Source: Mesorhizobium sp.
Lineage (GTDB): Bacteria > Pseudomonadota > Alphaproteobacteria > Rhizobiales > Rhizobiaceae
Assembly (NCBI GenBank): GCA_004963905.1
Contig: SUGL01000022.1
Span: 59,098 to 123,097 of the forward strand
Length of the DNA stretch: 64,000 bases
Direction of reading: 5' to 3'
The notes beneath the pieces were generated by a model. The model was not told the DNA's origin. It saw only the letters and a program-made list of their open reading frames with translations, and made no database searches. Shown in pieces: positions 1 to 64,000 of the stretch. The translations under genes were made by a program, and so were the position numbers. The first letter of the stretch is position 1; each line of letters begins with the position of its first letter.

Positions 1-85
1 GCCCCGGTCGGAGCTATTTGCCTGAGGGGCGGAGGTCCTCTTGCGCAAAAGACACGTCCTCCCAATCCGCAAGCGGTCCTGTTCG

Positions 86-181
86 GCGCTATCCGATGTC
101 CGACAACGTCGGAGGCGTAACGTAGCTGAGCAAGATCTATCGCTTTGCCTCGAACGATTCTCATTTGGCATGGCGCGTGCG
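86..181 (+). promoter_or_regulatory. Sigma-54-type promoter region with decayed NifA site
   Basis: TGGCATGGCGCGTGCG at 166-181 keeps the GG-N10-GC spacing of a -24/-12 promoter. Upstream at 90-105 is TATCCGATGTCCGACA, one base away from the NifA consensus TGT-N10-ACA. The stretch resembles the region upstream of the asnB remnant (27239-27335, minus strand), where the same site is perfect, so the two look like copies of one promoter. Bases 182-506 hold no recognisable gene; the promoter could serve the decarboxylase gene at 507 with a leader of about 310 nt. The weakened upstream site makes activity doubtful. Confidence 0.45.
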
Positions 182-506
182 CGTTGATCCGCAAACCCCG
201 CCATGAGGCGAAATCGGAGCTGGCCGCCACTCCACTTCCTCCTACCACGAGAGCAGACGGGAAGCAGCGCCTTCAAATGAGGAACAAAATCACTTTACCT
301 CGAATCTTGCCTCTCGACTACAACCGGACCCATGGAACCGCGTCCGCGACCATACAATGAGTGCGCCCCGAGGCAATGGCCCAGCGCAAAATGGCTACGC
401 GCGATCACGCCATGCATCCAGGCTAACGAAGGCACCTCGGAGAGCCTCGCCGCCATCATCGAGACCTATCTAAGCCCACTTGAGCCAGCACAAAGGAATT
501 TCAAAC

Positions 507-1292
507 ATGCACCAAGATACCGTCCGTGGGAGAGCTTTCGCCATGCCCCTGACCAGCCCGGCCTACCCACCCGGCCCATATCGCTTCAGCAACCGGGAGT
601 ATCTGATCATCACATATCGCACCGATCCGCAAAAACTGCGCGACCTTGTGCCGGAGCCGCTTCAGGTGTGCGAGCCTCTGGTCAAATTCGAGTTCATTCG
701 CATGCCGGACTCGACGGGCTTCGGCGACTACACGGAAAGCGGACAGGTCATCCCTGTCTCCTTCTGCGGCCGCATGGGGAGCTACACCCACTGCATGTTT
801 CTCGACGACCATCCGCCGACAGCGGGCGGACGCGAGTTGTGGGGCTTTCCCAAGAAGCTCGCCAGCCCAACGCTCCGAACAGAGACGGACACGCTTGTTG
901 GAACGCTGGACTACGGCCCGGTCCGCGTCGCGACGGGTACGATGGGCTACAAGCACCGGGCCGCGGACCTTGCGAGCGTTAAGGCCTCGCTCGCCGACCC
1001 GAACTTCCTCCTCAAAATCATCCCGCATGTCGACGGCACGCCGCGCATCTGCGAACTCGTGGAATACCACCTGGAGGACATCGATCTGAGAGGCGCCTGG
1101 ACCGGCCCGGCAGCCCTGAACCTCTGGTCGCATGCGCTTGCCCCCGTCGCCGAACTGCCGGTGCTGGAAGTAGTCTCGGCCGTACACCTCGTCGCCGATC
1201 TCACGCTCGCGCTCGGGAAGGTCGTCCACGACTATCTCGCGGAAGCCGAGCCTCGCCATCGGAAAGGAAGAAACCATGAACTTTCACAATGA
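507..1292 (+). CDS. adc: Acetoacetate decarboxylase (ADC family)
   Basis: The 261-residue product matches the acetoacetate decarboxylase family, which converts acetoacetate to acetone and CO2 through a Schiff base on lysine. The motif [12 protein letters not shown] at about residues 113-124 contains the family's catalytic lysine pair. I chose the ATG at 507 (MHQDTVRG) because AAAGGA lies about 10 nt upstream; an earlier in-frame start at 480 has no clear ribosome site. The gene is followed with an overlap by a broken short-chain dehydrogenase resembling 3-hydroxybutyrate dehydrogenase, which suggests a former acetoacetate/3-hydroxybutyrate module. Function in the symbiosis is unknown. Confidence 0.85.
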
Positions 1293-1750
1293 TATTTTGT
1301 TGAACCAGCGCGACGGGGAGCCGGTGGCCGGCTTATCGACAAGGTGGCGGTGATCGCCGAAGCCGCGAGCGGGGTCGGCAAGGAAAGCGCGGTTCGCCCG
1401 CGAGGGAGCAAGAGTGGTCCGCGGATCTTGATCACAGCGAAGTCCAACAACGGCGTCCGGGATCGATCGATTGACGAAAAATGGTTGCCAGGGTGAGAGG
1501 CAGGTGGAACGCGGCTGATGCAGGCAATCGAAACCTTCGGGCGCCTCGATGTCCTGTCAGCAACGCCGGCGTCCAGAACGTAGCGCCGCTTGTCGAGTTC
1601 TGCCACAAGGCGCTTCCCGCCCGTGATAGGCTCCATCTCAGGGGTGTCGGCGAACTCAATGTCACCAAAATCAGTGTAAGGCTCGGCCTGCTGTTCGGCG
1701 TCTGCCTCAGAGGCAGACGCTCGCCCCTGTCGCCGATATCGCCGTAAAGA
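1276..1750 (+). pseudogene. Broken SDR dehydrogenase (3-hydroxybutyrate dehydrogenase-like)
   Basis: Short-chain dehydrogenase signatures appear in order but in different frames. First comes a cofactor-loop segment, KVAVIAEAASGVGKE (about 1338-1382), then RFAREGARVV, then ETFGRLDVL, then SNAGVQNVAPLVEF (about 1557-1600). The usual TGxxxGIG is already altered to AEAASGVG. At least three frameshifts separate the pieces and no catalytic YxxxK segment is visible, so the gene is dead. It directly overlaps the end of the decarboxylase gene, consistent with an old two-gene operon. Confidence 0.7.
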
Positions 1751-2318
1751 CTCGGCCGGCAGGGAGGTGGACTACGACCTACCTTGAACTTTGCTTTCTA
1801 CCGTCGTCAGATGAAGCGAGCCGAAATGTTGCGCCGCGGTGCTGATGACAAAAATTCTCGGCGGCTCGAACTTTACCTCTCGCGCCTCTACGACGAGGTT
1901 GCACGAAAAGCGCGGCCTTGCCCACTCGTCATCACAAGAGCGACACGGGCCGACATGGCGGCCGAAACGCTCACCTCATGCGCAACCTGGTTAAGAAGCT
2001 GGCGCAAACGGGGCCGAGCGAGGCGGAACTCGAGGGGACGAGGATGAAACGCCCAAATCCTCAAAGAGACGGCCCGCATCGAGAAAAGCCGTGCCTGCCG
2101 AGATCGGGCAAGGGCGGGTGGCCAACGCTACCCAGCCGTAGGGAAACCCGTGATCACGCTTTAGGCACCCAATAACGATAATGGAAAAATCTGCGCGAAA
2201 CGGTCGCACCGGTATTGACATTAATTGACACACCCCGCGAACACTTGCATAAGTCACATAGCGGTAGTGACTAGGTGCATGCCGCACCCAATTTTTTCCC
2301 TAGGGCGAGGTCTGATCT
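1751..2318. other. Stretch without a recognised gene
   Basis: Short open frames on both strands have no family signature. One plus-strand frame (1784-2047) looks lysine/arginine-rich and coding-like but I cannot place it. The last 15 nt carry GGGCGAGG, a likely ribosome site for pyrE. Confidence 0.5.
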
Positions 2319-2915
2319 ATGGCGGCACTGGCAAAATTCAGACCAGTTGATTCCAGCCAACACGACAAGGACGAACTCCGCGAAATCGTCCGTGAGCGCT
2401 CTTTTCGATCCGGACGCTACACGCTCTCGTCGGGCATAGAGAGCGACATCTATTTCAATATGAAGCCTACCATGATGATGGCGCGAGGCGCGCAACTTGC
2501 CGCTCTTGAGTTCCTAAAAATCGCTGAGCAAGTGAAAGCAGAGTACGTCGGCGGCCTTGAAATGGGAGCGGTCCCCGTAATCGGATCGATGGCAGCTGTC
2601 AGCTCGGCGATGAACAAACCCATAAACACGATCTTCGTTCGCAAGACTCCAAAGCCTCATGGCACAAGGGACGTGATTGAAGGTCTTGGGCCCAAAGAAG
2701 ATCTCGAGGGAAAAGTCGTCCTGATCGTTGACGACGTTGCCACAAGCGGCAAGTCGATATTGAAGGCGATTGAAGAGGTTCGCCGCGTCGGGGGCATTGT
2801 AGGTGACGCTGCTTGCCTCGTGGACCGCGACGAGGGAGCTACGGCGCTGCTAGCCCAACATGGGGTCACGCTGCATTCCGTTCTGCATGCGAGCGAATTT
2901 GTGGAACGCCACTGA
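2319..2915 (+). CDS. pyrE: Orotate phosphoribosyltransferase
   Basis: The 198-residue product is a type I phosphoribosyltransferase that joins orotate and PRPP to form orotidine 5'-phosphate in pyrimidine synthesis. The PRPP-binding signature [12 protein letters not shown] sits near residues 131-142, and [11 protein letters not shown] near residue 28 is typical of PyrE. The start at 2319 is preceded by GGGCGAGG. A pyrE inside a nitrogen-fixation region is unusual because the housekeeping copy is normally chromosomal, so this is probably a second copy. It stands alone on this strand with no other pyr gene nearby. Confidence 0.92.
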
Positions 2916-3237
2916 CAATCTCATACAACGGCTTTCCGGCGACCTAGCCTTAGAGGACATTCCGCCGCTTTGCAGCGAGTGCAGGCGCCTCGCGAGTAAG
3001 AGCGACTGCCCTTGCCCATCCTCACTGCTTTTGGTGCAACATATGCTGGCTGCCGTTCACCAGCCGCTTGACGCCATTTGACCACCTTTCTGAGCAAGGC
3101 GCCATCAGACTGAAGGCTTTTACCGATTATCTGGCGACGGTCGTTCGAATAGCTTCAGAGCGCGGAGACGCGGCACCCTGGATCGATCTAGCCAGCCGGT
3201 TTAGCGCCCTTTTCGGTCCCGACGAGGTTGCCCATTA
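2887..3237 (+). pseudogene. Unidentified small gene with one frameshift
   Basis: A plus-strand frame beginning inside the end of pyrE runs to a stop at 3081 and contains a CSEC and a CPCP cysteine cluster. After a one-base shift near 3075 a second frame continues to a stop at 3237, with coherent, leucine- and alanine-rich composition (for example AFTDYLATVVRIASERGD). Read together they could encode about 115 residues. I do not recognise the family. It may be a decayed gene or a chance join. Confidence 0.3.
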
Positions 3238-4021
3238 ATCTAGTGCTTATCGCTTTCCATGAACTAGCAGCCTCGGCGGCATCGCGTCATGGATCGCCAG
3301 CGGCATGCCGGCCCATGATGCGAGCGTAAAAGCGCCGAGCAGCCGGTGCTGAATCTCGGACGTGACGACGCCGATTGGCGCGATGCGCGTTGGCACGGGC
3401 CCTCGTGCCCAAGCATGATGCGTTCCCATTCCGCGGCATCATGCTCGCGATCCCGTCTGTGCCGTGCTCAAGCAAGCGAGCCCGAGCGAACCGCCCTGGG
3501 TAGCGGATTTAGACAATCGTTGGTAGAGTTGGCTGGCGAATAGGCGAGTTCGGCCTTTGGTTGGACCGGCTTGCGGCGGGCCAACCAAACGGGATTGGCG
3601 ACACTGGAGTATGCCTTCACTGGGGTCGCGTCCTTACGCTGTAACGCGGCGGTCAGCGAAGCCGCGCGAGCGCCCCCTCGATAGCGCTGAGCGGGCGAGC
3701 GGCTTCGGGGCGGGCGCAGGGGCTGGGTAGACCGGGCCGGACTCACCTAACTCACCGGGTCCAGCCACGACATGCATCGCCAAAGGCAAGGACCCTCCCC
3801 GCTGAGCGCGGGCTCAGCCATGGCCGCTGAGGCTACCGCACCCTTTCGAGTGAACGTAAGGACTTAACGAGCGTAGGGGAAAGGTCCGCAGAATATACGA
3901 TGTGCCTCAGGGCCCGAGTGCTTATTCGGTCAAGATGATCTGGGCTAAGGCTCCCGCGTTCGCCGCAACGAAGGCGTACATCATTCCCTGGATGCCACCG
4001 CCAATGAACAATAGTAGACCA
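3238..4021. other. Long stretch without a recognised gene
   Basis: About 780 bases downstream of both pyrE and the convergent hydroxylase gene. Frames on both strands are short, overlap one another and carry no recognisable motif. No tRNA, rRNA or clear repeat was seen. Confidence 0.5.
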
Positions 4022-5320
4022 TTATATCCCGCTGCCCATTTCTTCGGCTACGAGGTCGGGCCGGCGCTCGATCAACGTACGGCTGATGAAGCCCAGATGC
4101 TCGGGATTGGTGCATGGCGCGCGCCCCAGAAGGCTGTCCAGGATGCGGCGCGCTCGCCAGGCCAGCAGGCCAAAGTTCGGATCAGCCAGCCCGCGCTGTC
4201 CAAGGCAGGCGTTCTGAACGAAAAGGCGTCTGTCTCGCGGTCCGTCCCAGTACACCGAAAAATCCTCGCCGGTGGCGAGCTCATTGCCGATCTGCTCGAG
4301 GCGATCTGCGATCGGTTCCAGGAAGTCCGGCAGCGCGTTCTCGTACCCCGTGGCCAGGATGACGATGTCCGCGGTTACTTCTCCGATGTTATCCATGCCG
4401 CGCTGCAGCGTGAGCCTGTGCCCCGCCCCTGCGTTGATGCAGCGCGACACGTTGCAACTTGGCCGCAGTGTGATGTCGCATTGGTGTGGCTCGAGAAAGG
4501 CGTGGTGGTAGAGCGCCTGATAGACCGCGCGCAACGTGCTTTCTGAAATCCCGTCGGAGGCAAGCGCGAAACGCCGCAGGAACAGCTGGCGATGCACCTC
4601 GCTCATGGCCGCAAAACGATCCGAAAAGCAAGGCGTGAACAGCTCGTTTGTGAACGGGTGGTCGTCGAAAGGCATCTCGCGCGTCAAGACCCAAGTGACC
4701 GCCGCGGGCCGCCGTTCTTTCGGCCGGCCGACAAGGTGCAGCAGCAGCTCGGCTCCCGACTGTCCGCCGCCAACCACGCAGACATGCTTTTTGTGCACCT
4801 CAGGATGGATATGCGCTAGGTCTGATGAGTGGAACAGGTTGGGTCCAGTCCAGCCATGAAACTGAGGCGGAATTTGCGCCTGCTTGCCTATGTCGATGAC
4901 GAGGTTTCTTGCATCAAGGACCGCGTTGTCCGTCCGCACGCGAAACTCGCCGTCAAAGCGGATTTCGCGAACGGCCTCGCCGCCACGGACAAGCGGATTC
5001 TTCTGGAACGCCCAGTTGAGATATTGGGCGAACTCGGCTCTAAGCACCCCGTGAAATTGCGCATTGAGGAAATTGTAAAGACGCCCGTTCTCGTGGAGGT
5101 AGTTTACGAATGTGTAGGCTGATCGCGGATTGACCAGAGTAACCAGATCCTGGAAGTGGCCGACCTGGAGCTCCGCGCAATCGAAAGCGCTGCCTGGATG
5201 TCCTCGGAAATCGACCTCCCGGTCCAGGAACAGTGCCCCTTGCGCAATCTCTTCCTGTATCTGACACGCAAGGCTCAAATTAGATGGTCCAGCACCCACA
5301 CCAATACAAAAGAGGTCCAC
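4022..5320 (-). CDS. L-lysine/L-ornithine N-monooxygenase (IucD/SidA family)
   Basis: The 432-residue product resembles flavin-dependent N-hydroxylating monooxygenases that make hydroxamate precursors from lysine or ornithine. An FAD-binding loop GVGAGPSNLSLA lies at residues 7-18, an NADPH-binding loop VVGGGQSGAELLLH near residue 185, and the late ATGYENALPDFL segment near residue 325 is the family's ATGY motif. The start is a GTG, supported by AGAGGAG about 9 nt upstream. No siderophore synthetase, acetyltransferase or receptor gene lies nearby, so the product may feed a distant pathway or be an orphan. The amine substrate cannot be told from the sequence. Confidence 0.85.
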   Translation of the reverse strand: MDLFCIGVGAGPSNLSLACQIQEEIAQGALFLDREVDFRGHPGSAFDCAELQVGHFQDLVTLVNPRSAYTFVNYLHENGRLYNFLNAQFHGVLRAEFAQYLNWAFQKNPLVRGGEAVREIRFDGEFRVRTDNAVLDARNLVIDIGKQAQIPPQFHGWTGPNLFHSSDLAHIHPEVHKKHVCVVGGGQSGAELLLHLVGRPKERRPAAVTWVLTREMPFDDHPFTNELFTPCFSDRFAAMSEVHRQLFLRRFALASDGISESTLRAVYQALYHHAFLEPHQCDITLRPSCNVSRCINAGAGHRLTLQRGMDNIGEVTADIVILATGYENALPDFLEPIADRLEQIGNELATGEDFSVYWDGPRDRRLFVQNACLGQRGLADPNFGLLAWRARRILDSLLGRAPCTNPEHLGFISRTLIERRPDLVAEEMGSGI

Positions 5321-6162
5321 TTATCCTTACTCCTCTAGGAGTGTTTTCCAACTCAGCGGCATGTTGACGTCGATTGCCGGGCATTGAGCAATGCGAACCT
5401 CACAGGCATGCTTGAGCCGCGGTCCCGACTGAGAGGACAGCAAAAGCGTGTGCCGCCTTCCAGGTCTTGGGCTCAATGTCGGCGGCATCGACAGCGGCGC
5501 GGCGTGATCCGAACCCAAGAGCAGAAGGAAAGTGTGTGATGCTGTCGCGCGGCTCTTCCGGATCTTACGGCGGCTTCTAGCGCCGGCCTCCACCCCAGGA
5601 GTGGCTGTTTCCCTGCCACGACGGAAGCGGCTCTTTCTTTCGAGGGGCGTAACCATGGATAACGGCTCTTAATGCTTTCGGAGACTCCCATGCATGCGGC
5701 GTGCCGGATAAAGACCTGTCAAACCAACGAGTTCGCGCAGTTCCAGCTCGTCTGGAATCCGACATTGTCGCACGCCCGACGATCGGGCAGGGGAAGCTCC
5801 GCGGCAGCGGCCCTTGCACACCGCAGGCTGACAGGGACAGCCGCCGATTTGACGCGCGTCCGGGTACTGATAAGGGGCCTTCCAACAGGGTTCGCGCACG
5901 AGGCGGGGTCTCCTGGTACACCCGCCCTGTGGCTTGGCTGCGGTCTGCTGCAGCCGTTCGTCTTTACTGCCCGTTGCGGACGATCTCGCACGAGTTGGTT
6001 CACGAGAGCGTCGTGAAGCAGTCGAGGCGTCCGGTTTGGCTCTGACAAGCGTCGCAAGATGTTCGCGGATCCAGCCATGTCTCCGCAATCCGACCGGTAA
6101 CCGACGACGACTTCGGACTGGTTGGCGGTCCTACGACCTGATCGGTGTTCCTACGGAGCTGA
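5321..6162. other. Long stretch without a recognised gene
   Basis: Several overlapping open frames of about 110-140 codons exist on both strands, but all are arginine-rich frames typical of GC-rich non-coding DNA and none shows a family motif. It contains the upstream region of the divergently placed hydroxylase gene. Confidence 0.5.
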
Positions 6163-7035
6163 TCAGCGAGCCAAAAACAGCGGCAATGTGGTCTTCCCAA
6201 AGCTCCAGCTCGGCGGACCGCCGAAAATCCGCTCACGCAGCCCACGGCTGCCATAAGCACCCATAACCATCATGTCAGCACAGATGTCGTTCGCGTGCTG
6301 GGTCAGCACTGTGCCCGCCGATTTGCCGGCGCTCTTAAGCAGGTCAACGGAGACCCGAGCACCGTGCCGAGTAAGATAGGCAGCGATGTCAGCTCCAGAC
6401 TGCGCGCCTTTCCCGTTGTTTTGCGCCTTTGGATCGACCATAGCGACACAGACTTCCTTGGCAGCGGATAGGATACTAAGAGCTTCCCGAACCGCACGCG
6501 AGGCCTCTACACGCGAATCCCAGCCGACCAGCACGCGTCGAGGCGACAGCGTCGCCTTAACGCCCTTCGGCACGATGAGCACCGGCTTTCCGCTATCGAA
6601 CAAGCAGCCGTTGACAACAGGAGGTCCGAGAGTCTCATCGTTGAGGAGGTCTCCTCCAACGATCGTCAGGTCAGCGCAGAGCGCCCGCTGTCGTGCCACT
6701 TCACCGAGGCTAGCCGGATCGCAATAGTCGGTGTCAACGTCACAGGAAAGCGACATAGCTTTCAGCCTTTTGAGGATATCCGCGGACCGTCTTTCCATTC
6801 TGGTCACGTCCTGTGAAAATTTCTCGATTTGCTGAAATCGATAGTTCGGTACTGCAATTGCCTGTGCACGTCCTGTATTCCATTCGGGGGGCGGAGACGA
6901 CATCAAGAGCAATGGAGGCGGTATAATGAGTACCGATAGGTGCGCGCCGACCTCGGCACACAGTCCGGCAGCTGTTGTGAGGTCCTCATCAGAATGATCA
7001 GCACCCGTCACACTGAATATGCTTTTAAATTCCAT
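6163..7035 (-). CDS. Universal stress protein, two UspA domains
   Basis: The 290-residue product has two tandem UspA-type domains. The second, from about residue 165 (RRVLVGWDSRVEASRAVREAL), ends with MVMGAYGSRGLRERIFGG, close to the ATP-binding pattern G-x2-G-x9-G of the family. The first domain (MEFKSIFSVTGADHSDEDL) is less conserved. Proteins of this type bind ATP or respond to stress and low oxygen; the role here is inferred. It lies 95 nt downstream of the response-regulator gene on the same strand and could be the last gene of the nif-linked transcript. Confidence 0.85.
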   Translation of the reverse strand: MEFKSIFSVTGADHSDEDLTTAAGLCAEVGAHLSVLIIPPPLLLMSSPPPEWNTGRAQAIAVPNYRFQQIEKFSQDVTRMERRSADILKRLKAMSLSCDVDTDYCDPASLGEVARQRALCADLTIVGGDLLNDETLGPPVVNGCLFDSGKPVLIVPKGVKATLSPRRVLVGWDSRVEASRAVREALSILSAAKEVCVAMVDPKAQNNGKGAQSGADIAAYLTRHGARVSVDLLKSAGKSAGTVLTQHANDICADMMVMGAYGSRGLRERIFGGPPSWSFGKTTLPLFLAR

Positions 7036-7130
7036 TTGCCTGCTTCTCCTGGTCTTCGTTAGGAGCGCCTCAAAGCGGCAACACCGCTCTCAGGAGGAAG
7101 AGAGAGCGGCACCACGTTCGATCACCGATT

Positions 7131-7835
7131 TCAGTCGTCCGGCTTCTCGAGCGAGTAGCCGGCCGACCTGACGGTGCGAATGACGCTGCCGGGCAAGGCC
7201 GTTTTCAGCGCCCTCCTGATTCGGCTGATATGGACATCGACGGTGCGTGCACCGACATGAATGTTGGGCAGCCAGGCCGCCCCGATAAGCTCGTCCCGGC
7301 TGAAGACCTTGCCGGGGGCCTCAATCATAAGCCGCAGCACGTTGAAATCGATCCGTCCGAGATGGATGTCGTGGCCATTACCGCGAACCCGATGGGCATC
7401 GAGCTTCATCTCCAGGCCTCCACAACAAATCCAACTGTCGTTTTCAACCCCGTTCGGACCACGCTTGGTCAGCCCGAGCCTCGCCCGCAGGCAGTCGAGC
7501 AGCTTGGCCGGAGCCACCGGCCGCACAAAGCTCTCAACGCCTGCCTTCAAGAGATCGAGGTGCTGGTGCTCGGCGCCAGGCGCGATCAGGGCGATGATAG
7601 GCAGGTCGGTGGTGCGCGGTTCCCGCTTGAGGTGGGCGCAAATTGCGGACCCGTTTATGCTGGCTGGGTCGCAATCCAGCACTACGGCCTGAAGCTCCCG
7701 TTGTTCGGCCAAGGCCAGCGCAGCCTTCGCGCCGTCTGCCGTCTCACTGCTGAAACCGTCAACCTCCAGTATGTGGCTGTAGAGCAGATAGAACTCGGCA
7801 TCTTGCGAGCAGATCAGGACCAGCGGCTTCTTCAT
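7131..7835 (-). CDS. OmpR/PhoB-type response regulator with atypical receiver
   Basis: The 234-residue product (start at MKKPLV) has an N-terminal receiver domain and a C-terminal winged-helix DNA-binding domain (RTVDVHISRIRRALKT, then IRTVRSAGYSLE). The phospho-acceptor is probably D54 in VVLDCDP. The usual paired acidic residues after the first strand are replaced by CSQDAE, and the conserved lysine is arginine in FVRPVAP, so phosphorylation may be altered or absent. A longer frame extends upstream to 7946 and overlaps the DUF269 stop. It follows the nifX-DUF269 pair on the same strand; no partner kinase is in the window. Confidence 0.85.
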   Translation of the reverse strand: MKKPLVLICSQDAEFYLLYSHILEVDGFSSETADGAKAALALAEQRELQAVVLDCDPASINGSAICAHLKREPRTTDLPIIALIAPGAEHQHLDLLKAGVESFVRPVAPAKLLDCLRARLGLTKRGPNGVENDSWICCGGLEMKLDAHRVRGNGHDIHLGRIDFNVLRLMIEAPGKVFSRDELIGAAWLPNIHVGARTVDVHISRIRRALKTALPGSVIRTVRSAGYSLEKPDD

Positions 7836-7942
7836 CGGCGATACCCCAACAACCTGGTCGGCCTCGAGTCCCTGGATCGAGGGGACTGGCCAACATAGTT
7901 TCTCGGGTCCGTCATGATGGCCTTTCTCGAAAATCGCGCCCA

Positions 7943-8422
7943 TCATGCCAGCGCCACGTGGGGAAAGGTTTCGATGACTGAAATCGCATCGTCGACCAGC
8001 TTCGTACCGGCCGTGGCGAGCTTCAGGAGCGTCTCGAAGCCAAACCGGTGGACATCGCGCAGCGTTTTGGACAAAACGACCAGCCGTCCGGTCGTGAAAA
8101 GCACCCGACCAAAACCCTCATGGCTCACCTGGATCATCGGCGATGCCATAAGGCCGCAGCGCTCCTCGATCGCAAGCCCGATGGCGGCGTAGTACTTGTC
8201 GAGCCTCCACAGCACGTCGGGATCGGGATCTCCGATGATTGGGATCCCTCGGCGCTGTTCCTTGGTAATGATGAAGTCGCCCAGCAGCTCAGCGTCCGCT
8301 TTGCGTTCCCACGAGCCATAGGAATCCTGAGAACGGATCAGCCGCACGAGGCATTTGACGAACGGGGTGCAAAGAGCCGCCTCGTCTTCGGCGACAGCTG
8401 GGGGGATTGCGGGGTCAGGCAT
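7943..8422 (-). CDS. NifX-associated nitrogen fixation protein (DUF269)
   Basis: The 159-residue product matches the DUF269 family, which is found almost only beside nifX/nifN in diazotrophs and is thought to help FeMo-cofactor handling. Typical segments are [17 protein letters not shown] near residue 28 and [18 protein letters not shown] near residue 108. I chose the start at MPDPAIPP (8422), 16 nt after the nifX stop; an earlier in-frame ATG at 8476 would overlap nifX and has no clear advantage. It ends just before the response-regulator gene. Confidence 0.88.
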
Positions 8423-8438
8423 TGGCGTCCTCCTCTTT

Positions 8439-8936
8439 TCAGTCCTCGTCCTCGAAGGACGGTTTCTTTTCGGCAATGCCCGCTCGCGCCAGCACCTTGC
8501 GCAGCCAAGGCGGAGGACACGTCCTGAGCATCATCTGCGTGCGCAAGAGCACCTGTGGGATCGATTGGGGCTCCGCCACTTTGATCGGGTGGATTTTTGC
8601 CGCGACAAGCTTGGCTGCCGAAGGGCCGCCAATTGCCAGACAAAACAGGATCTGACAGCCCTTGAGCGCATCCACCTTTGGCGTGATGCGATCATCGCGC
8701 TCGGCCCGATGCTCCCCGCTTTCATCGGACACGTCATCGAAGGCCACGGCTTCTACGAGATTCCATTCCTCGCGCGTCACGTCGTAGACAGCAAAGCGCC
8801 TGGCCGACCCGAAATGGGCGTTGAGGTCCTGCATGTCCTGAGTGGCGATCGCAACGCGCAATGCGCCCTTACGTCGTTCAGGCATCGGGGCGAAAACCTC
8901 ACTACTGACCAGCGAGAGGCGGCGAACAGCGTTCAT
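8439..8936 (-). CDS. nifX: FeMo-cofactor carrier protein NifX
   Basis: The 165-residue product belongs to the NifX/NifY dinitrogenase-iron-molybdenum-cofactor-binding family, which carries NifB-co and cofactor intermediates between NifB and NifEN. The core [20 protein letters not shown] at about residues 26-45 is the family's cofactor-binding fold start. Its ATG overlaps the nifN stop by 4 nt, which implies translational coupling. The same fold is fused to the C-terminus of NifB further along the window. Confidence 0.93.
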
Positions 8937-10285
8937 CGTGATATTTCTCGATTACGGAGTGGATCAAGCGCCTCAGGAGTGGGCGCGTGTTGGTTGGCCT
9001 GGAAGATGCTGGCGACCTCGAAGATCATGTCGCGGGTGCCCTGATAGAGAATTGCGAGCTTGTGCTGGCTGCCTAGTCGATCGAAGACCGGGAACCCGAT
9101 GCGCATGAGCGGAATTCGGAGCCGCTCCGATGCTTGGCGCCCGTGCGAATGCGTGACAAGCAGGTCAGCACCGACGGCAAGACTTTCCAGATCGCCGAGA
9201 TCGCCGATCTGAACCGAAACCGCCGGGACTTTCTCGAGAATTTTAGACCTGTCGGTCGTTGTGACGGCCGCGGCTATCTCGGAGCCGAGGCCAGCAAAGA
9301 AGGTCGCAAGTTGGAACAGCTGGTCTGGTTCGGCAGCGATGGCAATTTTCTTGCCGCCGAAATGGAAATGTCCGTCGAGCATCGCGTCCTGCAATTGCGC
9401 CCGGCGCCGGCGCACGCGGGCCGGTACCGCCGCGCCCGAAATCGCAGACAGCAGCGACACGAAGCGGTCCGTGTCCTGCAGCCCAGTCAGTGACTGGAAC
9501 AACACGTAAGGCACGCCGGTCAACCCGTGCAGCGCTTTCGCCGGGCGGCGCATGTGCTCACCGATGGCGATGCATTGCATGGCCGTGCCCAACTCGCGAA
9601 TGTCTTCGACGCTGGTGCCGCCGTATGTGGTCGCTACCCAGCGGTCAGGAACCGTACCGTCGAGCGAGCCTGAAATGTCGGGCAGAATAACCGGCTTGAG
9701 CCCAAAGCTTTCAACCATGTCACGCATATGCTCGATGTCGGCGACAGTGAGGTTGCATCCGGGCAGGATCGCGATCTTCTTCGGCTGCCGCGCACGTTCG
9801 CCCGAGCCTGTAATCCCTTTGATCATTGCGGTGACTGCCTTGGCCCAGCCCTCTTCGATCGCGCCGTCAAAATCCGGCGTGTTGGCCAGCACGACCTCCG
9901 TACCCGCAAGCTCTTGCGTGTGCTTCAGCTTGATGTTCGCAATATCACTCGCGCAATCTTCGCCACGCGTCTCCACCAGCGCGGTCGTGCACACCCCGAT
10001 CAGCTTTGGCTTCGTGCGGTTCTTGAGGTTGAGGATGGCTTCTTCAAGATGGTCGGCAGCGCCGAGGATGGTCGCCACCTCATCCATCGCTGTTGTCTGC
10101 AATGGAATCGTTTCTTTGAAGTGCCGTACGAAGAGCACGAGCGCGAAGCTTGTGCATCCCTGGCTGCCGTGGAACAGCGGCATCGCGCCGTCGACCCCAA
10201 GAAAGGCAAAGGCGGCACCCAGCGGCTGCGACGACTTCAGCGGGTTCACCGCCGCGGATTTGGTCTGGGGAAGGATGCGGGCCAT
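8933..10285 (-). CDS. nifN: Nitrogenase FeMo-cofactor scaffold protein NifN
   Basis: The 450-residue product is the NifK-like subunit of the NifEN scaffold on which NifB-co is matured to FeMo-cofactor. SSQPLGAAFAFLGVDG near residue 18, GSQGCTSF near residue 41 and GVCTTALVETRGED near residue 97 match NifN, with the first cysteine of NifK (in ACQPLGA) replaced by serine as is usual in NifN. The start MARILPQT (10285) lies 8 nt after the nifE stop; a start 5 codons upstream would overlap nifE. It overlaps nifX by 4 nt. Confidence 0.95.
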   Translation of the reverse strand: MARILPQTKSAAVNPLKSSQPLGAAFAFLGVDGAMPLFHGSQGCTSFALVLFVRHFKETIPLQTTAMDEVATILGAADHLEEAILNLKNRTKPKLIGVCTTALVETRGEDCASDIANIKLKHTQELAGTEVVLANTPDFDGAIEEGWAKAVTAMIKGITGSGERARQPKKIAILPGCNLTVADIEHMRDMVESFGLKPVILPDISGSLDGTVPDRWVATTYGGTSVEDIRELGTAMQCIAIGEHMRRPAKALHGLTGVPYVLFQSLTGLQDTDRFVSLLSAISGAAVPARVRRRRAQLQDAMLDGHFHFGGKKIAIAAEPDQLFQLATFFAGLGSEIAAAVTTTDRSKILEKVPAVSVQIGDLGDLESLAVGADLLVTHSHGRQASERLRIPLMRIGFPVFDRLGSQHKLAILYQGTRDMIFEVASIFQANQHAPTPEALDPLRNREISR

Positions 10286-10293
10286 CGGTCGCC

Positions 10294-11778
10294 TCAACAC
10301 TCGCTGAACTCGTGTGCCGTCGCGCCGGCGAATTCATCGAACAGGTGCCCGGACTCCTTCTTCGTGCATGGCAGTTCGTCTTTTAGATCAGGCTGGCAAT
10401 CCCACGGGGCCGGCTGGCGCACCTGAGACCAGACCGGATTGTGAATGGCGAGGTCGATCTGGCGTACGAGTTCCACCATGCCGGCATAGCCGGCATAAGG
10501 GTGCTGGCGCTCCTGGTTGATATCGAGCCAGGGCGTCTTGGCCTTGAGCGCAATGAATTGCGTGCGACCGCCCGACAGCATGATATCGGCCCTGTGTTCA
10601 GAGAGCATGGCGTACAGCTCGCGCGCAGCCATGTATTCGAACATATGCTTGTCGTGCTTGAGAACTTGTTTGATGCGCTCCTTGTCCTGCACCGTAGATT
10701 TCTTGACCGAGGTGCCGACGATCTCGATTCCGATCTCCATCAGCGCACGGACAACCGACCAGGACTTCACACCGCCTGTGTTGAGCAGCACGCGCTTGCC
10801 TTGGAGCCTTTGCCGGTAGGATTCGAGTTTCTTCCACGCGATCGCCTCCTGCTGCGCGATCAGCGTCTCCGTGCGCTCGAGGATCTCCGGATCGGCGCCC
10901 TTCCTCACCAGCAGCCTGACAAGGTTGCGAAGAGCTTGCGATGTGTCGGAGATGCCATAGAAGGAGCCCTCGAAGAACGGGATGTCCCAGCGCTCCTCCA
11001 TCTTGCGGGCAAGACTGATCAGCGCGGTCGAGCACACGATCATTGCCGCCCGGGCGCGGTGCGCGGAAGCAATGTCGCGGTAACGCGCATCGCCGGGAAT
11101 GCAGGCGCGCACCCGGATGCCGAGCCGATCGAGGAGCGGCTTTACAAGCCAGAATTCGCCCGAGAGGTTGAATTCGCCAAGGATGTTGATGTCGTAGGGC
11201 CCGGGGTCGTCGGGTTCGACCGTGCCGATGACATGATCGAGCAACGCCTCGGCGGCGAGCTTGTTGCCGAGGTTCTTGGAGCCTGCCAGGCCAGGCGCAT
11301 TGATCGGCACCACGGCCAAACCGAACTTTTCCGTGGCGCGTTTGCACACGGCCTCGATGTCGTCACCGATCAGCGCCGTTACGCAAGTTGAGTAGACGAA
11401 GATCGCCGGCGGCGCGTATGTGTGCTTGATCTCGCGGATCGCCTTGAAGAGTTTCCGCTCGCCCTGCCCCATCACCAGGTCGAGTTCGGTGAGGTCGGTC
11501 GTGAAGCTTGTCCGCCACAAGGTCGGCCCTGACGAAACCGCACCACGGTTGTCCCAAGAATTGCCCTCGCAGGCGAGCGGCGCATGGACCAGATGCGCAA
11601 CGTCGGTGATCGGCTGCAGGACGATCTTGGCTCCGTCAAAGGCGCAGCCGCCGGCTGCCGCCCCTGGTGTCAGCGACTTCGAGCAGCCCTCCTTGCGCGC
11701 CTTGGCATCTTTGCCACGGTTCTTATCGCAGGCGGGCTCATCGAAGGCGTCCTTGATTTTGGCGCTGAGGGAGGACAT
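10294..11778 (-). CDS. nifE: Nitrogenase FeMo-cofactor scaffold protein NifE
   Basis: The 494-residue product is the NifD-like subunit of NifEN. Conserved cluster-binding segments include GGCAFDGAKIVLQPI near residue 43, LACEGNSWDNRG near residue 69, and STCVTALIGDD near residue 129. The N-terminus carries a short lysine- and cysteine-containing extension typical of rhizobial NifE. It follows nifK after 61 nt and precedes nifN by 8 nt, so it belongs to the transcript started upstream of nifH or to one reading through from it. Confidence 0.95.
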   Translation of the reverse strand: MSSLSAKIKDAFDEPACDKNRGKDAKARKEGCSKSLTPGAAAGGCAFDGAKIVLQPITDVAHLVHAPLACEGNSWDNRGAVSSGPTLWRTSFTTDLTELDLVMGQGERKLFKAIREIKHTYAPPAIFVYSTCVTALIGDDIEAVCKRATEKFGLAVVPINAPGLAGSKNLGNKLAAEALLDHVIGTVEPDDPGPYDINILGEFNLSGEFWLVKPLLDRLGIRVRACIPGDARYRDIASAHRARAAMIVCSTALISLARKMEERWDIPFFEGSFYGISDTSQALRNLVRLLVRKGADPEILERTETLIAQQEAIAWKKLESYRQRLQGKRVLLNTGGVKSWSVVRALMEIGIEIVGTSVKKSTVQDKERIKQVLKHDKHMFEYMAARELYAMLSEHRADIMLSGGRTQFIALKAKTPWLDINQERQHPYAGYAGMVELVRQIDLAIHNPVWSQVRQPAPWDCQPDLKDELPCTKKESGHLFDEFAGATAHEFSEC

Positions 11779-11839
11779 CGCTCAGCCTCCCCAGTCCATT
11801 GGGCAAGGAATGGCCTCGGCGAAAAGCCGGCCACGGCTC

Positions 11840-13381
11840 TTAGCGCGTGAGGTCATAGGAATAATCCGTCACACCCGTCTCGCTCGTCTCGCGATCGAGT
11901 TTGTCGAAGATCTTGTCGAGGATCGTCGTCAGCACGCGCAACGCGCCCTGGTAGCCAAAGAGCGCAAAGCGGTGATGATGGTGCCGATCGAAGATCGGAA
12001 ACATCAGCCGGATCAGCGGCGTTCCGGTGTCGCGCTCCAGGTACTTGCCGTAGGAATTGCCGATCAAAAGGTCCACCGGCTCGGTAAAGAGCAGCGAGCG
12101 CAGCGCCCACAGGTCCTTGCCCGCCCAAACCTGGGCAGCCTTGCCGAAAGGCGAGGATGCTAGCAGCTTCTTCAAATCGGCTTCCCATGCCGAGGTGCCA
12201 TTGGTGGCGAGGCAATGGGTTGGCTCGCCGCCGGTCTCCATGACAAAGCGGGCCATTGCGTGAACGAAGTCGGGATCACCGTAGATGGCGTATTTCTTAC
12301 CATGCAGCCAGGATTGGCTGTCCGCCATGGCGTCTACCAGTCGGCCGCGCTCGAGGCGAATTGCCTCGGGAATCTCCTTGCCGGAAATCGCCGCGACCTC
12401 CATCAGGAATTCGTCCGTCGCCTGAACGCCGAGCGGATAGTGGAACGAGGCCGTCGCCTGCCCGACCTCCTCGCAATAGCCCAGTGTCTTTCGGGTGTTG
12501 TGATGCTGCAGCGAAAGCGTTGCCTCGGCGTTGAGGGCCTTCTTCACCTCGTTGATCTTCGTGCCCCCGTCATACATGCGGTATTCACCGTCCGAAGGCG
12601 TATCGAACTGGTCAGAGGCATCCTGGATCAATGTATAGGACACGCCCATTACATCGAGCAGGCGCTTGAGCTCCCGGTTGTTGCCGACGCAGAAGCCGTC
12701 GAAGCCCGGAATGATGTTGATGGTTCCTTCGATTTGCGTACGCTCCTGACCTTTCCAGAAGTGCTCCAAAATGCCTTTGACCATGTTGTCATAGCCGTCG
12801 ACATGACTGCCAACGAAGGCCGGGGTGTGGGCAAAGGGCACGTCGAAGTCGCGCGGGACTGAATCTTCGTCCTTGGCGTTCTGGATGAAGCTGTGCAGGT
12901 CGTCGCCAATGACCTCTGCCATACAGGTCGTCGACACGGCAATCATCTTGGGGTCGTAGAGCTGGTAGGTGTTGGCGAGCCCGTCGACCATGTTCTTCAG
13001 GCCGCCAAACACCGCCGCATCCTCGGTCATTGAGGAGGAGACCGCCGCGGCAGGCTCCTTGAAATGGCGCGACAGGTGCGAGCGGTAATAGGCGACGCAA
13101 CCTTGGCTGCCGTGGACGAAGGACATGGTTCGCTCGAAGCCGGCGGCAGCGAATACCGCACCCAGCGGCTGGCAGGCCTTGGCCGGGTTCACGACAAGCG
13201 CTTTGCGGGCGAGGTTCTTTTCGCGGTATTCCCACGTCTGGGTGAAATCGCGCTGATCGGAAACGATTTCATCGGGGTGCGGACATTCGAAGTTTAGCTT
13301 CTTCTCAGCGAGCATCTTTCTGTATTCCGGCTCGCGGAACAGGGGAGCGTGATCGAGAATTTTTTCAGCCGACTGCGGCAT
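11840..13381 (-). CDS. nifK: Nitrogenase MoFe protein beta chain
   Basis: The 513-residue product is the beta subunit of dinitrogenase, which with NifD holds the P-cluster. Ligand segments are visible: [15 protein letters not shown] near residue 65, [20 protein letters not shown] near residue 90, and [12 protein letters not shown] near residue 151. Length is normal for the family. It lies 129 nt downstream of nifD in the nifHDKENX cluster. Confidence 0.97.
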
Positions 13382-13510
13382 GATGATTACCTCTTTTGCA
13401 TCTGGCTGCGCGGGACGGCAGCTCAGGACGTCAAGACGTTCCAGGCTCCGGCGGATCAGAGGCCGCGGGAGTTCACCGTCTCAGTGGGAGACTGGGGCTG
13501 AAGCAAATGT

Positions 13511-15013
13511 TTATTCGGCAGCCATCGCCCGCTCATCGCCCCGGCTTCTTTTCCAAGGCGCGTGGAATAGGTCCCAGACCGGGTTGTTAATGGCGAGATC
13601 CACATCACGTGCGAAAATGGCAAAGCCGTCGTAGCCGTGATACGGGCCTGAATAATCCCAGGAATGCATCTGGCGGAACGGTATGCCCATCTTCTGCACC
13701 GGGTATTTTTCTTTGATTCCCGAGCCGACCAGATTTGGGCGAATCCCTTCGATGAATTTCTCCAACTCATAGCCGGTCACGTCATCGTAGATCAGCGTGC
13801 CGTTCTTCACGTAGTGGCCGGTGCGCTGATAGTCGTCGCTGTGGGCGAATTCATAGCCGGTGCCCACGATGACCATGCCGAGGTCCTCGTAGGCCGTGAC
13901 GACGTGGCGGGGGCGCAGGCCGCCGACATAGAGCATCACGGTATTTCCTTCCAGGCGCGACAGGTACTTGGCGATGACCGCATCAACAAGCGGCCTGTAC
14001 TTGGCAATGACCTTTTCGGTCTTCTCCTCGATTTCCGGCCCAAAATGCTTGGCTATGTTGCGCAGAGAGGCTTCGATCTGGGAGGGACCGAAGAAATTGT
14101 ACTCCATCCAGGCGACGCCATACTTTTCCTCCATATGCCGACAGATGTAATTCATCGACCGGTAGCAGTGGATAAGATTGAGCTTAGCCTTCGGGGCGCG
14201 CTCGATCTCTGCGAGTGTGGCGTCACCCGACCAGTTGCCAACCACGCGCAGCCCTATCTCCTCAAGCAGTATGCGCGAGGCCCAGGCATCGCCGCCGATA
14301 TTGTAGTCGCCGATGACGTTGACGTCGTAGGGGCCGGCCTCGAACTTGACATCCTTTTTGTCGAAGACCCAATCCCGGATTGCATCATTGGCGATGTGGT
14401 GGCCAAGCGACTGCGAGACGCCGCGGAAGCCCTCGCAGCGTACCGGCACGATCGTCTTGTCATACTCCTTGGTCTTTTTGCGAGAAACGGCCTCGGTGTC
14501 ATCGCCAATCAGGCCGATAGGGCATTCGGACTGCACGGTGATGCCGTTGTTGAGCGGAAACAAGACTTCAATCTCGTCAATGATCTGTTCCAGCTTCTTG
14601 TCGCCGCCGAAGACGATGTCCTTCTCCTGGAAATCGGAGGTGAACTGCATTGTCCCGAACGTGTCGACGCCCGTTGTACCGACGTAGTAGTTGCGGCGCT
14701 GCGACCAAGAATATTGGCCGCAGCCGACCGGGCCGTGCGAGATATGGACCATATCCTTGACTGGCCCCCACACCACGCCTTTCGAACCAGCATATGCACA
14801 GCCGCGAATCGTCATCACCCCGGGAATGGACTTGATGTTCGATTTGACGTCGCATTCGGAAAGGACCTCGCTTTCCCCGCCAGCCTCGTTGCCGCTCTTT
14901 GCGACGTTGAGGTGCTTCTTGCGGCGCTTCGCCGCCTTGTCGGGATAATGCGACAGCACCTCTTCGATAAGCTTCGCATGAAGAGCACCGTCATTCTCGT
15001 ATTCCCGGCTCAT
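13511..15013 (-). CDS. nifD: Nitrogenase MoFe protein alpha chain
   Basis: The 500-residue product is the alpha subunit of dinitrogenase, carrying FeMo-cofactor. P-cluster cysteines are seen in [27 protein letters not shown] and [10 protein letters not shown]. The cofactor cysteine is in [11 protein letters not shown] and the cofactor histidine in [17 protein letters not shown] chose [11 protein letters not shown] (15013) because AAGGGGG lies just upstream; an in-frame ATG at 15046 is too early. The gap to nifH is 87 nt. Confidence 0.97.
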
Positions 15014-15100
15014 GAGTCCCCCTTTCAAGGTTGGGTGACGCCTCAAAGAATAGGCGCCGTTCTCTGCAAGGCGCGCCGATTCATGGCAGCGCTAATGTCA

Positions 15101-16015
<915 letters not shown>

Positions 16016-16081
16016 CTAATTATCGCGACTGCCCGCGACACAAGTGCCGATAGGCAGCTCGTGCCGCCTCACACCAAGCAT

Positions 16082-16097
16082 CGCAAAAAGCGTACCA
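16082..16097 (-). promoter_or_regulatory. Sigma-54 promoter of nifH
   Basis: On the minus strand the sequence is TGGTACGCTTTTTGCG, matching TGGCACG-N4-TTGCW with exact GG-N10-GC spacing. Transcription would start near 16071, giving a leader of about 77 nt before nifH. A NifA site lies about 92 bp upstream. Confidence 0.88.
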
Positions 16098-16187
16098 GCG
16101 TGATCGGCCGATCCCAGAAGAAACTTTGTCATTAAATTCCAGCCGCTTAGACGGCGGCAAAACGCGCGAACGGGCCTTTCAGGCGTC

Positions 16188-16203
16188 TGTCACGGACACG
16201 ACA
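16188..16203. promoter_or_regulatory. NifA upstream activator site for nifH
   Basis: TGTCACGGACACGACA is a perfect TGT-N10-ACA. Its distance to the -24 element (about 92 bp) is in the normal range for NifA activation by DNA looping. An AT-rich stretch between the two (about 16120-16138) could bind IHF, but I see no exact IHF consensus. Bases 16204-16561 upstream hold nothing I can name. Confidence 0.85.
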
Positions 16204-16561
16204 AAGCCGACACAGATTGTCGTGCGCCATCCAAACCGCCGTGTGTCGAGCTCGAAGCGGGAGAATGGGGAAGTTAGCCCAAAGCTGATGGCGAGACCAT
16301 CGGAAGACATCGGCTCTTGTCTTTCCAGCCTGCCATTGATCGGGCGGTCGCTGGATGAGCAGGAGCCTGGGGCTTGACCGCGGCGCGGGTAGTTCAGGCA
16401 GGCTTACAGAGCGGGAACGCCGGCGGCCGATAGACATCCGCGCTTAACCTTTCATAGCCCGTCTACAAGTTGGTTCCGCCGACGCGCTATATGGAAGCCA
16501 AATAATTCAGTAGCTTAGCCGAGAGCATTGATTTTTTCAGAAAGATACGTGTTATACGCGT

Positions 16562-16851
16562 ATGAACCGCCGAACCCATGGTCGGCGCCCTCATGCGCGT
16601 GAGACCCCGTTGTGGGCGAGGCTCGCGACTGGCTGCACGATCCTAGCCGGCCTGCTTGCCATTGAGTTTGGTCCCGCCGCGGTAGGCTGCGGCATCAAGG
16701 GCAACATCAGCTACAACACTGGCAAGAAGATTATCACGTTCTTGGACAGGAATCTTACTGGGAGACACGCATCAACCTATTGAAGGGCGAGCGGTGGTTT
16801 TGTTCAGAGGAAGCTGCACGAAAGGCGGGCGGGCGGGCTTCGAGAGGTTAG
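16562..16851 (+). pseudogene. Frameshifted small rhizobial protein (nuclease/ExoI-like C-terminal region)
   Basis: The first frame starts at 16562 with a basic N-terminus and one membrane-like or signal segment, then CGIKGNISYNTGKK. After a one-base shift near 16730 the next frame gives DYHVLGQESYWETRIN followed by KGERWFCSEEAARKAG and a stop at 16849-16851. Joined, these form the short conserved C-terminal module (CxIKGNIS...YHxPG...ERWFCSEAEA) seen in secreted thermonuclease-family proteins of rhizobia. The single frameshift probably inactivates it; a sequencing error is the alternative. Confidence 0.6.
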
Positions 16852-17111
16852 TGTCGCGGCAGCTTGCAGATCTGCCCACGGGGCCGCCACGATCGCAAAG
16901 TGTGTACAAAAGCGCCCTCTCTGCCGAACTGAACAGTGCTCACGGCCATAGCCTCGGATGAGCCCGACTGGCTTGACCTCTGCATGATGAGAGCAGCTTT
17001 TACACCAGGTGCGCAGCACATGTCTTTAACGAACGCATCGTCTTCAAGAATATAGAGAGCAATTCGGAAAACCGAGTAGTTGGCGGCGAAGCTAGGAGAA
17101 GGTATACACTA

Positions 17112-17311
17112 CCCTCTTGTTACCCCAGAGTAGAACGTGCAGCTGCGGCAAGACGCGGGCTTCGAACCACCTGTCGCTGGTCACCTTTTCTACCAGCGGT
17201 TCCATGCGCATCATATTCCGTCGGACTCGACAGAGACGTCTTCATTACCACGGCGGGGCGGCGTGTGATTGCCGGGTTGCAGACAAACCTCGCCGCGACG
17301 TATTTGGGACG
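17112..17311 (-). repeat. Decayed duplicate of the queE 3' end
   Basis: About 200 bases closely match the 3' end of the intact queE at 18980-19200 in the same orientation. The match begins at CCCTCTTGTTACCCC in both copies and runs through CGGCGTGTGATTGCCGGGTTGCAG, ending near 17311 after small deletions. Point changes and the indels show it is not coding. The intact copy and this fragment flank the carbonic anhydrase gene, so the duplication probably arose when this segment was rearranged. Confidence 0.8.
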
Positions 17312-17448
17312 AGTGGTGTCGGCACCGAATCCCTATCATTTAGACTAGCCAGCTTGGGGAGCGCCGTCAGACCGCCAGACCGGAAGAGGAGGCTTCGCGC
17401 CAACTTGTGCCAAGAATGTTGGACCGTGCGGAACCGCTGGGGCGGCGC

Positions 17449-18201
17449 TCAACTCTGGCGCAGGATGAAGCGTCGATTGGGTGAATGAATAGGGCGCGCG
17501 TTCGACGGGTAGAGTGAGGCAAATCGCTGGATGTCTGCCGGATCAACGTCAACCGGTTCCATCGCCACCATCCACTCGACGTTTTCGGTGCACGGCGGCG
17601 TCGTCAGTGAGCCCTCATAAGTCCAATAGCCAAGCGAGGCTGGCAGAAGCCAGTTGGGATTCACCTCGTCGATCGTCACCTCCCCATTCGGCAGTTCGGG
17701 AAAGGCCGCAGCAAGGGCAGCAAAGCTGGCATTTGTCGCGCCGGGCGTTAAAAAGACGCCCAGCACGCCCAGAGTACCACTTTGCGTGTCCTTGTGAACG
17801 AAATGCACCTCCATCGGGAAGCTCTTGCCCGCCACGTGATGTTCGCTTGGCGCATGGAAATGGAACTGTACCAGTTCGTAGACACGATCGCCGCGGGTCA
17901 GCGTGCTGCCTTGTGGCATATTGATTTGAATGGTGTGGCCGTTGTTCACCATATTGCCGCCGCCCTTGTGCCAGCCGATGGCGATATGCGGGATATCCGC
18001 CTTGACCGCGCTGTTGATATTGATCGGCGATTGCTGCGTGCCGGCAGAGCATACGAAATTTTCCTTATCCAGATCAGCCCAGTGCTCCGGTCCGACCGGA
18101 CCGGTGTACCCCCAATGGGCACTGGTCGCTTGGGCGGCTTGAACGCAAATCCGGCATGCGCCGAGCGCAACCAACCCTTTGATCAGGTGACGACGATACA
18201 T
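17449..18201 (-). CDS. Periplasmic alpha-carbonic anhydrase
   Basis: The 250-residue product is an alpha-class carbonic anhydrase interconverting CO2 and bicarbonate. Zinc ligands lie in QFHFHAPSEHH and MEVHFVHKD, and the late YEGSLTTPPCTENVEW segment is the family signature. An N-terminal signal (MYRRHLIKGLVALGA) ending near AAQATSA suggests export. The start at 18201 has AGAGGAG about 8 nt upstream; a longer frame to 18327 lacks a signal peptide at its start. A periplasmic alpha-CA expressed in nodules has been described in Mesorhizobium loti, and this is probably its counterpart. It sits between the two queE copies. Confidence 0.92.
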   Translation of the reverse strand: MYRRHLIKGLVALGACRICVQAAQATSAHWGYTGPVGPEHWADLDKENFVCSAGTQQSPININSAVKADIPHIAIGWHKGGGNMVNNGHTIQINMPQGSTLTRGDRVYELVQFHFHAPSEHHVAGKSFPMEVHFVHKDTQSGTLGVLGVFLTPGATNASFAALAAAFPELPNGEVTIDEVNPNWLLPASLGYWTYEGSLTTPPCTENVEWMVAMEPVDVDPADIQRFASLYPSNARPIHSPNRRFILRQS

Positions 18202-18971
18202 ATTACTTTTGCTCCTCTTGCGAACTGATGTTGGTGGCTGCCCTAATGGACGCGTGATGGCCAATCGGCGCGGCCAGTATTGTCCTTTGCAACTGATAGA
18301 TGCCCGCACGCCTTGGCGTGCTTTCATAAGTGCGGCTGCCGTTTCTCGGCTGGCCGGCTTCTGCAGCCCGCAACGGGGGCAGTTTCAACCAGCTAAACGA
18401 TGAAAAATTTTAGCAGACCAGCGCTTGACCCCCGCCGCAAAGGCACAGGCGAAGGTGATCACTGCGCGGCTGCCGTTCGCGCCGGAGGCCGCATCGCTAT
18501 ACTTTACACTCGCTGCCCAAGGAGACGCAGGCGACCCCAATACGTTTTCATCGCTACTCCCGACGCAGCCGACCCACGCCACGAAAACGTTGCTATATTT
18601 CACGTTGGGCCAATGAGGAAATCGATCTTCTTTATGGAAGGCATTTGCGCAATGGATGCATTCCCATGCTGACAGTCGTGCGTCAGGCCGGACAATGAGA
18701 TACATCGATAAGAGCTGGACAAGGATGAGGGGATGACGTGCTTGCGACGGAGCAGGTGGGGCGAGAAGGCCAGTTCTTGCGGATTTCAACTTTGCGTGAC
18801 GACAGCTCATCGGAGTCAAGGTGACACACGCCGGCAGCGGGGTGTCCGGGCGGTTTCCAGCCGCACAATCGCGAGACCGCTGACGCGAACAAAGCTCGGC
18901 TGTACTCGGCACGCGAAGAGAGCCTGCCAAGCCGTTGGAGCCCGGCCTTCCGGTGCGACGCAAGCCACAGA
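18202..18971. other. Stretch without a recognised gene
   Basis: About 770 bases between the carbonic anhydrase start and the queE stop. A minus-strand open frame of 192 codons (18385-18963) and shorter plus-strand frames exist, but none shows a family motif or a convincing ribosome site. No NifA site with exact TGT-N10-ACA was seen. Confidence 0.5.
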
Positions 18972-19697
18972 CTAGACCGCCCTCTTGTTACCCCAAAGCA
19001 GAACGTGCAGCTGCGGCAACACGCGGGCTTCGAACCACCTGTCGCTAGTCACCCTTTCGACAAGCCATTCCATTCGCATCATTATTCCGTCCAAGTCGAC
19101 AGAGGCGTCTTCACTGCCAGGGAGCGGCGGCGTGTGATTGCCGGGTTGCAGATAGATCGGAAGGTGCGGATATCTCGCCGCGACTTCTTTGGCGTAGGCA
19201 TAGTCACTCTCGTCGAAAACGACGAGCTTGAGCACGATTTGCGGCTTCTCTTGCGCCGCTTCGAGGCATGCATCAAACGCAGCCCAACGGGTCGTCATCT
19301 CGCTGGACGGCGGCTTTGGGCTAAGGGTCAGCACGTCAAGATCCGCAAACCACTCCCTCACCACGGAACCCTGCGTTTCCAGTGCAAAACGATAGCCCTC
19401 GCGATGGCCTCGTTCTATGAGGGGACCGAACGGCTGAATGGCCGGGTTGCCGCCTGACAAGGAGACCATAACCGGCCTGCCGCCGGAAAGCGCATGGACG
19501 GTTTGCCACACGGCATCGATCGGCATCGGTAGCCATTCATGGCGATACTGATTGTCCACCGCGTGAAGGCTGTCGCACCATGAACAGCGATAATCACATC
19601 CGCCGGTTCTGATGAACACCGTCGGCAAGCCGATGAGCACGCCCTCGCCCTGGATAGTCGGCCCGAATATCTCGCTCACACGGATTGCGGGATGCAT
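18972..19697 (-). CDS. queE: 7-carboxy-7-deazaguanine synthase
   Basis: The product (241 residues from MHPAIRVSE) is a radical-SAM enzyme that rearranges 6-carboxytetrahydropterin to 7-carboxy-7-deazaguanine. The cluster motif CDYRCSWC (CxxxCxxC) follows PTVFIRTGG near residue 34, and SLSGGNPA is the SAM-binding GGE-like segment. Here the usual GGEP reads GGNP, a variant seen in some QueE proteins. It begins just after the queD stop (an ATG 9 codons earlier would overlap queD). Its 3' end is duplicated at 17112-17311. Confidence 0.93.
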
Positions 19698-19702
19698 GTC
19701 GG

Positions 19703-20059
19703 TCACGGACGGTATTCCGCCCAAGTTTTCGGTGTTTCGCTAACGCGCACGGCCGCGGTCTGCGGCAGACGTGCCTTGCACCATTCATAGAAATGTCTGG
19801 CCAGGCATTCCGCCGTGACCTTCTCATGTCCCAGCACGTCGTTGAGGTGCCGATGGTCGAAGCTCTCGTCAATGTAGCGTTTGAGCGGCGCCAGATCGTG
19901 ATAGTCGCGCACGAAGCCGTGGGCGTCCAGTTCCTTGGCCGACAGCTCCACTACGACGACATAGTTATGCCCGTGCAGGCGCGCGCATTGATGGTTGGGA
20001 GGCAAGGAGGTGAGCTGATGCGAGGCCGAGAAGTGGAATTCCTTGCTGATGTGGAACAT
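19703..20059 (-). CDS. queD: 6-carboxy-5,6,7,8-tetrahydropterin synthase
   Basis: The 118-residue product belongs to the PTPS/QueD family that converts dihydroneopterin triphosphate to 6-carboxytetrahydropterin. Zinc-binding histidines are in FSASHQL and CARLHGHNY, and the late segment DHRHLND matches the active site. The queC stop and queD start share bases around 20059, so the two are coupled, and queE follows directly. Confidence 0.94.
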
Positions 20060-20757
20060 TACGCGCGCCTCCTGCGCAGCGCCTCAAGCCAGAAATCGGC
20101 GTCCTCGTAGTCGGTGGGATCAGCGTGCCCGGCGAGATGGAACGCTTCGCGCCGCTCGACGCAGGTCCCGCATCGTCCGCAGTGACGCACGCCGCCCTTG
20201 TAACAGGACCAGGTCTCAGCAAACGGGGTGCCGTATCTTGCGCCATCCGCAACAATGTCAGCTTTTCCGAGATTCACATACGGTGCATAGAGGCGTATCT
20301 GCGCATAGCCGTCGAGCGCGCGGTCTTGCATTGTCTGGAAAGCTTCAATGAAGGCCGGACGGCAATCGGGATAGATGAAATGGTCCCCACCATGCACGGC
20401 CGCCGCCACCGCTTCGGCGCTGTGGGCGGCGGCGAGACCGAAGGCGATTGCCAACATGATGGCATTGCGGTTCGGCACCACCGTAATCTTCATCGTGTCT
20501 TCGGCGTAGTGGCCGTCCGGCACGTCGATACTGCTAGTCAGCGCTGAGCCGGAAAGGCCACGGCCAATTTCGCCGATGTCGATGATCTGGTGCGGGACCT
20601 TCAGTCGCTGCGCGCAAAGAGCGGCGAAGCCCAATTCCTTCCTGTGCCGTTGGCCATAGTCGAAAGATAGAAGGCCGGTGAGTTCGTGCTCCGCTGCCAC
20701 CATGTGAGCAAGGGAAACGGAGTCCAATCCGCCAGAGCAGACGGCGAGAGTCTTCAT
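20059..20757 (-). CDS. queC: 7-cyano-7-deazaguanine synthase
   Basis: The 232-residue product is the ATP-dependent PreQ0 synthase. The PP-loop SGGLDSVSLAH lies at residues 9-19, and four late cysteines in SCYKGGVRHCGRCGTCVERR match the zinc site. I start at MKTLAVCSGG (20757), preceded by GGTATCC and lying downstream of 20 poorly conserved codons. It is first in queC-queD-queE. Neither folE nor queF is in the window, so the cassette alone would produce PreQ0 from a pterin precursor made elsewhere. Confidence 0.95.
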   Translation of the reverse strand: MKTLAVCSGGLDSVSLAHMVAAEHELTGLLSFDYGQRHRKELGFAALCAQRLKVPHQIIDIGEIGRGLSGSALTSSIDVPDGHYAEDTMKITVVPNRNAIMLAIAFGLAAAHSAEAVAAAVHGGDHFIYPDCRPAFIEAFQTMQDRALDGYAQIRLYAPYVNLGKADIVADGARYGTPFAETWSCYKGGVRHCGRCGTCVERREAFHLAGHADPTDYEDADFWLEALRRRRA

Positions 20758-21099
20758 CATTGGTATCCTTGTTTTGACCGGGTAAGGCTGCGACCGGAGA
20801 TTTCTCTGCGCCCCCACTACTCCAGCGACTCAGTTTTGTGAACCGGGAGAATTTGCGCTCAGCCCGATTGGAACGGGAGTGCGTCGCGTCCAACACGCGT
20901 GATCAATAAAAGTTGAGCGCTTCAGCAGTTTGTTTCGCATCGCGCCAACTTTCGCAACCTGCTGTCCGATCGTCGACTTCGAGACAAGGTGATGTTCGGC
21001 CGACATCGGCTGACTCTTAATTAAGCCGCAGAACACATGTTGGCTTTCTGGCCTTCGCTTGTGCGGTTGGCGAGGGCGACATGGATGCCAGCAAATTTG
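20758..21099. other. Intergenic stretch upstream of queC
   Basis: No gene, riboswitch-like PreQ1 aptamer or NifA site could be recognised. The right end merges into the IS630-type remnant. Confidence 0.45.
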
Positions 21100-21271
21100 A
21101 CATTGGCGACATCCGCCTGGAGAACCCTGCGCGGCGCGATTGAGGCCGCAGGCGAGCCTGCTCTAACTGCCGCCCTACAGTCCCGACTTCAATCCGATTG
21201 AGAACGCCTTCGCCCAACCTAAGGCGCTGCTGCGAGCAAAGGCCGAGATAACCATCAAGGCTCTATGGGAC
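21100..21271 (+). mobile_element. IS630-family transposase remnant, left piece
   Basis: The frame LPPYSPDFNPIENAFAQ then KALLRAKAEITIKALWD (about 21166-21271) is the C-terminal catalytic region of IS630 transposases, with the final acidic residue in the PIE of DFNPIEN. Upstream the frame is broken (AIEAAGE in another frame). The piece ends exactly at the inserted IS3-type element, and the rest resumes at 22530. Confidence 0.8.
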
Positions 21272-22529
21272 TGACGTTGCCCCAGCAGTTTTGAGTTCGT
21301 TTCCGGCGTGGGTTGTGCCCTGCTGGGCGGGTGAAGCGACGGGCGCTGGCGCGGAGCCTTTGGCATAGCGCAGCGCGAGCGACCGTCGCGGATTGAAGGT
21401 GCTGGCGAACTTGGCCGGGGTCTGCCAGGGGGGAGTGCGGCCGCGCGGTGTTGTAGTCGGCGTGCCACAGGGCGATGGCTACGCGCGCCTGAGCCAGCGA
21501 GGTGAACAGCGTCTCGTTGAGCAGTTCATCGCGCAGTCGGCCGTTGAAGCTCTCGATGAAGCCATTCTGCATCGGCTTGCCGGGCGCAATGTAATGCCAT
21601 TCGACGCGGTTCTGATCCGCCCAGGAGAGGATGGCGTTCGAGGTGAACTCGCTGCCATTGTCGCTGACGATCATCCTGGGCCGGCCCCGCTCGGTGATGA
21701 GCCGTCCAATTCGCGGGCAACCCGCATGCCCGAGAGAGACGTATCAACGATGAGTGCGAGGCACTCTCTCGTGCAGTCGTCGACGACGGCCAGGATGCGG
21801 AAGCGGCGCCCGTCGGTGAGCTGGTCCGATACGAAGTCGAGCGACCAGCGCTCGTCGGGCCTCAGCGGCACCAGCATCGGCGCCCTGGTCCCGATCGCCC
21901 GCTTGCGGCCGCCACGGCGGCGACGGCGAGCTTCTCCTCCCGATAGAGCCGGAACAGCTTCTTGTGGTTCACGACCAGGCCCTCCCGCCTCAGCATCACG
22001 AGAAGACGCCGGTAGCCGAACCGGCGACGCTCCTGCGCGATCGGCCTTCATCCGCTCGCGAACCTCGCGGTCGTCCGGCCTGCTGGTCTGGTAGCGAACC
22101 GTCATGCGGCAACAGCCGATGGCTTTACACGCCCGCCGTTCGCTCATCCCGAAGCCTTCCTTCAGGCGAGCGACAGCTTTCCGCTTGGCGGCGGGCGTCA
22201 CCATTTCTTTCCCACAAGGTCCTTCAACGCGGCATTGTCGAGCATGGCGTCGGCCAAAAGCCGCTTCAGGCGCGTGTTCTCGTCCTCCAGCGCCTTCAGG
22301 TCGCCGAGCCTCGGTGACATCCATCCCGCCGAAGCGGGCCTTCCAATTGTAGATCGAGGCGTCGCTGACCCCGTGCTTGCGGCACAGATCGCCAACCGAT
22401 ACCCCGGCCTCGTGTTTCTTCAAAATTCCGATGATCTGCTCTTCAGAGAAGCGGCTGCGTTTCATGTCCTGGTCCTCTGGATGGGCCAGAACGAACTTCA
22501 AACCGGATTAGATCAGAGGGGCAAGGTCA
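21272..22529 (-). mobile_element. Degenerate IS3-family element (IS407-like) with transposase broken by frameshifts
   Basis: The element begins TGACGTTGCCCC and, on the other strand, TGACCTTGCCCC, imperfect terminal inverted repeats. GGAC is present on both sides (21268-21271 and 22530-22533), a 4-bp target duplication. Orientation is minus. OrfA starts at 22465 (MKRSRFSEEQIIGILKKHEA) and shifts frame before KALEDENTRLKRLLADAML. OrfB (MVTPAAKRKAVARLKEGFG onward) carries DDE-domain pieces DERWSLDFVSDQ, VDDCTRECL and, in another frame, MIVSDNGSEFTS and GFIESFNGRLRDELLNE. At least three frameshifts beyond the programmed one make it inactive. Confidence 0.85.
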
Positions 22530-22618
22530 GGACGCCTCGGCGCGGTCGTCGACCTCTTCACCCCAGCCGAATGTGCCAACTACTTCAAAGCCGCAGGATA
22601 TGACCTGGATCAGATAGG
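22530..22618 (+). mobile_element. IS630-family transposase remnant, right piece
   Basis: Directly after the IS3-type element the plus-strand frame reads VVDLFTPAECANYFKAAGY, the typical IS630 transposase C-terminus, and ends near 22618. With the left piece it shows that the IS3-type element jumped into an IS630-type element. A one-base indel at the junction means the IS630 frame was already damaged or has decayed since. Confidence 0.75.
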
Positions 22619-22677
22619 ACGTGCTCCAATGGTTTACACCTGACACAGGAGTCCGGCCCCCACAACCGTTTCGCAAT

Positions 22678-22703
22678 GAGGAGCAGCGCTGCCGCTGCTC
22701 CTC
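22678..22703 (-). terminator. Hairpin downstream of the luciferase-like gene
   Basis: GAGGAGCAGCG, loop CTGC, then CGCTGCTCCTC forms a perfect 11-bp stem, starting 16 nt after the stop of the gene ending at 22720. No clear U-run follows on the minus strand, so it may act as an mRNA-end stabiliser as well as a terminator. Confidence 0.55.
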
Positions 22704-22719
22704 CAATCACACGACGGAT

Positions 22720-23754
22720 TCACGATGCGGCAACTCGAGCCATGATTTCGGATCCAATGGCCGATGCGGTGTATAGTGAGGCATCCAGCGGCAAATCCCC
22801 AAATGCCAGTTGACACAGAAGATAATTAGCACCTGCCTCTTCCAGCTGATCAAGGAGAGCTTTTCGGACAGAATCTGCCGTTCCCACGACGCACAATTCA
22901 CTTTCAATTGCTGCATCGAAGTTCAAAGGCAAGTTTGGTGGAGTGGAAATGGCATTTAGTTCGTATAGAAATTTGAAGCTATTGAGCCATCGTTCATAGG
23001 CAGGTGCTGCGAGCAAATACGCATCTGTTTCAGAACGCCCTATCACCACCATTCGGAGCAATCCAAGAAATGGCGCTTGCTGGCCAATGTCAGCATCGTG
23101 AATTCGGGCGGCGCGGAACGCGTCGGTAACGCTGCGAACAGAAGTGGAAGGTCCGACGCAGGCGATGTTTGCCCCATTCGCAGCGGCCCAGCTAGCCGGC
23201 TCGGGTCGATTGGTGGCGATCCATGTCGGCGGACGGGGATATTGGTGAGGTCTCAACGTCAGCGGAACATCTTTCAACTCAAAGTGGCGGCCCTGATAAG
23301 AAAGCGTCCCGCCTTTCATCGCATTGATGAGAATCTCACTGGCCTCCGCATACTGTTCTGGTGCTGCTTCTACAGCAACCCCGAAGTATCCCAATTCAGT
23401 GGGAGCAGAGCCGCGCCCTATGCCGAGTTCAAGCCTGCCGCCGCTCAACTGATCAAGCATGCAGATCTCCTCGAAGGCACGCAGCGGATGATAGAGCGCA
23501 AGTAGCATTACCATGGGACCAACACGAAGACTGCGGGTTCGCTGGGCGACGCTCGCTAAGAACAAATTCGGTGATGGACCTCTGCCATGCGGCGTACAGT
23601 GGTGCTCGGCGAGATGATACGCATAAAAGCCATAGCCATCGCACGCTTCTGCTAGGCTCAGCCGATCTGCATATTGTTGTGCGATGTCATCGCCGTTTTC
23701 GTCCAGATGATCGAAGATGCCGAAGGTCAGGCCCGAAGCGGAAATTTTCTTCAA
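22720..23754 (-). CDS. Luciferase-like FMN-dependent monooxygenase (LLM class)
   Basis: The 344-residue product has the bacterial-luciferase (TIM-barrel) fold of flavin monooxygenases. Family segments include FYAYHLAEHHCTPHGRGPSPN near residue 42, LYHPLRAFEEICMLDQLSGG near residue 86 and LELGIGRGSAPTELGYFG just after. It lies 71 nt downstream of hisC on the same strand, and a hairpin follows it. A hisC-like plus luciferase-like pair (y4wE-y4wF) in Rhizobium sp. NGR234 has been linked to indole-3-acetic acid synthesis; this pair may be its counterpart, which I infer from order and family only. A different LLM protein is encoded at 30959-32011. Confidence 0.85.
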   Translation of the reverse strand: MKKISASGLTFGIFDHLDENGDDIAQQYADRLSLAEACDGYGFYAYHLAEHHCTPHGRGPSPNLFLASVAQRTRSLRVGPMVMLLALYHPLRAFEEICMLDQLSGGRLELGIGRGSAPTELGYFGVAVEAAPEQYAEASEILINAMKGGTLSYQGRHFELKDVPLTLRPHQYPRPPTWIATNRPEPASWAAANGANIACVGPSTSVRSVTDAFRAARIHDADIGQQAPFLGLLRMVVIGRSETDAYLLAAPAYERWLNSFKFLYELNAISTPPNLPLNFDAAIESELCVVGTADSVRKALLDQLEEAGANYLLCQLAFGDLPLDASLYTASAIGSEIMARVAAS

Positions 23755-23825
23755 TTAATTGTTCTCCAAATTACCTATATTTATTCGCTAATCATCATAG
23801 CTCACGACATATCATTACTTGATGC

Positions 23826-24956
23826 TTAATGTGAATCGACTTCATGCTTGTGAGCACCGCGATCCTTCTTAAAGTTCATACAGACGCGTTCGGCGGCAGC
23901 AAGGAATTTGTCCATCTGCTCTGTGGTGCCAATGCTGACGCGAATACAGTTCTTCAAATCTACGTCAGGAAAGCTGGCGATGAGGATCGCCTGCTCTTTC
24001 AACGCGGCTTGCCAGCATGAGCCCTCCTGTCCCGCCGGCACACGGGCCAGCAAAAAGTTTGCGTGGGAGGGTGTTACGGAAAAGCCAAGTTGCAACAGCG
24101 CCAGGGTCACTCGCTGTCGTTCATGCTTGATGTGCCTGTGGTTCTCTTCGTAGGCGTGGCGATGCGCAAGAATGCTTTTCCCGACCGCCTGCCCGATCAC
24201 GTTCATGTTGAAGACATTCTGGATGTTGCGCAGCCTGCCAATGATTTCTGGGTGACCGAAACCGAAGCCGACTCGCACGCCAGCGGCAGCATAGCTCTTT
24301 GAAAAAGTCCTCAAGATCAAAAGATTCGGATGTCTATTGACGAGGCGCAGGGCATTGTCGGGTGCGAAGTCAACGTAGGCCTCATCCAAGACGACCAAGC
24401 GATCTGCTTGCTCCACAAGGCGTTCGATTTCGGCCACCGGCACGAATGTTCCGGTCGGATTGTTCGGATTAGCCAACAGAATGAACTTCGCGTCTTTTGC
24501 GGGGCCGGACAGCAGTTTTTCTATCGGCAGGGGATGAGCTTCGCTCGATGCGATTTCGAGAAACTCGGCACCCTGCAACATGGCAAGTTTACGGTTGAAC
24601 GAAAATCCGGGCGACAGCATTGCCACTCTATCTCCTGGGGCGAGGAAAGCTCTGTAGATGAGTCCGAGCAGCTCCGACGAACCGTTGCCGGCAATCACCT
24701 GATCTTTGGAAAATCCGTAAGCATCGGAGGCAGCTGCCCTTAAGCTGAGATTGTCGTCTTCCGGATAAAGATACTGGTGTTCGATCGCAGCAATTGCACT
24801 TTGCATTACGCTCTTCGGCAACGGAAACGGGTTCTCGTTCGTATTTAGCTTAACGCAGTTTGCATCCGTCGCTGGTCCGTTGGACGAGAGAGCATCTAAT
24901 TTGCTGGCCACCGGCGAAAAAAGCGAAAGCACGGTCTTCAGTTTTGCATCGCACAT
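23826..24956 (-). CDS. hisC: Histidinol-phosphate aminotransferase-like protein
   Basis: The 376-residue product is a fold-type I PLP aminotransferase of the HisC group. LNTNENPFPLPKSV near residue 38 is the N-terminal signature, LANPNNPTG and VLDEAYVDFA bind the cofactor ring, and the PLP lysine is in LRTFSKSYAAAGVRVGFG. GGAGAAG precedes the start by about 6 nt. Histidine genes are otherwise absent, and the downstream neighbour is a luciferase-like monooxygenase, so a specialised role such as aromatic amino acid transamination is plausible. IS21 debris lies directly upstream and may have displaced the native promoter. Confidence 0.88.
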   Translation of the reverse strand: MCDAKLKTVLSLFSPVASKLDALSSNGPATDANCVKLNTNENPFPLPKSVMQSAIAAIEHQYLYPEDDNLSLRAAASDAYGFSKDQVIAGNGSSELLGLIYRAFLAPGDRVAMLSPGFSFNRKLAMLQGAEFLEIASSEAHPLPIEKLLSGPAKDAKFILLANPNNPTGTFVPVAEIERLVEQADRLVVLDEAYVDFAPDNALRLVNRHPNLLILRTFSKSYAAAGVRVGFGFGHPEIIGRLRNIQNVFNMNVIGQAVGKSILAHRHAYEENHRHIKHERQRVTLALLQLGFSVTPSHANFLLARVPAGQEGSCWQAALKEQAILIASFPDVDLKNCIRVSIGTTEQMDKFLAAAERVCMNFKKDRGAHKHEVDSH

Positions 24957-25059
24957 GTTCTTCTCCGTTTTTCAGTCCCGCAGGGCATGTGACATGAGGC
25001 AATCGTTGATCGTGACTTGATCGACGTTCGGCTATATCAGCGCTGCCTTCCCACCCTGG

Positions 25060-25361
25060 TGGGGATCGCCGACCACGGTTTGGATTTGACACCGGGAAGC
25101 TGTCGAGAACCTGATGACGACCCAACGTTTGGCCGACGGCCGATTCGGCGCAACAGACGGTGTTTCAACATCGCATCGTCCTCAAAGCCGCATGCAGGGC
25201 CTGCACGACAGCCCGTCTCCAGCGCCCGCAGATAGGTGGAAGCCGAAGTCTTGCCGAACCTCAGTTGCTCTGCCACCTTGGCCCACCGGACTGCCCTGTT
25301 TATGGGTCAGGCGCAGGATATCTCTGACGCTCGTTCGTCTTGCTTGCTTCCGTCTTGGCAT
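25060..25361 (-). mobile_element. IS21-family istA 5' remnant
   Basis: From 25361 the minus strand begins MPRRKQARRTSVRDILRLTH, the usual IstA N-terminus, then shifts frame to VAEQLRFGKTSASTYLRA and DDAMLKHRLLRRIGRRPNV. The helix-turn-helix region is recognisable but broken, the integrase core is missing and no istB is present. It lies about 100 bases upstream of hisC. Confidence 0.65.
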
Positions 25362-25752
25362 GGGCTCTCTCGGTTTGCTGATGAGAGAGCCAAATACCGG
25401 CTCATCTGAGCATGAGACGCAGGCCTGACGATATGGAGCGTCGCTGGTGGCGCGCGTAGCCGAGAGGGTTCGCCTCGCTGGCGGGGCATGCAAGACGGCG
25501 CACCTCCTTAGCCATCCTGTCCCATCGTCTCAGATCGTGAGGCGCACCTTATAGTCGGTGAGGAGATCTTGCAGGGTCAGGTTACGCCCTAGCGCTTAAG
25601 GTTGTTGGTCGCACCGAGCAAGCGCGGGACCTGTCGACGGACAACAGCGGTGCCACTGCCGGCACTAGGTGTGAGCTTTCGAGAGGTTGTCCATTCGGAC
25701 CGGACCGAGGAGACTGGAGTTACCACGCTTCAGCATCCATCGGAGGGTCCGA
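25362..25752. other. Stretch between IS remnants, no gene recognised
   Basis: It contains the left flank of the IS481-type transposase gene. I could not identify matching terminal inverted repeats with confidence. Confidence 0.4.
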
Positions 25753-26706
25753 ATGAACATCCACAAGAATGCCCGTCTCACACCGCTGCGTCGAGAGGAG
25801 ATGGCGTTATCGGTGATAGAAGGCGCTTTTTCCAAAGCCCATGCGGCGCGCGTCTATGGCGTGTCGGCCAAGATCGTGGCGCGCTGGGTCGAGCGCTATA
25901 AGACCAAAGGGCGGGCCGGCATGGTCGACCGCTCGTCGCGGCCCACCGTCATGCCGAGCCTGACCGAACAGTCCGTGGCCGAGCGCATCGCAGCCTTGCG
26001 TCGCCAGCGGCTGACCGGCAAGCACATCGCCCATGAGGTCGGCGTCTCGCCCGCCACCGTCAGCCGGGTTCTCAAGCGTGCCGGGCTGTCGCGGCTCAGG
26101 GATATCGAGCCGGCCGAACCGGTCCGGCGCTACGAGCGGGAGCATCCCGGCGAGATGATCCATATCGACATCAAGAAGCTCGGCCGCTTCAGCCAAGTCG
26201 GCCATCGTATCACCGGCGATCCGCAAAAGGGCAAGTCGCGCGGCGCCGGCTGGGAGTTCGTCCATGTCTGCATCGACGACGCGTCCCGCATCGCCTTCTC
26301 GCAAATCCTGCCCGACGAGAAAAAGGAGTGCGCCATCGCCTTCCTCAAGGCCGCGGTCGCCTATTACGCCAGCCTCGGCGTCACGATAGCCCGCGTCATG
26401 ACCGACAACGGCTCCTGCTACAGATCAAAGGCCTTCGCCAAGGCCTGCCGCGATCTCGGCCTCAAGCACGTCACGACAAGACCCTATACGCCCAAGACCA
26501 ATGGCAAGGCCGAGCGCTTCATCCAGACAGCACTGCGCGAATGGGCCTACGCCATTGCCTATCCGACATCCGATCATCGTGCCGCCGAACTGCCTGTCTG
26601 GCTGCACAGATACAATTGGCATCGTCCACATGGCAGCCTAAAGTCAAAAACGCCTATCAGTCGCCTCGCCCTGATCGAGGACAACCTGTTGAAGCTCCAC
26701 AACTAG
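25753..26706 (+). CDS. IS481-family transposase, apparently intact
   Basis: The 317-residue product has an N-terminal helix-turn-helix (HAARVYGVSAKIVARWVERY near residue 32) and an rve-type DDE core. The catalytic residues are in MIHIDIKKLGRF, VMTDNGSCYRS and KTNGKAERFIQTALREW. I start at MNIHKNARLTPLRRE because this is the standard N-terminus; an ATG at 25687 is upstream. It directly abuts the asnB remnant on its right, so its insertion may have removed the asnB 3' end. Confidence 0.9.
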   Translation: MNIHKNARLTPLRREEMALSVIEGAFSKAHAARVYGVSAKIVARWVERYKTKGRAGMVDRSSRPTVMPSLTEQSVAERIAALRRQRLTGKHIAHEVGVSPATVSRVLKRAGLSRLRDIEPAEPVRRYEREHPGEMIHIDIKKLGRFSQVGHRITGDPQKGKSRGAGWEFVHVCIDDASRIAFSQILPDEKKECAIAFLKAAVAYYASLGVTIARVMTDNGSCYRSKAFAKACRDLGLKHVTTRPYTPKTNGKAERFIQTALREWAYAIAYPTSDHRAAELPVWLHRYNWHRPHGSLKSKTPISRLALIEDNLLKLHN

Positions 26707-27230
26707 GTCGTCCAGCATCACAGTGAACCGCGTACGTAGTATTTTGTCGTAGGCGGCATTCTGGATAGCCGGATACGGGCTCTTCACCCGCTGCACCACC
26801 GATTGCGGGATGATGTCGCGAGAAACATTCACGGATTTCGTGAAAAAAGTGTACCCGCCGAAGAGCCCTACTCGCGGGGGCGGTGCAGCACCACCTCGGT
26901 GTCACTGCTCGTGTTCATGCGATGGACTAGGCCGGCCAGCTGTTGACGCAGCTCGCGGTAGTTGTAAGTCTCACCCGTGTAGACGAGCACCAAGTCAGGT
27001 CGGCCATCCCCCTGGAGCATCCTCGGCTGGCGGCCGCCCTGGATATCGATGATTGCCAGGCGGTGGTGTCCCAGCGCCGCAGGCCCGCCGATCCAAGTCC
27101 CCTCGTCGTCCGGACCGTGGTTCGCTATGGTGGCCGTCATATCGGCAAGCTCCCTTCGCGCATCGGGACCTCCGAGGTCTCGATTGAAGTCGATCCATTC
27201 ACAGATGCCGCACAGGTTATGTCGCCGCAT
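26707..27230 (-). pseudogene. asnB: Collapsed glutamine-dependent asparagine synthetase
   Basis: The minus strand from 27230 reads LCGICEWIDFNRDLG, the class II glutamine-amidotransferase start, and continues through NHGPDDEGTW and LGHHRLAIIDIQGGRQPRM to SSDTEVVL. It then jumps to LFGGYTFF and on to RDIIPQSVVQRVKSPYP near the end of the synthetase domain. Most of the synthetase domain is deleted. The codon that should be the initiating ATG before the catalytic Cys is CTG at 27215, so the usual start is lost too. IS481 sits at its 3' end. Confidence 0.75.
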
Positions 27231-27238
27231 TTGGGCGA

Positions 27239-27254
27239 AGCAGATATAAGGCCA
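27239..27254 (-). promoter_or_regulatory. Sigma-54-type promoter upstream of asnB remnant
   Basis: The minus strand reads TGGCCTTATATCTGCT with GG-N10-GC spacing, a partial match to the -24/-12 consensus (the -12 is CTGC rather than TTGC). Together with the perfect NifA site about 60 bp upstream it suggests the former asnB was a symbiotic, NifA-controlled gene. Confidence 0.5.
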
Positions 27255-27313
27255 GTGGGAAACCATCGAGGCAAAGTGACGGATCTAGCCCAGCTACGAT
27301 CCGCATCCGACAT

Positions 27314-27329
27314 TGTCGGACATCGGACA
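27314..27329. promoter_or_regulatory. NifA upstream activator site (asnB remnant)
   Basis: TGTCGGACATCGGACA is a perfect TGT-N10-ACA. The flanking 80 bases resemble positions 86-150 of this window, where the same site has one changed half. Confidence 0.7.
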
Positions 27330-27891
27330 GCACCGCGATTCGCTGCATAGGAAGCCTGGAGTCGCGATTTCCCCTGGGGGAATCAGCGCATGAAAGGAGA
27401 GCTGGGTCGTGTCTGCCGAAATGAGAAATTGCTCCCCCTTATTGCATCACCGAGGAATGTTACCCAGCGCGATAGACGGACATGCCCTATCTCCCCCCGT
27501 TGCAGCTGAGGGAGATAGGGGCCAGCTCTTCATTCAACCCTCATGGAGGATGATCAGCCCAGCCATTTCCATGCGCCGGCCTTCACAAGCCGTGCACCAT
27601 TCAGGTTCTTTTCCTTGAAGCGCGACGATCCTTGTCAGACGTCGCAACACTTGCTGCCGAGAGCACGAGCTCTTCCTCGAGCATGCCTTGATCTGCGCCT
27701 CGAACGGCTCGCACATGCTGGGTTTCAACGACTTCGCAGAGGTTGATATTCTGCAGTGACTTCGTCTCGCTGCTGCACGGCATTGACGCTGGGAGCCATG
27801 CTCGCGTGGCGCAATTGTGCTGAAGCCGGTGCCCACGGCAACGTTTCTTAACCCGCCCCAGATCCTGGCGTTTGGCTATTTCCGACATTCG
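27330..27891. other. Stretch without a recognised gene
   Basis: About 560 bases between the asnB promoter and the prx NifA site. Small minus-strand frames near 27534-27836 have no recognisable motif. Confidence 0.45.
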
Positions 27892-27907
27892 TGTCCGGCT
27901 TCGGACA
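27892..27907. promoter_or_regulatory. NifA upstream activator site for prx-rpoN
   Basis: TGTCCGGCTTCGGACA is a perfect TGT-N10-ACA, about 131 bp upstream of the -24 element at 28038. Confidence 0.82.
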
Positions 27908-28036
27908 AAGGCCGGGTTTGCCGAACGGAGTCGCACCCAATTTCCAGTGCTGCTTGAGCAATAATATCGACCGGCATTACTGCACAACACGAAAGTTGCT
28001 GCAAAAACCGAAGTGAACCCAAGGCATCGGGTCAAT

Positions 28037-28052
28037 TGGCATGGCGCTTGCG
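28037..28052 (+). promoter_or_regulatory. Sigma-54 promoter of prx-rpoN
   Basis: TGGCATGGCGCTTGCG matches TGGCACG-N4-TTGCW with exact spacing. Start of transcription would be near 28063, leaving a leader of about 250 nt before the peroxiredoxin gene. A short open frame (28094-28324) lies in the leader and overlaps the next start, but nothing supports it as a gene. Confidence 0.85.
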
Positions 28053-28313
28053 ACTCGGTCGATAGAACGCAGTCAAAATCACGGTTGCAGACCATGCCTA
28101 CCTCTCAAAGCTCGATAAAGCACGCGAGCAAAATTCCCCGTCTCCGCGGAAGCTCGTCGCCGTTAAACGTGCCTGCTCGGGGGCGGTCTTGCACAAGACC
28201 GGTCCGAGGCAACCACGCCAAGGCGCGAGGCTGCCGGAACTGTCGACCGAAGTCGATGCCGCTTCAGTTTAACCGAAAAATGCACCGTACCACTTTGGCC
28301 TGGAAGCAAATCA

Positions 28314-28847
28314 ATGACCTATAGAAAGAACGTTCCTCTCGTGACCTTTCGCACGCGTGTTCGCGATGAGTCGATCGGGGGGCCAAATCCTTATCAGTGG
28401 GAGAACAAGACCTCCGACGATTATTTCGGGGGCAAGCGCATCATCCTGTTCTCGCTGCCTGGCGCCTTCACCCCGACCTGCTCGACCTTCCAACTGCCCG
28501 ATTTCGAAAAACTCTATGATCAATTTCTGGAACTGCGAATTGACGCGATCTACTGCGTCTCGGTCAACGATGCTTTCGTCATGAATGCGTGGGGAAAGTC
28601 CTTGGGGCTGCAGAAGATCGAGCTGATCCCAGACGGGTCGGGCGAGTTCACGCGCAAAATGGGCATGCTGGTCGCGAAGGACAATCTGGGCTTTGGCATG
28701 CGCTCCTGGCGATACGCCGCTCTGATCGACGATGGCGTGGTGGAGCAGTGGTTCGAGGAGGAAGGCTTCTGTGACAACTGCGAGACGGACCCCTATGGCG
28801 TTTCATCCCCGCAAAACGTTCTCGACAAATTGAAGGCGGCGGCATGA
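28314..28847 (+). CDS. Peroxiredoxin (Prx5/AhpC-like, symbiotic PrxS type)
   Basis: The 177-residue product is a thiol peroxidase; the peroxidatic cysteine is in PGAFTPTCSTFQLPDFE near residue 56. Two further cysteines in EEGFCDNCETDPYG near residue 151 could act as resolving cysteines. It lies 68 nt upstream of rpoN on the same strand. A prxS-rpoN2 pair under NifA and RpoN control is known in Rhizobium etli, and the site pair upstream here fits that arrangement. It would protect nitrogen-fixing cells from peroxide. Confidence 0.9.
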   Translation: MTYRKNVPLVTFRTRVRDESIGGPNPYQWENKTSDDYFGGKRIILFSLPGAFTPTCSTFQLPDFEKLYDQFLELRIDAIYCVSVNDAFVMNAWGKSLGLQKIELIPDGSGEFTRKMGMLVAKDNLGFGMRSWRYAALIDDGVVEQWFEEEGFCDNCETDPYGVSSPQNVLDKLKAAA

Positions 28848-28915
28848 CCCAGAAGTGGAAAGTCTCACACAACCCAAGCACACACTAGAGCCTCCTCGGC
28901 AGATCACGGTTCAAC

Positions 28916-30349
28916 ATGCATCTCTCAGCAAGCCTGCTTCAACGCCAGAAGCAACGTATGGTCTTATCGCCTCAAGCCATTGAAGCTATTCGCTTGCTGC
29001 GATTGACGCATACTGAACTCCATCAGCTCGTGCAGCAGGCACTCGAGAAGAACCCCGTTTTGAAGCCTGACCCGTTTGACGACGATTCGCCGCTGCCAGG
29101 GGTGGATCAGCGGAGCAGTCAAAGCAGAAGCGAAATCGGCGAATCGCCCATTGGCGGGCCGTCTGGCGGGCGCGGGCAATGGAAGTCGCAACGCAGTAGC
29201 GGCAACGATCGACCTGCCGTCGAGGAGTTTACCGCCCACACCGAAACATTGCACGACCATGTCGCCCGCCAGGTCGCCCTCAACCCGTTCACCCCCCAGG
29301 AGCGGCTGATTGCCGGACAGCTCGCCGCTCATCTGGAGGACACTGGCTATCTTCAGGTAAACCTTTTCGATCTGGCCAGGACGTTAAACGTTCGGCAAGC
29401 TGATGTGGAACGGGTCATCGGAATCTTGCAGCAATTTGATCCGCCGGGCATTTTTGCGCGAACTCTCAGCGAATGCCTGGAGATTCAGCTGCGCCAGCAA
29501 GACCGGTTCGACCCGGCTATGGCAGCTTTGGTCGCCAATCTCGAGATGCTTGCACGGGGGGATTTTCAGGGATTGAAGCAGCGTTGCGGAGTCGACGAGG
29601 AGGATCTCCTCGACATGAGGAACGAAATCCGCGCGCTCGATCCCAAGCCTGGAGACCGGTTCCAGTCCGGGACGCCGGAAACCATCGTACCGGACGTCTG
29701 GGTAATGCCCAAGTCCGAAGGTGGATGGCGGGTGGAGCTTGATCCGGCCACGCTGCCCAAAGTGTTGATCAACCACACCTATGTCGCCGAAATCTCGCAG
29801 CTGACCAAGCAAAATCCGGAAGGCAAAGCGTTTCTCGACAATTGCCAGGAAAAAGGGAACTGGCTGATCAGCAGTCTCAAGCAGCGCGCTAAGACGATCC
29901 TTAAGGTTGCGACCGAAATCGTGCGCCAGCAGGATGCCTTTTTTACACACGGCGCCGCCCATCTGCGGCCTCTCTGTCTCAAAAATGTCGCTGACGAGAT
30001 CGGCATGCACGAGTCGACGGTAAGCCGGGTGACTTCGAACAGGTACATGTTGACTCCGCGCGGGGTGTTCGAGCTGAAGTATTTTTTCGCTGCGCCAATC
30101 GCATCCTGCGAGGGCGGCGATGCGCACTCCGCCAAAGCTGTCTGCCATCGGATCAAGGCAATCATAGCCGAAGAATCGCTCGACAAGGTACATTCCGACG
30201 AAGACATCGTTGCTCAACTCAAGGAGACCGGCATCGATGTCGCTCGCCGTACCGTCACCAAATATCGCGAGGCGATGAACATCCCTTCCTCCATACGACG
30301 GCGCCGCGATAAGCGTTTGTCCGCAGCTGCGATCAAGCGAAGTGACTAA
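28916..30349 (+). CDS. rpoN: RNA polymerase sigma-54 factor (symbiotic copy)
   Basis: The 477-residue product is sigma-54. The glutamine- and leucine-rich region I is at residues 1-50 (LLQRQKQRMVLSPQAIEAIR), an acidic linker follows, the core-binding region spans about 110-300, and the RpoN box ARRTVTKYRE recognising the -24 element is near residue 446. A chromosomal rpoN is normally present in rhizobia, so this is probably the second, symbiosis-specific copy (rpoN2). Its own promoter is of sigma-54 type, which suggests autoactivation with NifA. Its 3' end overlaps that of the convergent nifQ by 4 nt. Confidence 0.95.
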   Translation: MHLSASLLQRQKQRMVLSPQAIEAIRLLRLTHTELHQLVQQALEKNPVLKPDPFDDDSPLPGVDQRSSQSRSEIGESPIGGPSGGRGQWKSQRSSGNDRPAVEEFTAHTETLHDHVARQVALNPFTPQERLIAGQLAAHLEDTGYLQVNLFDLARTLNVRQADVERVIGILQQFDPPGIFARTLSECLEIQLRQQDRFDPAMAALVANLEMLARGDFQGLKQRCGVDEEDLLDMRNEIRALDPKPGDRFQSGTPETIVPDVWVMPKSEGGWRVELDPATLPKVLINHTYVAEISQLTKQNPEGKAFLDNCQEKGNWLISSLKQRAKTILKVATEIVRQQDAFFTHGAAHLRPLCLKNVADEIGMHESTVSRVTSNRYMLTPRGVFELKYFFAAPIASCEGGDAHSAKAVCHRIKAIIAEESLDKVHSDEDIVAQLKETGIDVARRTVTKYREAMNIPSSIRRRRDKRLSAAAIKRSD

Positions 30350-30972
30350 CCGACATTCGTGGTCGGCGAGAGGCGACTCTCAACTTCCTCCGGGCCGAAG
30401 CAGCTTTCGAAGTCATGGCATTCCCCGCAACTGGGTGCTGTGCATGACGAAAAGCCTTCGGCCTCACACAGCTTGCGGTAAAAGTACTTTTTCCATTTCA
30501 TGTTTTCTGTGTTGCCTGCCGCCAGCGCGGGAAAATGTCTGGCAAGCAGGCGGCTGAGCTCAGCGCGATTTGAGAGGCCAAGATCCCGCCAAAGATGGTC
30601 CATGCGCATCGCACGCCGGGCGATGATCTTGGCCAAGCGGGCGCTCGCCGGGTCGGCCGGCGCAGCATGCGCTAGCAGCAGCCGGCGTAGCAGTTCCTCT
30701 TCCAGTTCCGGCTCGGGCTCGCTCAACTCCTCCAAAGCGAATACGCTGCTGGAGGTAGACGGGAAAGTTGCGGCCAAGACATCACGCAATTCGACAGACG
30801 AAAGGCCTGTCCCCTCCGTCGCCAACACCTCGCCCGCCTGGACCTCCTCAAGCGAACGTGAATGTACGCAGGGCAGCACATGCTGATCGAAGCTCCTCCC
30901 TAGCTCGGACCCACGCCATTGCGCGCTGGATAGGCAGCCATCATCGTAACGGCCGGCTTCAGCTTCCGGCAT
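30346..30972 (-). CDS. nifQ: Nitrogenase molybdenum-supply protein NifQ
   Basis: The 208-residue product matches NifQ, which provides molybdenum for FeMo-cofactor assembly. The C-terminal cysteine motif C-x4-C-x2-C-x5-C is present as CTAPSCGECHDFESC, and MDHLWRDLGLSNRAELSRLL near residue 119 is typical. It overlaps the upstream luciferase-like gene by 14 nt, so it is the last gene of the P450 operon. Confidence 0.93.
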   Translation of the reverse strand: MPEAEAGRYDDGCLSSAQWRGSELGRSFDQHVLPCVHSRSLEEVQAGEVLATEGTGLSSVELRDVLAATFPSTSSSVFALEELSEPEPELEEELLRRLLLAHAAPADPASARLAKIIARRAMRMDHLWRDLGLSNRAELSRLLARHFPALAAGNTENMKWKKYFYRKLCEAEGFSSCTAPSCGECHDFESCFGPEEVESRLSPTTNVG

Positions 30973-32011
30973 GACAAAGCGCCTTGTTGACCGCAGGGAT
31001 GATCTTGTCGCCCCAGAGCTCGATCTGGCGCAGCATCGTCTTTTGGTCGAAGTCGCCCAATTGAGTCTGAACTGCGATCTGGTCCGGTTTCAAGATATCG
31101 ATCTCTTCCAGCAGGCGATCAATCACGCGATTTACGCTGCCAATCGGCAAATTTTTGCGCATGGTCTCGAAGGACAGATCCTGCTGGGTCGGTGTCTCCT
31201 GCAGCAGGTAGCCATCGTGGCTCTGTTGGCGACGCTGATGCAGGGCTTCAGAAAGCCGGCGCTGGAAGCGGGCATTGTCGAGATAGCTGTTGATCTCCAA
31301 CTCGTCGTGGCTGGCATAGCAGCAGCGCAGCAGCGATATCTTGACGTCGGTGACGTTCTTTTCCTCGGATGCCGCCGCCCTCTCGACTGATTCACGCAGT
31401 GTGGTCAAAGTCTCTAAGCCGTCGTGGAAGGCTGTGACAAAAAAATTGTGCCCCTCGCGGTAGGCCCGAGCCATCCGTGCGGCTCCGCCAGCGATCCAGA
31501 TAGGCGGCGTCGGCTGCTGGACTGTGCGGACCGAAATCGCTGTTGGGGGGATCTTCTCATACTGGCCGTCGTGTTCGAAGACGTTTTGGTTGAGGCCCTT
31601 GAGAATGATGTCCAGGTATTCCGAAAAGACGGCCGGCGCCTCATCGATGTCCACGCCGAACCGTTCGAACTCGAACTGCTGGTATCCCAAGCCTACGCCG
31701 AGCTCGAGACGGCCGTTCGCAACGATGTCGGCGAAGCCGATCTCGGACAGCAGGCGCTGCGGTTGGTAAAGCGGCAGCACGCAGACGGCAGTGCCCAGGC
31801 GAATCGTGCTTGTCAAGCCGCCGCAGTGCGCCACCATCATCAGCGGGGATGGTATGAGGCTGTAATTGTTGAAGTGGTGCTCAGCAAACCACGCGGTGTT
31901 GAACCCAGCCTGCTCCGAAGCGACGGCCTGTTCGATGGAGTTGCGGATGACGCTTTCTGAGGATTGGTGATAGCCACGCTGGGCGGCCAGAATGAAAGTG
32001 GCAAATTCCAT
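30959..32011 (-). CDS. Luciferase-like FMN-dependent monooxygenase of the P450-nifQ operon
   Basis: The 350-residue product has the LLM flavin monooxygenase fold. Typical segments are NTAWFAEHHFNNYSLIPSP near residue 38, LYQPQRLLSEIGFADIVANG near residue 80 and LELGVGLGYQQFEFERFG after it. It shows little resemblance to the LLM protein at 22720. It follows the double SDR by 138 nt and overlaps nifQ by 14 nt. Its substrate is unknown; with P450, ferredoxin and dehydrogenases upstream it probably acts in a multi-step oxidation. Similar genes (y4vJ type) sit by nifQ in NGR234. Confidence 0.85.
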   Translation of the reverse strand: MEFATFILAAQRGYHQSSESVIRNSIEQAVASEQAGFNTAWFAEHHFNNYSLIPSPLMMVAHCGGLTSTIRLGTAVCVLPLYQPQRLLSEIGFADIVANGRLELGVGLGYQQFEFERFGVDIDEAPAVFSEYLDIILKGLNQNVFEHDGQYEKIPPTAISVRTVQQPTPPIWIAGGAARMARAYREGHNFFVTAFHDGLETLTTLRESVERAAASEEKNVTDVKISLLRCCYASHDELEINSYLDNARFQRRLSEALHQRRQQSHDGYLLQETPTQQDLSFETMRKNLPIGSVNRVIDRLLEEIDILKPDQIAVQTQLGDFDQKTMLRQIELWGDKIIPAVNKALCHAGS

Positions 32012-32149
32012 GATTTCTCCTCGTTATAGACACGTCAGCCGACCGGGAATGTGCTCGGCATGCGCATGCTTGGATCTCAAGCACCTCAGGTGCGTCGTGG
32101 AGCCGAGGCTTCATAATGCTCGGCCGGTCGCCCTGCGAAGGCCTGGCAA

Positions 32150-33751
32150 TTAACCTGCGGCCTCCGCAAAACATTCGTCATAGAGCTCGCTGGCGTTTCC
32201 CGCATCACCGAACGAGGTCCAGCCGCCGTCCACGTAGAGGATCGAGCCGTTGATGTATGAGGCGTCAGACGAAGCAAGGAAGAACGATGCATCTGCGACG
32301 TCTTCTGGCCGTCCCATCCTGCCCATGGGGATGCGTCGTCCGATTGCTGTCAGGTCGATGCGGCCGGCTTTGGCCAACTGAGCAAGTGCGGGCGTGCGGA
32401 TGTGGCCAGGAGCGACGGTGGCTGTCCGAATTCCGACCGGCCCGAGTTCGGCCGCCATGCAACGGGTCAGCATATCCATCCCCGCCTTGGAGGCGCCGTA
32501 GGCATGGCGCGGCGCGAACGGCAGAAAGCTGTCGATCGACCCGAGATTGAGGATCACGCCGCCCGGGCGCATAGCCTTGATCGCTTCGCGCGCGCAGGTG
32601 AAGGCGCCGGTAAGGTTGACATCCAGGACGTGTTCGAGCTGTTTCGACAGTTGCTCGATCGCAGGCACAATCCTGTCGGCGGTATCAGCACTATTGACCA
32701 GAACATCGATATACCCGAAGCGTCCCCTCAGTTCTTCGAACATCGACACCACATCGCTCTCGACGGCCACGTCCAGCGATTTCGCCAGATGCTTGCCGGG
32801 GAGCGATGTAGCCAGCTCTGCCGCTGCAGTGCCATCTTTATCAGCAATCACGACGGTGTCGCCGTTCGCGGCAAAGCGGCGAGCGACGGCCGCGCCAATG
32901 CTTTTTGCGCCACCGGTGACGAGCACGATTCGCGCATCTGTGCATTCGGCCGGACAGGAGAGCTCGGCTTGGAGCGCACCATCCACCGGCGGGTGAGCAT
33001 CCCCCGGCTGGTTGAATGACATCCAGCCTCCGTCGACTGCCAGCACCGAGCCGGTGATGTAGCGCGCCTGCGTGCTGCTCAGAAAACGCACGACCCTGGC
33101 GATCTCGTCGGGGCGAGCCAAGCGCCCCATCGGCACGCGGCGGCGTATCGCCGCGAGGTCCATTTTGCCAGCGCGTGCCAGTTCTGTGACCATTGGGGTG
33201 CGGACGGAGCCCGGCGCCACCGCCGTGACGCGGATTCCTCGCATAGCCCACTCGCATGCAAGGGACTTTGTCAACGAGATCACGCCAGCTTTCGAGGCTG
33301 CGTAGGCGTTGCGCCTGGGATTGCCGACCACGCCCGCCATCGAAGCCACATTGACGATCGCACCGCCCGGCTTCATGCGCCGCGCCGCTTCCCGGGCCAT
33401 AACGAATGGCCCAATAAGGTTCACTGTCACGCCGCGTCGGAAGGTATCGACAGCGGTGTCGATGATCCTATCCATCGTGGGTCCAACCGCCGCATTGTTG
33501 ATGAGGACATCGATTTGCGCGAACCGTGCTTCGACCTGGCCGAAAAGTGAGAGCATGTCCTTCTCTCGCGACACATCGCACTCCAGACCGACGTGCGGCG
33601 ACCCGAGATCCCGAGCCAGTTCAACCACACCACTGCCCGGAAGGTCCACCGCAACTACAGTGTCTCCGTCCGCGGCAAGGATATCGACCAGGGCACGGCC
33701 GATCCCGCCCGCAGCGCCTGTGATGATTACGGTGCGTGCTGCCAGTTTCAC
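32150..33751 (-). CDS. Tandem double short-chain dehydrogenase
   Basis: The 533-residue product contains two complete SDR domains in one chain. Domain 1 (about 1-250) has TGAAGGIG, INNAAVG and the catalytic YAASK in RRNAYAASKAG. Domain 2 (about 272-520) has TGGAKSIG, YGASK in RHAYGASKAG, and a changed NSADTA in place of the usual NNAG. Both domains end with YI(T/N)GS...VDGGW and share PMGR(L/M)(A/G)RP(D/E), so they probably arose by gene duplication and fusion. It lies between the ferredoxin-SnoaL gene and the LLM gene in a NifA/sigma-54 operon. A similar gene (y4vI) is known in NGR234. Confidence 0.9.
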   Translation of the reverse strand: MKLAARTVIITGAAGGIGRALVDILAADGDTVVAVDLPGSGVVELARDLGSPHVGLECDVSREKDMLSLFGQVEARFAQIDVLINNAAVGPTMDRIIDTAVDTFRRGVTVNLIGPFVMAREAARRMKPGGAIVNVASMAGVVGNPRRNAYAASKAGVISLTKSLACEWAMRGIRVTAVAPGSVRTPMVTELARAGKMDLAAIRRRVPMGRLARPDEIARVVRFLSSTQARYITGSVLAVDGGWMSFNQPGDAHPPVDGALQAELSCPAECTDARIVLVTGGAKSIGAAVARRFAANGDTVVIADKDGTAAAELATSLPGKHLAKSLDVAVESDVVSMFEELRGRFGYIDVLVNSADTADRIVPAIEQLSKQLEHVLDVNLTGAFTCAREAIKAMRPGGVILNLGSIDSFLPFAPRHAYGASKAGMDMLTRCMAAELGPVGIRTATVAPGHIRTPALAQLAKAGRIDLTAIGRRIPMGRMGRPEDVADASFFLASSDASYINGSILYVDGGWTSFGDAGNASELYDECFAEAAG

Positions 33752-33899
33752 GAGAGCTTCTCCACGATGACCGCTTGTGATCTCAGCCCATCAACCTTGG
33801 GCGGAATGAAGGGCCGAGCCAAATCGTTGCAGTGACCGCCAGTCGCGGCCCCACACAGATGTCGTTCCCGTAGGGCGCTCATCCTCCATTCCTACCCAC

Positions 33900-34748
33900 T
33901 TATGCAGCTCCCAGTTGGGGACCCTCGACGCCATCTTGGTCGGTGGGGATGTGACCCTTGAGCAACTGGTAGATGGGATCGTCTGGATGTGGTGCTCCAA
34001 TCGGCTGTCGCCGGCCGAACCTATCTGCCTCAAGAATCGCTGGCGGGATTTGCTCCTCAACCCAATCGTAGACGACTGTCCGTTCCGCAATTCGCCACTC
34101 GTCCTGCCTCTTCTGAAACAGATCGCAGTAACGGCCGCAAAGCAGCGTCTGACGTATTTCTTGGTCTGTATCCGGTCCGCGTTGCAGCGCGGTGAAATAG
34201 CTCTCGACCGCGGCCTCTGCTGAACTGATGAAGTCGATCAGGCTGTTCGTGATTTGATGGATGTTACGGTGCCCCGGCAGACCGAGAGCAAATTGGATGA
34301 AGTCCTCTGCCGGTCCGCAATAGGGACCGTGCCTGTCATACGCTTCGGGCCAGTATGCGCTACGCAGCGCCGCCTCATCGGCGCGGTCTATCCCGCGGCA
34401 GTACCGATACAGGCAGTTGCGGATCGCCTCTCGGTCACGCAGTTCGGTAATTTTCGCGTGGTCGACAGGGTCTGTCGCGAATTGTATGATTGTTTTGTCC
34501 TTCCCGATGCCAGTCTGCACTTTGCGTGTGTCTCTCTCTACAACTGAGTTAGCGGGGGGCTCGTCAACTTCCAGAGCTTGTTCGGGGCAGGCTCGTACCC
34601 CTTTTGAGGCAAGCAGTTGCTCCCCATCGGCAACATCAATATCACCGGGCAAGATGTAGCCGGCGTCATCAAGCTTGAAGACTCTCGGCGCCCGCGCCCA
34701 GCAGCGCGCATGACCCTGGCATCTGGCTTTATGTACGACGACACGCAT
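33900..34748 (-). CDS. Ferredoxin fused to a SnoaL-like domain
   Basis: The 282-residue product (from [10 protein letters not shown]) starts with a small ferredoxin, residues 1-65. Its pattern CQGHARC with a later CPEQALEV gives C-x5-C...C, the 3Fe-4S type that feeds bacterial P450s. Residues 100-240 form a SnoaL/NTF2-like domain ([16 protein letters not shown] and [12 protein letters not shown]), a fold found in cyclases, hydratases and ring hydroxylase subunits. The gene starts 29 nt after the P450 stop; an in-frame ATG 13 codons earlier would overlap the P450. The fusion suggests the ferredoxin is dedicated to this pathway. Confidence 0.82.
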
Positions 34749-34777
34749 AGCGAACTCCAATGTCGTTGGCTGAAACT

Positions 34778-36043
34778 TCAGGACCATTCCAGGATCAGAT
34801 TCTCGATCCCGAACACATGGCCGCCGAAGGTGATAGGTTCAGTCCCTGTCTTGATCCGAAAGGCTGGGATGCGCGCCAGCCACTCCTCCAGGCCAATGAC
34901 AATCTCCCGCCGGGCAAGGTGTGAGCCAAGACAACGATGGGGACCATAGCCAAAGGCAGCGTGCCGGTTGTCCTCGCGCGCCAGATCGATCTCATTCGGG
35001 CATTCGAATTCCGCCGGGTCACGATTGGCAATCATCGTGGCACAGGAAACATAATCTCCCTTGCGGATCGGCGCGCCTTTGAAGTCGACATCCTTCGTTG
35101 CCACTCGGATCATCTGAATGGTCGAATAGGCGCGCAGCAATTCTTCCGCAGCGACGGCAATCCGGTCAGGTTCGCTTCGTAGCAATTCCTGATCTTTGGG
35201 GTTGCGCGCGAGATGGGCCAAGTCGAAGCATATGGCTGCTGAGACCGTGTCGAGTCCCGCGACGAACACAAGCACGCCGATGCCACGGACTTCTTCGTCA
35301 CTGAGCAGACGACCCTCGACCTTTGCCTTCACGATGAAGGTCATGAAATCATCGACCGGCTCCTTGCGGCGCTCGGTGGCAAGTTCGTCGATGAAGGCCA
35401 CGATCGTCCGGGCTGCGGGTGGTCGTTGCTCCTTATCGCCGTGGAGCAGATCTCTAGCCCAGCCGACAAATGTTTCTAGTCCGTTGTCCGAAAGCCCAAT
35501 AAAGCGAAGGAAGATATTGACCGCGAACGGAACTGCAAAATCCTTCATGATGTCGCAGCTCGTGCCTGATGCGGCGATCCTGTCGATCAGCTTGATCGCT
35601 CGTTCCCGGACAGCCGGCTCCAATGCCATTACCCGCTTTGGCGAAAGCAGCGGATTGAGCAGTGAGCGAAAAACACCGTGGAATGGCGGATCGAGCTCAA
35701 GCGGGATCATCGGCCAGCTCTCGCCGAGCACAGAGGCGAAGATGCTGCGATGGCTGGAAAACGTTTCGGTGTCCTGCAGCACCCGGCGCTGGTCGCTCGC
35801 GCGAGTGATGACCCAGGTACCCCGACCGTCGCGCGTGTTGCTGGTTGAATAAAAGATCGGAGGCCCGGCATGAACGCAAGCAACCGCTGCATGCGGATCC
35901 CCGTTAGCCGTCGGCAACATGCCGGGCGACGTAAACAGGTTGAAGTCCCTCACCATTTCGGGCGGGACATGATCTGGAACCGGCCGCGATTTAACCGCGC
36001 CAGAATCGAGAGACCGTTCATGAGATGCTGTCGGCATTTGCAT
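34778..36043 (-). CDS. Cytochrome P450 (CYP127-like)
   Basis: The product of up to 421 residues is a soluble bacterial P450. The heme-ligand loop [14 protein letters not shown] has Cys371, the I-helix oxygen-binding motif AGLDTVSA is near residue 247, and the ExxR is in EELLRAYS. Order and family match y4vG (CYP127A1) of NGR234. The sigma-54 promoter at 36055-36070 would start transcription at about 36044, right at this ATG. The mRNA may therefore be nearly leaderless, or the internal ATG at 36037 may be used. It is the first gene of P450 / ferredoxin-SnoaL / SDR-SDR / LLM / nifQ. Confidence 0.9.
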
Positions 36044-36054
36044 GCAATCGTCGG

Positions 36055-36070
36055 TGCAAGCTCCGTGCCG
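36055..36070 (-). promoter_or_regulatory. Sigma-54 promoter of the P450-nifQ operon
   Basis: The minus strand reads CGGCACGGAGCTTGCA, differing from the consensus TGGCACG-N4-TTGCA only at the first base, with exact GG-N10-GC spacing. A perfect NifA site lies about 85 bp upstream. Confidence 0.88.
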
Positions 36071-36153
36071 AATTCGTCTTTCGATAATCCTTGCCGTTTG
36101 CTGGGCAACAGGTGGCGCCTGCGCTGACTTGCTGGTCGGGATTGCAACATTCT

Positions 36154-36169
36154 TGTCCAGCGTCGGACA
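36154..36169. promoter_or_regulatory. NifA upstream activator site for the P450-nifQ operon
   Basis: TGTCCAGCGTCGGACA is a perfect TGT-N10-ACA and resembles the prx-rpoN site closely. Confidence 0.85.
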
Positions 36170-37442
36170 CAGAATGTAGAATGCTAGACAGCGACTTGGA
36201 GCAACTCAACTGGTGGGATCGCTAGCCGATCATGTGCCCGGGGAGCATCCAGTTCGAAAGCTTGCGCTAAGCGGCTTGGTGACTTGGCCGAGGTCACCAG
36301 GTGGAAACGACCAACACTTGGGGTGAGCCTAGTGGCGCTCCCCTCGATGATGTCTGGCGGGGTGGTTAGCCGCCTCCGTAGGACAAGATCAGTCTACACG
36401 AATGGACTATAGCCTCTCCTCGCATGCCTCATTGGCCGTCCTTCAGAGCCGGCCACACGAGCTTTTGTCTTTCAGCAGGGCGTTTTTCTCGCCAGCTACA
36501 GAGCCACACCGACGCCATTAATGAGCGTCCAGTCGACGGGTTGGATGGCCCTGTCCATCTTGCCCAGCACCTTGGCTTAGCATTTGCCGGTGCGGCGGAA
36601 GCCTTCAAGACGCAGTTCTTGACCTTCTCCAGATCAGCCTCGGATGGATATCGGCAAGGGTTCAGCTCGTCCTTTTGAACTTGCGCATCTTCGTGTTGGC
36701 CAACCCCAGGCCGCCCGACATATTTGCGGTCTATCCGGCACCTCAACTTCGAACAACCTTGCGGCAAGCTCTTGGGATAGCCCACGCTCGTGCCTCCACC
36801 ACCCGCTCAGCAGAGCCAGATTTGTCGTTGATGGCACGGAACTTGCGGAGTCATTCGCAGATGCGTCACGGACCGAGAGTGTCGTCCCATGAATTCAATC
36901 ACCAAAAAGGCCGCCCGACGTTGCTGGGACCGCCTGCAATTACCTTATCCCAGAATTGGGAGCAACGGCTTCAAAAGGGATAACTCATCACCTCAATTCT
37001 GTCGATCGCGCGGCCATCGAACCGCAGCCATCGATCAGACTTCCGCCTCGTTGCACTCATTGCGACCGCCTTGGTGCTTGCGACGACCGCTCAATTCTGG
37101 CTGCCAGGATAACCGCATATGGCGACGGAACTTCCTGCTTCAAAGCAATATAGAGATCGTCGATCATCCCCCCATCAAGGCCTCGATCGAGGACACCGCG
37201 TTCGGCTTGCTTGGTTCGCAGTGAACAGGCCGCACTTCGACGGATGCGATCGATGCGACCGCGCCGAGAACTCTCCCGCATTGTCGACGGTTGTGTCCGT
37301 CGGCCCTCCGATGAGGCCTCGGATGCGTGGGCGCCGAGGCCTCGACTGAGGCCGACTGGCCGCCGCCGGAAGGTCTAGCGGCTTTGATCCCCGGCGATAT
37401 AGCCACCCCTGCTGCAACAGCTCCTAGCTGGAGAACTCATTC
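36170..37442. other. Long stretch without a recognised gene
   Basis: About 1.27 kb between the divergent P450 operon and the MFS gene. Many short frames on both strands, some 80-120 codons, lack recognisable motifs; fragments around 36430-36980 may be gene debris that I cannot name. No regulator gene for the MFS exporter was found. Confidence 0.45.
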
Positions 37443-38675
37443 ATGACCGAATCGGCGACAGATTTAGTGGACGCGGCTCTGTTCGACCGAGATCGGCTTG
37501 ACCCAGAAAGTCCCTATCAACGGTCTGGCCCCGCATGGGGTGCGATCATTTCGCTTTCCTTCGGCACCTTCGGGCTTGTGACGGCAGAGTTTCTGCCCGC
37601 CAGCGTTCTGACACCGCTCGCGCATGATCTCGGTATCAGCACTGGCACGGCTGGACAGGCGCTAACAGCGACCGCAATCGTCGCGGCGATCTCGGCACCG
37701 ACAATGGCCATCGTGACAAAGCGTCTGGACCGCAGGGTCGTCATCTGGGCGATGACGCTGCTGCTGATCCTGTCGAACGTTCTGGCGGAGGTTGCGGGGT
37801 CGCTGCCGGTGTTGCTGGCGGCACGCGTCGTCCTCGGCATATCGCTCGGTGGTTTTTGGTCAATTTCGGCAGCGTTGGCAATGCGGCTGGTTCCAAGTCA
37901 CCTCATGCCGCGCGCCATGTCGATCATCCTCACCGGCGTTTCTGTCGCCTCCGTCTGCGCGGCTCCAATCGGCGCTTATGTCGGTGACATTTGGGGATGG
38001 CGAGCCTCGTTCAAGGTCGCCGCAATCGTGAGTGCCGTTGCGCTGCTCGTGCAACTCGTAACCATTCCGCCACTGCCTCCGATCGAAGTGCGCAGATTCC
38101 GCAGTCCGCTGGATGTCGCGAAGAATCCGACGATGAAGGTTGCGGTCCTAGTCGTGCTATTGGTCGCTTCCGGCCATTTTGCCAGCTTCGCCTACATCCG
38201 CGACTTTCTCGAGAGCGTTCCTCCGCTCGACAAGAAGTCGATCCCGCTCGTGTTCCTTGCTTCTGGCACGGCCGGCGTCTTCGGCAATTTAGCGGGCGCA
38301 TTCCTCACCAAACACAGTCTCAAGGCAGTCGCGGCCCTGCCGCCCCTGCTCATTGCCGTAGCCGCTGTCTCGCTCCTGACTATGGGAGCATCGGCCTTGA
38401 CCTCGGCAATTGCAGTTGCCGTATGGGGCTTTGCTTTTGGCGCGGTCCCGGTCGGATTGCAGACCTGGATGGTGCTGCGCGCCGCTCCGAAACAGGCCGA
38501 GAGCGCTGGTGTACTGATGGTCATAGCCTTCCAAGTGGCGATCGCAGCCGGCACAACTTTCGGTGGCCTATTGGTGGATCACACGGGCATTGCCAGTGTC
38601 TTTCTCTACAGCGCGGTTGCCACGTTCCTCGCTGTCTTGACAGTATTTCTGCTCGGCCCGAACCGCAACAGCTGA
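37443..38675 (+). CDS. MFS efflux transporter (DHA1 family)
   Basis: The 410-residue product has about 12 predicted membrane segments in two halves. An N-terminal segment SFGTFGLVTAEFLPASVLTP is typical of the AraJ/NepI/SotB sugar and purine efflux group, and the conserved loop motif is KRLDRRVV between segments 2 and 3. It stands alone between unrelated divergent and convergent genes. The substrate cannot be told; candidates are nucleosides, arabinose-like sugars or drugs. Confidence 0.85.
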   Translation: MTESATDLVDAALFDRDRLDPESPYQRSGPAWGAIISLSFGTFGLVTAEFLPASVLTPLAHDLGISTGTAGQALTATAIVAAISAPTMAIVTKRLDRRVVIWAMTLLLILSNVLAEVAGSLPVLLAARVVLGISLGGFWSISAALAMRLVPSHLMPRAMSIILTGVSVASVCAAPIGAYVGDIWGWRASFKVAAIVSAVALLVQLVTIPPLPPIEVRRFRSPLDVAKNPTMKVAVLVVLLVASGHFASFAYIRDFLESVPPLDKKSIPLVFLASGTAGVFGNLAGAFLTKHSLKAVAALPPLLIAVAAVSLLTMGASALTSAIAVAVWGFAFGAVPVGLQTWMVLRAAPKQAESAGVLMVIAFQVAIAAGTTFGGLLVDHTGIASVFLYSAVATFLAVLTVFLLGPNRNS

Positions 38676-38922
38676 CCGCCTGGTGGGGAGTGACGACGGT
38701 CGGTGGCGTTAACGCTATTGTCACCTCTGAGCTCGGCCAAAGGCCGCGGCTTCGTCGTAACCATGCCTTCGATGGGGCAGCGCCAAATTGCTACCTGCTC
38801 ATCGCGTTATGACAATACAGCGCGCTTATTGCGTCATCGTGTTCCCGATCTCGGCTTCAATGCCCGGCTACTCGCTGCGGAGGCAGATGGGCGCCGGCGT
38901 CCCACCGACAACGATCGGTCTT

Positions 38923-38950
38923 TCTCATGTAGCTGTTCTCATGTAGCTGT
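38923..38950. repeat. 14-nt tandem duplication at the hmuS stop codon
   Basis: TCTCATGTAGCTGT occurs twice head-to-tail. Because the unit is not a multiple of three, the second copy is read in a shifted frame and supplies the hmuS stop codon. Confidence 0.8.
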
Positions 38951-39983
38951 CGGGGAAACGCGGCAGGTTTTCCGCCAGAACCCGCCAGTCGTCGCGCTCG
39001 CGTTCGCCTTCCTTGCGCGCACCGAACAACTGGATGATCATCTTGCCGTCGGACCCATATGCTTCGAGCGAGGTGACGTGACTGTCATTGGTCGGCTTGC
39101 GCACGGCCCAAACCTCACGGATTTGGTGGCTCCTGAGATGCAGCCGGAAGGTTTCGTCCAGCACATAGATGCACGGCCCGATCTGCTTGACCGACTTGAT
39201 TAAGCCGGAATGGGTCTGGATAGAGCCTCGGTTGCCGACGAAGCACATGATCGGCAATTCGTCTTCGGCCGCACGCTGGAGCACGGCGCCAACTGCAGCA
39301 TTGTCGAGCAGCCAAGCGTAATCCTGGCCTACCATGCGCAAAGCCTGGCAGCGGCTGAGCTTGAGCGTCTTCAGAAGGTTGACGTCAGTCAGCCGGCTCC
39401 AGTGCTCGCGTAGGTCGTCCACCGTGCCGGCCCGGTCCGCAGTCCTCGCGCCCAGGTCGGCTACTCTCGCCTTAAGCGACATGGTCGGCTCCTGGTTGGC
39501 GGATACGAGCTCGGCCACCAGCTTTCGATAGGCATGAAGGTTGGAGACCGGCCTGAGATGCACCTTATGCACTGCTGCGCCGGCGGCGTCGAAGAATTGC
39601 AAACTGCGCTGGATTCCGCCGCGATGGCGCCTTTCAACAGCGAAACCATACCTCCAAGCCTGCGGGAAGACGCGAAGGTCGAATTCGTCACCAAGGACCA
39701 TGGCGTGATTGTTGCCGGTTATCACTTTGTTGAAGACGCCAATCTTTTCGTGCACGGCACCTTGATTGCGGGTCAGCGCCGTCACTTCGCCCACGAATTC
39801 GAGGCCCGTCAGCAGGTGATTGACGCGCGGGTCGATGCGTGCCGCGCCGAAACCGCAATGGGCCGCGACCAGTTCCGCTTCCGAAATGCCCAATTGGGCG
39901 GCGAAATCACGCGCGGGAATGCTCGGACAGACTTCCCACGCACGCCGGATTTCGTTGGGCGACCGCTTCTTGCGCTGATCCAT
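38925..39983 (-). CDS. hmuS: Hemin degradation/transport protein HmuS-like
   Basis: The 352-residue product matches the HmuS/HemS family of cytoplasmic heme-handling proteins made of two similar halves. Segments such as GEVTALTRNQGAVHEKIGVF near residue 65 and IMCFVGNRGSIQTHSGLI near residue 245 are the paired structural cores, and HLRPVSNLHAY is also typical. No heme receptor or ABC genes (hmuR, hmuTUV) are in the window, so it is separated from its usual operon. The extreme C-terminus is shaped by a 14-nt duplication. Confidence 0.88.
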   Translation of the reverse strand: MDQRKKRSPNEIRRAWEVCPSIPARDFAAQLGISEAELVAAHCGFGAARIDPRVNHLLTGLEFVGEVTALTRNQGAVHEKIGVFNKVITGNNHAMVLGDEFDLRVFPQAWRYGFAVERRHRGGIQRSLQFFDAAGAAVHKVHLRPVSNLHAYRKLVAELVSANQEPTMSLKARVADLGARTADRAGTVDDLREHWSRLTDVNLLKTLKLSRCQALRMVGQDYAWLLDNAAVGAVLQRAAEDELPIMCFVGNRGSIQTHSGLIKSVKQIGPCIYVLDETFRLHLRSHQIREVWAVRKPTNDSHVTSLEAYGSDGKMIIQLFGARKEGERERDDWRVLAENLPRFPDSYMRTAT

Positions 39984-40436
39984 GTTTTTAACCCCGCCCC
40001 GTTCTTCTTTTGACGATCGGTCGAAAAAAGGGCCTCAGGGGTGTGCACGGCGGACGCGATTGATCGTCAGGCACACGCCAGTCGAATCCTGTCTCCGGGC
40101 GGTCAGCGGCCAATCGCCGGTAGAGAGCGATTGTTGGGTGGTCGGCGCCAATCGGCCGATCGAGCATTCGGGTTCCACCGGCGGTGCTGCTTTCCCACAC
40201 AAGGCGGGTCTGAGGGAGGAGCGACATATTGCTTCCTTCGTTCTTCGATTGCGAGGGCAACCCAAAGGTGAATCGGCCGGCAATTTTGCCGCCGCAACGA
40301 AGGCTCTCAAAAGTCGTGCCAGTTGCTCCGCGGCAAGCTCTGAACATCTTTGGCTCTGTTCATTGCTTTACGCGTGAGTGCATCGCGAACTCAGGCGCCC
40401 CTCCTGTGACGCGGACGCGACAAACCCGACAGTAAG
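39984..40436. other. Divergent intergenic region hmuS/iscN
   Basis: No gene recognised in about 450 bases. The right end leads into the iscN promoter. Confidence 0.45.
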
Positions 40437-40452
40437 TGTCGGTTGTCGGACG
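40437..40452. promoter_or_regulatory. Degenerate NifA site upstream of iscN
   Basis: TGTCGGTTGTCGGACG matches TGT-N10-ACA except for the last base. It resembles the other sites of the window in its core and lies about 66 bp upstream of the iscN -24 element. Confidence 0.5.
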
Positions 40453-40516
40453 TCTCCCCAGCAATCGAGCATAGAGACGTCGGGATGTCCTACCGTTTTT
40501 ACACACGTCTTCCCTT

Positions 40517-40532
40517 TGGCACGGTTCATGCG
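40517..40532 (+). promoter_or_regulatory. Sigma-54 promoter of iscN-nifS
   Basis: TGGCACGGTTCATGCG keeps a perfect -24 block and GG-N10-GC spacing; the -12 reads ATGC instead of TTGC. Start would be near 40543, giving a leader of about 33 nt to iscN. Confidence 0.8.
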
Positions 40533-40575
40533 AGATGATCCGCGAAAACGTCACGGACCGAGGAGAAATCGAGCC

Positions 40576-40896
40576 ATGATTACGCTCACCGACAACGCTG
40601 TTGCCGCCATCAAGGCCGCTCTTTACCGCGCCAGCGAGCCGGCGGAAGGATTTCGCATCATGGTCCATGCCGGCGGCTGCGCCGGCTTCCAATACTCAAT
40701 GGGCCTGGAGAGCGTCTCACATGAGGGCGATACGATCATCGAGCGAGATGGGCTCAAGGTGTTCATGGATAGAGGCTCCCAACCCCATGCCGCCGGCATG
40801 ACCGTCGACTTCGTCACAGGGCTCGAAACATCCGGCTTTGTTTTCGATAACCCCAATGCGCAGGAGAAGTGCAGCTGCGGCAAGTCCTGCAAATGA
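40576..40896 (+). CDS. iscN: IscA/HesB-type iron-sulfur carrier (IscN)
   Basis: The 106-residue product is an A-type Fe-S carrier. The three conserved cysteines are in HAGGCAGFQYSM and EKCSCGKSCK. GAGGAG lies about 10 nt before the ATG. Its position ahead of the nifU remnant and nifS matches the iscN-nifU-nifS order of Rhizobium etli. It probably delivers clusters to nitrogenase components, which matters more here because nifU is broken. Confidence 0.92.
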   Translation: MITLTDNAVAAIKAALYRASEPAEGFRIMVHAGGCAGFQYSMGLESVSHEGDTIIERDGLKVFMDRGSQPHAAGMTVDFVTGLETSGFVFDNPNAQEKCSCGKSCK

Positions 40897-40915
40897 TTGC
40901 AGGGGAACAGGCTAT

Positions 40916-41230
40916 GTTCGACTATAGCGACGCCAAGGAATACTGCGTCAAACCGGTAACCCCCGGCGCTCTGGAACCAGCCGACACGCACTGTCGGCCC
41001 GGAACAATTGCGTTCGGTGATGTGCCAAATCGCGATCATCGATCGTTGCCGTGGGCAAGCAAACAACATTGCCCGAAACAGCTGAATTCCCGGCGGATGC
41101 CGCCACCAAATGGCAATGTCGGCAGCGACCGGTCAGCCAAGCCATCGCTCGCCCGGCCGCCCACCTCACCAGATACGATATGCGCCAGAGGTTCAATGGC
41201 CCGCCTACCCTTGAATCATTTCAGCAGTTG
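40916..41230 (+). pseudogene. nifU: NifU N-terminal remnant
   Basis: The frame from 40916 reads MFDYSDAKEYCVKPVTPGAL and then EPADTH and GTIAFGDV, which is the NifU/IscU scaffold N-terminus (usual form: FDYSDxVKxxFxxPxNxGALE...GDV). After about 40 residues similarity ends. The remaining 65 codons show neither the scaffold cysteines nor the central 2Fe-2S or C-terminal domain. It sits between iscN and nifS, exactly where nifU belongs. Confidence 0.7.
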
Positions 41231-41243
41231 AAGGATCACTCCC

Positions 41244-42458
41244 ATGAGACCTGTCTATCTCGACAACAACGCAACGACGCGGGTTGATCCTGCAGTCCTT
41301 GGAGCGATGTTGCCTTTCTTTACGGAGCAATTTGGCAATCCTTCGTCCATGCACGCCTATGGCGCATCGGTTGCTGAAGCCGTGAGAAAGGCGAGGCGGC
41401 AGTTGCAAGCCCTCATCGGCGCGGGATTCGAGGACGAGATCATCTTCACCTCGGGCGGGACTGAAAGCGACAGTACAGCCATCCTTTCGGCGCTCGAGGT
41501 AATGCCCGGTCGAACGGAAATAGTGACTTCCGCGGTTGAACATCCGGCCGTTCTGAAGTTGTGCGCGCACCTTGAAAAGACGCGCGGCGTCAAGGTGCAC
41601 ATTATCCCAGTCGATCACCACGGCCGGCTCGACCTGGACGCCTACAGAACCGCCCTCACCCCACAAGTGGCAATCGTCTCGATAATGTGGGCGAACAGTG
41701 AGACCGGTACGATCTTTCCCGTGGTTGAGCTTGCCGACCTAGCCAGGGAAGTCGGCGCGCTTTTCCACACTGATGCAGTGCAGGCGGTCGGAAGGTTTCC
41801 GATTGAGCTGAAATCGACCGCGATCGACATGCTGTCGCTCTCCGCCCACAAGCTGCATGGTCCAAAGGGGATAGGCGCGCTTTATGTAAGACGTGGCGTG
41901 CGCTTCTCCTCCCTGATCAAGGGTGGCCACCAAGAGCGCGACCGGCGTGCAGGCACTGAAAACACACCCGGCATAGTCGGACTGGGCATGGCGGCCGAAC
42001 TCGCCTTGAAATTCATGGACGAGACAACACGAATAAAATGGTTGCGCGACCGCCTTGAGAACGGGATCATCCAGCGCATCCCAAACGCATCCATCAACGG
42101 CGATCCGCAGGAGCGATTGCCAAACACTGCAAACATTGGATTCGAAGGTATCGAAGGCGATGCAATCCCAATTGTCCTCAGCCGGCTGGGAATCGCCTGT
42201 TCCGCCGGGTCCGCCTGTGCCTCTGGCTCAATGGAACCGAGCCATGTTCTGATCGCTATGAACGCGGCATGTGGGGCAGTCCGCTTCTCCTTGTCGCGTG
42301 ACAACGGCGAAGATGACGTAGACCGCGTGCTTGAGGTCCTGCCTGCGATCATCGAGAAACTACGTGCCGTTCCCAGTGCTGGACTGTGCGGGCGAGGTGC
42401 AGAACACCTTCATTCCGGCCCGGGCCCGAGCGGCACAATAGCCGACGCCCACTCATGA
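41244..42458 (+). CDS. nifS: Cysteine desulfurase NifS
   Basis: The 404-residue product is a PLP-dependent cysteine desulfurase supplying sulfur for nitrogenase clusters. YLDNNATTRVDP begins the protein, the PLP lysine is in LSAHKLHGPKGIGALYV near residue 202, and the active-site cysteine is in GIACSAGSACASG near residue 318. AAGGA precedes the ATG. It lies 347 nt after iscN, the gap being filled by the nifU remnant, and before nifW. Confidence 0.95.
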   Translation: MRPVYLDNNATTRVDPAVLGAMLPFFTEQFGNPSSMHAYGASVAEAVRKARRQLQALIGAGFEDEIIFTSGGTESDSTAILSALEVMPGRTEIVTSAVEHPAVLKLCAHLEKTRGVKVHIIPVDHHGRLDLDAYRTALTPQVAIVSIMWANSETGTIFPVVELADLAREVGALFHTDAVQAVGRFPIELKSTAIDMLSLSAHKLHGPKGIGALYVRRGVRFSSLIKGGHQERDRRAGTENTPGIVGLGMAAELALKFMDETTRIKWLRDRLENGIIQRIPNASINGDPQERLPNTANIGFEGIEGDAIPIVLSRLGIACSAGSACASGSMEPSHVLIAMNAACGAVRFSLSRDNGEDDVDRVLEVLPAIIEKLRAVPSAGLCGRGAEHLHSGPGPSGTIADAHS

Positions 42459-42583
42459 GCCGTGAGGACTTCCTCAACGTGACGACCCTACGCAATGGAG
42501 AGCAGGCAACCCGGGGTCGCCTTCACCACTTCAGAAAAGCTTGAGATCGCCAAGTCTCTTGCCCCAGCCGCCGTGCCAGAGGT

Positions 42584-42599
42584 CGGCACGCCGTCAGCA
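42584..42599 (+). promoter_or_regulatory. Possible weak sigma-54 promoter before nifW
   Basis: CGGCACGCCGTCAGCA has GG-N10-GC spacing but a poor -12 (CAGC). No NifA site was seen nearby, so nifW may simply be read from the iscN promoter. Confidence 0.25.
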
Positions 42600-42645
42600 A
42601 TGTCACCAACGCATCGACACCACAATTTCGCGCCGGGAGAATACA

Positions 42646-43023
42646 ATGAACTGCTCCGCTGACAGCCGCCCGATTGATCCCACCGATATCCTGGCGCGAC
42701 TGAAGGGCCTGTCGGCTGCGGAGGACTTCTTCGCCTGCCTTGGCGTCTCCTACGACCCGAAAGTGATGAATGTCTCGCGGCTCCATATCATGAAGCGCGT
42801 GGGCCAATACCTTGCCGAAGAAGATTTCTCCGGTCTGCCTGACCAGGTAATCGCCGCGCGGGTGCGCGCCAAGCTGGAACGCGCCTACGAAGATTTCGCG
42901 ACTTCCTCGCCGCTCACGCAACGTGTGTTCAAGGTGCTAAGGGACCACGATCCAAACATATGTCCCGCACCTGGCCGCGCCTTCGTCCCGCTCGACTCTG
43001 CACTGAAGCGGTTCGGAAAGTAA
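42646..43023 (+). CDS. nifW: Nitrogenase stabilising protein NifW
   Basis: The 125-residue product matches NifW, which helps maturation and oxygen protection of the MoFe protein. DILARLKGLSAAEDFFACLG at residues 14-33 and FKVLRDHDPNICPAPGRAFV near residue 94 are family hallmarks. The ATG at 42646 follows GGGAG by about 7 nt. It lies 187 nt after nifS and before the fixA promoter. Confidence 0.93.
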   Translation: MNCSADSRPIDPTDILARLKGLSAAEDFFACLGVSYDPKVMNVSRLHIMKRVGQYLAEEDFSGLPDQVIAARVRAKLERAYEDFATSSPLTQRVFKVLRDHDPNICPAPGRAFVPLDSALKRFGK

Positions 43024-43051
43024 TGAGCCCGACACGGCTGCGACGCGACAA

Positions 43052-43067
43052 TGTCGGGAAGTCGACA
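43052..43067. promoter_or_regulatory. NifA upstream activator site for fixABCX
   Basis: TGTCGGGAAGTCGACA is a perfect TGT-N10-ACA about 73 bp upstream of the fixA -24 element. Confidence 0.85.
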
Positions 43068-43138
43068 AATCCAGTCCTCATGACGCCTCCTCGGACGCAA
43101 ACGAAGCCACCTTCTGGAATAGAGGCAGGAAGAAGACT

Positions 43139-43154
43139 TGGCATGAACGATGCA
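43139..43154 (+). promoter_or_regulatory. Sigma-54 promoter of fixABCX
   Basis: TGGCATGAACGATGCA matches the -24/-12 pattern with exact spacing. Start would be near 43165, about 47 nt before fixA. This excludes the in-frame ATGs at 42960 and 43144 as starts. Confidence 0.83.
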
Positions 43155-43211
43155 GGCAATGAGGTGAACCGCCAAGCACGCATCCGGACTGGGAGCTTAG
43201 AGAAATCGCCA

Positions 43212-44063
43212 ATGCACATCGTAATCTGCATCAAGCAGGTGCCGGATTCGGCCCAGATCCGCGTCCACCCGGTGACGAACACGATCATGCGTCAGGGTGT
43301 GCCGACCATCATCAATCCTTACGACCTGTTCGCCCTCGAAGAAGCGCTCAAACTGCGCGACGTTCATGGTGGCGAGGTTACTGTGCTCACAATGGGTCCG
43401 CCCATGGCGGAGGACTCGCTGCGAAAGGCGCTCGGTTACGGTGCTGACCGAGCAGTTCTCTTGACGGACCGCTATTTTGCCGGATCCGATACGCTGGCGA
43501 CCTCCTTTGCTCTTTCGCAAGCAATCGCAAAAATTGGGGAGACTTTCGGCAGGCCAGACATCGTCTTCACCGGCAAGCAGACGATTGACGGCGATACCGC
43601 CCAGGTCGGACCAGGCATAGCCAAGCGCCTGAATCTATCGCAACTTACCTACGTCGCGAAGATTGCCTCCATCGATCTCAAAACGCGCGAGATCGAAGTC
43701 GCGCGTCGCGCCGAAGGCGGCACCCAGTTGCTGAAGAGCAGACTCCCCTGCCTCATTACCATGCTGGAAGACACCAACGAAATCCGCCGGGGCTCGCTCC
43801 AGCAGGCTCTTTGCGCGGCGCGCAGCCAAGTCGTGAAGTGGACTGCAGCCGACGCCGGCATTGACGATCTCACCCGGTGCGGTCTGCGTGGCTCGCCGAC
43901 AGTCGTCAAGCGTGTTTTCGCCCCCACCGCACGGGCAGAAAGCGCGACGCAGATCGACACCGCGGAAAAGGGCTTGCAGGACATCGCCGATGAACTCATC
44001 GCCGATATCTTAACCCGCCGGCCGGCGCTGGAACATGAGTTGGCCTTCAACAGCGGCACGTGA
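43212..44063 (+). CDS. fixA: Electron transfer flavoprotein beta-like subunit FixA
   Basis: The 283-residue product is the EtfB-like half of the FixAB flavoprotein that bifurcates electrons from NADH toward ferredoxin or flavodoxin for nitrogenase and toward quinone. It begins [20 protein letters not shown] and has [11 protein letters not shown] and [17 protein letters not shown], typical of Etf beta chains. It opens the fixABCX operon. Confidence 0.95.
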
Positions 44064-44079
44064 CGGCCAGGAGCAGAAA

Positions 44080-45189
44080 ATGTCGACCGCAAGCCAAGCT
44101 ACCCCTCGCCTTGCCCCCGGCCGTGCCGGTGTAAAGAAAGAACTTCCCGACCGTTTCAAAGACTACCGGCACGTGTGGGTCTTCCTCGAGCTCGAACGCG
44201 GCAATGTGCATCCTGTATCATTCGAACTGCTGGGTGAAGGCCGCAAATTAGCCGACAAGCTTGAAGTCCAGCTCGCGGGCGTCGTGCTGGGACCGCCGGG
44301 CGAGATGGTCGAGGACGCTGTTGCCGAGGCCTTCGCTTACGGGGCGGATCTTGTCTACATCGTCGATGCGCCGCCGCTCGCCGACTACCGCAACGAGCCG
44401 TTCGCCAAGGCGCTCACGGATCTGGTCAATACCCATAAACCCGAAATCCTCCTTCTCGGCGCGACCACACTGGGCAGGGATCTTGCGGGCTCGGTAGCGA
44501 CGACCCTGCAGACGGGGCTCACGGCCGACTGCACCGAACTTGATGTAGATTCCGACGGTTCACTCGCCGCGACCCGTCCGACTTTTGGTGGCTCGTTGTT
44601 GTGTACGATCTATACACTAAATTACCGGCCGCAAATGGCGACGGTGCGACCAAGGGTCATGCCTATGCCGCAACGGGTGGATAAGCCGGTCGGGCGTGTC
44701 ATGCGGCACAAGCTGTCGCTCGTTGAGGACGATATCGTCACCAAAGTCCTCGGCTTCCTACCGGATAACCAGTCGGCAATGGCAAATCTTGCCTATGCGG
44801 ATGTCGTGGTTGCGGGAGGCCTCGGTCTCGGTGCGGCGGAGAACCTTCAGCTTGTGAAGAATCTTGCCCGAGCGATCGGCGCCGAGCATGGCTGTTCGCG
44901 CCCCTTGGTCCAGAAGGGCTGGATGCCGGCTGATCGCCAGATTGGCCAAACTGGCAAGACCATTCGACCGAAGCTTTACATCGCGGCCGGAATTTCCGGC
45001 GCCATCCAGCACCGAGTTGGGGTCGAGGGGGCCGATCTCATCGTCGCGATCAACACCGATCCGAACGCGCCGATTTTCGAGTTCGCCCACCTCGGGATCG
45101 TCACGGATGCAATCCGCTTCCTGCCCGCACTCACGGAAGCCTTCACCCGGCGGCTGTCGCCGCACAGTCGAGACAAGCTTGCGAGTTGA
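44080..45189 (+). CDS. fixB: Electron transfer flavoprotein alpha-like subunit FixB
   Basis: The 369-residue product is the EtfA-like partner of FixA. The C-terminal FAD-binding domain includes [18 protein letters not shown] near residue 304 and [20 protein letters not shown] near residue 326. The start [14 protein letters not shown] at 44080 lies 16 nt after the fixA stop; an ATG at 44035 would overlap fixA. Confidence 0.95.
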
Positions 45190-45199
45190 GGGAGAGGAC

Positions 45200-46504
45200 A
45201 TGATTGAACAATTCGATGCCATTGTGGTCGGAGCCGGCATGTCCGGAAACGCAGCTGCTTACACTTTGGCAAGCCAGGGGCTGAAGGTACTGCAGTTGGA
45301 GCGCGGGGAATATCCGGGCTCTAAGAACGTCCAGGGCGCCATAATGTACGCGAACATGCTGGAGAAGATCATCCCGGACTTCCGGGATGATGCGCCCCTC
45401 GAGCGGCACCTGGTCGAACAGCGACTTTGGGTGATGGACAACACATCTCACACCGGAATTCATTACCGGTCGGACGACTTCAATGAGGCGAAACCCAACC
45501 GCTACACGATCATCCGCGCCCAGTTCGACAAATGGTTTTCCCGCAAGGTGCGCGAGGCTGGCGCGACGGTCCTGTGTGAGACGACCGCGACGGAACTCGT
45601 CCGTGATGGCAATGGCAAGGTGATCGGCGTCCGCACAGACCGGGCTGGCGGAGTGGTCTTCGCGAATGTGGTCGTTCTCGCAGAAGGGGTGTCGGGATTG
45701 CTTGGCACTCGCGCAGGCCTGCGCGAGATGCCGAAGCCGGAGACCGTGGCGCTTGCCGTCAAGGAAATGCATTTCTTGCCCGAAGAGGTCATTGACCAGC
45801 GGTTCGGTGTCAAGGGCGATGAAGGCTGCGTAATCGAGGCCGTGGGCACGATCTCTCGCGACATGGCCGGGCTCGGCTTCCTTTACACCAACAAGGAGTC
45901 GATTTCACTCGGCATCGGCTGCCTGGTCTCGGATTTCGCCGCGATGTTGGAGAGCCCGTCCGCCCTCCTAGACGCGATGAAAAACCATCCTTCGATCCGG
46001 CCGCTGATCGCTGGCTCGGAGGTGAAAGAATATGCCGCCCATCTTATCCCCGAAGGTGGTTACAGGGCCATTCCGCAGCTCTTCGGCGACGGTTGGGTCA
46101 TCGTCGGCGACGCAGCGCAACTGAACAATGCCATTCACCGTGAGGGTTCGAACCTTGCCATGACCTCGGGTCGTGTCGCGGCTGAGGCGATCATCAAAGT
46201 CAAAAGCCGCAACGGTCCTATGACCAAAGGGAACCTTGCGCTCTACAAGACGATGCTGGATGAATCCTTTGTGATCAAGGATCTTAAGAAATACAAGGAC
46301 ATGCCAGCCTTACTCCACACCAATTCCAGCAACTTTTTTACCAGCTATCCGCGGTTGATGTCGTATGCCGCTCAGAACTTCATGCGTGTCGACGGCACGC
46401 CGAAGATCGAGAAGGAAAGGGCCACCACGGCCGCCTTCATCAACGCGCGCTCGCGCTGGGGGTTGGTCAGCGACGCGGTCCGGCTGGCATTGGCATGGCG
46501 CTGA
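45200..46504 (+). CDS. fixC: Electron transfer flavoprotein-quinone oxidoreductase FixC
   Basis: The 434-residue product is a flavoprotein of the Etf-QO group. An FAD-binding loop [19 protein letters not shown] lies at residues 10-28 and [20 protein letters not shown] near residue 299 is the second conserved block. The start follows GGAGAGG by about 3-5 nt, 10 nt after fixB. It pairs with FixX to pass electrons to quinone. Confidence 0.95.
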
Positions 46505-46516
46505 AGAGGGTACAAG

Positions 46517-46816
46517 ATGACGATCGCAGTGACGAAGGTTCGTGTCGAGGACAAGCTTTACCAGAACCGCTACCTGGTCGATTCCGGCCGCCCCCATATC
46601 ATAGTGCGACCGCACGAGAAGCCAAGCGCGAACTTGCTTGCGTTGACCTACGTCTGTCCAGCGAAATGCTATGAGTTGAATGACAGGGGCCAAGTCGAGA
46701 TCACCGCCGACGGCTGCATGGAATGCGGCACCTGCCGGATATTGTGCGAGAAAGGCGGCGACATCGAGTGGAACTATCCGCGCGGCGGCTTTGGTGTCCT
46801 GTTCAAGTTCGGATGA
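46517..46816 (+). CDS. fixX: Ferredoxin-like protein FixX
   Basis: The 99-residue product carries the ferredoxin cysteines in [10 protein letters not shown] and [11 protein letters not shown], and ends with the typical [15 protein letters not shown]. It is the last gene of fixABCX, 12 nt after fixC. Confidence 0.95.
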
Positions 46817-47081
46817 TCAGCCGGGACCGTGCCAAGAGCATGCCGGCAGCGAGCAACTGCGGCACACCATGAGCCTCTCCATCCACTTGCAAAGAGCTAG
46901 TGAATATTGGGCGTTCGCAATTCAAATTTCCTCGACTGGTAGGGGTGTCCTCAGGCCACGGCGGCGGCCTGTGCGCCGGACTTACCACCGGTAACGTGGT
47001 CGAGCCCCTTTGGGACAACGTTCGGCCATCGTGCCGGATGGCAGCCACAACGGCCGGTGAGCAAATGGAACGGCACAATCC

Positions 47082-47802
47082 ATGACAAAGACGTATGTGC
47101 TAGTGCATGGTGCCTGGCATGGCGGATGGTGTTGGCGGGACGTCGCCGCCAATCTTCGCAAGATGGGATGCCACGTGACCACGCCGACCCAGACAGGTGT
47201 CGGCGAACGCGCACATTTGCTGTGCAAGGACATCACGCCCGACACATTCGTGACCGACATCGTCAACCACATTGTAACGGAAGAGCTGAGCGATGTGATC
47301 CTTGTCGGTCACAGTCTAGGCGGCATCAGCATCACCGGCGCCGCCGACCGGATACCCGACCATATCAGCCATCTCGTTTATCTCGCTCGACGGCGCCATC
47401 GTCGAGAGCGGTCAAAGTGTATTCAGCACCATGCCCCCCGACATCGTCGCCGCCCGTCGAAAATTGGTTGCGGAGGAAGGACGGGGTATCTTCATGCCGA
47501 CTCCGCCGCCAACAGCATTCGGCATTCCCAAGGGACACTCGCTCACGGACTGGGTGCGGCGCCGGATAACACCGCATGCGGCAAGCACCTACGAAAGCAG
47601 ACTTAAGCTCGAGCCCCCGCTCGGCAACGGCAGGCCCCGAACCTATGTCGTCTGCACTAATCCGCTCCACCCGCCGACGGCGGGAGCGCGAGAATGGGTC
47701 GCGAAGCAGGATGGCTGGGCGTGGCAGGAACTCGCCACTGGCCACGACGCAATGATCCTCGCACCGACGGAAGTTGCTCTCCTTCTTAGCGCTGTCGGCT
47801 GA
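47082..47802 (+). pseudogene. Frameshifted alpha/beta hydrolase
   Basis: The first frame runs MTKTYVLVHGAWHGGWCW with the oxyanion HG motif and the nucleophile elbow VGHSLGG near residue 75. It loses frame near 47390. A second frame continues DGAIVESGQSVFSTMPPD to a C-terminus with the catalytic-histidine region TGHDAMILAP and a stop at 47802. Joined, it would be about 240 residues of the plant-esterase-like hydrolase group. A single indel appears to inactivate it. Confidence 0.75.
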
Positions 47803-47836
47803 GGAACCAAGTAAAGGGTGAGCGGGCGGCCGATTC

Positions 47837-48110
47837 TCAGGCCGCGGCCTTGAGTTCTGGTGCACGGATGTAGGCCCAACGGGTCGTTCCGGTGGCGCCA
47901 CCGAAACCACCACCGGAACAAAGGCGGGAGTGGCCTGTCCTGCCGACGTCGCAAGCTTGCGAGCGTTCCGCCGCGGCCGCAGCCCGTAGCGCCGGGCAAC
48001 CTCCGAGATCACCACGTTCGGCCCCAGGGTCTCGGCGATGACTCCGTCCCTTGTCGTCCATCGACCAATGCCTGCCGACTAACAGCGCCGTTGATCACCT
48101 TGAAACGCCG
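47837..48110 (-). mobile_element. IS66-family tnpA remnant
   Basis: The minus strand contains NVVISEVARRYGLRPRR, RKLATSAGQATPAF and VPVVVS, then VRAPELKAAA-like residues before a stop. This is the helix-turn-helix TnpA protein of IS66 elements, broken by frameshifts. TnpB and TnpC are absent. It lies directly after the broken hydrolase. Confidence 0.6.
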
Positions 48111-48239
48111 AGGCTGCCGCTCAGGGTCAATCGTAAAGTTCAAGTTCAGACACAAGCCGATCTCCGATCCACCTCAGAATCGGCAGGCCCACAGATCGCG
48201 GGCACTCCTGGAAGGACACAGCGCTTACCCTTGAAATAT

Positions 48240-48657
48240 GGAGAACCATGGCTTTACGCCGTCGGCAGTTGAGCTGATCTCGCAATGCTATTTCCCCGGC
48301 AACGTCCGCGAGCTGGAGAACTGCGTGTAAAGAACAGCCACACTTGCGCGTTCTCCTCTGGAAGGAACCAATCTTTCGGAACGTGGCAATGGCATCGACG
48401 AGCTCTCACGGCCCAGCACGAAGCCGGTTAGGCGCATCGGCGCCCCTGAACACGAGATAGCCGGTTGCGATTCTAACGATACGGCCGGACCGGCGCTGGG
48501 ACCGCGACGGACGGAGCGTGACCGGCTGATCGACACAATGGAGAAGGCCGGCTGGGTTCAGGCTAATGCGGCTCGAATTCTCCGCCTCACGCCGCGACAA
48601 GTCGGCTAGGCGATACGCCGGCATAGTCTCGAGGTGAAGGAAATTCTAAGAGCCTGA
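48240..48657 (+). pseudogene. nifA: NifA 3'-end remnant (second nifA copy)
   Basis: The plus frame reads FTPSAVELISQCYFPGNVRELENCV, then an in-frame stop, then RTATLARSPLEGTNLSER. After a frame change MEKAGWVQANAARILRLTPRQVG and VKEILRA follow, with another stop in the helix-turn-helix. These are the end of the AAA+ domain and the DNA-binding domain of NifA. The GAF and most of the AAA+ domain are missing. Its place just upstream of nifB is the usual place of one of the two nifA genes in Mesorhizobium. Confidence 0.8.
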
Positions 48658-48742
48658 TGAGCCAATCGTCAGGCCAGTGGTCTTGCGCGCCCTCTGCGCG
48701 ACAAGGAGTGCTTTGTGCTTCTGAACGGATTTGGACTTGCAC

Positions 48743-48758
48743 TGTCGCAAGCAGGACA
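48743..48758. promoter_or_regulatory. NifA upstream activator site for nifB
   Basis: TGTCGCAAGCAGGACA is a perfect TGT-N10-ACA about 73 bp upstream of the nifB -24 element. Confidence 0.85.
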
Positions 48759-48829
48759 AAATTGTGTCGCGCCGGCCTCACACAATCCGACATCGACCCA
48801 AATAGTGAACTGAAGCCGCTTTTTTAAGT

Positions 48830-48845
48830 TGGTATGGCTCTTGCA
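48830..48845 (+). promoter_or_regulatory. Sigma-54 promoter of nifB operon
   Basis: TGGTATGGCTCTTGCA matches -24/-12 with exact spacing. Start is predicted near 48856, so the nifB ATG must be at 48883 and not at the earlier in-frame ATG at 48829. Confidence 0.87.
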
Positions 48846-48882
48846 CCTTGAACCGCGACGTTACCAGCAACGGAGCCGTTTG

Positions 48883-50364
48883 ATGTCCTCACCGACAGTT
48901 TCGATTGAGGGGCCGACCAGCACGACATCCGAGGGTTTTCTGGCAGCCGCGAAATCCGGTGGCTGCGCACCGTCCTCCTACGGTTCGTCGCCGACCAGCC
49001 CGGGCGATGTGGATCCGGCTATTTGGGACAAGATCAAGGATCACCCCTGCTTTTCGGAGGAAGCGCATCACTATTTCGCGCGTATGCATGTGGCGGTCGC
49101 GCCGGCTTGCAATGTCCAGTGCAACTACTGCAATCGCAAATACGATTGCGCCAACGAGAGCCGGCCTGGTGTTGTGTCTGAGAAGCTGACGCCCGACCAA
49201 GCGCTACGCAAGGTCATCGCGGTTGCCAACGAAGTTCCGCAGCTTTCGGTTCTTGGCATCGCTGGGCCGGGGGATGCCTGTTACGACTGGGAGAAAACGA
49301 AGGCAACGTTCGACCGCGTCATCAGGGAAATCCCCGACATAAAGCTGTGCGTCTCCACCAACGGGCTCGTGCTGCCGGACCATGTAGCTGAGCTTGCCGA
49401 AATGAATGTTGATCACGTGACGATCACCATCAACATGGTCGACCCGGAAGTCGGCGCAAAGATCTATCCTTGGATTTTTTATGAAAATCGCCGCTACTTC
49501 GGCATCGAAGCCGCTCGAATCTTGCACGCGCGGCAGATGCTGGGCCTGGAGATGCTGAGCGCGCGCGGCATCCTCACCAAAATCAACTCGGTGATGATTC
49601 CTGGAGTGAACGACCAGCACCTGTTTGAGGTGAACAAAATGGTCAAGGAGCGGGGCGCGTTCCTGCACAACGTGATGCCTCTGATTTCGGACCCGGCGCA
49701 CGGCACCCACTACGGACTCATCGGGCAGCGCGGCCCAACGGCAATGGAGATGATGGCTCTTCAGGATCGACTTGAAGGTGGCGCCAAGTTGATGCGCCAC
49801 TGCCGGCAGTGCCGGGCAGATGCTGTCGGCCTGCTCGGTGAAGATCGTGGCCAGGAATTCACGCTGGATGGGATTCCCGACGATGTCACCTACGATGCTG
49901 GCAAGCGTCAGGCCTATCGGCAGGTGGTCGCACACGAGCGCCGTGATCATGAGGCGGCGAGGAGCGAGGCCATCGGTATGGTCAAGGCAACAGACTCCGA
50001 AAAGTCGCTTCTGGTTGCGGTGGCCACAAAGGGAGGTGGACGCGTCAACGAACACTTCGGCCACGCGAAGGAATTCCAGGTTTATGAAGTCTCGCCTAGA
50101 GGGATCAGCTTGGTCGGGCATCGGAAGGTCGAGCGGTATTGCCTCGGAGGCGGGGGCGAAGACGCCACCCTCGAGGGCGTCTTCGCTGCGCTGGAAGGCA
50201 TACACATAGTGCTATGCGCCAAGATCGGAAATCGCCCGAAGGAACAACTCTCGCGAGCTGGACTGCGCGTAACCGACGCCTATGGCCATGACTACATCGA
50301 GACCGCAGTCAGCGCACTTTACGCGGCAGAGTTTGGGATCAGACCACTAGCGGCGACGGCCTGA
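48883..50364 (+). CDS. nifB: FeMo-cofactor biosynthesis protein NifB
   Basis: The 493-residue product makes NifB-co, the 8Fe-9S-C precursor of FeMo-cofactor. The radical-SAM motif CNVQCNYCNRKYDC (CxxxCxxC) is near residue 79. A C-terminal NifX-like domain begins near residue 380 (LLVAVATKGGGRVNEHFGHA). GGAG lies about 9 nt before the start. It leads the operon nifB-fdxN-nifZ-nifT and the SIR2-like gene. Confidence 0.97.
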   Translation: MSSPTVSIEGPTSTTSEGFLAAAKSGGCAPSSYGSSPTSPGDVDPAIWDKIKDHPCFSEEAHHYFARMHVAVAPACNVQCNYCNRKYDCANESRPGVVSEKLTPDQALRKVIAVANEVPQLSVLGIAGPGDACYDWEKTKATFDRVIREIPDIKLCVSTNGLVLPDHVAELAEMNVDHVTITINMVDPEVGAKIYPWIFYENRRYFGIEAARILHARQMLGLEMLSARGILTKINSVMIPGVNDQHLFEVNKMVKERGAFLHNVMPLISDPAHGTHYGLIGQRGPTAMEMMALQDRLEGGAKLMRHCRQCRADAVGLLGEDRGQEFTLDGIPDDVTYDAGKRQAYRQVVAHERRDHEAARSEAIGMVKATDSEKSLLVAVATKGGGRVNEHFGHAKEFQVYEVSPRGISLVGHRKVERYCLGGGGEDATLEGVFAALEGIHIVLCAKIGNRPKEQLSRAGLRVTDAYGHDYIETAVSALYAAEFGIRPLAATA

Positions 50365-50393
50365 GCGGTCTCGTCCGATAACCAGGAGTTAGA

Positions 50394-50588
50394 ATGGCTT
50401 TCAAGATCATCGCATCCCAATGTACCCAATGCGGGGCCTGCGAGTTCGAATGTCCCTCGGAAGCGATCAAGTTCAAGGGCGACGCCTATGTGATCGATCC
50501 AATCAAGTGCACCGAATGCAAGGAGGCCTTCGATAAGCAGCAATGCGTGTCGGTCTGTCCGGTACCGAAAACCTGCGTTCCCGCTTGA
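50394..50588 (+). CDS. fdxN: 2[4Fe-4S] ferredoxin FdxN
   Basis: The 64-residue product has two ferredoxin clusters: [14 protein letters not shown], and [18 protein letters not shown] with the long insertion typical of nif-linked FdxN. It probably donates electrons to NifB or nitrogenase. It lies 29 nt after nifB. Confidence 0.95.
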
Positions 50589-50664
50589 TTCCTACCGAAA
50601 CGGTCGGGTTCGCCGCGCGAGGACGCCTGCAACCCGCGACCACACCAAAAGCCTCGAGAAAGGA

Positions 50665-50994
50665 ATGGACAGCATGTGGTCCAGACGCGAACAGGAGGTC
50701 GAAATCGGCAGACCGCCACGGTTCATGCAGGGTGAGCGGGTCCGTGCAACACGCCACATAAAAAACGACGGCACCTATCCCGGCAAGGAGATCGGCGAAA
50801 ACCTCGTGCGGAAGGGCGACGAAGGCTACGTGCGCGACATTGGAACCTTTCTCCAGCAATTCTTCATCTATGCGGTCGAATGGATCGATCGTGGCACGGT
50901 CGTCGGCATGCGAGCGCGCGAACTCATTAGCCTCGACAAAGTCGAGGTTCCCTGCGGAGCTGAAGGCATTTCCAACGGAGGAACAGCCGGATGA
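50665..50994 (+). CDS. nifZ: NifZ maturation protein
   Basis: The 109-residue product matches NifZ, involved in P-cluster formation of the MoFe protein. The motif GERVRATRHIKNDGTYPGKE near residue 22 and LVRKGDEGYVRDIGTFLQQ near residue 47 are characteristic. AAAGGA precedes the ATG at 50665; an internal ATG at 50674 is possible. Its stop overlaps the nifT start by 4 nt. Confidence 0.93.
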   Translation: MDSMWSRREQEVEIGRPPRFMQGERVRATRHIKNDGTYPGKEIGENLVRKGDEGYVRDIGTFLQQFFIYAVEWIDRGTVVGMRARELISLDKVEVPCGAEGISNGGTAG

Positions 50995-51203
50995 AAGTAA
51001 TGATTCGCAGGACCGCTACTGGCTTGTCGGCTTATGTCCCCAAGAAGGATCTCGAAGAGCCGATCACCGAGATTGAGAACGCAGACTTATGGGGCGGGAC
51101 CGTGACGCTCAGGAACGGTTGGCGGCTCATGCTGCCCGACCTTCCGCGCGATACGCGTTTGCCGATCACCGTCGAGGCGATGAAGATTTCCGACGGGGCC
51201 TGA
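50991..51203 (+). CDS. nifT: NifT/FixU family protein
   Basis: The 70-residue product matches the small NifT (FixU) family: MKVMIRRTATGLSAYVPKKD at the start and WGGTVTLRNGWRLMLPDL in the middle. The role is not settled; it is always found near nifB/nifZ or nifK. Its start overlaps nifZ by 4 nt. Confidence 0.93.
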   Translation: MKVMIRRTATGLSAYVPKKDLEEPITEIENADLWGGTVTLRNGWRLMLPDLPRDTRLPITVEAMKISDGA

Positions 51204-51237
51204 TGCCGGTGGGTTCAGTGGCGGAGAGGAAACGCGT

Positions 51238-52131
51238 ATGAACACGATGCTGAGCTGGGACCATCTCGTCGTCGTCCGGGGCAGTTTTGCCAAAAAGCTG
51301 ATTGACCTGCTGAAGGGCGCTCTCAAGGCCGATCGAGTGATCCCCTATCTCGGTCCTGGTCTTCTGCAGCTTAACACGCCGGAATCACCTGCACCTTGCA
51401 CCCCTGAAGATGTCGCCGCGGCGCTCAACAAGCGGGCGCCTGCCCCTTCCAGGATTCGCACCAATATGTGGTCGGTCGCGCAGTTTATCGAGCAGCGCCG
51501 ACATCGTCGGACTCTTCAAGCGTGGATGGCGGAGATATTCGCAGCCCCCGCCGAGCCGACCGTTCTTCACGCCTGGCTCGCAACCCTTCAACTGTCTGTC
51601 ATCATCGACAGCTGGTACGATGGCGCCATGCGGGCAGCCCTTGCAGAGGCCGGCCAAACAGACGTTGTCGAGATACAAGGAACCACGCGAGCGACCGGAA
51701 TTGGTAACATCTGGACGAGAACTTACGATTTGTCAGGAACAGAACTCGACGCCGAACAAGTGGCAAGGACGGTGCTCTATGCGCCGCACGGCAGCGTCAG
51801 GCCGGCCGCAAACTTCCTCGTGGCTGATTCCGATTACGTCGAAGTCCTAACCGAAATTGATATCCAGACGCCGATCCCGGACGTGGTGAAGCAACGGCGC
51901 GTCAACCGGGGCTTTTTCTTCGTTGGCTGTCGCTTCAACGATCAGATGCTGCGCACATATGCCAGACAGATGATGAAGCGCTCCACTGGCCCACATTTTG
52001 CGGTGATCGATTCGGCTACGCTGACCAGAAACGAACGTCGTTTCCTTGCCGAAGGCGCAATCACGGTCATCGACATGCCGATCGGCAACGCCGCGGCTCG
52101 CCTCGTCGGGGTCGATGCTAGCCAGGATTAA
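51238..52131 (+). CDS. SIR2-like domain protein of the nifB operon
   Basis: The 297-residue product has a SIR2-like N-terminal region (RVIPYLGPGLLQ near residue 33, in the place of the NAD-binding GAGxS loop). Later it has FFVGCRFNDQMLRTYARQM near residue 224, the usual SIR2-family closing segment. The classical GAGISxxxGIPDFR is not present as such, so NAD use is uncertain. GAGAGGAAA precedes the ATG. It follows nifT by 34 nt on the same strand and is the last gene of the nifB operon, which suggests expression with nitrogenase. Function is unknown. Confidence 0.75.
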   Translation: MNTMLSWDHLVVVRGSFAKKLIDLLKGALKADRVIPYLGPGLLQLNTPESPAPCTPEDVAAALNKRAPAPSRIRTNMWSVAQFIEQRRHRRTLQAWMAEIFAAPAEPTVLHAWLATLQLSVIIDSWYDGAMRAALAEAGQTDVVEIQGTTRATGIGNIWTRTYDLSGTELDAEQVARTVLYAPHGSVRPAANFLVADSDYVEVLTEIDIQTPIPDVVKQRRVNRGFFFVGCRFNDQMLRTYARQMMKRSTGPHFAVIDSATLTRNERRFLAEGAITVIDMPIGNAAARLVGVDASQD

Positions 52132-52438
52132 TGGCCGGCGATTGCTGGTGAGTCGCTTGCCTCCAAGGGCGAAAACTCAGTTGGGAATACATCTGAGCAG
52201 TAATGCTACTGGCAGCACAACGGAGGCTCTGAATTCGTTGGGCCATGTGAAAGGGCCCGCTGCTGCGGGACGTGAGCACGTTGCGGCGGCATTACGCACA
52301 TGATTTTGTGACACCCGTGGCAAAAGAACTGAAGCGCCCGAGCCGAACCGCGACAAGATATGCAGCGCTCAATGGCTTCGGCAGAAATTTGGCACAGTTT
52401 CGACAGTTCGCATGCACCTCCAGGGTCAAGGAGGTTGA
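52132..52438. other. Convergent intergenic region, no gene
   Basis: About 300 bases between two convergent genes. Short frames only; no strong terminator hairpin recognised. Confidence 0.45.
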
Positions 52439-53005
52439 TTATGCCTGTTTATGTGGGTTGGCGACGCGAGCAGGAATTCCCACTACCTTTGCCCCGGCGG
52501 GAACATCGCGTGTGACCACGCTGCCAGCGCCTACGACCGCATTATCGCCAATCGTGACGCCAGGCAGAATGATTGCTCCACCGCCGATCCAGACACGGCT
52601 GCCAATGCGAACAGGACGCCCGACCTGCAGGCCGGCCTGTCGCTGCTCGGCATCATGTGGATGATCGGCGGTATAAATCTGCACGGCAGGCCCAATTGCC
52701 GTTCCTTGCCCGATTTTGACCTCTACCACGTCAAGAATAACGCAGTTGAAGTTGATGTAGGCATTGGCGCCAATGCGGATATTGAATCCGTAGTCGCAAA
52801 AAAAGGGCGGACGGATGACCGTTCCGCGCCCAACCTCTCCCAGCCGCTCGGACAAAAGCTCATGCCAATGCTCCGTGGTCTGCCCCAGCGTATCATTGTA
52901 CCGCTTGAGCCAAGCCCCGGTGGCCAACAGGTCAGCTTGGATCTCCGGATCCGCCGCATTGTAAAACTCGCCTGCGAGCATCTTTTCTTTCTGGCTACGC
53001 ATCAT
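52439..53005 (-). CDS. Hexapeptide-repeat O-acetyltransferase (NodL/maltose acetyltransferase type)
   Basis: The 188-residue product belongs to the left-handed beta-helix acetyltransferases. An N-terminal maltose/NodL-type region (EKMLAGEFYNAADPEIQADL) is followed by hexapeptide repeats. The active-site block IYTADHPHDAEQR and the late GGGAIILPGVTIGDNAVVGA and GSVVTRDVPAGAKVVGIPAR are typical. NodL acetylates Nod factors at O-6 of the non-reducing end. The distinction from sugar acetyltransferases cannot be made here and no nod box was found upstream. Confidence 0.85.
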   Translation of the reverse strand: MMRSQKEKMLAGEFYNAADPEIQADLLATGAWLKRYNDTLGQTTEHWHELLSERLGEVGRGTVIRPPFFCDYGFNIRIGANAYINFNCVILDVVEVKIGQGTAIGPAVQIYTADHPHDAEQRQAGLQVGRPVRIGSRVWIGGGAIILPGVTIGDNAVVGAGSVVTRDVPAGAKVVGIPARVANPHKQA

Positions 53006-53371
53006 AGTCTCCCGTCAGGTCGTGTCCCGTGCAGTGATGCAGGAACGCACATCAAACTGCCTCGGCAACTTTGTAACTCGGTCTGCCGGGCGCGTGGTCA
53101 AGCCGGGGCGACAGTTTCGTCTCGACCAACTTCTGCGAATTTTGGAAATATCGCAGATCAACCGGTCGCAGGGCCAATACCTGACGAAGTCGGCAACTGT
53201 CCAGCGGTCGAACTCACTTTCATGCCCATCTCAACGGGTGCCATGAGCGCGGCGCAACGCGCTCGAACGCCGAAATACTTAATTCCCAAACACCCTCTAA
53301 GATTGAGAAAGTGCATCGTTTTGTACGAAACTAACAATCCCATTAGCTGAAGAGTTTGCAACACATCCGTG
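53006..53371. other. Stretch without a recognised gene
   Basis: About 365 bases between two minus-strand genes. Only short frames are present. The stretch does not contain a recognisable nod box. Confidence 0.45.
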
Positions 53372-54295
53372 TCAGATCCCCATCAGCTTGAACGCCGCCT
53401 GGCTGACTTCAGTGTCGGGGTCTTTCAGATGCTCGGGTTCCTGGAAGTGGTTGGCGTTGAAGGCTATCGTTCGACTGGCCAATCTCCCCATGCCGCGCAG
53501 CGCTTCACCGAACACATCGGACTGGCGCTTGAACTCCGGACTGTCCTGGTCGGCTGACACGACGGCAATCGGGCAGGTGATCCGGTCGAGATGGCGCATC
53601 GGGCTGAATTCCGCCTCTTCCCCCCTCCGTCAGATGCAGGTAGCTGCTGCGCGAGGAAAGCATCACCGGATAGAGATCATACATGCCGCTCATCAGCAAG
53701 CCGCCCTTGAGGGCATCCGCCGGTAGGCTGCGCTCCGTCCAGTCGGTGATGAGGACGCAGGCCGCCAGATGCGCGCCGGAAGAATGACCCGCCACATACA
53801 CCCGGTTCGGGTCGCCGCCGAAACTGGCGGCATTCTTCATCGTCCACTCCACCGCCCGCCTGCAATTCTCGACCATCTGTCGCAGCGTCAGCGTTTTCAC
53901 ACTGCCGAAGTCAGGCGCGGCATAGGCCGCCCCGCGCGAAACGAAGGTCGGGGCCGGATAGGATGCATCCTCGCGAGTGTTTCGGGTCCAGGCACCGCCA
54001 TGGATGAAGACCAGGACCGGGGCGGCCTTGGCATCCCAGGCGCGAACACATCGATGAGATCTCTGGCATCTGGACCGTATTTTGCCGGACGCGGCGGCAT
54101 CGCGCGCCGGACCTCGGCGCTGGCGATGCCATCGCCTTCCTCCAGTTCCGCCATCCGCGGCGCCCAGAATGACTGGTCATACGCCGTATCCAGTTGCTCC
54201 TGTGTGTAGTCGAGGAATACCGACGCGGCTAAGGACTTGCCGACCGCTACGGCAGACAGGGACACGCCCGCCATGAGAAACGTTCTGCGCATCAT
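53372..54295 (-). pseudogene. Frameshifted secreted alpha/beta hydrolase
   Basis: From 54295 the frame begins MMRRTFLMAGVSLSAVAVGK, a signal peptide, then LDYTQEQLDTAYDQSFWAP of the arylformamidase/esterase group. It shifts frame near 54060 and again before AGHSSGAHLAA (nucleophile elbow, about 53790). It shifts once more before CPIAVVSADQDSPEFKRQ and the histidine region FNANHFQEPEHL. At least two or three indels make it inactive. Confidence 0.75.
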
Positions 54296-54325
54296 TACTC
54301 TTCTCTCCCTCAGGACAGCCGCGAT

Positions 54326-54551
54326 GATTGTAAAGGTGGGCGCGATCAATGCGGGGACAAAGTACGACGTAATCCCGGATGAGACCCTCCTCAAGGTCAG
54401 TGTACGGACGTTCGACGAGAATGTTCGTGCAAAGGTGAAGAAGGCGATCGAGCGGATCGCTGCCGCGGAGTCGGAAGCGTCGGGCGCCACTCGCCCGCCC
54501 GAGATCACTCAGGCCGAGACCGCGCGCTTCTCGCGCGTGGGGATTATCTGA
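54326..54551 (+). pseudogene. M20/amidohydrolase dimerisation-domain fragment
   Basis: The plus frame IVKVGAINAGTKYDVIPDE then TLLKVSVRTFDENVRAKV matches the inner dimerisation domain of M20-family amidohydrolases (hippurate/IAA-amino acid hydrolase type). The metal-binding halves on both sides are absent, so only a fragment remains. Confidence 0.65.
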
Positions 54552-54623
54552 CCAAAATGTCGAAAAGCCGTAGTGGAACAAAGGAAAGTGACAACCGAGA
54601 TCATCAGCCAGCCAGCCCCCAAT

Positions 54624-55151
54624 CTAAGCCCCGAGCAGCACCTTCAACCTGTCCAGCGCCGCCGTCAAACCCTTCAATGAAACCGACAAGGGCACATCCT
54701 TCTGGTCGAGACTCTTAACCGTGACCTTGAGCGTTGTGCCCGTGCGCAGCGACGCGGCTGCTTTCGCGTCGAAGCTGAGGGGCACGAAGCAGCCGGCGGG
54801 CAGGCAGGTCGAGAAGGGCAGCGGCTTGCCCGCTTGCCCATCGTCGACCTGAAGCGTCGCGCCGACGGCGAGTTGCAGGCCGAAGGGCAGGACGAGATTG
54901 CCCGCAATGCCGTCCTCCTGCCCCTTGCCCAATTCGACCGCAAGCAGGCGCCGTCCGTTCTGCTGCGACTGCTGATAGGTAGCCGCGCATACCAGCGTCG
55001 GCGTGGCCTGGCAGGAGAGATCCCAGTCCTCATAGGTCTCCTTCAGCGAGGAAGCACCGCCCGGCAGCCCGGCTTCCTGAGCTGCCAACGACGCGGAAAG
55101 CGCCATGAGGGTGGCCGCGGCCACCGCACAAATCCTGGACGAATCCGACAT
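54624..55151 (-). CDS. Invasion-associated locus B (IalB) family protein
   Basis: The 175-residue product has a signal peptide (AVAAATLMALSASLAAQEA) and the IalB-type domain: YEDWDLSCQ near residue 40, then VLPFGLQLAVGATLQVDD and FSTCLPAGCFVPLSFDA with its paired cysteines. I start at MSDSSRICAVA (55151); the longer frame to 55364 lacks a signal at its start. IalB proteins are periplasmic or outer-membrane associated and linked to host-cell entry in Bartonella; here the role is unknown. Confidence 0.85.
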   Translation of the reverse strand: MSDSSRICAVAAATLMALSASLAAQEAGLPGGASSLKETYEDWDLSCQATPTLVCAATYQQSQQNGRRLLAVELGKGQEDGIAGNLVLPFGLQLAVGATLQVDDGQAGKPLPFSTCLPAGCFVPLSFDAKAAASLRTGTTLKVTVKSLDQKDVPLSVSLKGLTAALDRLKVLLGA

Positions 55152-55392
55152 CAGCAAAGCTCCGTTGCCCCCTTGTCGTGGAGCGCCGCGCGTGCCTTCG
55201 AGGCGAGAATGGCGCTCTATCCGATTGAAACGACGCGTCGGCCCGAAAATCGATGCCGATCTTCGGGCCGACGTATCTGCAACAATTACCCGACCGCGAT
55301 GCCGCAGGCAAGCGTTCCGCTCCGGCGTGTCGTAAGCACATGATTTGTCCGGATTAGGTAGCACAGGAGTTGTCCGGTTTCATCGCCAGCGA

Positions 55393-56496
55393 ATGGAAGC
55401 TGGGGATGAAGCGGGCAGCGTGGCTCCAGGACGGAGAATACAGAAGTTTCGGGACGTATTGAGCCGTTGGACTGGCGGCGATCTCTCGATGATGGAGGCA
55501 GGCGAGTTGCTGGGCATGTCGGAGCGGCAATTTCGGCGTTATCGCGACCGTTACGAAGAGGCCGGGGAGGCTGGGTTGCTGGACCGGCGTTTGGGCAAGC
55601 TTTCGACGCGCCGGGTGCCAGTGGAGGCGATCGAGGAGATGCTGGAGCTTTATCGCCATCGCTACCTTGGCTGGAACGTGAAGCATTTCCACGAGCACCT
55701 GCTGCGCGATCACGATTTCAGCTGGGGCTACACCTTCATCAAGACGCAGCTTCACGCGGCGGGCCTGGTGGAACGGGCCAAGCGGCGCGGTGCTCACCGG
55801 CGCAAGCGGGAAAGGAAGCCGTGCGAAGGGATGATGCTACACCAGGACGGCAGCCGTCATCAGTGGCTGGCGAGTGGGCCGATGCTGGATCTGATCGTGA
55901 CTATGGACGATGCGACGAGCACGATCTATTCGGCCTTTCTGATCGAGGAGGAAGGCACGGCGTCGAGCTTCCAGGGACTTCTGGAGACCTTTGTCGCCAA
56001 GGGATTGCCGTCAAGCCTCTACAGCGATCGTGGCAGACACTATTTCGTGACGCTCAAGGCGGGCGGGGCTGTCGACAAGATTCGCATGACCCAGGTCGGT
56101 CGGGCGCTCGAGCGGCTCGGCATCGAACATATTCCAGCCTATTCGCCTGGAGCCAGGGGCCGCTCCGAGCGGATGTTCTCAACCTTGCAGGACCGACTGC
56201 CGAGGGAACTGGCACTGGCCGGCATGGCTGATATCGAGGCCGCCAACCGCTTCGTCGCACAGACCTATCTGCCGGCTCACAATGCCCGCTTCGCCAGGCC
56301 CGCCGCGGTTGAAGACAGTGCCTTTGTCGCCGCCGACCCGCAGCAATTGGCCCAGATCCTGTGCATCGAGGAGGAGCGCGTCGTTGCTCGTGACAACACG
56401 GTCGCCTTCGCGCGGCTGCGATTGCAGCTCCCGCACAGTCCGATCCGGGATGATGATCGTTGTGGAGCTGCCGTGCACGACGATTTCGAACCATAG
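55393..56496 (+). CDS. ISNCY-family transposase, probably C-terminally truncated
   Basis: The product (about 367 residues from MEAGDEAG) has an N-terminal helix-turn-helix (MEAGELLGMSERQFRRYRDR) and an integrase core. Acidic residues lie in MLHQDGSRHQWL, SLYSDRGRHYFV and GARGRSERMFSTLQDRLP. The end (SPIRDDDRCGAAVHDDFEP) leaves the family sequence early, so the last part is lost or frameshifted. The left flank holds repeated TTGTCCGG motifs that may belong to the inverted repeat. Confidence 0.8.
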   Translation: MEAGDEAGSVAPGRRIQKFRDVLSRWTGGDLSMMEAGELLGMSERQFRRYRDRYEEAGEAGLLDRRLGKLSTRRVPVEAIEEMLELYRHRYLGWNVKHFHEHLLRDHDFSWGYTFIKTQLHAAGLVERAKRRGAHRRKRERKPCEGMMLHQDGSRHQWLASGPMLDLIVTMDDATSTIYSAFLIEEEGTASSFQGLLETFVAKGLPSSLYSDRGRHYFVTLKAGGAVDKIRMTQVGRALERLGIEHIPAYSPGARGRSERMFSTLQDRLPRELALAGMADIEAANRFVAQTYLPAHNARFARPAAVEDSAFVAADPQQLAQILCIEEERVVARDNTVAFARLRLQLPHSPIRDDDRCGAAVHDDFEP

Positions 56497-56651
56497 TTGG
56501 CGATGTAGAATTCTATTTTAATCGTATAGAACAATTGAGAAACGTCGCCAATCTGAACACCTCGCCTCGGATCATGGCGTTCGGACGATGACTGCCGTAA
56601 GATTCCACCCGTGTGGGGCAAGGCTGCTACCGGCCTGCGACGGAGGGGAAC

Positions 56652-57161
56652 ATGGCAATTGATACTCTTGATAAGGTGCCGCTGCTCTATCACTTCACCG
56701 ACCGGAGGAACCTGCCGGTGATTAAAGAAATGGGAGGACTCTATCCACTCGCGCAGCTTGACCAGAAGAAGGTCAAGGTTCCGGCACCGGGCGGCAATGA
56801 ATGGAGTCGTGACGCCGACGCGTTGAAGGGAATGGGCAACTACGTCCACCTTTGCTTTCGTAGCACCCATCCGATGGAGTACGTTGCCCGGCAGGATGGG
56901 AGGATTACGGACACGATCTTTCTGCAAATACATTCCTCGGTAATGCAGTTCACGGGTGTTCGTTTTACCAACGATGTCGCGAACAAAGCTGGCGTCGAAT
57001 CGATTCCTATCGGAGAGGCTGAACCGCTAATCGATTTTGAGATACTTTACACCCGAACGGACTGGAAGGATTCGGCGATTAAGGCGCGTCTCACTCAGGC
57101 GGAGAAATACGAGGTGTTGGTTCCCCATGTCATTCTGCTGGGCTTAATAAGGAACATTTAG
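56652..57161 (+). CDS. darT: DarT-type ADP-ribosyltransferase toxin (DUF4433)
   Basis: The 169-residue product matches the DarT family of DNA ADP-ribosyltransferases. LYHFTDRRNLPVIKEMGGLY near residue 13 holds the NAD-binding region, GNYVHLCFRSTHPMEYVARQ near residue 74 is the family's central block, and a glutamate in IDFEILYT is a candidate catalytic residue. GGAGGGG precedes the start. It lies 1 nt before the next gene, an antitoxin-like pair partner. It is flanked by a transposase, fitting a mobile defence or addiction module. Confidence 0.85.
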   Translation: MAIDTLDKVPLLYHFTDRRNLPVIKEMGGLYPLAQLDQKKVKVPAPGGNEWSRDADALKGMGNYVHLCFRSTHPMEYVARQDGRITDTIFLQIHSSVMQFTGVRFTNDVANKAGVESIPIGEAEPLIDFEILYTRTDWKDSAIKARLTQAEKYEVLVPHVILLGLIRNI

Positions 57162-57162
57162 A

Positions 57163-57876
57163 ATGGCTGAGAGACCAGTCTTTATCCCTGCAACCGAGGA
57201 CGAAGGTTACGTCAGGCGATTGGATTTCGAAATTCCGTGGGCCGGTGGCTTCGCTGAGGTTCAGAAGAAGAAGAATATACGGTCGCTGCATGAGGCCGCC
57301 AAGAAAGCCGGATATGCGCCGCTGCTAGAAGTGTCTAGCAAGTCTGATGAAGTCGCCGGCCAGCATCTTAGCGCGTTTCACCTGCGCGTGAGGACCAGCA
57401 TCGGCGAGATACCGCTGGAGAACGCCTTTCAGGGAAGTAAGGTATTCGAGCGTGGCGGGCCGTACACCGATCTGTACGAGGTTGAACCGCGCGATGCGAA
57501 GCGCGAGCCACGACTCCGCGAATCCGGCGCACTGGTGGGCTTCAAATTCGACGGCTTCGAGTTCCCGCTAGAACCCACGACCGTGTTCTACGATTGGCTT
57601 TATCTCAATGCCATCTTTCCTCACCGTGTATGGCTCAAAAATCGAGTGGACGGCGAAATGCGGTATGCCGGTTTCACTGACATAGAGTTCAACCCTACCA
57701 AGTCGGTCAATTGTCAGGCGAAAACGTGCGCTCTGTTCGTAGTGCTCATGAGGGAGAACAAGCTGGAGCGCTACCTAAAAACGCCCGAGGTTTTCATTGC
57801 CGCGATGGCTGCTCATTCGCTTCGGCCGACCGAGCATCAACCTCATTTGAAGCAGGCCAGACTTAGGGTCGGCTAG
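57163..57876 (+). CDS. NADAR-like antitoxin partner of DarT
   Basis: The 237-residue product has a C-terminal half resembling NADAR/DarT-associated proteins: LENAFQGSKVFERGGPYTDL near residue 85, then LRESGALVGFKFDGFEFPLE and TTVFYDWLYLNAIFPH. NADAR domains remove ADP-ribose from DNA bases, so it should neutralise the toxin. The start codon directly follows the darT stop (1 nt gap), implying co-translation. The assignment to a DarT1-type module is from family resemblance and gene order. Confidence 0.75.
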   Translation: MAERPVFIPATEDEGYVRRLDFEIPWAGGFAEVQKKKNIRSLHEAAKKAGYAPLLEVSSKSDEVAGQHLSAFHLRVRTSIGEIPLENAFQGSKVFERGGPYTDLYEVEPRDAKREPRLRESGALVGFKFDGFEFPLEPTTVFYDWLYLNAIFPHRVWLKNRVDGEMRYAGFTDIEFNPTKSVNCQAKTCALFVVLMRENKLERYLKTPEVFIAAMAAHSLRPTEHQPHLKQARLRVG

Positions 57877-58086
57877 CAGGCAGTAGCGCAATTTATTCGC
57901 TAGAGCAGCAAGGTCACTGCCGAGACCGCACGCCGGGTAACCGGTATCAGTACACCTGTCTTCGGCGTGTCATGGTCGGACCCCAGCCCCTCAGAGACAG
58001 AAATCGTACGCCGCTTCCTCGTTTCTCGAAGATCGACGCGTCCTTTACAATCCCTTCGATAGCGGCGGAAGCCCATGAGTTGCCTG

Positions 58087-58400
58087 TCAGGATTGAGTGT
58101 AGCCGCGGGCTCTCATGCAATCCTTGACGAGATTGCCTTGTTCCATACCCTTGACGATACGATCCCCGACACCGTCCCCGATTGCATCTGTCATCGTTTT
58201 CGGGCGGCTATTCGTTCCGATCGTCGCCGTCGTCATTTCCGACTGATACTTGCATTCAGTGTAGTCCTGCTGGGCAGCACTGCGCGGCGTCTCGTCCTTC
58301 ACCCAGTTGCCGCCGTCGGACGTACTGCACCCGGCAGCGAAAGAAAGGCACCCTGCCAAATCGCAATTAGAATTACTTTGTTCACGAAACACTCCTTCCG
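58087..58400 (-). pseudogene. Small lipoprotein with frameshifted signal peptide
   Basis: The body SFAAGCSTSDGGNWVKDETP and the rest to a stop at 58087 look like a small lipoprotein of about 100 residues with a lipobox AAGC. In that frame the N-terminus is polar (MFREQSNSNC) and cannot act as a signal. A signal-like VNKVILIAIWQGAFLSL lies in the neighbouring frame just upstream. A single indel near 58340 would restore a normal lipoprotein, so this is a frameshifted gene or a sequencing error. Confidence 0.55.
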
Positions 58401-58524
58401 GAAAGCAAAAGCAGCAATGGCCGAAGGATGGTCGGCCATTGCAAGGCGATAAGATCTTTCAATAGAGATGGCTGTCAGTTCGCTGCTGGAATCGGGCATG
58501 ACATATCGCCCTCCCTTGCGGCGA

Positions 58525-61500
58525 TTAAAACCGAACACTGAGTTTGGCGTTGAAGCCATGCTCCTGCGCGTCCGAGGCAAGCTGACCTTTATAGGTAAGC
58601 CCGATGGTTGCCTTGTCGGTAAGGTTGACATCGATACCAGCTTCGAAGACGGCAGCGTTCTTTGCGATTGGCGTTCCCTCCACGGCGAAGGATGAGCCGC
58701 CTGTGAAGGCAAGCGCCGTTTCAGGCACCACATCGCCGAACGCATGACGCCAGCCGATACCGCCACGGGCGGTTGTATTGACGGAACCAAGCGGGAAAGC
58801 GGTCGAGGCGCGCAGCCCTATCGTGGTGAATGTCGTGTCGCTCGACCGGTCTTTTCCGGAAAGCGCAGCGGCACCGCCATGCTCTGTGAAGCCATCCGCG
58901 TTGAAGTTCACATAGGCTAGGTTCGCATAGGGCTCGAAAGATACGGAAGCTGTATCCAGTCGAGAGCCGAGTTCGCCGAAAGCCTGGAACGTGCCGGCAT
59001 GGTAATCGGCCGAAAGGCTGTCGGAGAAGCCCGGAAACGCCACCGACCTGCCGGTCTCGATGCGGTTCCACGTATAGGCAAGGCCGGAACGGAAGCTGTG
59101 AGGGCCACGCTGCGTGCCAGCGTAGATCCCGAGGTGATAATTGTTGCCTGAGCCGGAGGAGGCGCGATCATCCACATGGATGGACGTATGGCTATAACCG
59201 GCAAGAAGCCCGAGCCGCCAGCTTTCGCCGATGGCCGCATCGCCGCCTGCAATAAAGCCTCCCGTCGAGCGGTCGAGGCGAGCAGCGTTGCCGTCTCCGT
59301 CCAAATGTCCCCAGGCGCCGAAACCGCTGCCCCAGACGGCGAAGTTTTCGCTGGTCGCGGGAGCCAGTTCCGGGCCTTCCGGTCCATATGCCATGACCGG
59401 CACGGTTGATGCGCCCACGCCTGCGAACGCTGCGCGAATGCGATCGCCGGCGGCGTCACGGACGAAATGGCTGTCTTCGACAAAGGCGCTGTGAACGGAA
59501 GCATGGATCTCGCCCGAAAGCTGATCGAATGCGTTGCGGGATCCCTGTCCCGTCAGGAAGAGGATGTTGTCGTGGATCGTGTTGCCGGAACCAAGGGCTT
59601 CCGCAGCCGCGCCCACGGATCGCTGATTGAAGGTATTGCCGACATCGGCAAAGGTGACAGAATTGCGATCGACGTCGAGATAGACGTTGGTCGGGTCATA
59701 AGCGAGTTCGAAATCGACGAAGGGCGAGTCTGTAAAGAGGCCTCCTGTCAGCCCGCCGTAGGTCCCGATCACGCCGCCAGCGGCGGTCAGAAGCGTGTAG
59801 CGGGTATCGACTGAGAAATGCCCGGCACCTTCACGCACCAGGTTGACGCTCGCTCCCTTGTTGATGGCGGCACTGCCGGCAACGTCGATGAGATCTGAAG
59901 CCTTGCTCGGTGCGATACCCGCCAAATAGGTCGACCCGGCCTGCTGCACGAAGTCACCGTTGACGGTGAGCACTGCAACCCCCTTGCTTGGATCGAGCAC
60001 GCTGCCAGGAGCGACGGTGCCGCCTGCGCCAACCGTAAGAGAGCCGACTGCACCGATACCCGTAAGGGTACCAGTAGCCGAGACGCCTACCTTCGAAACA
60101 ATGCGGCCATCGACGGCGAGTATGCCTCCAAGCACCTTGGTCGGCCCGCTGTAGCTGTTTTCGCCGGACAGGATCAGCGCTCCTTCGCCGCGCTTCGTCA
60201 GGTCTCCGGCGCCCGAGATTGAATTCGACCAGATCGAGGAGTAGCCTTTGGTGTCGACGTCGAAGACGCCGGCGTAGCGGAACTCGCCCGGACCCTCGAT
60301 CGCAACGCCGAGATTGAGCAGACCCTGGCCGAAGACTTGTTCATCCTCGAACCCTTTGGTGGTCGTCGTTGTCAGGAGGGTTTCAATGGTCTGGCGGGCG
60401 TTCATGTAAGGGAATGCCGACCGGATCACTGCCGCCGCGCCAGCAACATGCGGCGTTGCCATGGAAGTACCTTCCTCGTACTTATACGGGTTGTTCTTGT
60501 TCGCCCGATCCCCTTGTGGCCAGGTAGAATAAATGCCGTTCTCATCAATCGGATTATCGGGATCGGCATTAATATCGCCACCCGGAGCCGCGAGGCACCA
60601 CTCTGCTGTGGCTCCGCATCTATTGCTATAGCTGGCAATCTTGCCATCCTTGCCGACAGCAACGACTGTTATCAGCGAGCCTGCCAGATCCGAGAAGTCG
60701 AGCTTCGAGACATCAGACCCGCTCACTATCTTGTATGTATTTGGGTTATTGAAATCGAAACCTTTGTTTGTTTGATCGTTTGTGTCGATGAACTTATAAA
60801 GATTTCCATCTTTGGTATTTTCTGGCGTTATTAACGGCAACGTGCCGATGCCGCTGGGAATCGCCGAAGCAGCGCCGGGTTGGTCGTCGGTACTGGCATC
60901 ATTACCGGCGGCGAAGACGAGCACGATGTCCGCCTTAGCCGCCTTCTTCAACGTATTGTAGGTATCGACGAGATTGCTCGGATCATCATAGATGGCCTGA
61001 TAGTCGAGAATCTCATAGTTTTTATTATCGATGGCATATCCCTTGCCATCGAGTTTCAGTTGGCCGTTCTCGTCCTTGAGATACCGCCCCAGCAACAGGC
61101 CTGGCCCGTAGCTCCCATTGAGCACGCCAGCTCCCGCACCAATCGCGTATTCGATCGCTTCATTGGTCGGGTCCATCTCGGGATCATCTGGGTCGCCGAT
61201 ATCCACTGCTCGAAGGGGCAATACTGTCGATTCATAGGCCACGCCCTGCATGCCCGTGCCGTCGCGCGCGGCGCCGATTATCCCCGCCACATGGGTCCCG
61301 TGTCCGTCAGGCACACCGTCTTTGTCGACAGAATGGCTGACGTCAGCCAAGCGTTTATCCGTCCCGAAGTTGTGCAGCGCCTTCGAAATGCGCGCCACGA
61401 ATTCGGGATGGTTGATATCCAGTCCTGTATCCACAATCGCAACGACGACGCCCTTGCCCGTATAGCCTTTAAGGTAGGCGGGCAGGGCGTTGATCATACT

Positions 61501-61638
61501 CAGGCCCCAATTTCTGGAATATTCGGCATCTGCCACCGGCGCAGGCGACGCGACTGATTCCTGGGCCAAGGACAGATTTGGTGCGAAGAGCGCCGTTGTT
61601 GCTAAAAACAATTTGATCGTTCTGAAGCGCGTTGGCAT
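58525..61638 (-). CDS. Subtilase-family autotransporter protease
   Basis: The 1037-residue product has a signal peptide (TIKLFLATTALFAPNLSLAQ, residues 8-27) and a peptidase S8 domain at about 45-440. The triad is D70 in VAIVDTGLD, H113 in DGHGTHVAGI and S392 in EGTSMATPHVAGA. An autotransporter repeat region follows (GAGDLTKRGEGALILSGENS near residue 480). A C-terminal beta-barrel of about 270 residues ends in KLSVRF, with the terminal Phe of outer-membrane proteins. It is a type Va secreted serine protease, apparently intact. No NifA site was found before it. Confidence 0.93.
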   Translation of the reverse strand: MPTRFRTIKLFLATTALFAPNLSLAQESVASPAPVADAEYSRNWGLSMINALPAYLKGYTGKGVVVAIVDTGLDINHPEFVARISKALHNFGTDKRLADVSHSVDKDGVPDGHGTHVAGIIGAARDGTGMQGVAYESTVLPLRAVDIGDPDDPEMDPTNEAIEYAIGAGAGVLNGSYGPGLLLGRYLKDENGQLKLDGKGYAIDNKNYEILDYQAIYDDPSNLVDTYNTLKKAAKADIVLVFAAGNDASTDDQPGAASAIPSGIGTLPLITPENTKDGNLYKFIDTNDQTNKGFDFNNPNTYKIVSGSDVSKLDFSDLAGSLITVVAVGKDGKIASYSNRCGATAEWCLAAPGGDINADPDNPIDENGIYSTWPQGDRANKNNPYKYEEGTSMATPHVAGAAAVIRSAFPYMNARQTIETLLTTTTTKGFEDEQVFGQGLLNLGVAIEGPGEFRYAGVFDVDTKGYSSIWSNSISGAGDLTKRGEGALILSGENSYSGPTKVLGGILAVDGRIVSKVGVSATGTLTGIGAVGSLTVGAGGTVAPGSVLDPSKGVAVLTVNGDFVQQAGSTYLAGIAPSKASDLIDVAGSAAINKGASVNLVREGAGHFSVDTRYTLLTAAGGVIGTYGGLTGGLFTDSPFVDFELAYDPTNVYLDVDRNSVTFADVGNTFNQRSVGAAAEALGSGNTIHDNILFLTGQGSRNAFDQLSGEIHASVHSAFVEDSHFVRDAAGDRIRAAFAGVGASTVPVMAYGPEGPELAPATSENFAVWGSGFGAWGHLDGDGNAARLDRSTGGFIAGGDAAIGESWRLGLLAGYSHTSIHVDDRASSGSGNNYHLGIYAGTQRGPHSFRSGLAYTWNRIETGRSVAFPGFSDSLSADYHAGTFQAFGELGSRLDTASVSFEPYANLAYVNFNADGFTEHGGAAALSGKDRSSDTTFTTIGLRASTAFPLGSVNTTARGGIGWRHAFGDVVPETALAFTGGSSFAVEGTPIAKNAAVFEAGIDVNLTDKATIGLTYKGQLASDAQEHGFNAKLSVRF

Positions 61639-61708
61639 GCTTAATCCCTATTCCCAAAACTACTTATTTCTTTCAGATCAGATTGGCGCGATATCGAGCG
61701 GCAAGCGA

Positions 61709-61861
61709 TCAGCTTATGTATCGACCAGGTCCCGCCAGCGGAGATCTGCGCGTCGCCTCTACGCATGCTGGCGTGTCACCAATGATACATCGATTATTTC
61801 TGGATTTCAGGCACGTCGGATTGGATTTGCCCTTGCGGTGTAGAGCGAAGTTACTAGCCAT
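61709..61861 (-). CDS. Candidate 50-residue basic small protein
   Basis: A strong ribosome site, AAGGAGG, lies about 6 nt before an ATG at 61861. The frame encodes MASNFALHRKGKSNPTCLKS followed by NNRCIIGDTPACVEA and stops at 61709. It has three cysteines and a high positive charge. I know no family. It lies between nifA and the autotransporter gene on the same strand, 70 nt before the latter, and could be the first cistron of that transcript. Confidence 0.4.
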   Translation of the reverse strand: MASNFALHRKGKSNPTCLKSRNNRCIIGDTPACVEATRRSPLAGPGRYIS

Positions 61862-62036
61862 AGGATTCCTCCTTCTTAGTTTTGTCAGCCGCAGAGCCCC
61901 AGTACGACTGGTGGTAGAAAGCACACGGCCGGAATCTTGGCAGCGCTGTTCACACCCACGTTCGTAAGGTGGCCGATGGGCTCGGCGCCAGAGCACCAAT
62001 GCTTGACCTGCTCCAGCTCTTGCTCGGCGGGTTGTT

Positions 62037-63095
62037 TCAGAGACGCTTGATCTCGATGCCGTGTTTTCTCAGCACGTAGCCGATCTGGCGCGGGGTCAAA
62101 CCGAGCAGGCGCGCCGCCTTTGCCTGCACCCAGCCACACTTTTCCATGGCGGCAATGACCGTATCGGCATCGGGCACCCTACCACGAGTCGTGGCAGGGC
62201 CTATCGGCGCTTGCCCGTCGCCGACGGGCGGGGCGGCACGGGCGGCGGAAGGCTCGATCGTAGTCGAGTTCTCTGACGTCGGCGGTCCGTTCTTCCACAG
62301 CGCCGCGGCCAAGCACTCACCCACGCAACAGGCAAAGTCAGTTCTGAGGATTGATGGACCCGTCGCCAGAACTGCCGTCCGTTGAACGCAGTTTTCGAGC
62401 TCTCGGATGTTGCCTGGAAATTCGCAATTCATTAGCACCTCAATCGCTTCGGGAGCGAAGGTCAGCGTGTGATCATTCTCAGTATTGAAATTCTTGAGAA
62501 ACTGAGCGGCCAAGAGCGGAATATCACCTCGCCTTTCGCGCAATGCCGGCACGCGTAAAGTGACGACGCTGATGCGGTAATAGAGGTCTTGCCGGAACTC
62601 CTTGCGTTGAACTGCCTTTTCCAAGTCCCTGTTGGTTGCGGCAATCACGCGAACATCGACTTTAATGGTGTGGTTGCTGCCGACACGCTCAAACTCCTGC
62701 TCCTGCAGGACACGCAGCAGCTTAGCCTGGAACGAGCCCGATATTTCGCCAATCTCGTCCAGAAACAATGTGCCTTTGTCGGCAGCCTCAAAGCGCCCCT
62801 TGCGCAAATTGATCGCGTCGGTGAAGGAACCCTTCTCATGACCGAACAAGTCAGATTCCAGAAGCGTCTCGGTGAGCGCCGCGCAATTGACCTTGATGAA
62901 GGGCTGCTTGGCGCGAGGCGAGAGTTCGTGAATGGCTTTGGCAACCAGCTCCTTGCCGGTTCCGGATTCACCTCGCAACATGACCGTAGTCTTCGCCTTG
63001 GCCACCTTGACAAGGTGCTCACGCAGCTTGCGCAGCGCCAGACTATCGCCAAGCATCTCCTTGCTGATCTTTTTACGCTCCATTTGGCAGCCCAT
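62037..63095 (-). CDS. nifA: Transcriptional activator NifA lacking the GAF domain
   Basis: The 352-residue product has an AAA+ sigma-54-activating domain (Walker A GESGTGKE at 42-49, Walker B LFLDEIGEI) and a C-terminal Fis-type helix-turn-helix (MEKCGWVQAKAARLLGLTPR). The cysteine pattern C-x11-C-x19-C-x4-C, typical of oxygen-sensitive rhizobial NifA, is complete from MNCEFPGNIRELENC to CCVGEC. No GAF domain is present. The sigma-54-contact loop usually written GAFTGA reads GSFTDA. GGAG lies close before the start. This is the only nifA with an intact AAA+ domain in the window and presumably drives the local promoters. Confidence 0.93.
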   Translation of the reverse strand: MGCQMERKKISKEMLGDSLALRKLREHLVKVAKAKTTVMLRGESGTGKELVAKAIHELSPRAKQPFIKVNCAALTETLLESDLFGHEKGSFTDAINLRKGRFEAADKGTLFLDEIGEISGSFQAKLLRVLQEQEFERVGSNHTIKVDVRVIAATNRDLEKAVQRKEFRQDLYYRISVVTLRVPALRERRGDIPLLAAQFLKNFNTENDHTLTFAPEAIEVLMNCEFPGNIRELENCVQRTAVLATGPSILRTDFACCVGECLAAALWKNGPPTSENSTTIEPSAARAAPPVGDGQAPIGPATTRGRVPDADTVIAAMEKCGWVQAKAARLLGLTPRQIGYVLRKHGIEIKRL

Positions 63096-63848
63096 CCCAC
63101 TCCGCCACCCGCCGGTGGAACTGCACTTGACGGTGAGCTGTGTTGTTTTTCGTCATTATCATTCTCGATCTCACCTTTGTGCCTCGAAATTTCCGGCGCG
63201 CGGACGCCCTCGGCAAATGGCAATGGCGCCTGAGCATCGTTGTCTTTCACCAGGACGAGCGTCTTCTCCTCCGTGCGGGCGCCCGCAATATGCGCGCTTG
63301 TTTGCGCAGGCCTTTACTCGACCGGTCGCCGTTCTGTCCGGCTTCTGCCGCACCGCAGCCTGCAAACCCATCCTTGACAAGAAAGGAGGGGAGTCAATCG
63401 AGCTCTCCTTGCATTCGTGCAAGGAAAATTGTCAGTTTGATAGAATTCTATCAAAACGGCAGAAACGCTCCGCCCCCAATTTGGCTGTACCTGCGGCGTT
63501 CAGCGTACGTGACGACATGTGCGGACTTGTCCCAATTGCCATCCGAGTTGTGCGGGAAACAGTAGCCGCTGCGCTGTTCGCTTCAACCGCGTGATGCCGC
63601 TGACAGTAGAGGCGGCGGCTCGTCGAGCGAGGCTTCATTGTTCGGCTACTAAAGCGGCTGTGCTTTGGTGGGAGTTGGTTTCGCCCAAGTTCTGGGCCTG
63701 AGGGCGTCGGCCCGTTTCGCCGCACAGGCTCCTTCCACATCGTCGAGCCGAGAAAGAGGGGCCACACAGCTCCCCCTGTTTCACAATGCCCCGCCCCTCA
63801 GCAGCTAGATACGACAGGTGACCTCAAATGATGCGTCTTGCATGGCTT
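63096..63848. other. Upstream region of nifA
   Basis: About 750 bases without a recognised gene. A minus-strand frame just upstream of nifA (about 63100-63250) contains SSPSSAVPPAGGG, resembling an interdomain linker of NifA but in a different frame, so the original N-terminus may have been cut off by an indel. It holds a 20-nt palindrome. Confidence 0.5.
63436..63455. promoter_or_regulatory. Perfect 20-nt palindrome upstream of nifA
   Basis: TTTGATAGAATTCTATCAAA is perfectly self-complementary and lies about 340 bp before the nifA ATG. It looks like a dimeric-repressor or activator operator. The half-sites TTGAT and ATCAA are separated by 8 bases, not the 4 of FixK/FNR boxes. Confidence 0.6.
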
Positions 63849-64000
63849 CTACACCTGCCTGAATGCCAGAACTGCGTTCGTACCGCCCATGGCGAAGGCG
63901 TTGCTCATGGCGACGCGCACCTTGCGCTCGCGCGGCACATTGGGTGTGATGTCGAGGTCGCAAGCGGGATCTGGCTCGCGATAGTTGGCGGTCGGCGGCA
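63849..64000 (-). CDS. nodE: NodE/FabF-like beta-ketoacyl synthase, 3' end only
   Basis: The last 50 codons, running off the window, read [20 protein letters not shown] and then [18 protein letters not shown] before a stop. This is the end of type II beta-ketoacyl-ACP synthases (usual NSFGFGGTNAxL). In this island context and with [10 protein letters not shown] it is most likely nodE, which elongates the special fatty acid of Nod factors. A housekeeping fabF is the alternative. Confidence 0.75.

Follow-up and report, generated by a model that had tools for sequence, protein, structure and literature searches.

Closest described systems

From Sinorhizobium fredii NGR234 and Mesorhizobium loti R7A, the gene set considered here and its control are already known. 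In NGR234, the genes y4vGHIJ encode a P450, a SnoaL/NTF2 protein, a double SDR, and a luciferase-like monooxygenase (LLM), and they follow nifQ and a dicarboxylate symporter gene in the run nifQ-dctA1-y4vGHIJ. When compared with these, the locus in our window (the entire 64,000-nucleotide stretch of Mesorhizobium sp. DNA that was analysed) has orthologues of all four in identical order, with identities of 74% (P450), 67% (SnoaL), 63% (SDR), and 82% (LLM), which supports the homology with the y4v genes proposed in an earlier note on this DNA. While nifQ belongs to the same gene run in both, it comes last rather than first in the window, where no symporter gene is found among the five genes and the ferredoxin is fused to SnoaL; a search of the NGR234 operon (our locus L006) found no ferredoxin match. 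We take the window P450 to be of the CYP127 type, a name adopted from the earlier note, in which the NGR234 counterpart is CYP127A1.

Camphor degradation in Pseudomonas putida, with its P450cam, hydroxycamphor dehydrogenase, and diketocamphane monooxygenases, resembles the window in combining a CYP101-type P450, an alcohol dehydrogenase, and a luciferase-fold monooxygenase. Unlike that pathway, the window has a CxxHxxC single-cluster ferredoxin, a tryptophan in place of Tyr96, an extra SnoaL domain, and sigma-54/NifA control, and the camphor enzyme is not the closest relative of its LLM. Clusters from Variovorax, Pseudacidovorax, and roseobacters share orthologous LLM and SnoaL genes with the window and have SDRs nearby, but differ from it by the presence of transporter, flavin reductase, CoA ligase, and beta-oxidation genes.

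On the symbiosis island of M. loti R7A, a NifA-preceded P450 gene stands with that of a possible ferredoxin (msi332-msi331) and is NifA2-dependent in nodules, where msi332::lacZ gave 446.6 in the wild type versus 14.6 in a nifA2 mutant; this lacZ strain is a merodiploid and hence yields no knock-out phenotype (PMC3538637). Unlike the window, R7A is described there as having only a nifQ fragment ahead of the P450 gene, with the working nifQ located elsewhere, without a NifA promoter, and with its nodule expression dropping from 200.6 to 9.7 when nifA2 is absent (PMC3538637). The rhizobial gibberellin operon, carried on symbiosis plasmids or islands, also places P450s with an SDR-type enzyme in a symbiosis setting (PMC3557214). 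The difference from it that the earlier note had pointed out holds, as neither a terpene synthase nor a prenyl diphosphate synthase was found among the five operon genes and the subset of other window ORFs scanned. Likewise, our literature searches returned no published substrate for the P450 operon or its homologues, in keeping with that note's view that no chemistry had been assigned.

Operon layout

The genes for the P450, ferredoxin-SnoaL fusion, double SDR, LLM, and NifQ occupy positions 30346-36043 of the minus strand (Table 1). All five ORFs are open and match the Pfam families under which the earlier note had named them. As this close-set arrangement goes, the P450 and ferredoxin genes overlap by 10 nt and the LLM and nifQ genes by 14 nt, and the remaining intergenic gaps are 148 nt and 138 nt. 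The sole minus-strand terminator-like site found (34123-34140) lies within a gene, and co-transcription from the P450 gene to nifQ over the full length is presumed. The neighbouring peroxiredoxin and rpoN2 genes have the same arrangement as the prxS-rpoN2 unit of R7A (PMC3538637). Elsewhere in the window, nifN, nifE, nifK, and nifH are carried at 8933-15994.

Table 1. Positions of the operon genes, their domains, the promoter elements, and the neighbouring genes in the window.
Feature	Position	Strand	Description
P450	34778-36043	-	Cytochrome P450, 421 aa
Ferredoxin-SnoaL fusion	33900-34787	-	Fer4_15 and SnoaL_4 within one ORF, 295 aa
Ferredoxin domain	34560-34748	-	Residues 14-76 of fusion; single-cluster, CxxHxxC...CP
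SnoaL_4 / NTF2-like domain	34077-34445	-	Residues 115-237 of fusion
Double SDR	32150-33751	-	533 aa, GTG start
LLM	30959-32011	-	Bac_luciferase (PF00296), 350 aa
nifQ	30346-30972	-	NifQ, 208 aa; 4-nt overlap of its 3' end with convergent rpoN2
rpoN2-type sigma-54 gene	28916-30349	+	Convergent neighbour of nifQ
Peroxiredoxin gene	28314-28847	+	Precedes rpoN, as prxS does rpoN2 in R7A
Sigma-54 -24/-12 element	36055-36070	-	CGGCAC-N5-TTGCA, one mismatch
NifA upstream activator site	36154-36169		Exact TGT-N10-ACA
Second NifA upstream activator site	36175-36190		Exact TGT-N10-ACA; overlooked in the earlier note

Promoter and linkage to nifQ

Both the near-consensus -24/-12 element and the perfect NifA site of the earlier note are present, and a further exact NifA site was added, the equivalent of which also occurs in the window-type loci L083-L086. 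Taken singly, such motifs are at chance level in the window, with 10 NifA sites versus 7.4 expected and 37 sigma-54-like sites (two mismatches at most) versus 34 expected. As for the pair, here defined as a NifA site that precedes a -24/-12 element by 50-200 nt and with its expectation obtained by first-order resampling, this arises once when the window's upstream region is resampled 100 times, and is found 5' of the P450 gene in 44 of 57 homologous loci (the window and 43 of the 56 others), versus 0.1 expected. Since these loci share kinship, the counts were repeated on distinct and on merged upstream stretches, giving 41/54 for the former and 25/35 once those of 90% or greater similarity over 500 nt had been merged into groups; L005 and L038 (both AR10) are one exact duplicate inside the 56- and 57-locus sets, and the recount excludes duplicates. 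By its paired motifs, the window operon is thus predicted to belong to the NifA/sigma-54 regulon, and the proposed control agrees with the NifA2 dependence of the R7A orthologue (PMC3538637). With the -12 GC at 36056-36057, the predicted transcription start (about 36044) falls one base ahead of the first ATG of the ORF (36043), which would mean either a nearly leaderless mRNA or a true start codon further in.

Co-expression of the P450 operon with nifQ, as had been claimed, stands only in part. When scored within about 2.5 kb upstream and up to 8 kb downstream of the loci, an intact nifQ was found downstream in 33/49 and upstream in 1/49. The linkage is common, but it is not fixed, nifQ being upstream in NGR234 and elsewhere in R7A.

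Distribution, decay, and selection

Among 146 Mesorhizobium genomes, the P450 gene was found in all 100 that match nifH strongly, and the remaining 46 showed no such gene. In a family-level sample of 199 genomes, nine had the P450, and all nine also had nifH or nifK. Two genomes (G168 and G419) were considered as cases of P450 without nif and were rejected: neither has a nifH match above the cut-off, but both match the nifK of the window.

Purifying selection acts on the operon genes, for which the median dN/dS is 0.13-0.26, and the catalytic motifs are intact in nearly all rows. These values, all far below 1, together with the conserved promoter and an intact ferredoxin next to the P450 in 48/49 loci, make it very improbable that the genes are mere passengers on symbiosis islands with no present function, although partial decay in several lineages, and the tabulation of the P450 phenotype as Nod+Fix+ (with B. 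japonicum USDA110 and Rhizobium sp. BR816 named; PMC3164228), would be in line with such a reading. In a genome-wide association study, one LLM COG and one P450 COG appear among the competitiveness hits, neither of which could be tied to the window locus (PMC8407117).

The decay itself is uneven. The SDR is intact in 33/49 loci and the LLM in 37/49. Eight loci (L048, L050, L062, L066, L073, and L080-L082) have the P450-ferredoxin pair with neither SDR nor LLM, and the P450 is still under selection, with a dN/dS of 0.16-0.24 in seven measurable pairs among lineages that lack an intact SDR and LLM. In S. meliloti L102 and R. leguminosarum L103, SnoaL and LLM are kept and the P450 is broken or absent, with a fragment being all that is left in L102. 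Since the SDR and LLM were lost in several lineages and the P450 in S. meliloti, the parts are separable and their steps not obligately linked. It is conceivable, though somewhat unlikely in our estimation, that two loosely joined units share one promoter and are drifting apart across lineages, with the P450 and its ferredoxin hydroxylating on their own (in detoxification or hormone tailoring) and SnoaL, LLM, and SDR acting on a different or later compound. Such a division would also suit the pairing of LLM and SnoaL outside rhizobia, where no P450 match was found in the stretches searched. Set against this, ferredoxin, SnoaL, SDR, LLM, and nifQ are all intact in 20/49 loci, while seven more are short of nifQ alone within the examined stretch. 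Moreover, the ferredoxin and SnoaL, separate genes in most loci compared, are fused in 13/56, and this ties together the two proposed units.

P450, ferredoxin, and SnoaL domain

Among solved P450s, that of the window comes closest to P450cam and further members of CYP101 (E 1e-66 across nearly the full length), a placement that is new here. In P450cam, the ketone of camphor is bound by Tyr96. A tryptophan takes this position in 56/56 P450 rows, so camphor itself is not implied as the substrate. The heme-ligating Cys371, AGLDT, and ExxR are retained, and the substrate pocket is nearly invariant across the 56 rows. For P450s, more than 40% identity is the family threshold, and the best non-rhizobial P450s, among 60 of the 166 plasmid records listed, were 31-40% identical; order- and phylum-wide genome samples added one distant P450 (36%). 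P450cam is partnered by a [2Fe-2S] ferredoxin of the putidaredoxin type. No partner of this type was found beside the window P450, where the adjacent ferredoxin is a Fer4_15 domain with the motif CQGHAxC in 54/54 rows, and it is this domain that is probably the redox partner.

The SnoaL domain has LinA, scytalone dehydratase, and bile-acid 7-alpha-dehydratase as its nearest folds (Foldseek), and with both its family and its fold matching, it can be classed as a putative SnoaL-type dehydratase. Two independent origins of the ferredoxin-SnoaL fusion, which would correspond to three changes on the P450 tree, were considered; the linkers of both groups align, so a single origin with gene exchange is equally likely, and convergence is not claimed.

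That the P450 and LLM would serve to consume oxygen or surplus reductant near nitrogenase, with the substrate being incidental, has in its favour the nif co-control, the neighbouring peroxiredoxin and rpoN2 genes, and the grouping of a NifA-regulated P450 (cpx) with microoxic adaptation (PMC4999443). However, we regard this as highly improbable, since a near-invariant pocket, along with an SDR and a SnoaL domain in the operon, points to a specific substrate.

Double SDR and LLM

Both halves of the double SDR retain TGxxxxIG and YxASK, and the luciferase-type EHH motif is found in 41/41 LLM rows. In the ranking of solved relatives, luciferase alpha, 2i7g, and 7bip stand above 4uwm and 5aec, so that diketocamphane monooxygenase, a type II Baeyer-Villiger enzyme, is not the closest counterpart of the LLM. 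A profile search with the LLM extends to 3,6-diketocamphane monooxygenase, although bacterial luciferase is closer. Known Baeyer-Villiger LLMs are more distant from the window LLM than luciferase alpha is, in sequence as well as in fold. The LLMs of rhizobia fall in a single clade, apart from those of Variovorax, Pseudacidovorax, and roseobacters.

Relatives outside rhizobia

Two roseobacter plasmids carry orthologues of the LLM (61% and 57% identity) and SnoaL (55% and 59%), as do two Variovorax plasmids (LLM 45-46%, SnoaL 49-54%), with the gene content of the GC-rich Variovorax loci being read by tblastn. All four stretches include genes for a TTT-type binding protein, LysR, flavin reductase, enoyl-CoA hydratase, acyl-CoA ligase, acyl-CoA dehydrogenase, and SDRs, and three of the four have an SMP-30 lactonase gene. 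To judge by this gene content, the clusters look catabolic, which is a setting not recognised before for the LLM and SnoaL orthologues; literature searches gave no described substrate for the LLM/SnoaL cluster. A SnoaL orthologue in the same direction (E ≤1e-20) was found in 31/80 LLM loci, all within L104-L135, and at this cut-off the other 49 have none, with a weaker 39% match in L137. The full gene set was absent among the non-rhizobial records examined, which included 60 of the 166 plasmid records listed. Parts of it occur in each of the four non-rhizobial P450 neighbourhoods examined and the whole in none: an NTF2-like gene (32% identical to that of the window) and an SDR within 6 kb in Sphingomonas JE1, an LLM and SDR in Mycobacterium branderi, and SDRs in Croceicoccus and Novosphingobium.

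The earlier note had left it undecided whether the operon makes or breaks down a signal, and these catabolic-looking clusters tip the balance toward breakdown. That the operon makes or tailors a bacterial signal during fixation, turning a precursor from the host or the bacterium into an active compound by oxidation, has a precedent in the rhizobial gibberellin P450 operon (PMC3557214, PMC4910070), and the nearly invariant P450 pocket is what one defined product would lead us to expect. Nonetheless, we consider it rather improbable, given the setting of the LLM/SnoaL orthologues and that enzymes to form a backbone (PKS and NRPS, like terpene synthase) were absent from the five genes and the subset of other window ORFs scanned.

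Proposed function

Our favoured reading, to which we give a probability of roughly 45%, is that NifA and sigma-54 switch on this operon in bacteroids, where a few oxidative steps would degrade or inactivate a small alicyclic, terpenoid-like molecule that is probably of host-plant origin. In this camphor-like chain, the ferredoxin would pass electrons to the P450cam-like P450 for ring hydroxylation, the double SDR would convert the alcohol into a ketone, the SnoaL domain might eliminate water or isomerise, and the LLM, supplied with reduced flavin by a reductase whose gene lies elsewhere, could insert oxygen in a Baeyer-Villiger-like manner, such that the ring opens. The nifQ gene, which would share the transcript in many lineages, would stand outside the chemistry. 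The order of steps and the class of substrate are our suggestions, as is breakdown rather than synthesis, which is preferred because of the catabolic-looking clusters. Genes for uptake, a CoA ligase, a flavin reductase, and beta-oxidation are missing from the operon, and a complete catabolic route would thus depend on others located elsewhere. Counting against the proposed chain are its not obligately linked steps, the nearness of the LLM to luciferase alpha, and the tabulation of the P450 as Nod+Fix+ (PMC3164228).

From the relatives of its partners in soil and marine catabolic clusters, a P450 tied to NifA and to nif-bearing Mesorhizobium now has a substrate-class hypothesis. The roles of bacteroid P450s beyond gibberellin synthesis have long been in question, and this hypothesis makes the question testable. 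More broadly, but as a quite unlikely proposition, all nif-bearing Mesorhizobium may have a dedicated nodule-stage pathway in which a P450cam-like P450 has been combined with a catabolic LLM/SnoaL pair of soil-bacterial origin, and through which one compound common in legumes would be eliminated, so that bacteroids would adjust a host signal while fixing nitrogen. Were this the case, an apocarotenoid, a jasmonate-like compound, or a terpenoid signal or defence compound would be among the candidates.

Composition and distribution of the operon

The five open reading frames of the operon gave Pfam matches to p450, Fer4_15 plus SnoaL_4, two short-chain dehydrogenase (SDR) stretches, Bac_luciferase, and NifQ. 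Their motifs are preserved: AGLDT, ExxR, and the loop around the heme cysteine in the P450, CxxHxxC with CP in the ferredoxin, a nucleotide motif and YxASK in each half of the double SDR, and EHH in the luciferase-like monooxygenase (LLM). The P450 and ferredoxin-SnoaL genes overlap by 10 nt and those of the LLM and nifQ by 14 nt, and the only minus-strand terminator-like site found lies inside a gene. The nearest annotated plasmid records of the window are from Mesorhizobium. Neither the [AG]GxDT motif nor the usual pattern of the heme loop is present in the P450 of locus L079 (genome G009), which is possibly altered or failing; the heme cysteine column is conserved in every P450 row, this one included.

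Among 146 Mesorhizobium genomes, the P450 (E up to 1e-100) was found in 100. Exactly these genomes, and not one of the other 46, also gave a strong match to nifH (E below 1e-90) when the two lists were compared by eye; 97 of these nifH matches are above the curated cut-off and three are truncated (G018, G021, and G052). NifQ occurs in 101 of the 146, the extra genome being G007, which is without the P450 and without a strong nifH match. In the wider family, nine of 199 genomes have the P450 (E up to 1e-80), seven of them with nifH; the other two, G168 and G419, gave no nifH match above the cut-off but do match the window nifK at 88-89%, in G419 over part of its length. An intact P450 is missing in five nifH-bearing genomes of this 199-genome sample (G934, G985, G995, G1036, and G498, the last with a partial match). 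Among the best 60 of 166 plasmid records, those of bean, soybean, Acaciella, and Oxytropis symbionts have a full-length P450, as does that of the Medicago isolate Rhizobium sp. T1470; in S. meliloti, S. medicae, and several records of R. leguminosarum and R. beringeri, the gene is fragmentary. In genomes G075 and G076, the P450 (copies of 100% and 82% identity), NifQ, and nifH all occur twice; each genome perhaps holds two symbiosis islands.

Gene content was compared between the window and 50 Mesorhizobium stretches; of these 51 loci, 49 extend at least 6.3 kb behind the P450, and a gene was taken as intact when it reached the coverage threshold and had no stop within the match. Here, the ferredoxin is intact in 48 of the 49, SnoaL in 44, the LLM in 37, and the SDR in 33, a ranking that favours the P450, as the loci were selected for carrying it. 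An intact nifQ lies downstream in 33 and upstream in one, counted to about 2.5 kb upstream only; in G024, it sits beyond this range, some 3.6 kb upstream and in the same orientation. SnoaL and the LLM are retained in S. meliloti (L102, 5573-8056) with a mere P450 fragment, and SnoaL, the double SDR, and the LLM in R. leguminosarum (L103, 6289-10047) with no P450 match; at both loci, the 4.5 kb preceding SnoaL contain neither a NifA site nor a -24/-12 element. A reading of the operon as two units is kept alive by the separable losses of its parts. With rows having a stop or low coverage excluded, the median pairwise dN/dS is 0.17 for the P450, 0.26 for the ferredoxin, 0.19 for SnoaL, 0.25 for the SDR, 0.13 for the LLM, and 0.24 for NifQ, and seven P450 pairs from lineages without intact SDR and LLM gave 0.16-0.24, an eighth pair being identical.

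Ferredoxin and SnoaL share a single open frame in 13 of 56 loci, at two places in the P450 tree; in the rest they are separate genes, or one is absent. Since the linkers of the two fusion groups can be aligned, the fusion might also have a single origin, with exchange. The linker region scanned in the window fusion has one in-frame GTG and no in-frame ATG, and in locus L026 the two parts are one base out of frame.

Promoter and NifA control

Both the NifA site and the -24/-12 element proposed in the earlier note proved real in our motif scan, which also revealed a second exact NifA site in the window. Neither motif alone is above chance in the window, but, unlike the single motifs, their pairing exceeds it. 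For this, a pair was defined as a -24/-12 element with no more than two mismatches that has a NifA site 50-200 nt ahead of it, both upstream of the P450, and was sought at 57 P450 loci (the window, NGR234, S. mexicanum, Mesorhizobium AR10, 50 Mesorhizobium stretches, one of them an exact duplicate of AR10, and three wider-family loci). The pair was found at 44 of the 57 against 0.1 expected (100 first-order resamplings per locus), at 41 of 54 once exact duplicates were removed, and in 25 of the 35 groups left when stretches with 90% or more similarity over 500 nt were merged, with promoter-to-gene distances ranging from -27 to about -500 nt. In this upstream scan, 13 loci gave no pair, these being L006 (NGR234) and L071, with nifQ upstream of the P450, the partial locus L089, and L045, L046, L049, L069, L070, L077, L078, and L080-L082. 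In the window, the -12 element ends about a dozen nucleotides from the first ATG of the P450 frame (36043), and, as the computed transcription start is at about 36044, window-type P450s may have a nearly leaderless message or another start codon; the annotated P450 of AR10 lacks 16 codons at this end.

Such control is already known in kind, as the msi332::lacZ fusion of the M. loti R7A orthologue gave, in nodules, 446.6 units in the wild type, 273.5 without nifA1, and 14.6 without nifA2 (in a section of PMC3538637), and cpx, a P450 gene, is listed as a NifA target in several Rhizobiales (an excerpt of PMC4999443). Along with this NifA dependence, the gene set itself (the y4v genes of NGR234, rightly described before as not new) and the bacteroid expression of such P450s (a passage of PMC3164228, citing Luyten 2001) are known. 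The P450 phenotype is given as Nod+Fix+, with B. japonicum and BR816 named (PMC3164228 Table 2). We regard nifQ as a gene that often rides along and would come under NifA control through the P450 promoter; according to parts of PMC3538637, fixation is unaffected by nifQ mutation in NGR234 (citing Fumeaux 2011) and an R7A nifQ mutant is partly effective. The NifA of the window has just 352 residues and appears to be without its N-terminal sensory part, as its NCBIfam match begins at model position 190 of 534.

Relatives of the enzymes and a proposed pathway

Among solved structures, P450cam and other CYP101 enzymes come closest to the P450, with nearly full-length matches at E about 1e-66. Pocket positions were read via the printed P450cam alignment in 56 rows, including one duplicate and with hosts known for only the few named records, and are given in P450cam numbering. 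Tyr96 is replaced by Trp and Thr101 by Leu in all 56 rows, Leu244 is kept in 56 and Val247 in 54, Ile takes the place of Phe87 in 52 and His that of Ile395 in 53, with the Phe98, Val295, and Asp297 positions more variable. This largely invariant pocket suggests that the P450 acts on one substrate class, not camphor itself. For the ferredoxin, the best match is to the ferredoxin portion of 8amq, a ferredoxin-CYP143 chain. The SnoaL model, whose pLDDT averages 64 and is high solely in the SnoaL domain, matches the folds of LinA, scytalone dehydratase, and bile-acid 7-alpha-dehydratase, and the LLM model (pLDDT 86) has bacterial luciferase as its top match, with diketocamphane monooxygenase lower down.

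No record outside rhizobia among those examined has the whole gene set. LLM and SnoaL orthologues lie together on two roseobacter plasmids (LLM 61% and 57%, SnoaL 55% and 59%) and two Variovorax plasmids (LLM 45-46%, SnoaL 49-54%; unannotated records, tblastn). These stretches also carry genes for a tripartite-tricarboxylate-type binding protein, LysR, flavin reductase, enoyl-CoA hydratase, acyl-CoA ligase, acyl-CoA dehydrogenase, and SDR, and three of them encode an SMP-30 lactonase as well, a content that we read as probably catabolic; no substrate of LLM-SnoaL clusters is described in the literature searched. Scanning named genomes with the LLM alignment gave 376 relatives, and in the best 80 a LysR match lies beside every LLM, further cluster genes are present in most, and a SnoaL orthologue (E up to 1e-20, same direction) is present in 31, all within the 32 loci L104-L135, with a weaker match at L137. 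In a midpoint-rooted LLM tree of 131 rows, built by a quick method, the rhizobial symbiotic LLMs fall into a single clade with good support, its closest neighbours being groups of LLMs of the scanned relatives. From this tree and the co-occurrence of LLM and SnoaL outside rhizobia, we read that two catabolic enzymes may have been recruited into the NifA regulon.

Camphor degradation is the model for our proposed order of steps. By analogy, the P450 and ferredoxin would hydroxylate the substrate, the SDR would oxidise the product, SnoaL would dehydrate or isomerise, and the LLM would insert oxygen. We favour breakdown over synthesis, given that the relatives of the LLM and SnoaL appear catabolic and that the genes scanned include none for backbone formation. 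The operon has no transporter, CoA ligase, or flavin reductase, which points to inactivation or detoxification, or else to dependence on genes elsewhere. In line with the earlier statement that the chemistry is unassigned, the literature searched, mostly outside subscription journals, gave no substrate or product; this chemistry is now testable.

Other genes in the window

Coordinates of promoter elements and further genes in the window
Feature	Position	Strand	Remark
nifH	15101-15994
QueE	18972-19724	-	7-deazaguanine synthesis
QueC	20059-20817	-	7-deazaguanine synthesis
Second luciferase-like monooxygenase	22720-23754	-
HisC-like aminotransferase	23826-24956	-
-24/-12 element	36055-36070
NifA site	36154-36169
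Second NifA site	36175-36190
DarT-type ADP-ribosyltransferase	56613-57161	+
NADAR-DarT1 antitoxin	57163-57876	+
Large subtilase autotransporter	58525-61638	-	Peptidase_S8 + Autotransporter
NifA	62037-63095	-

The QueE, QueC, second LLM, and HisC-like genes are close together (18972-24956), some 3-9 kb from nifH, and a QueE gene is among the lowered genes in a table of PMC8305402 for a Paraburkholderia phymatum nifA mutant. The DarT-type gene, followed by the NADAR-DarT1 gene (56613-57876), forms a toxin-antitoxin pair.
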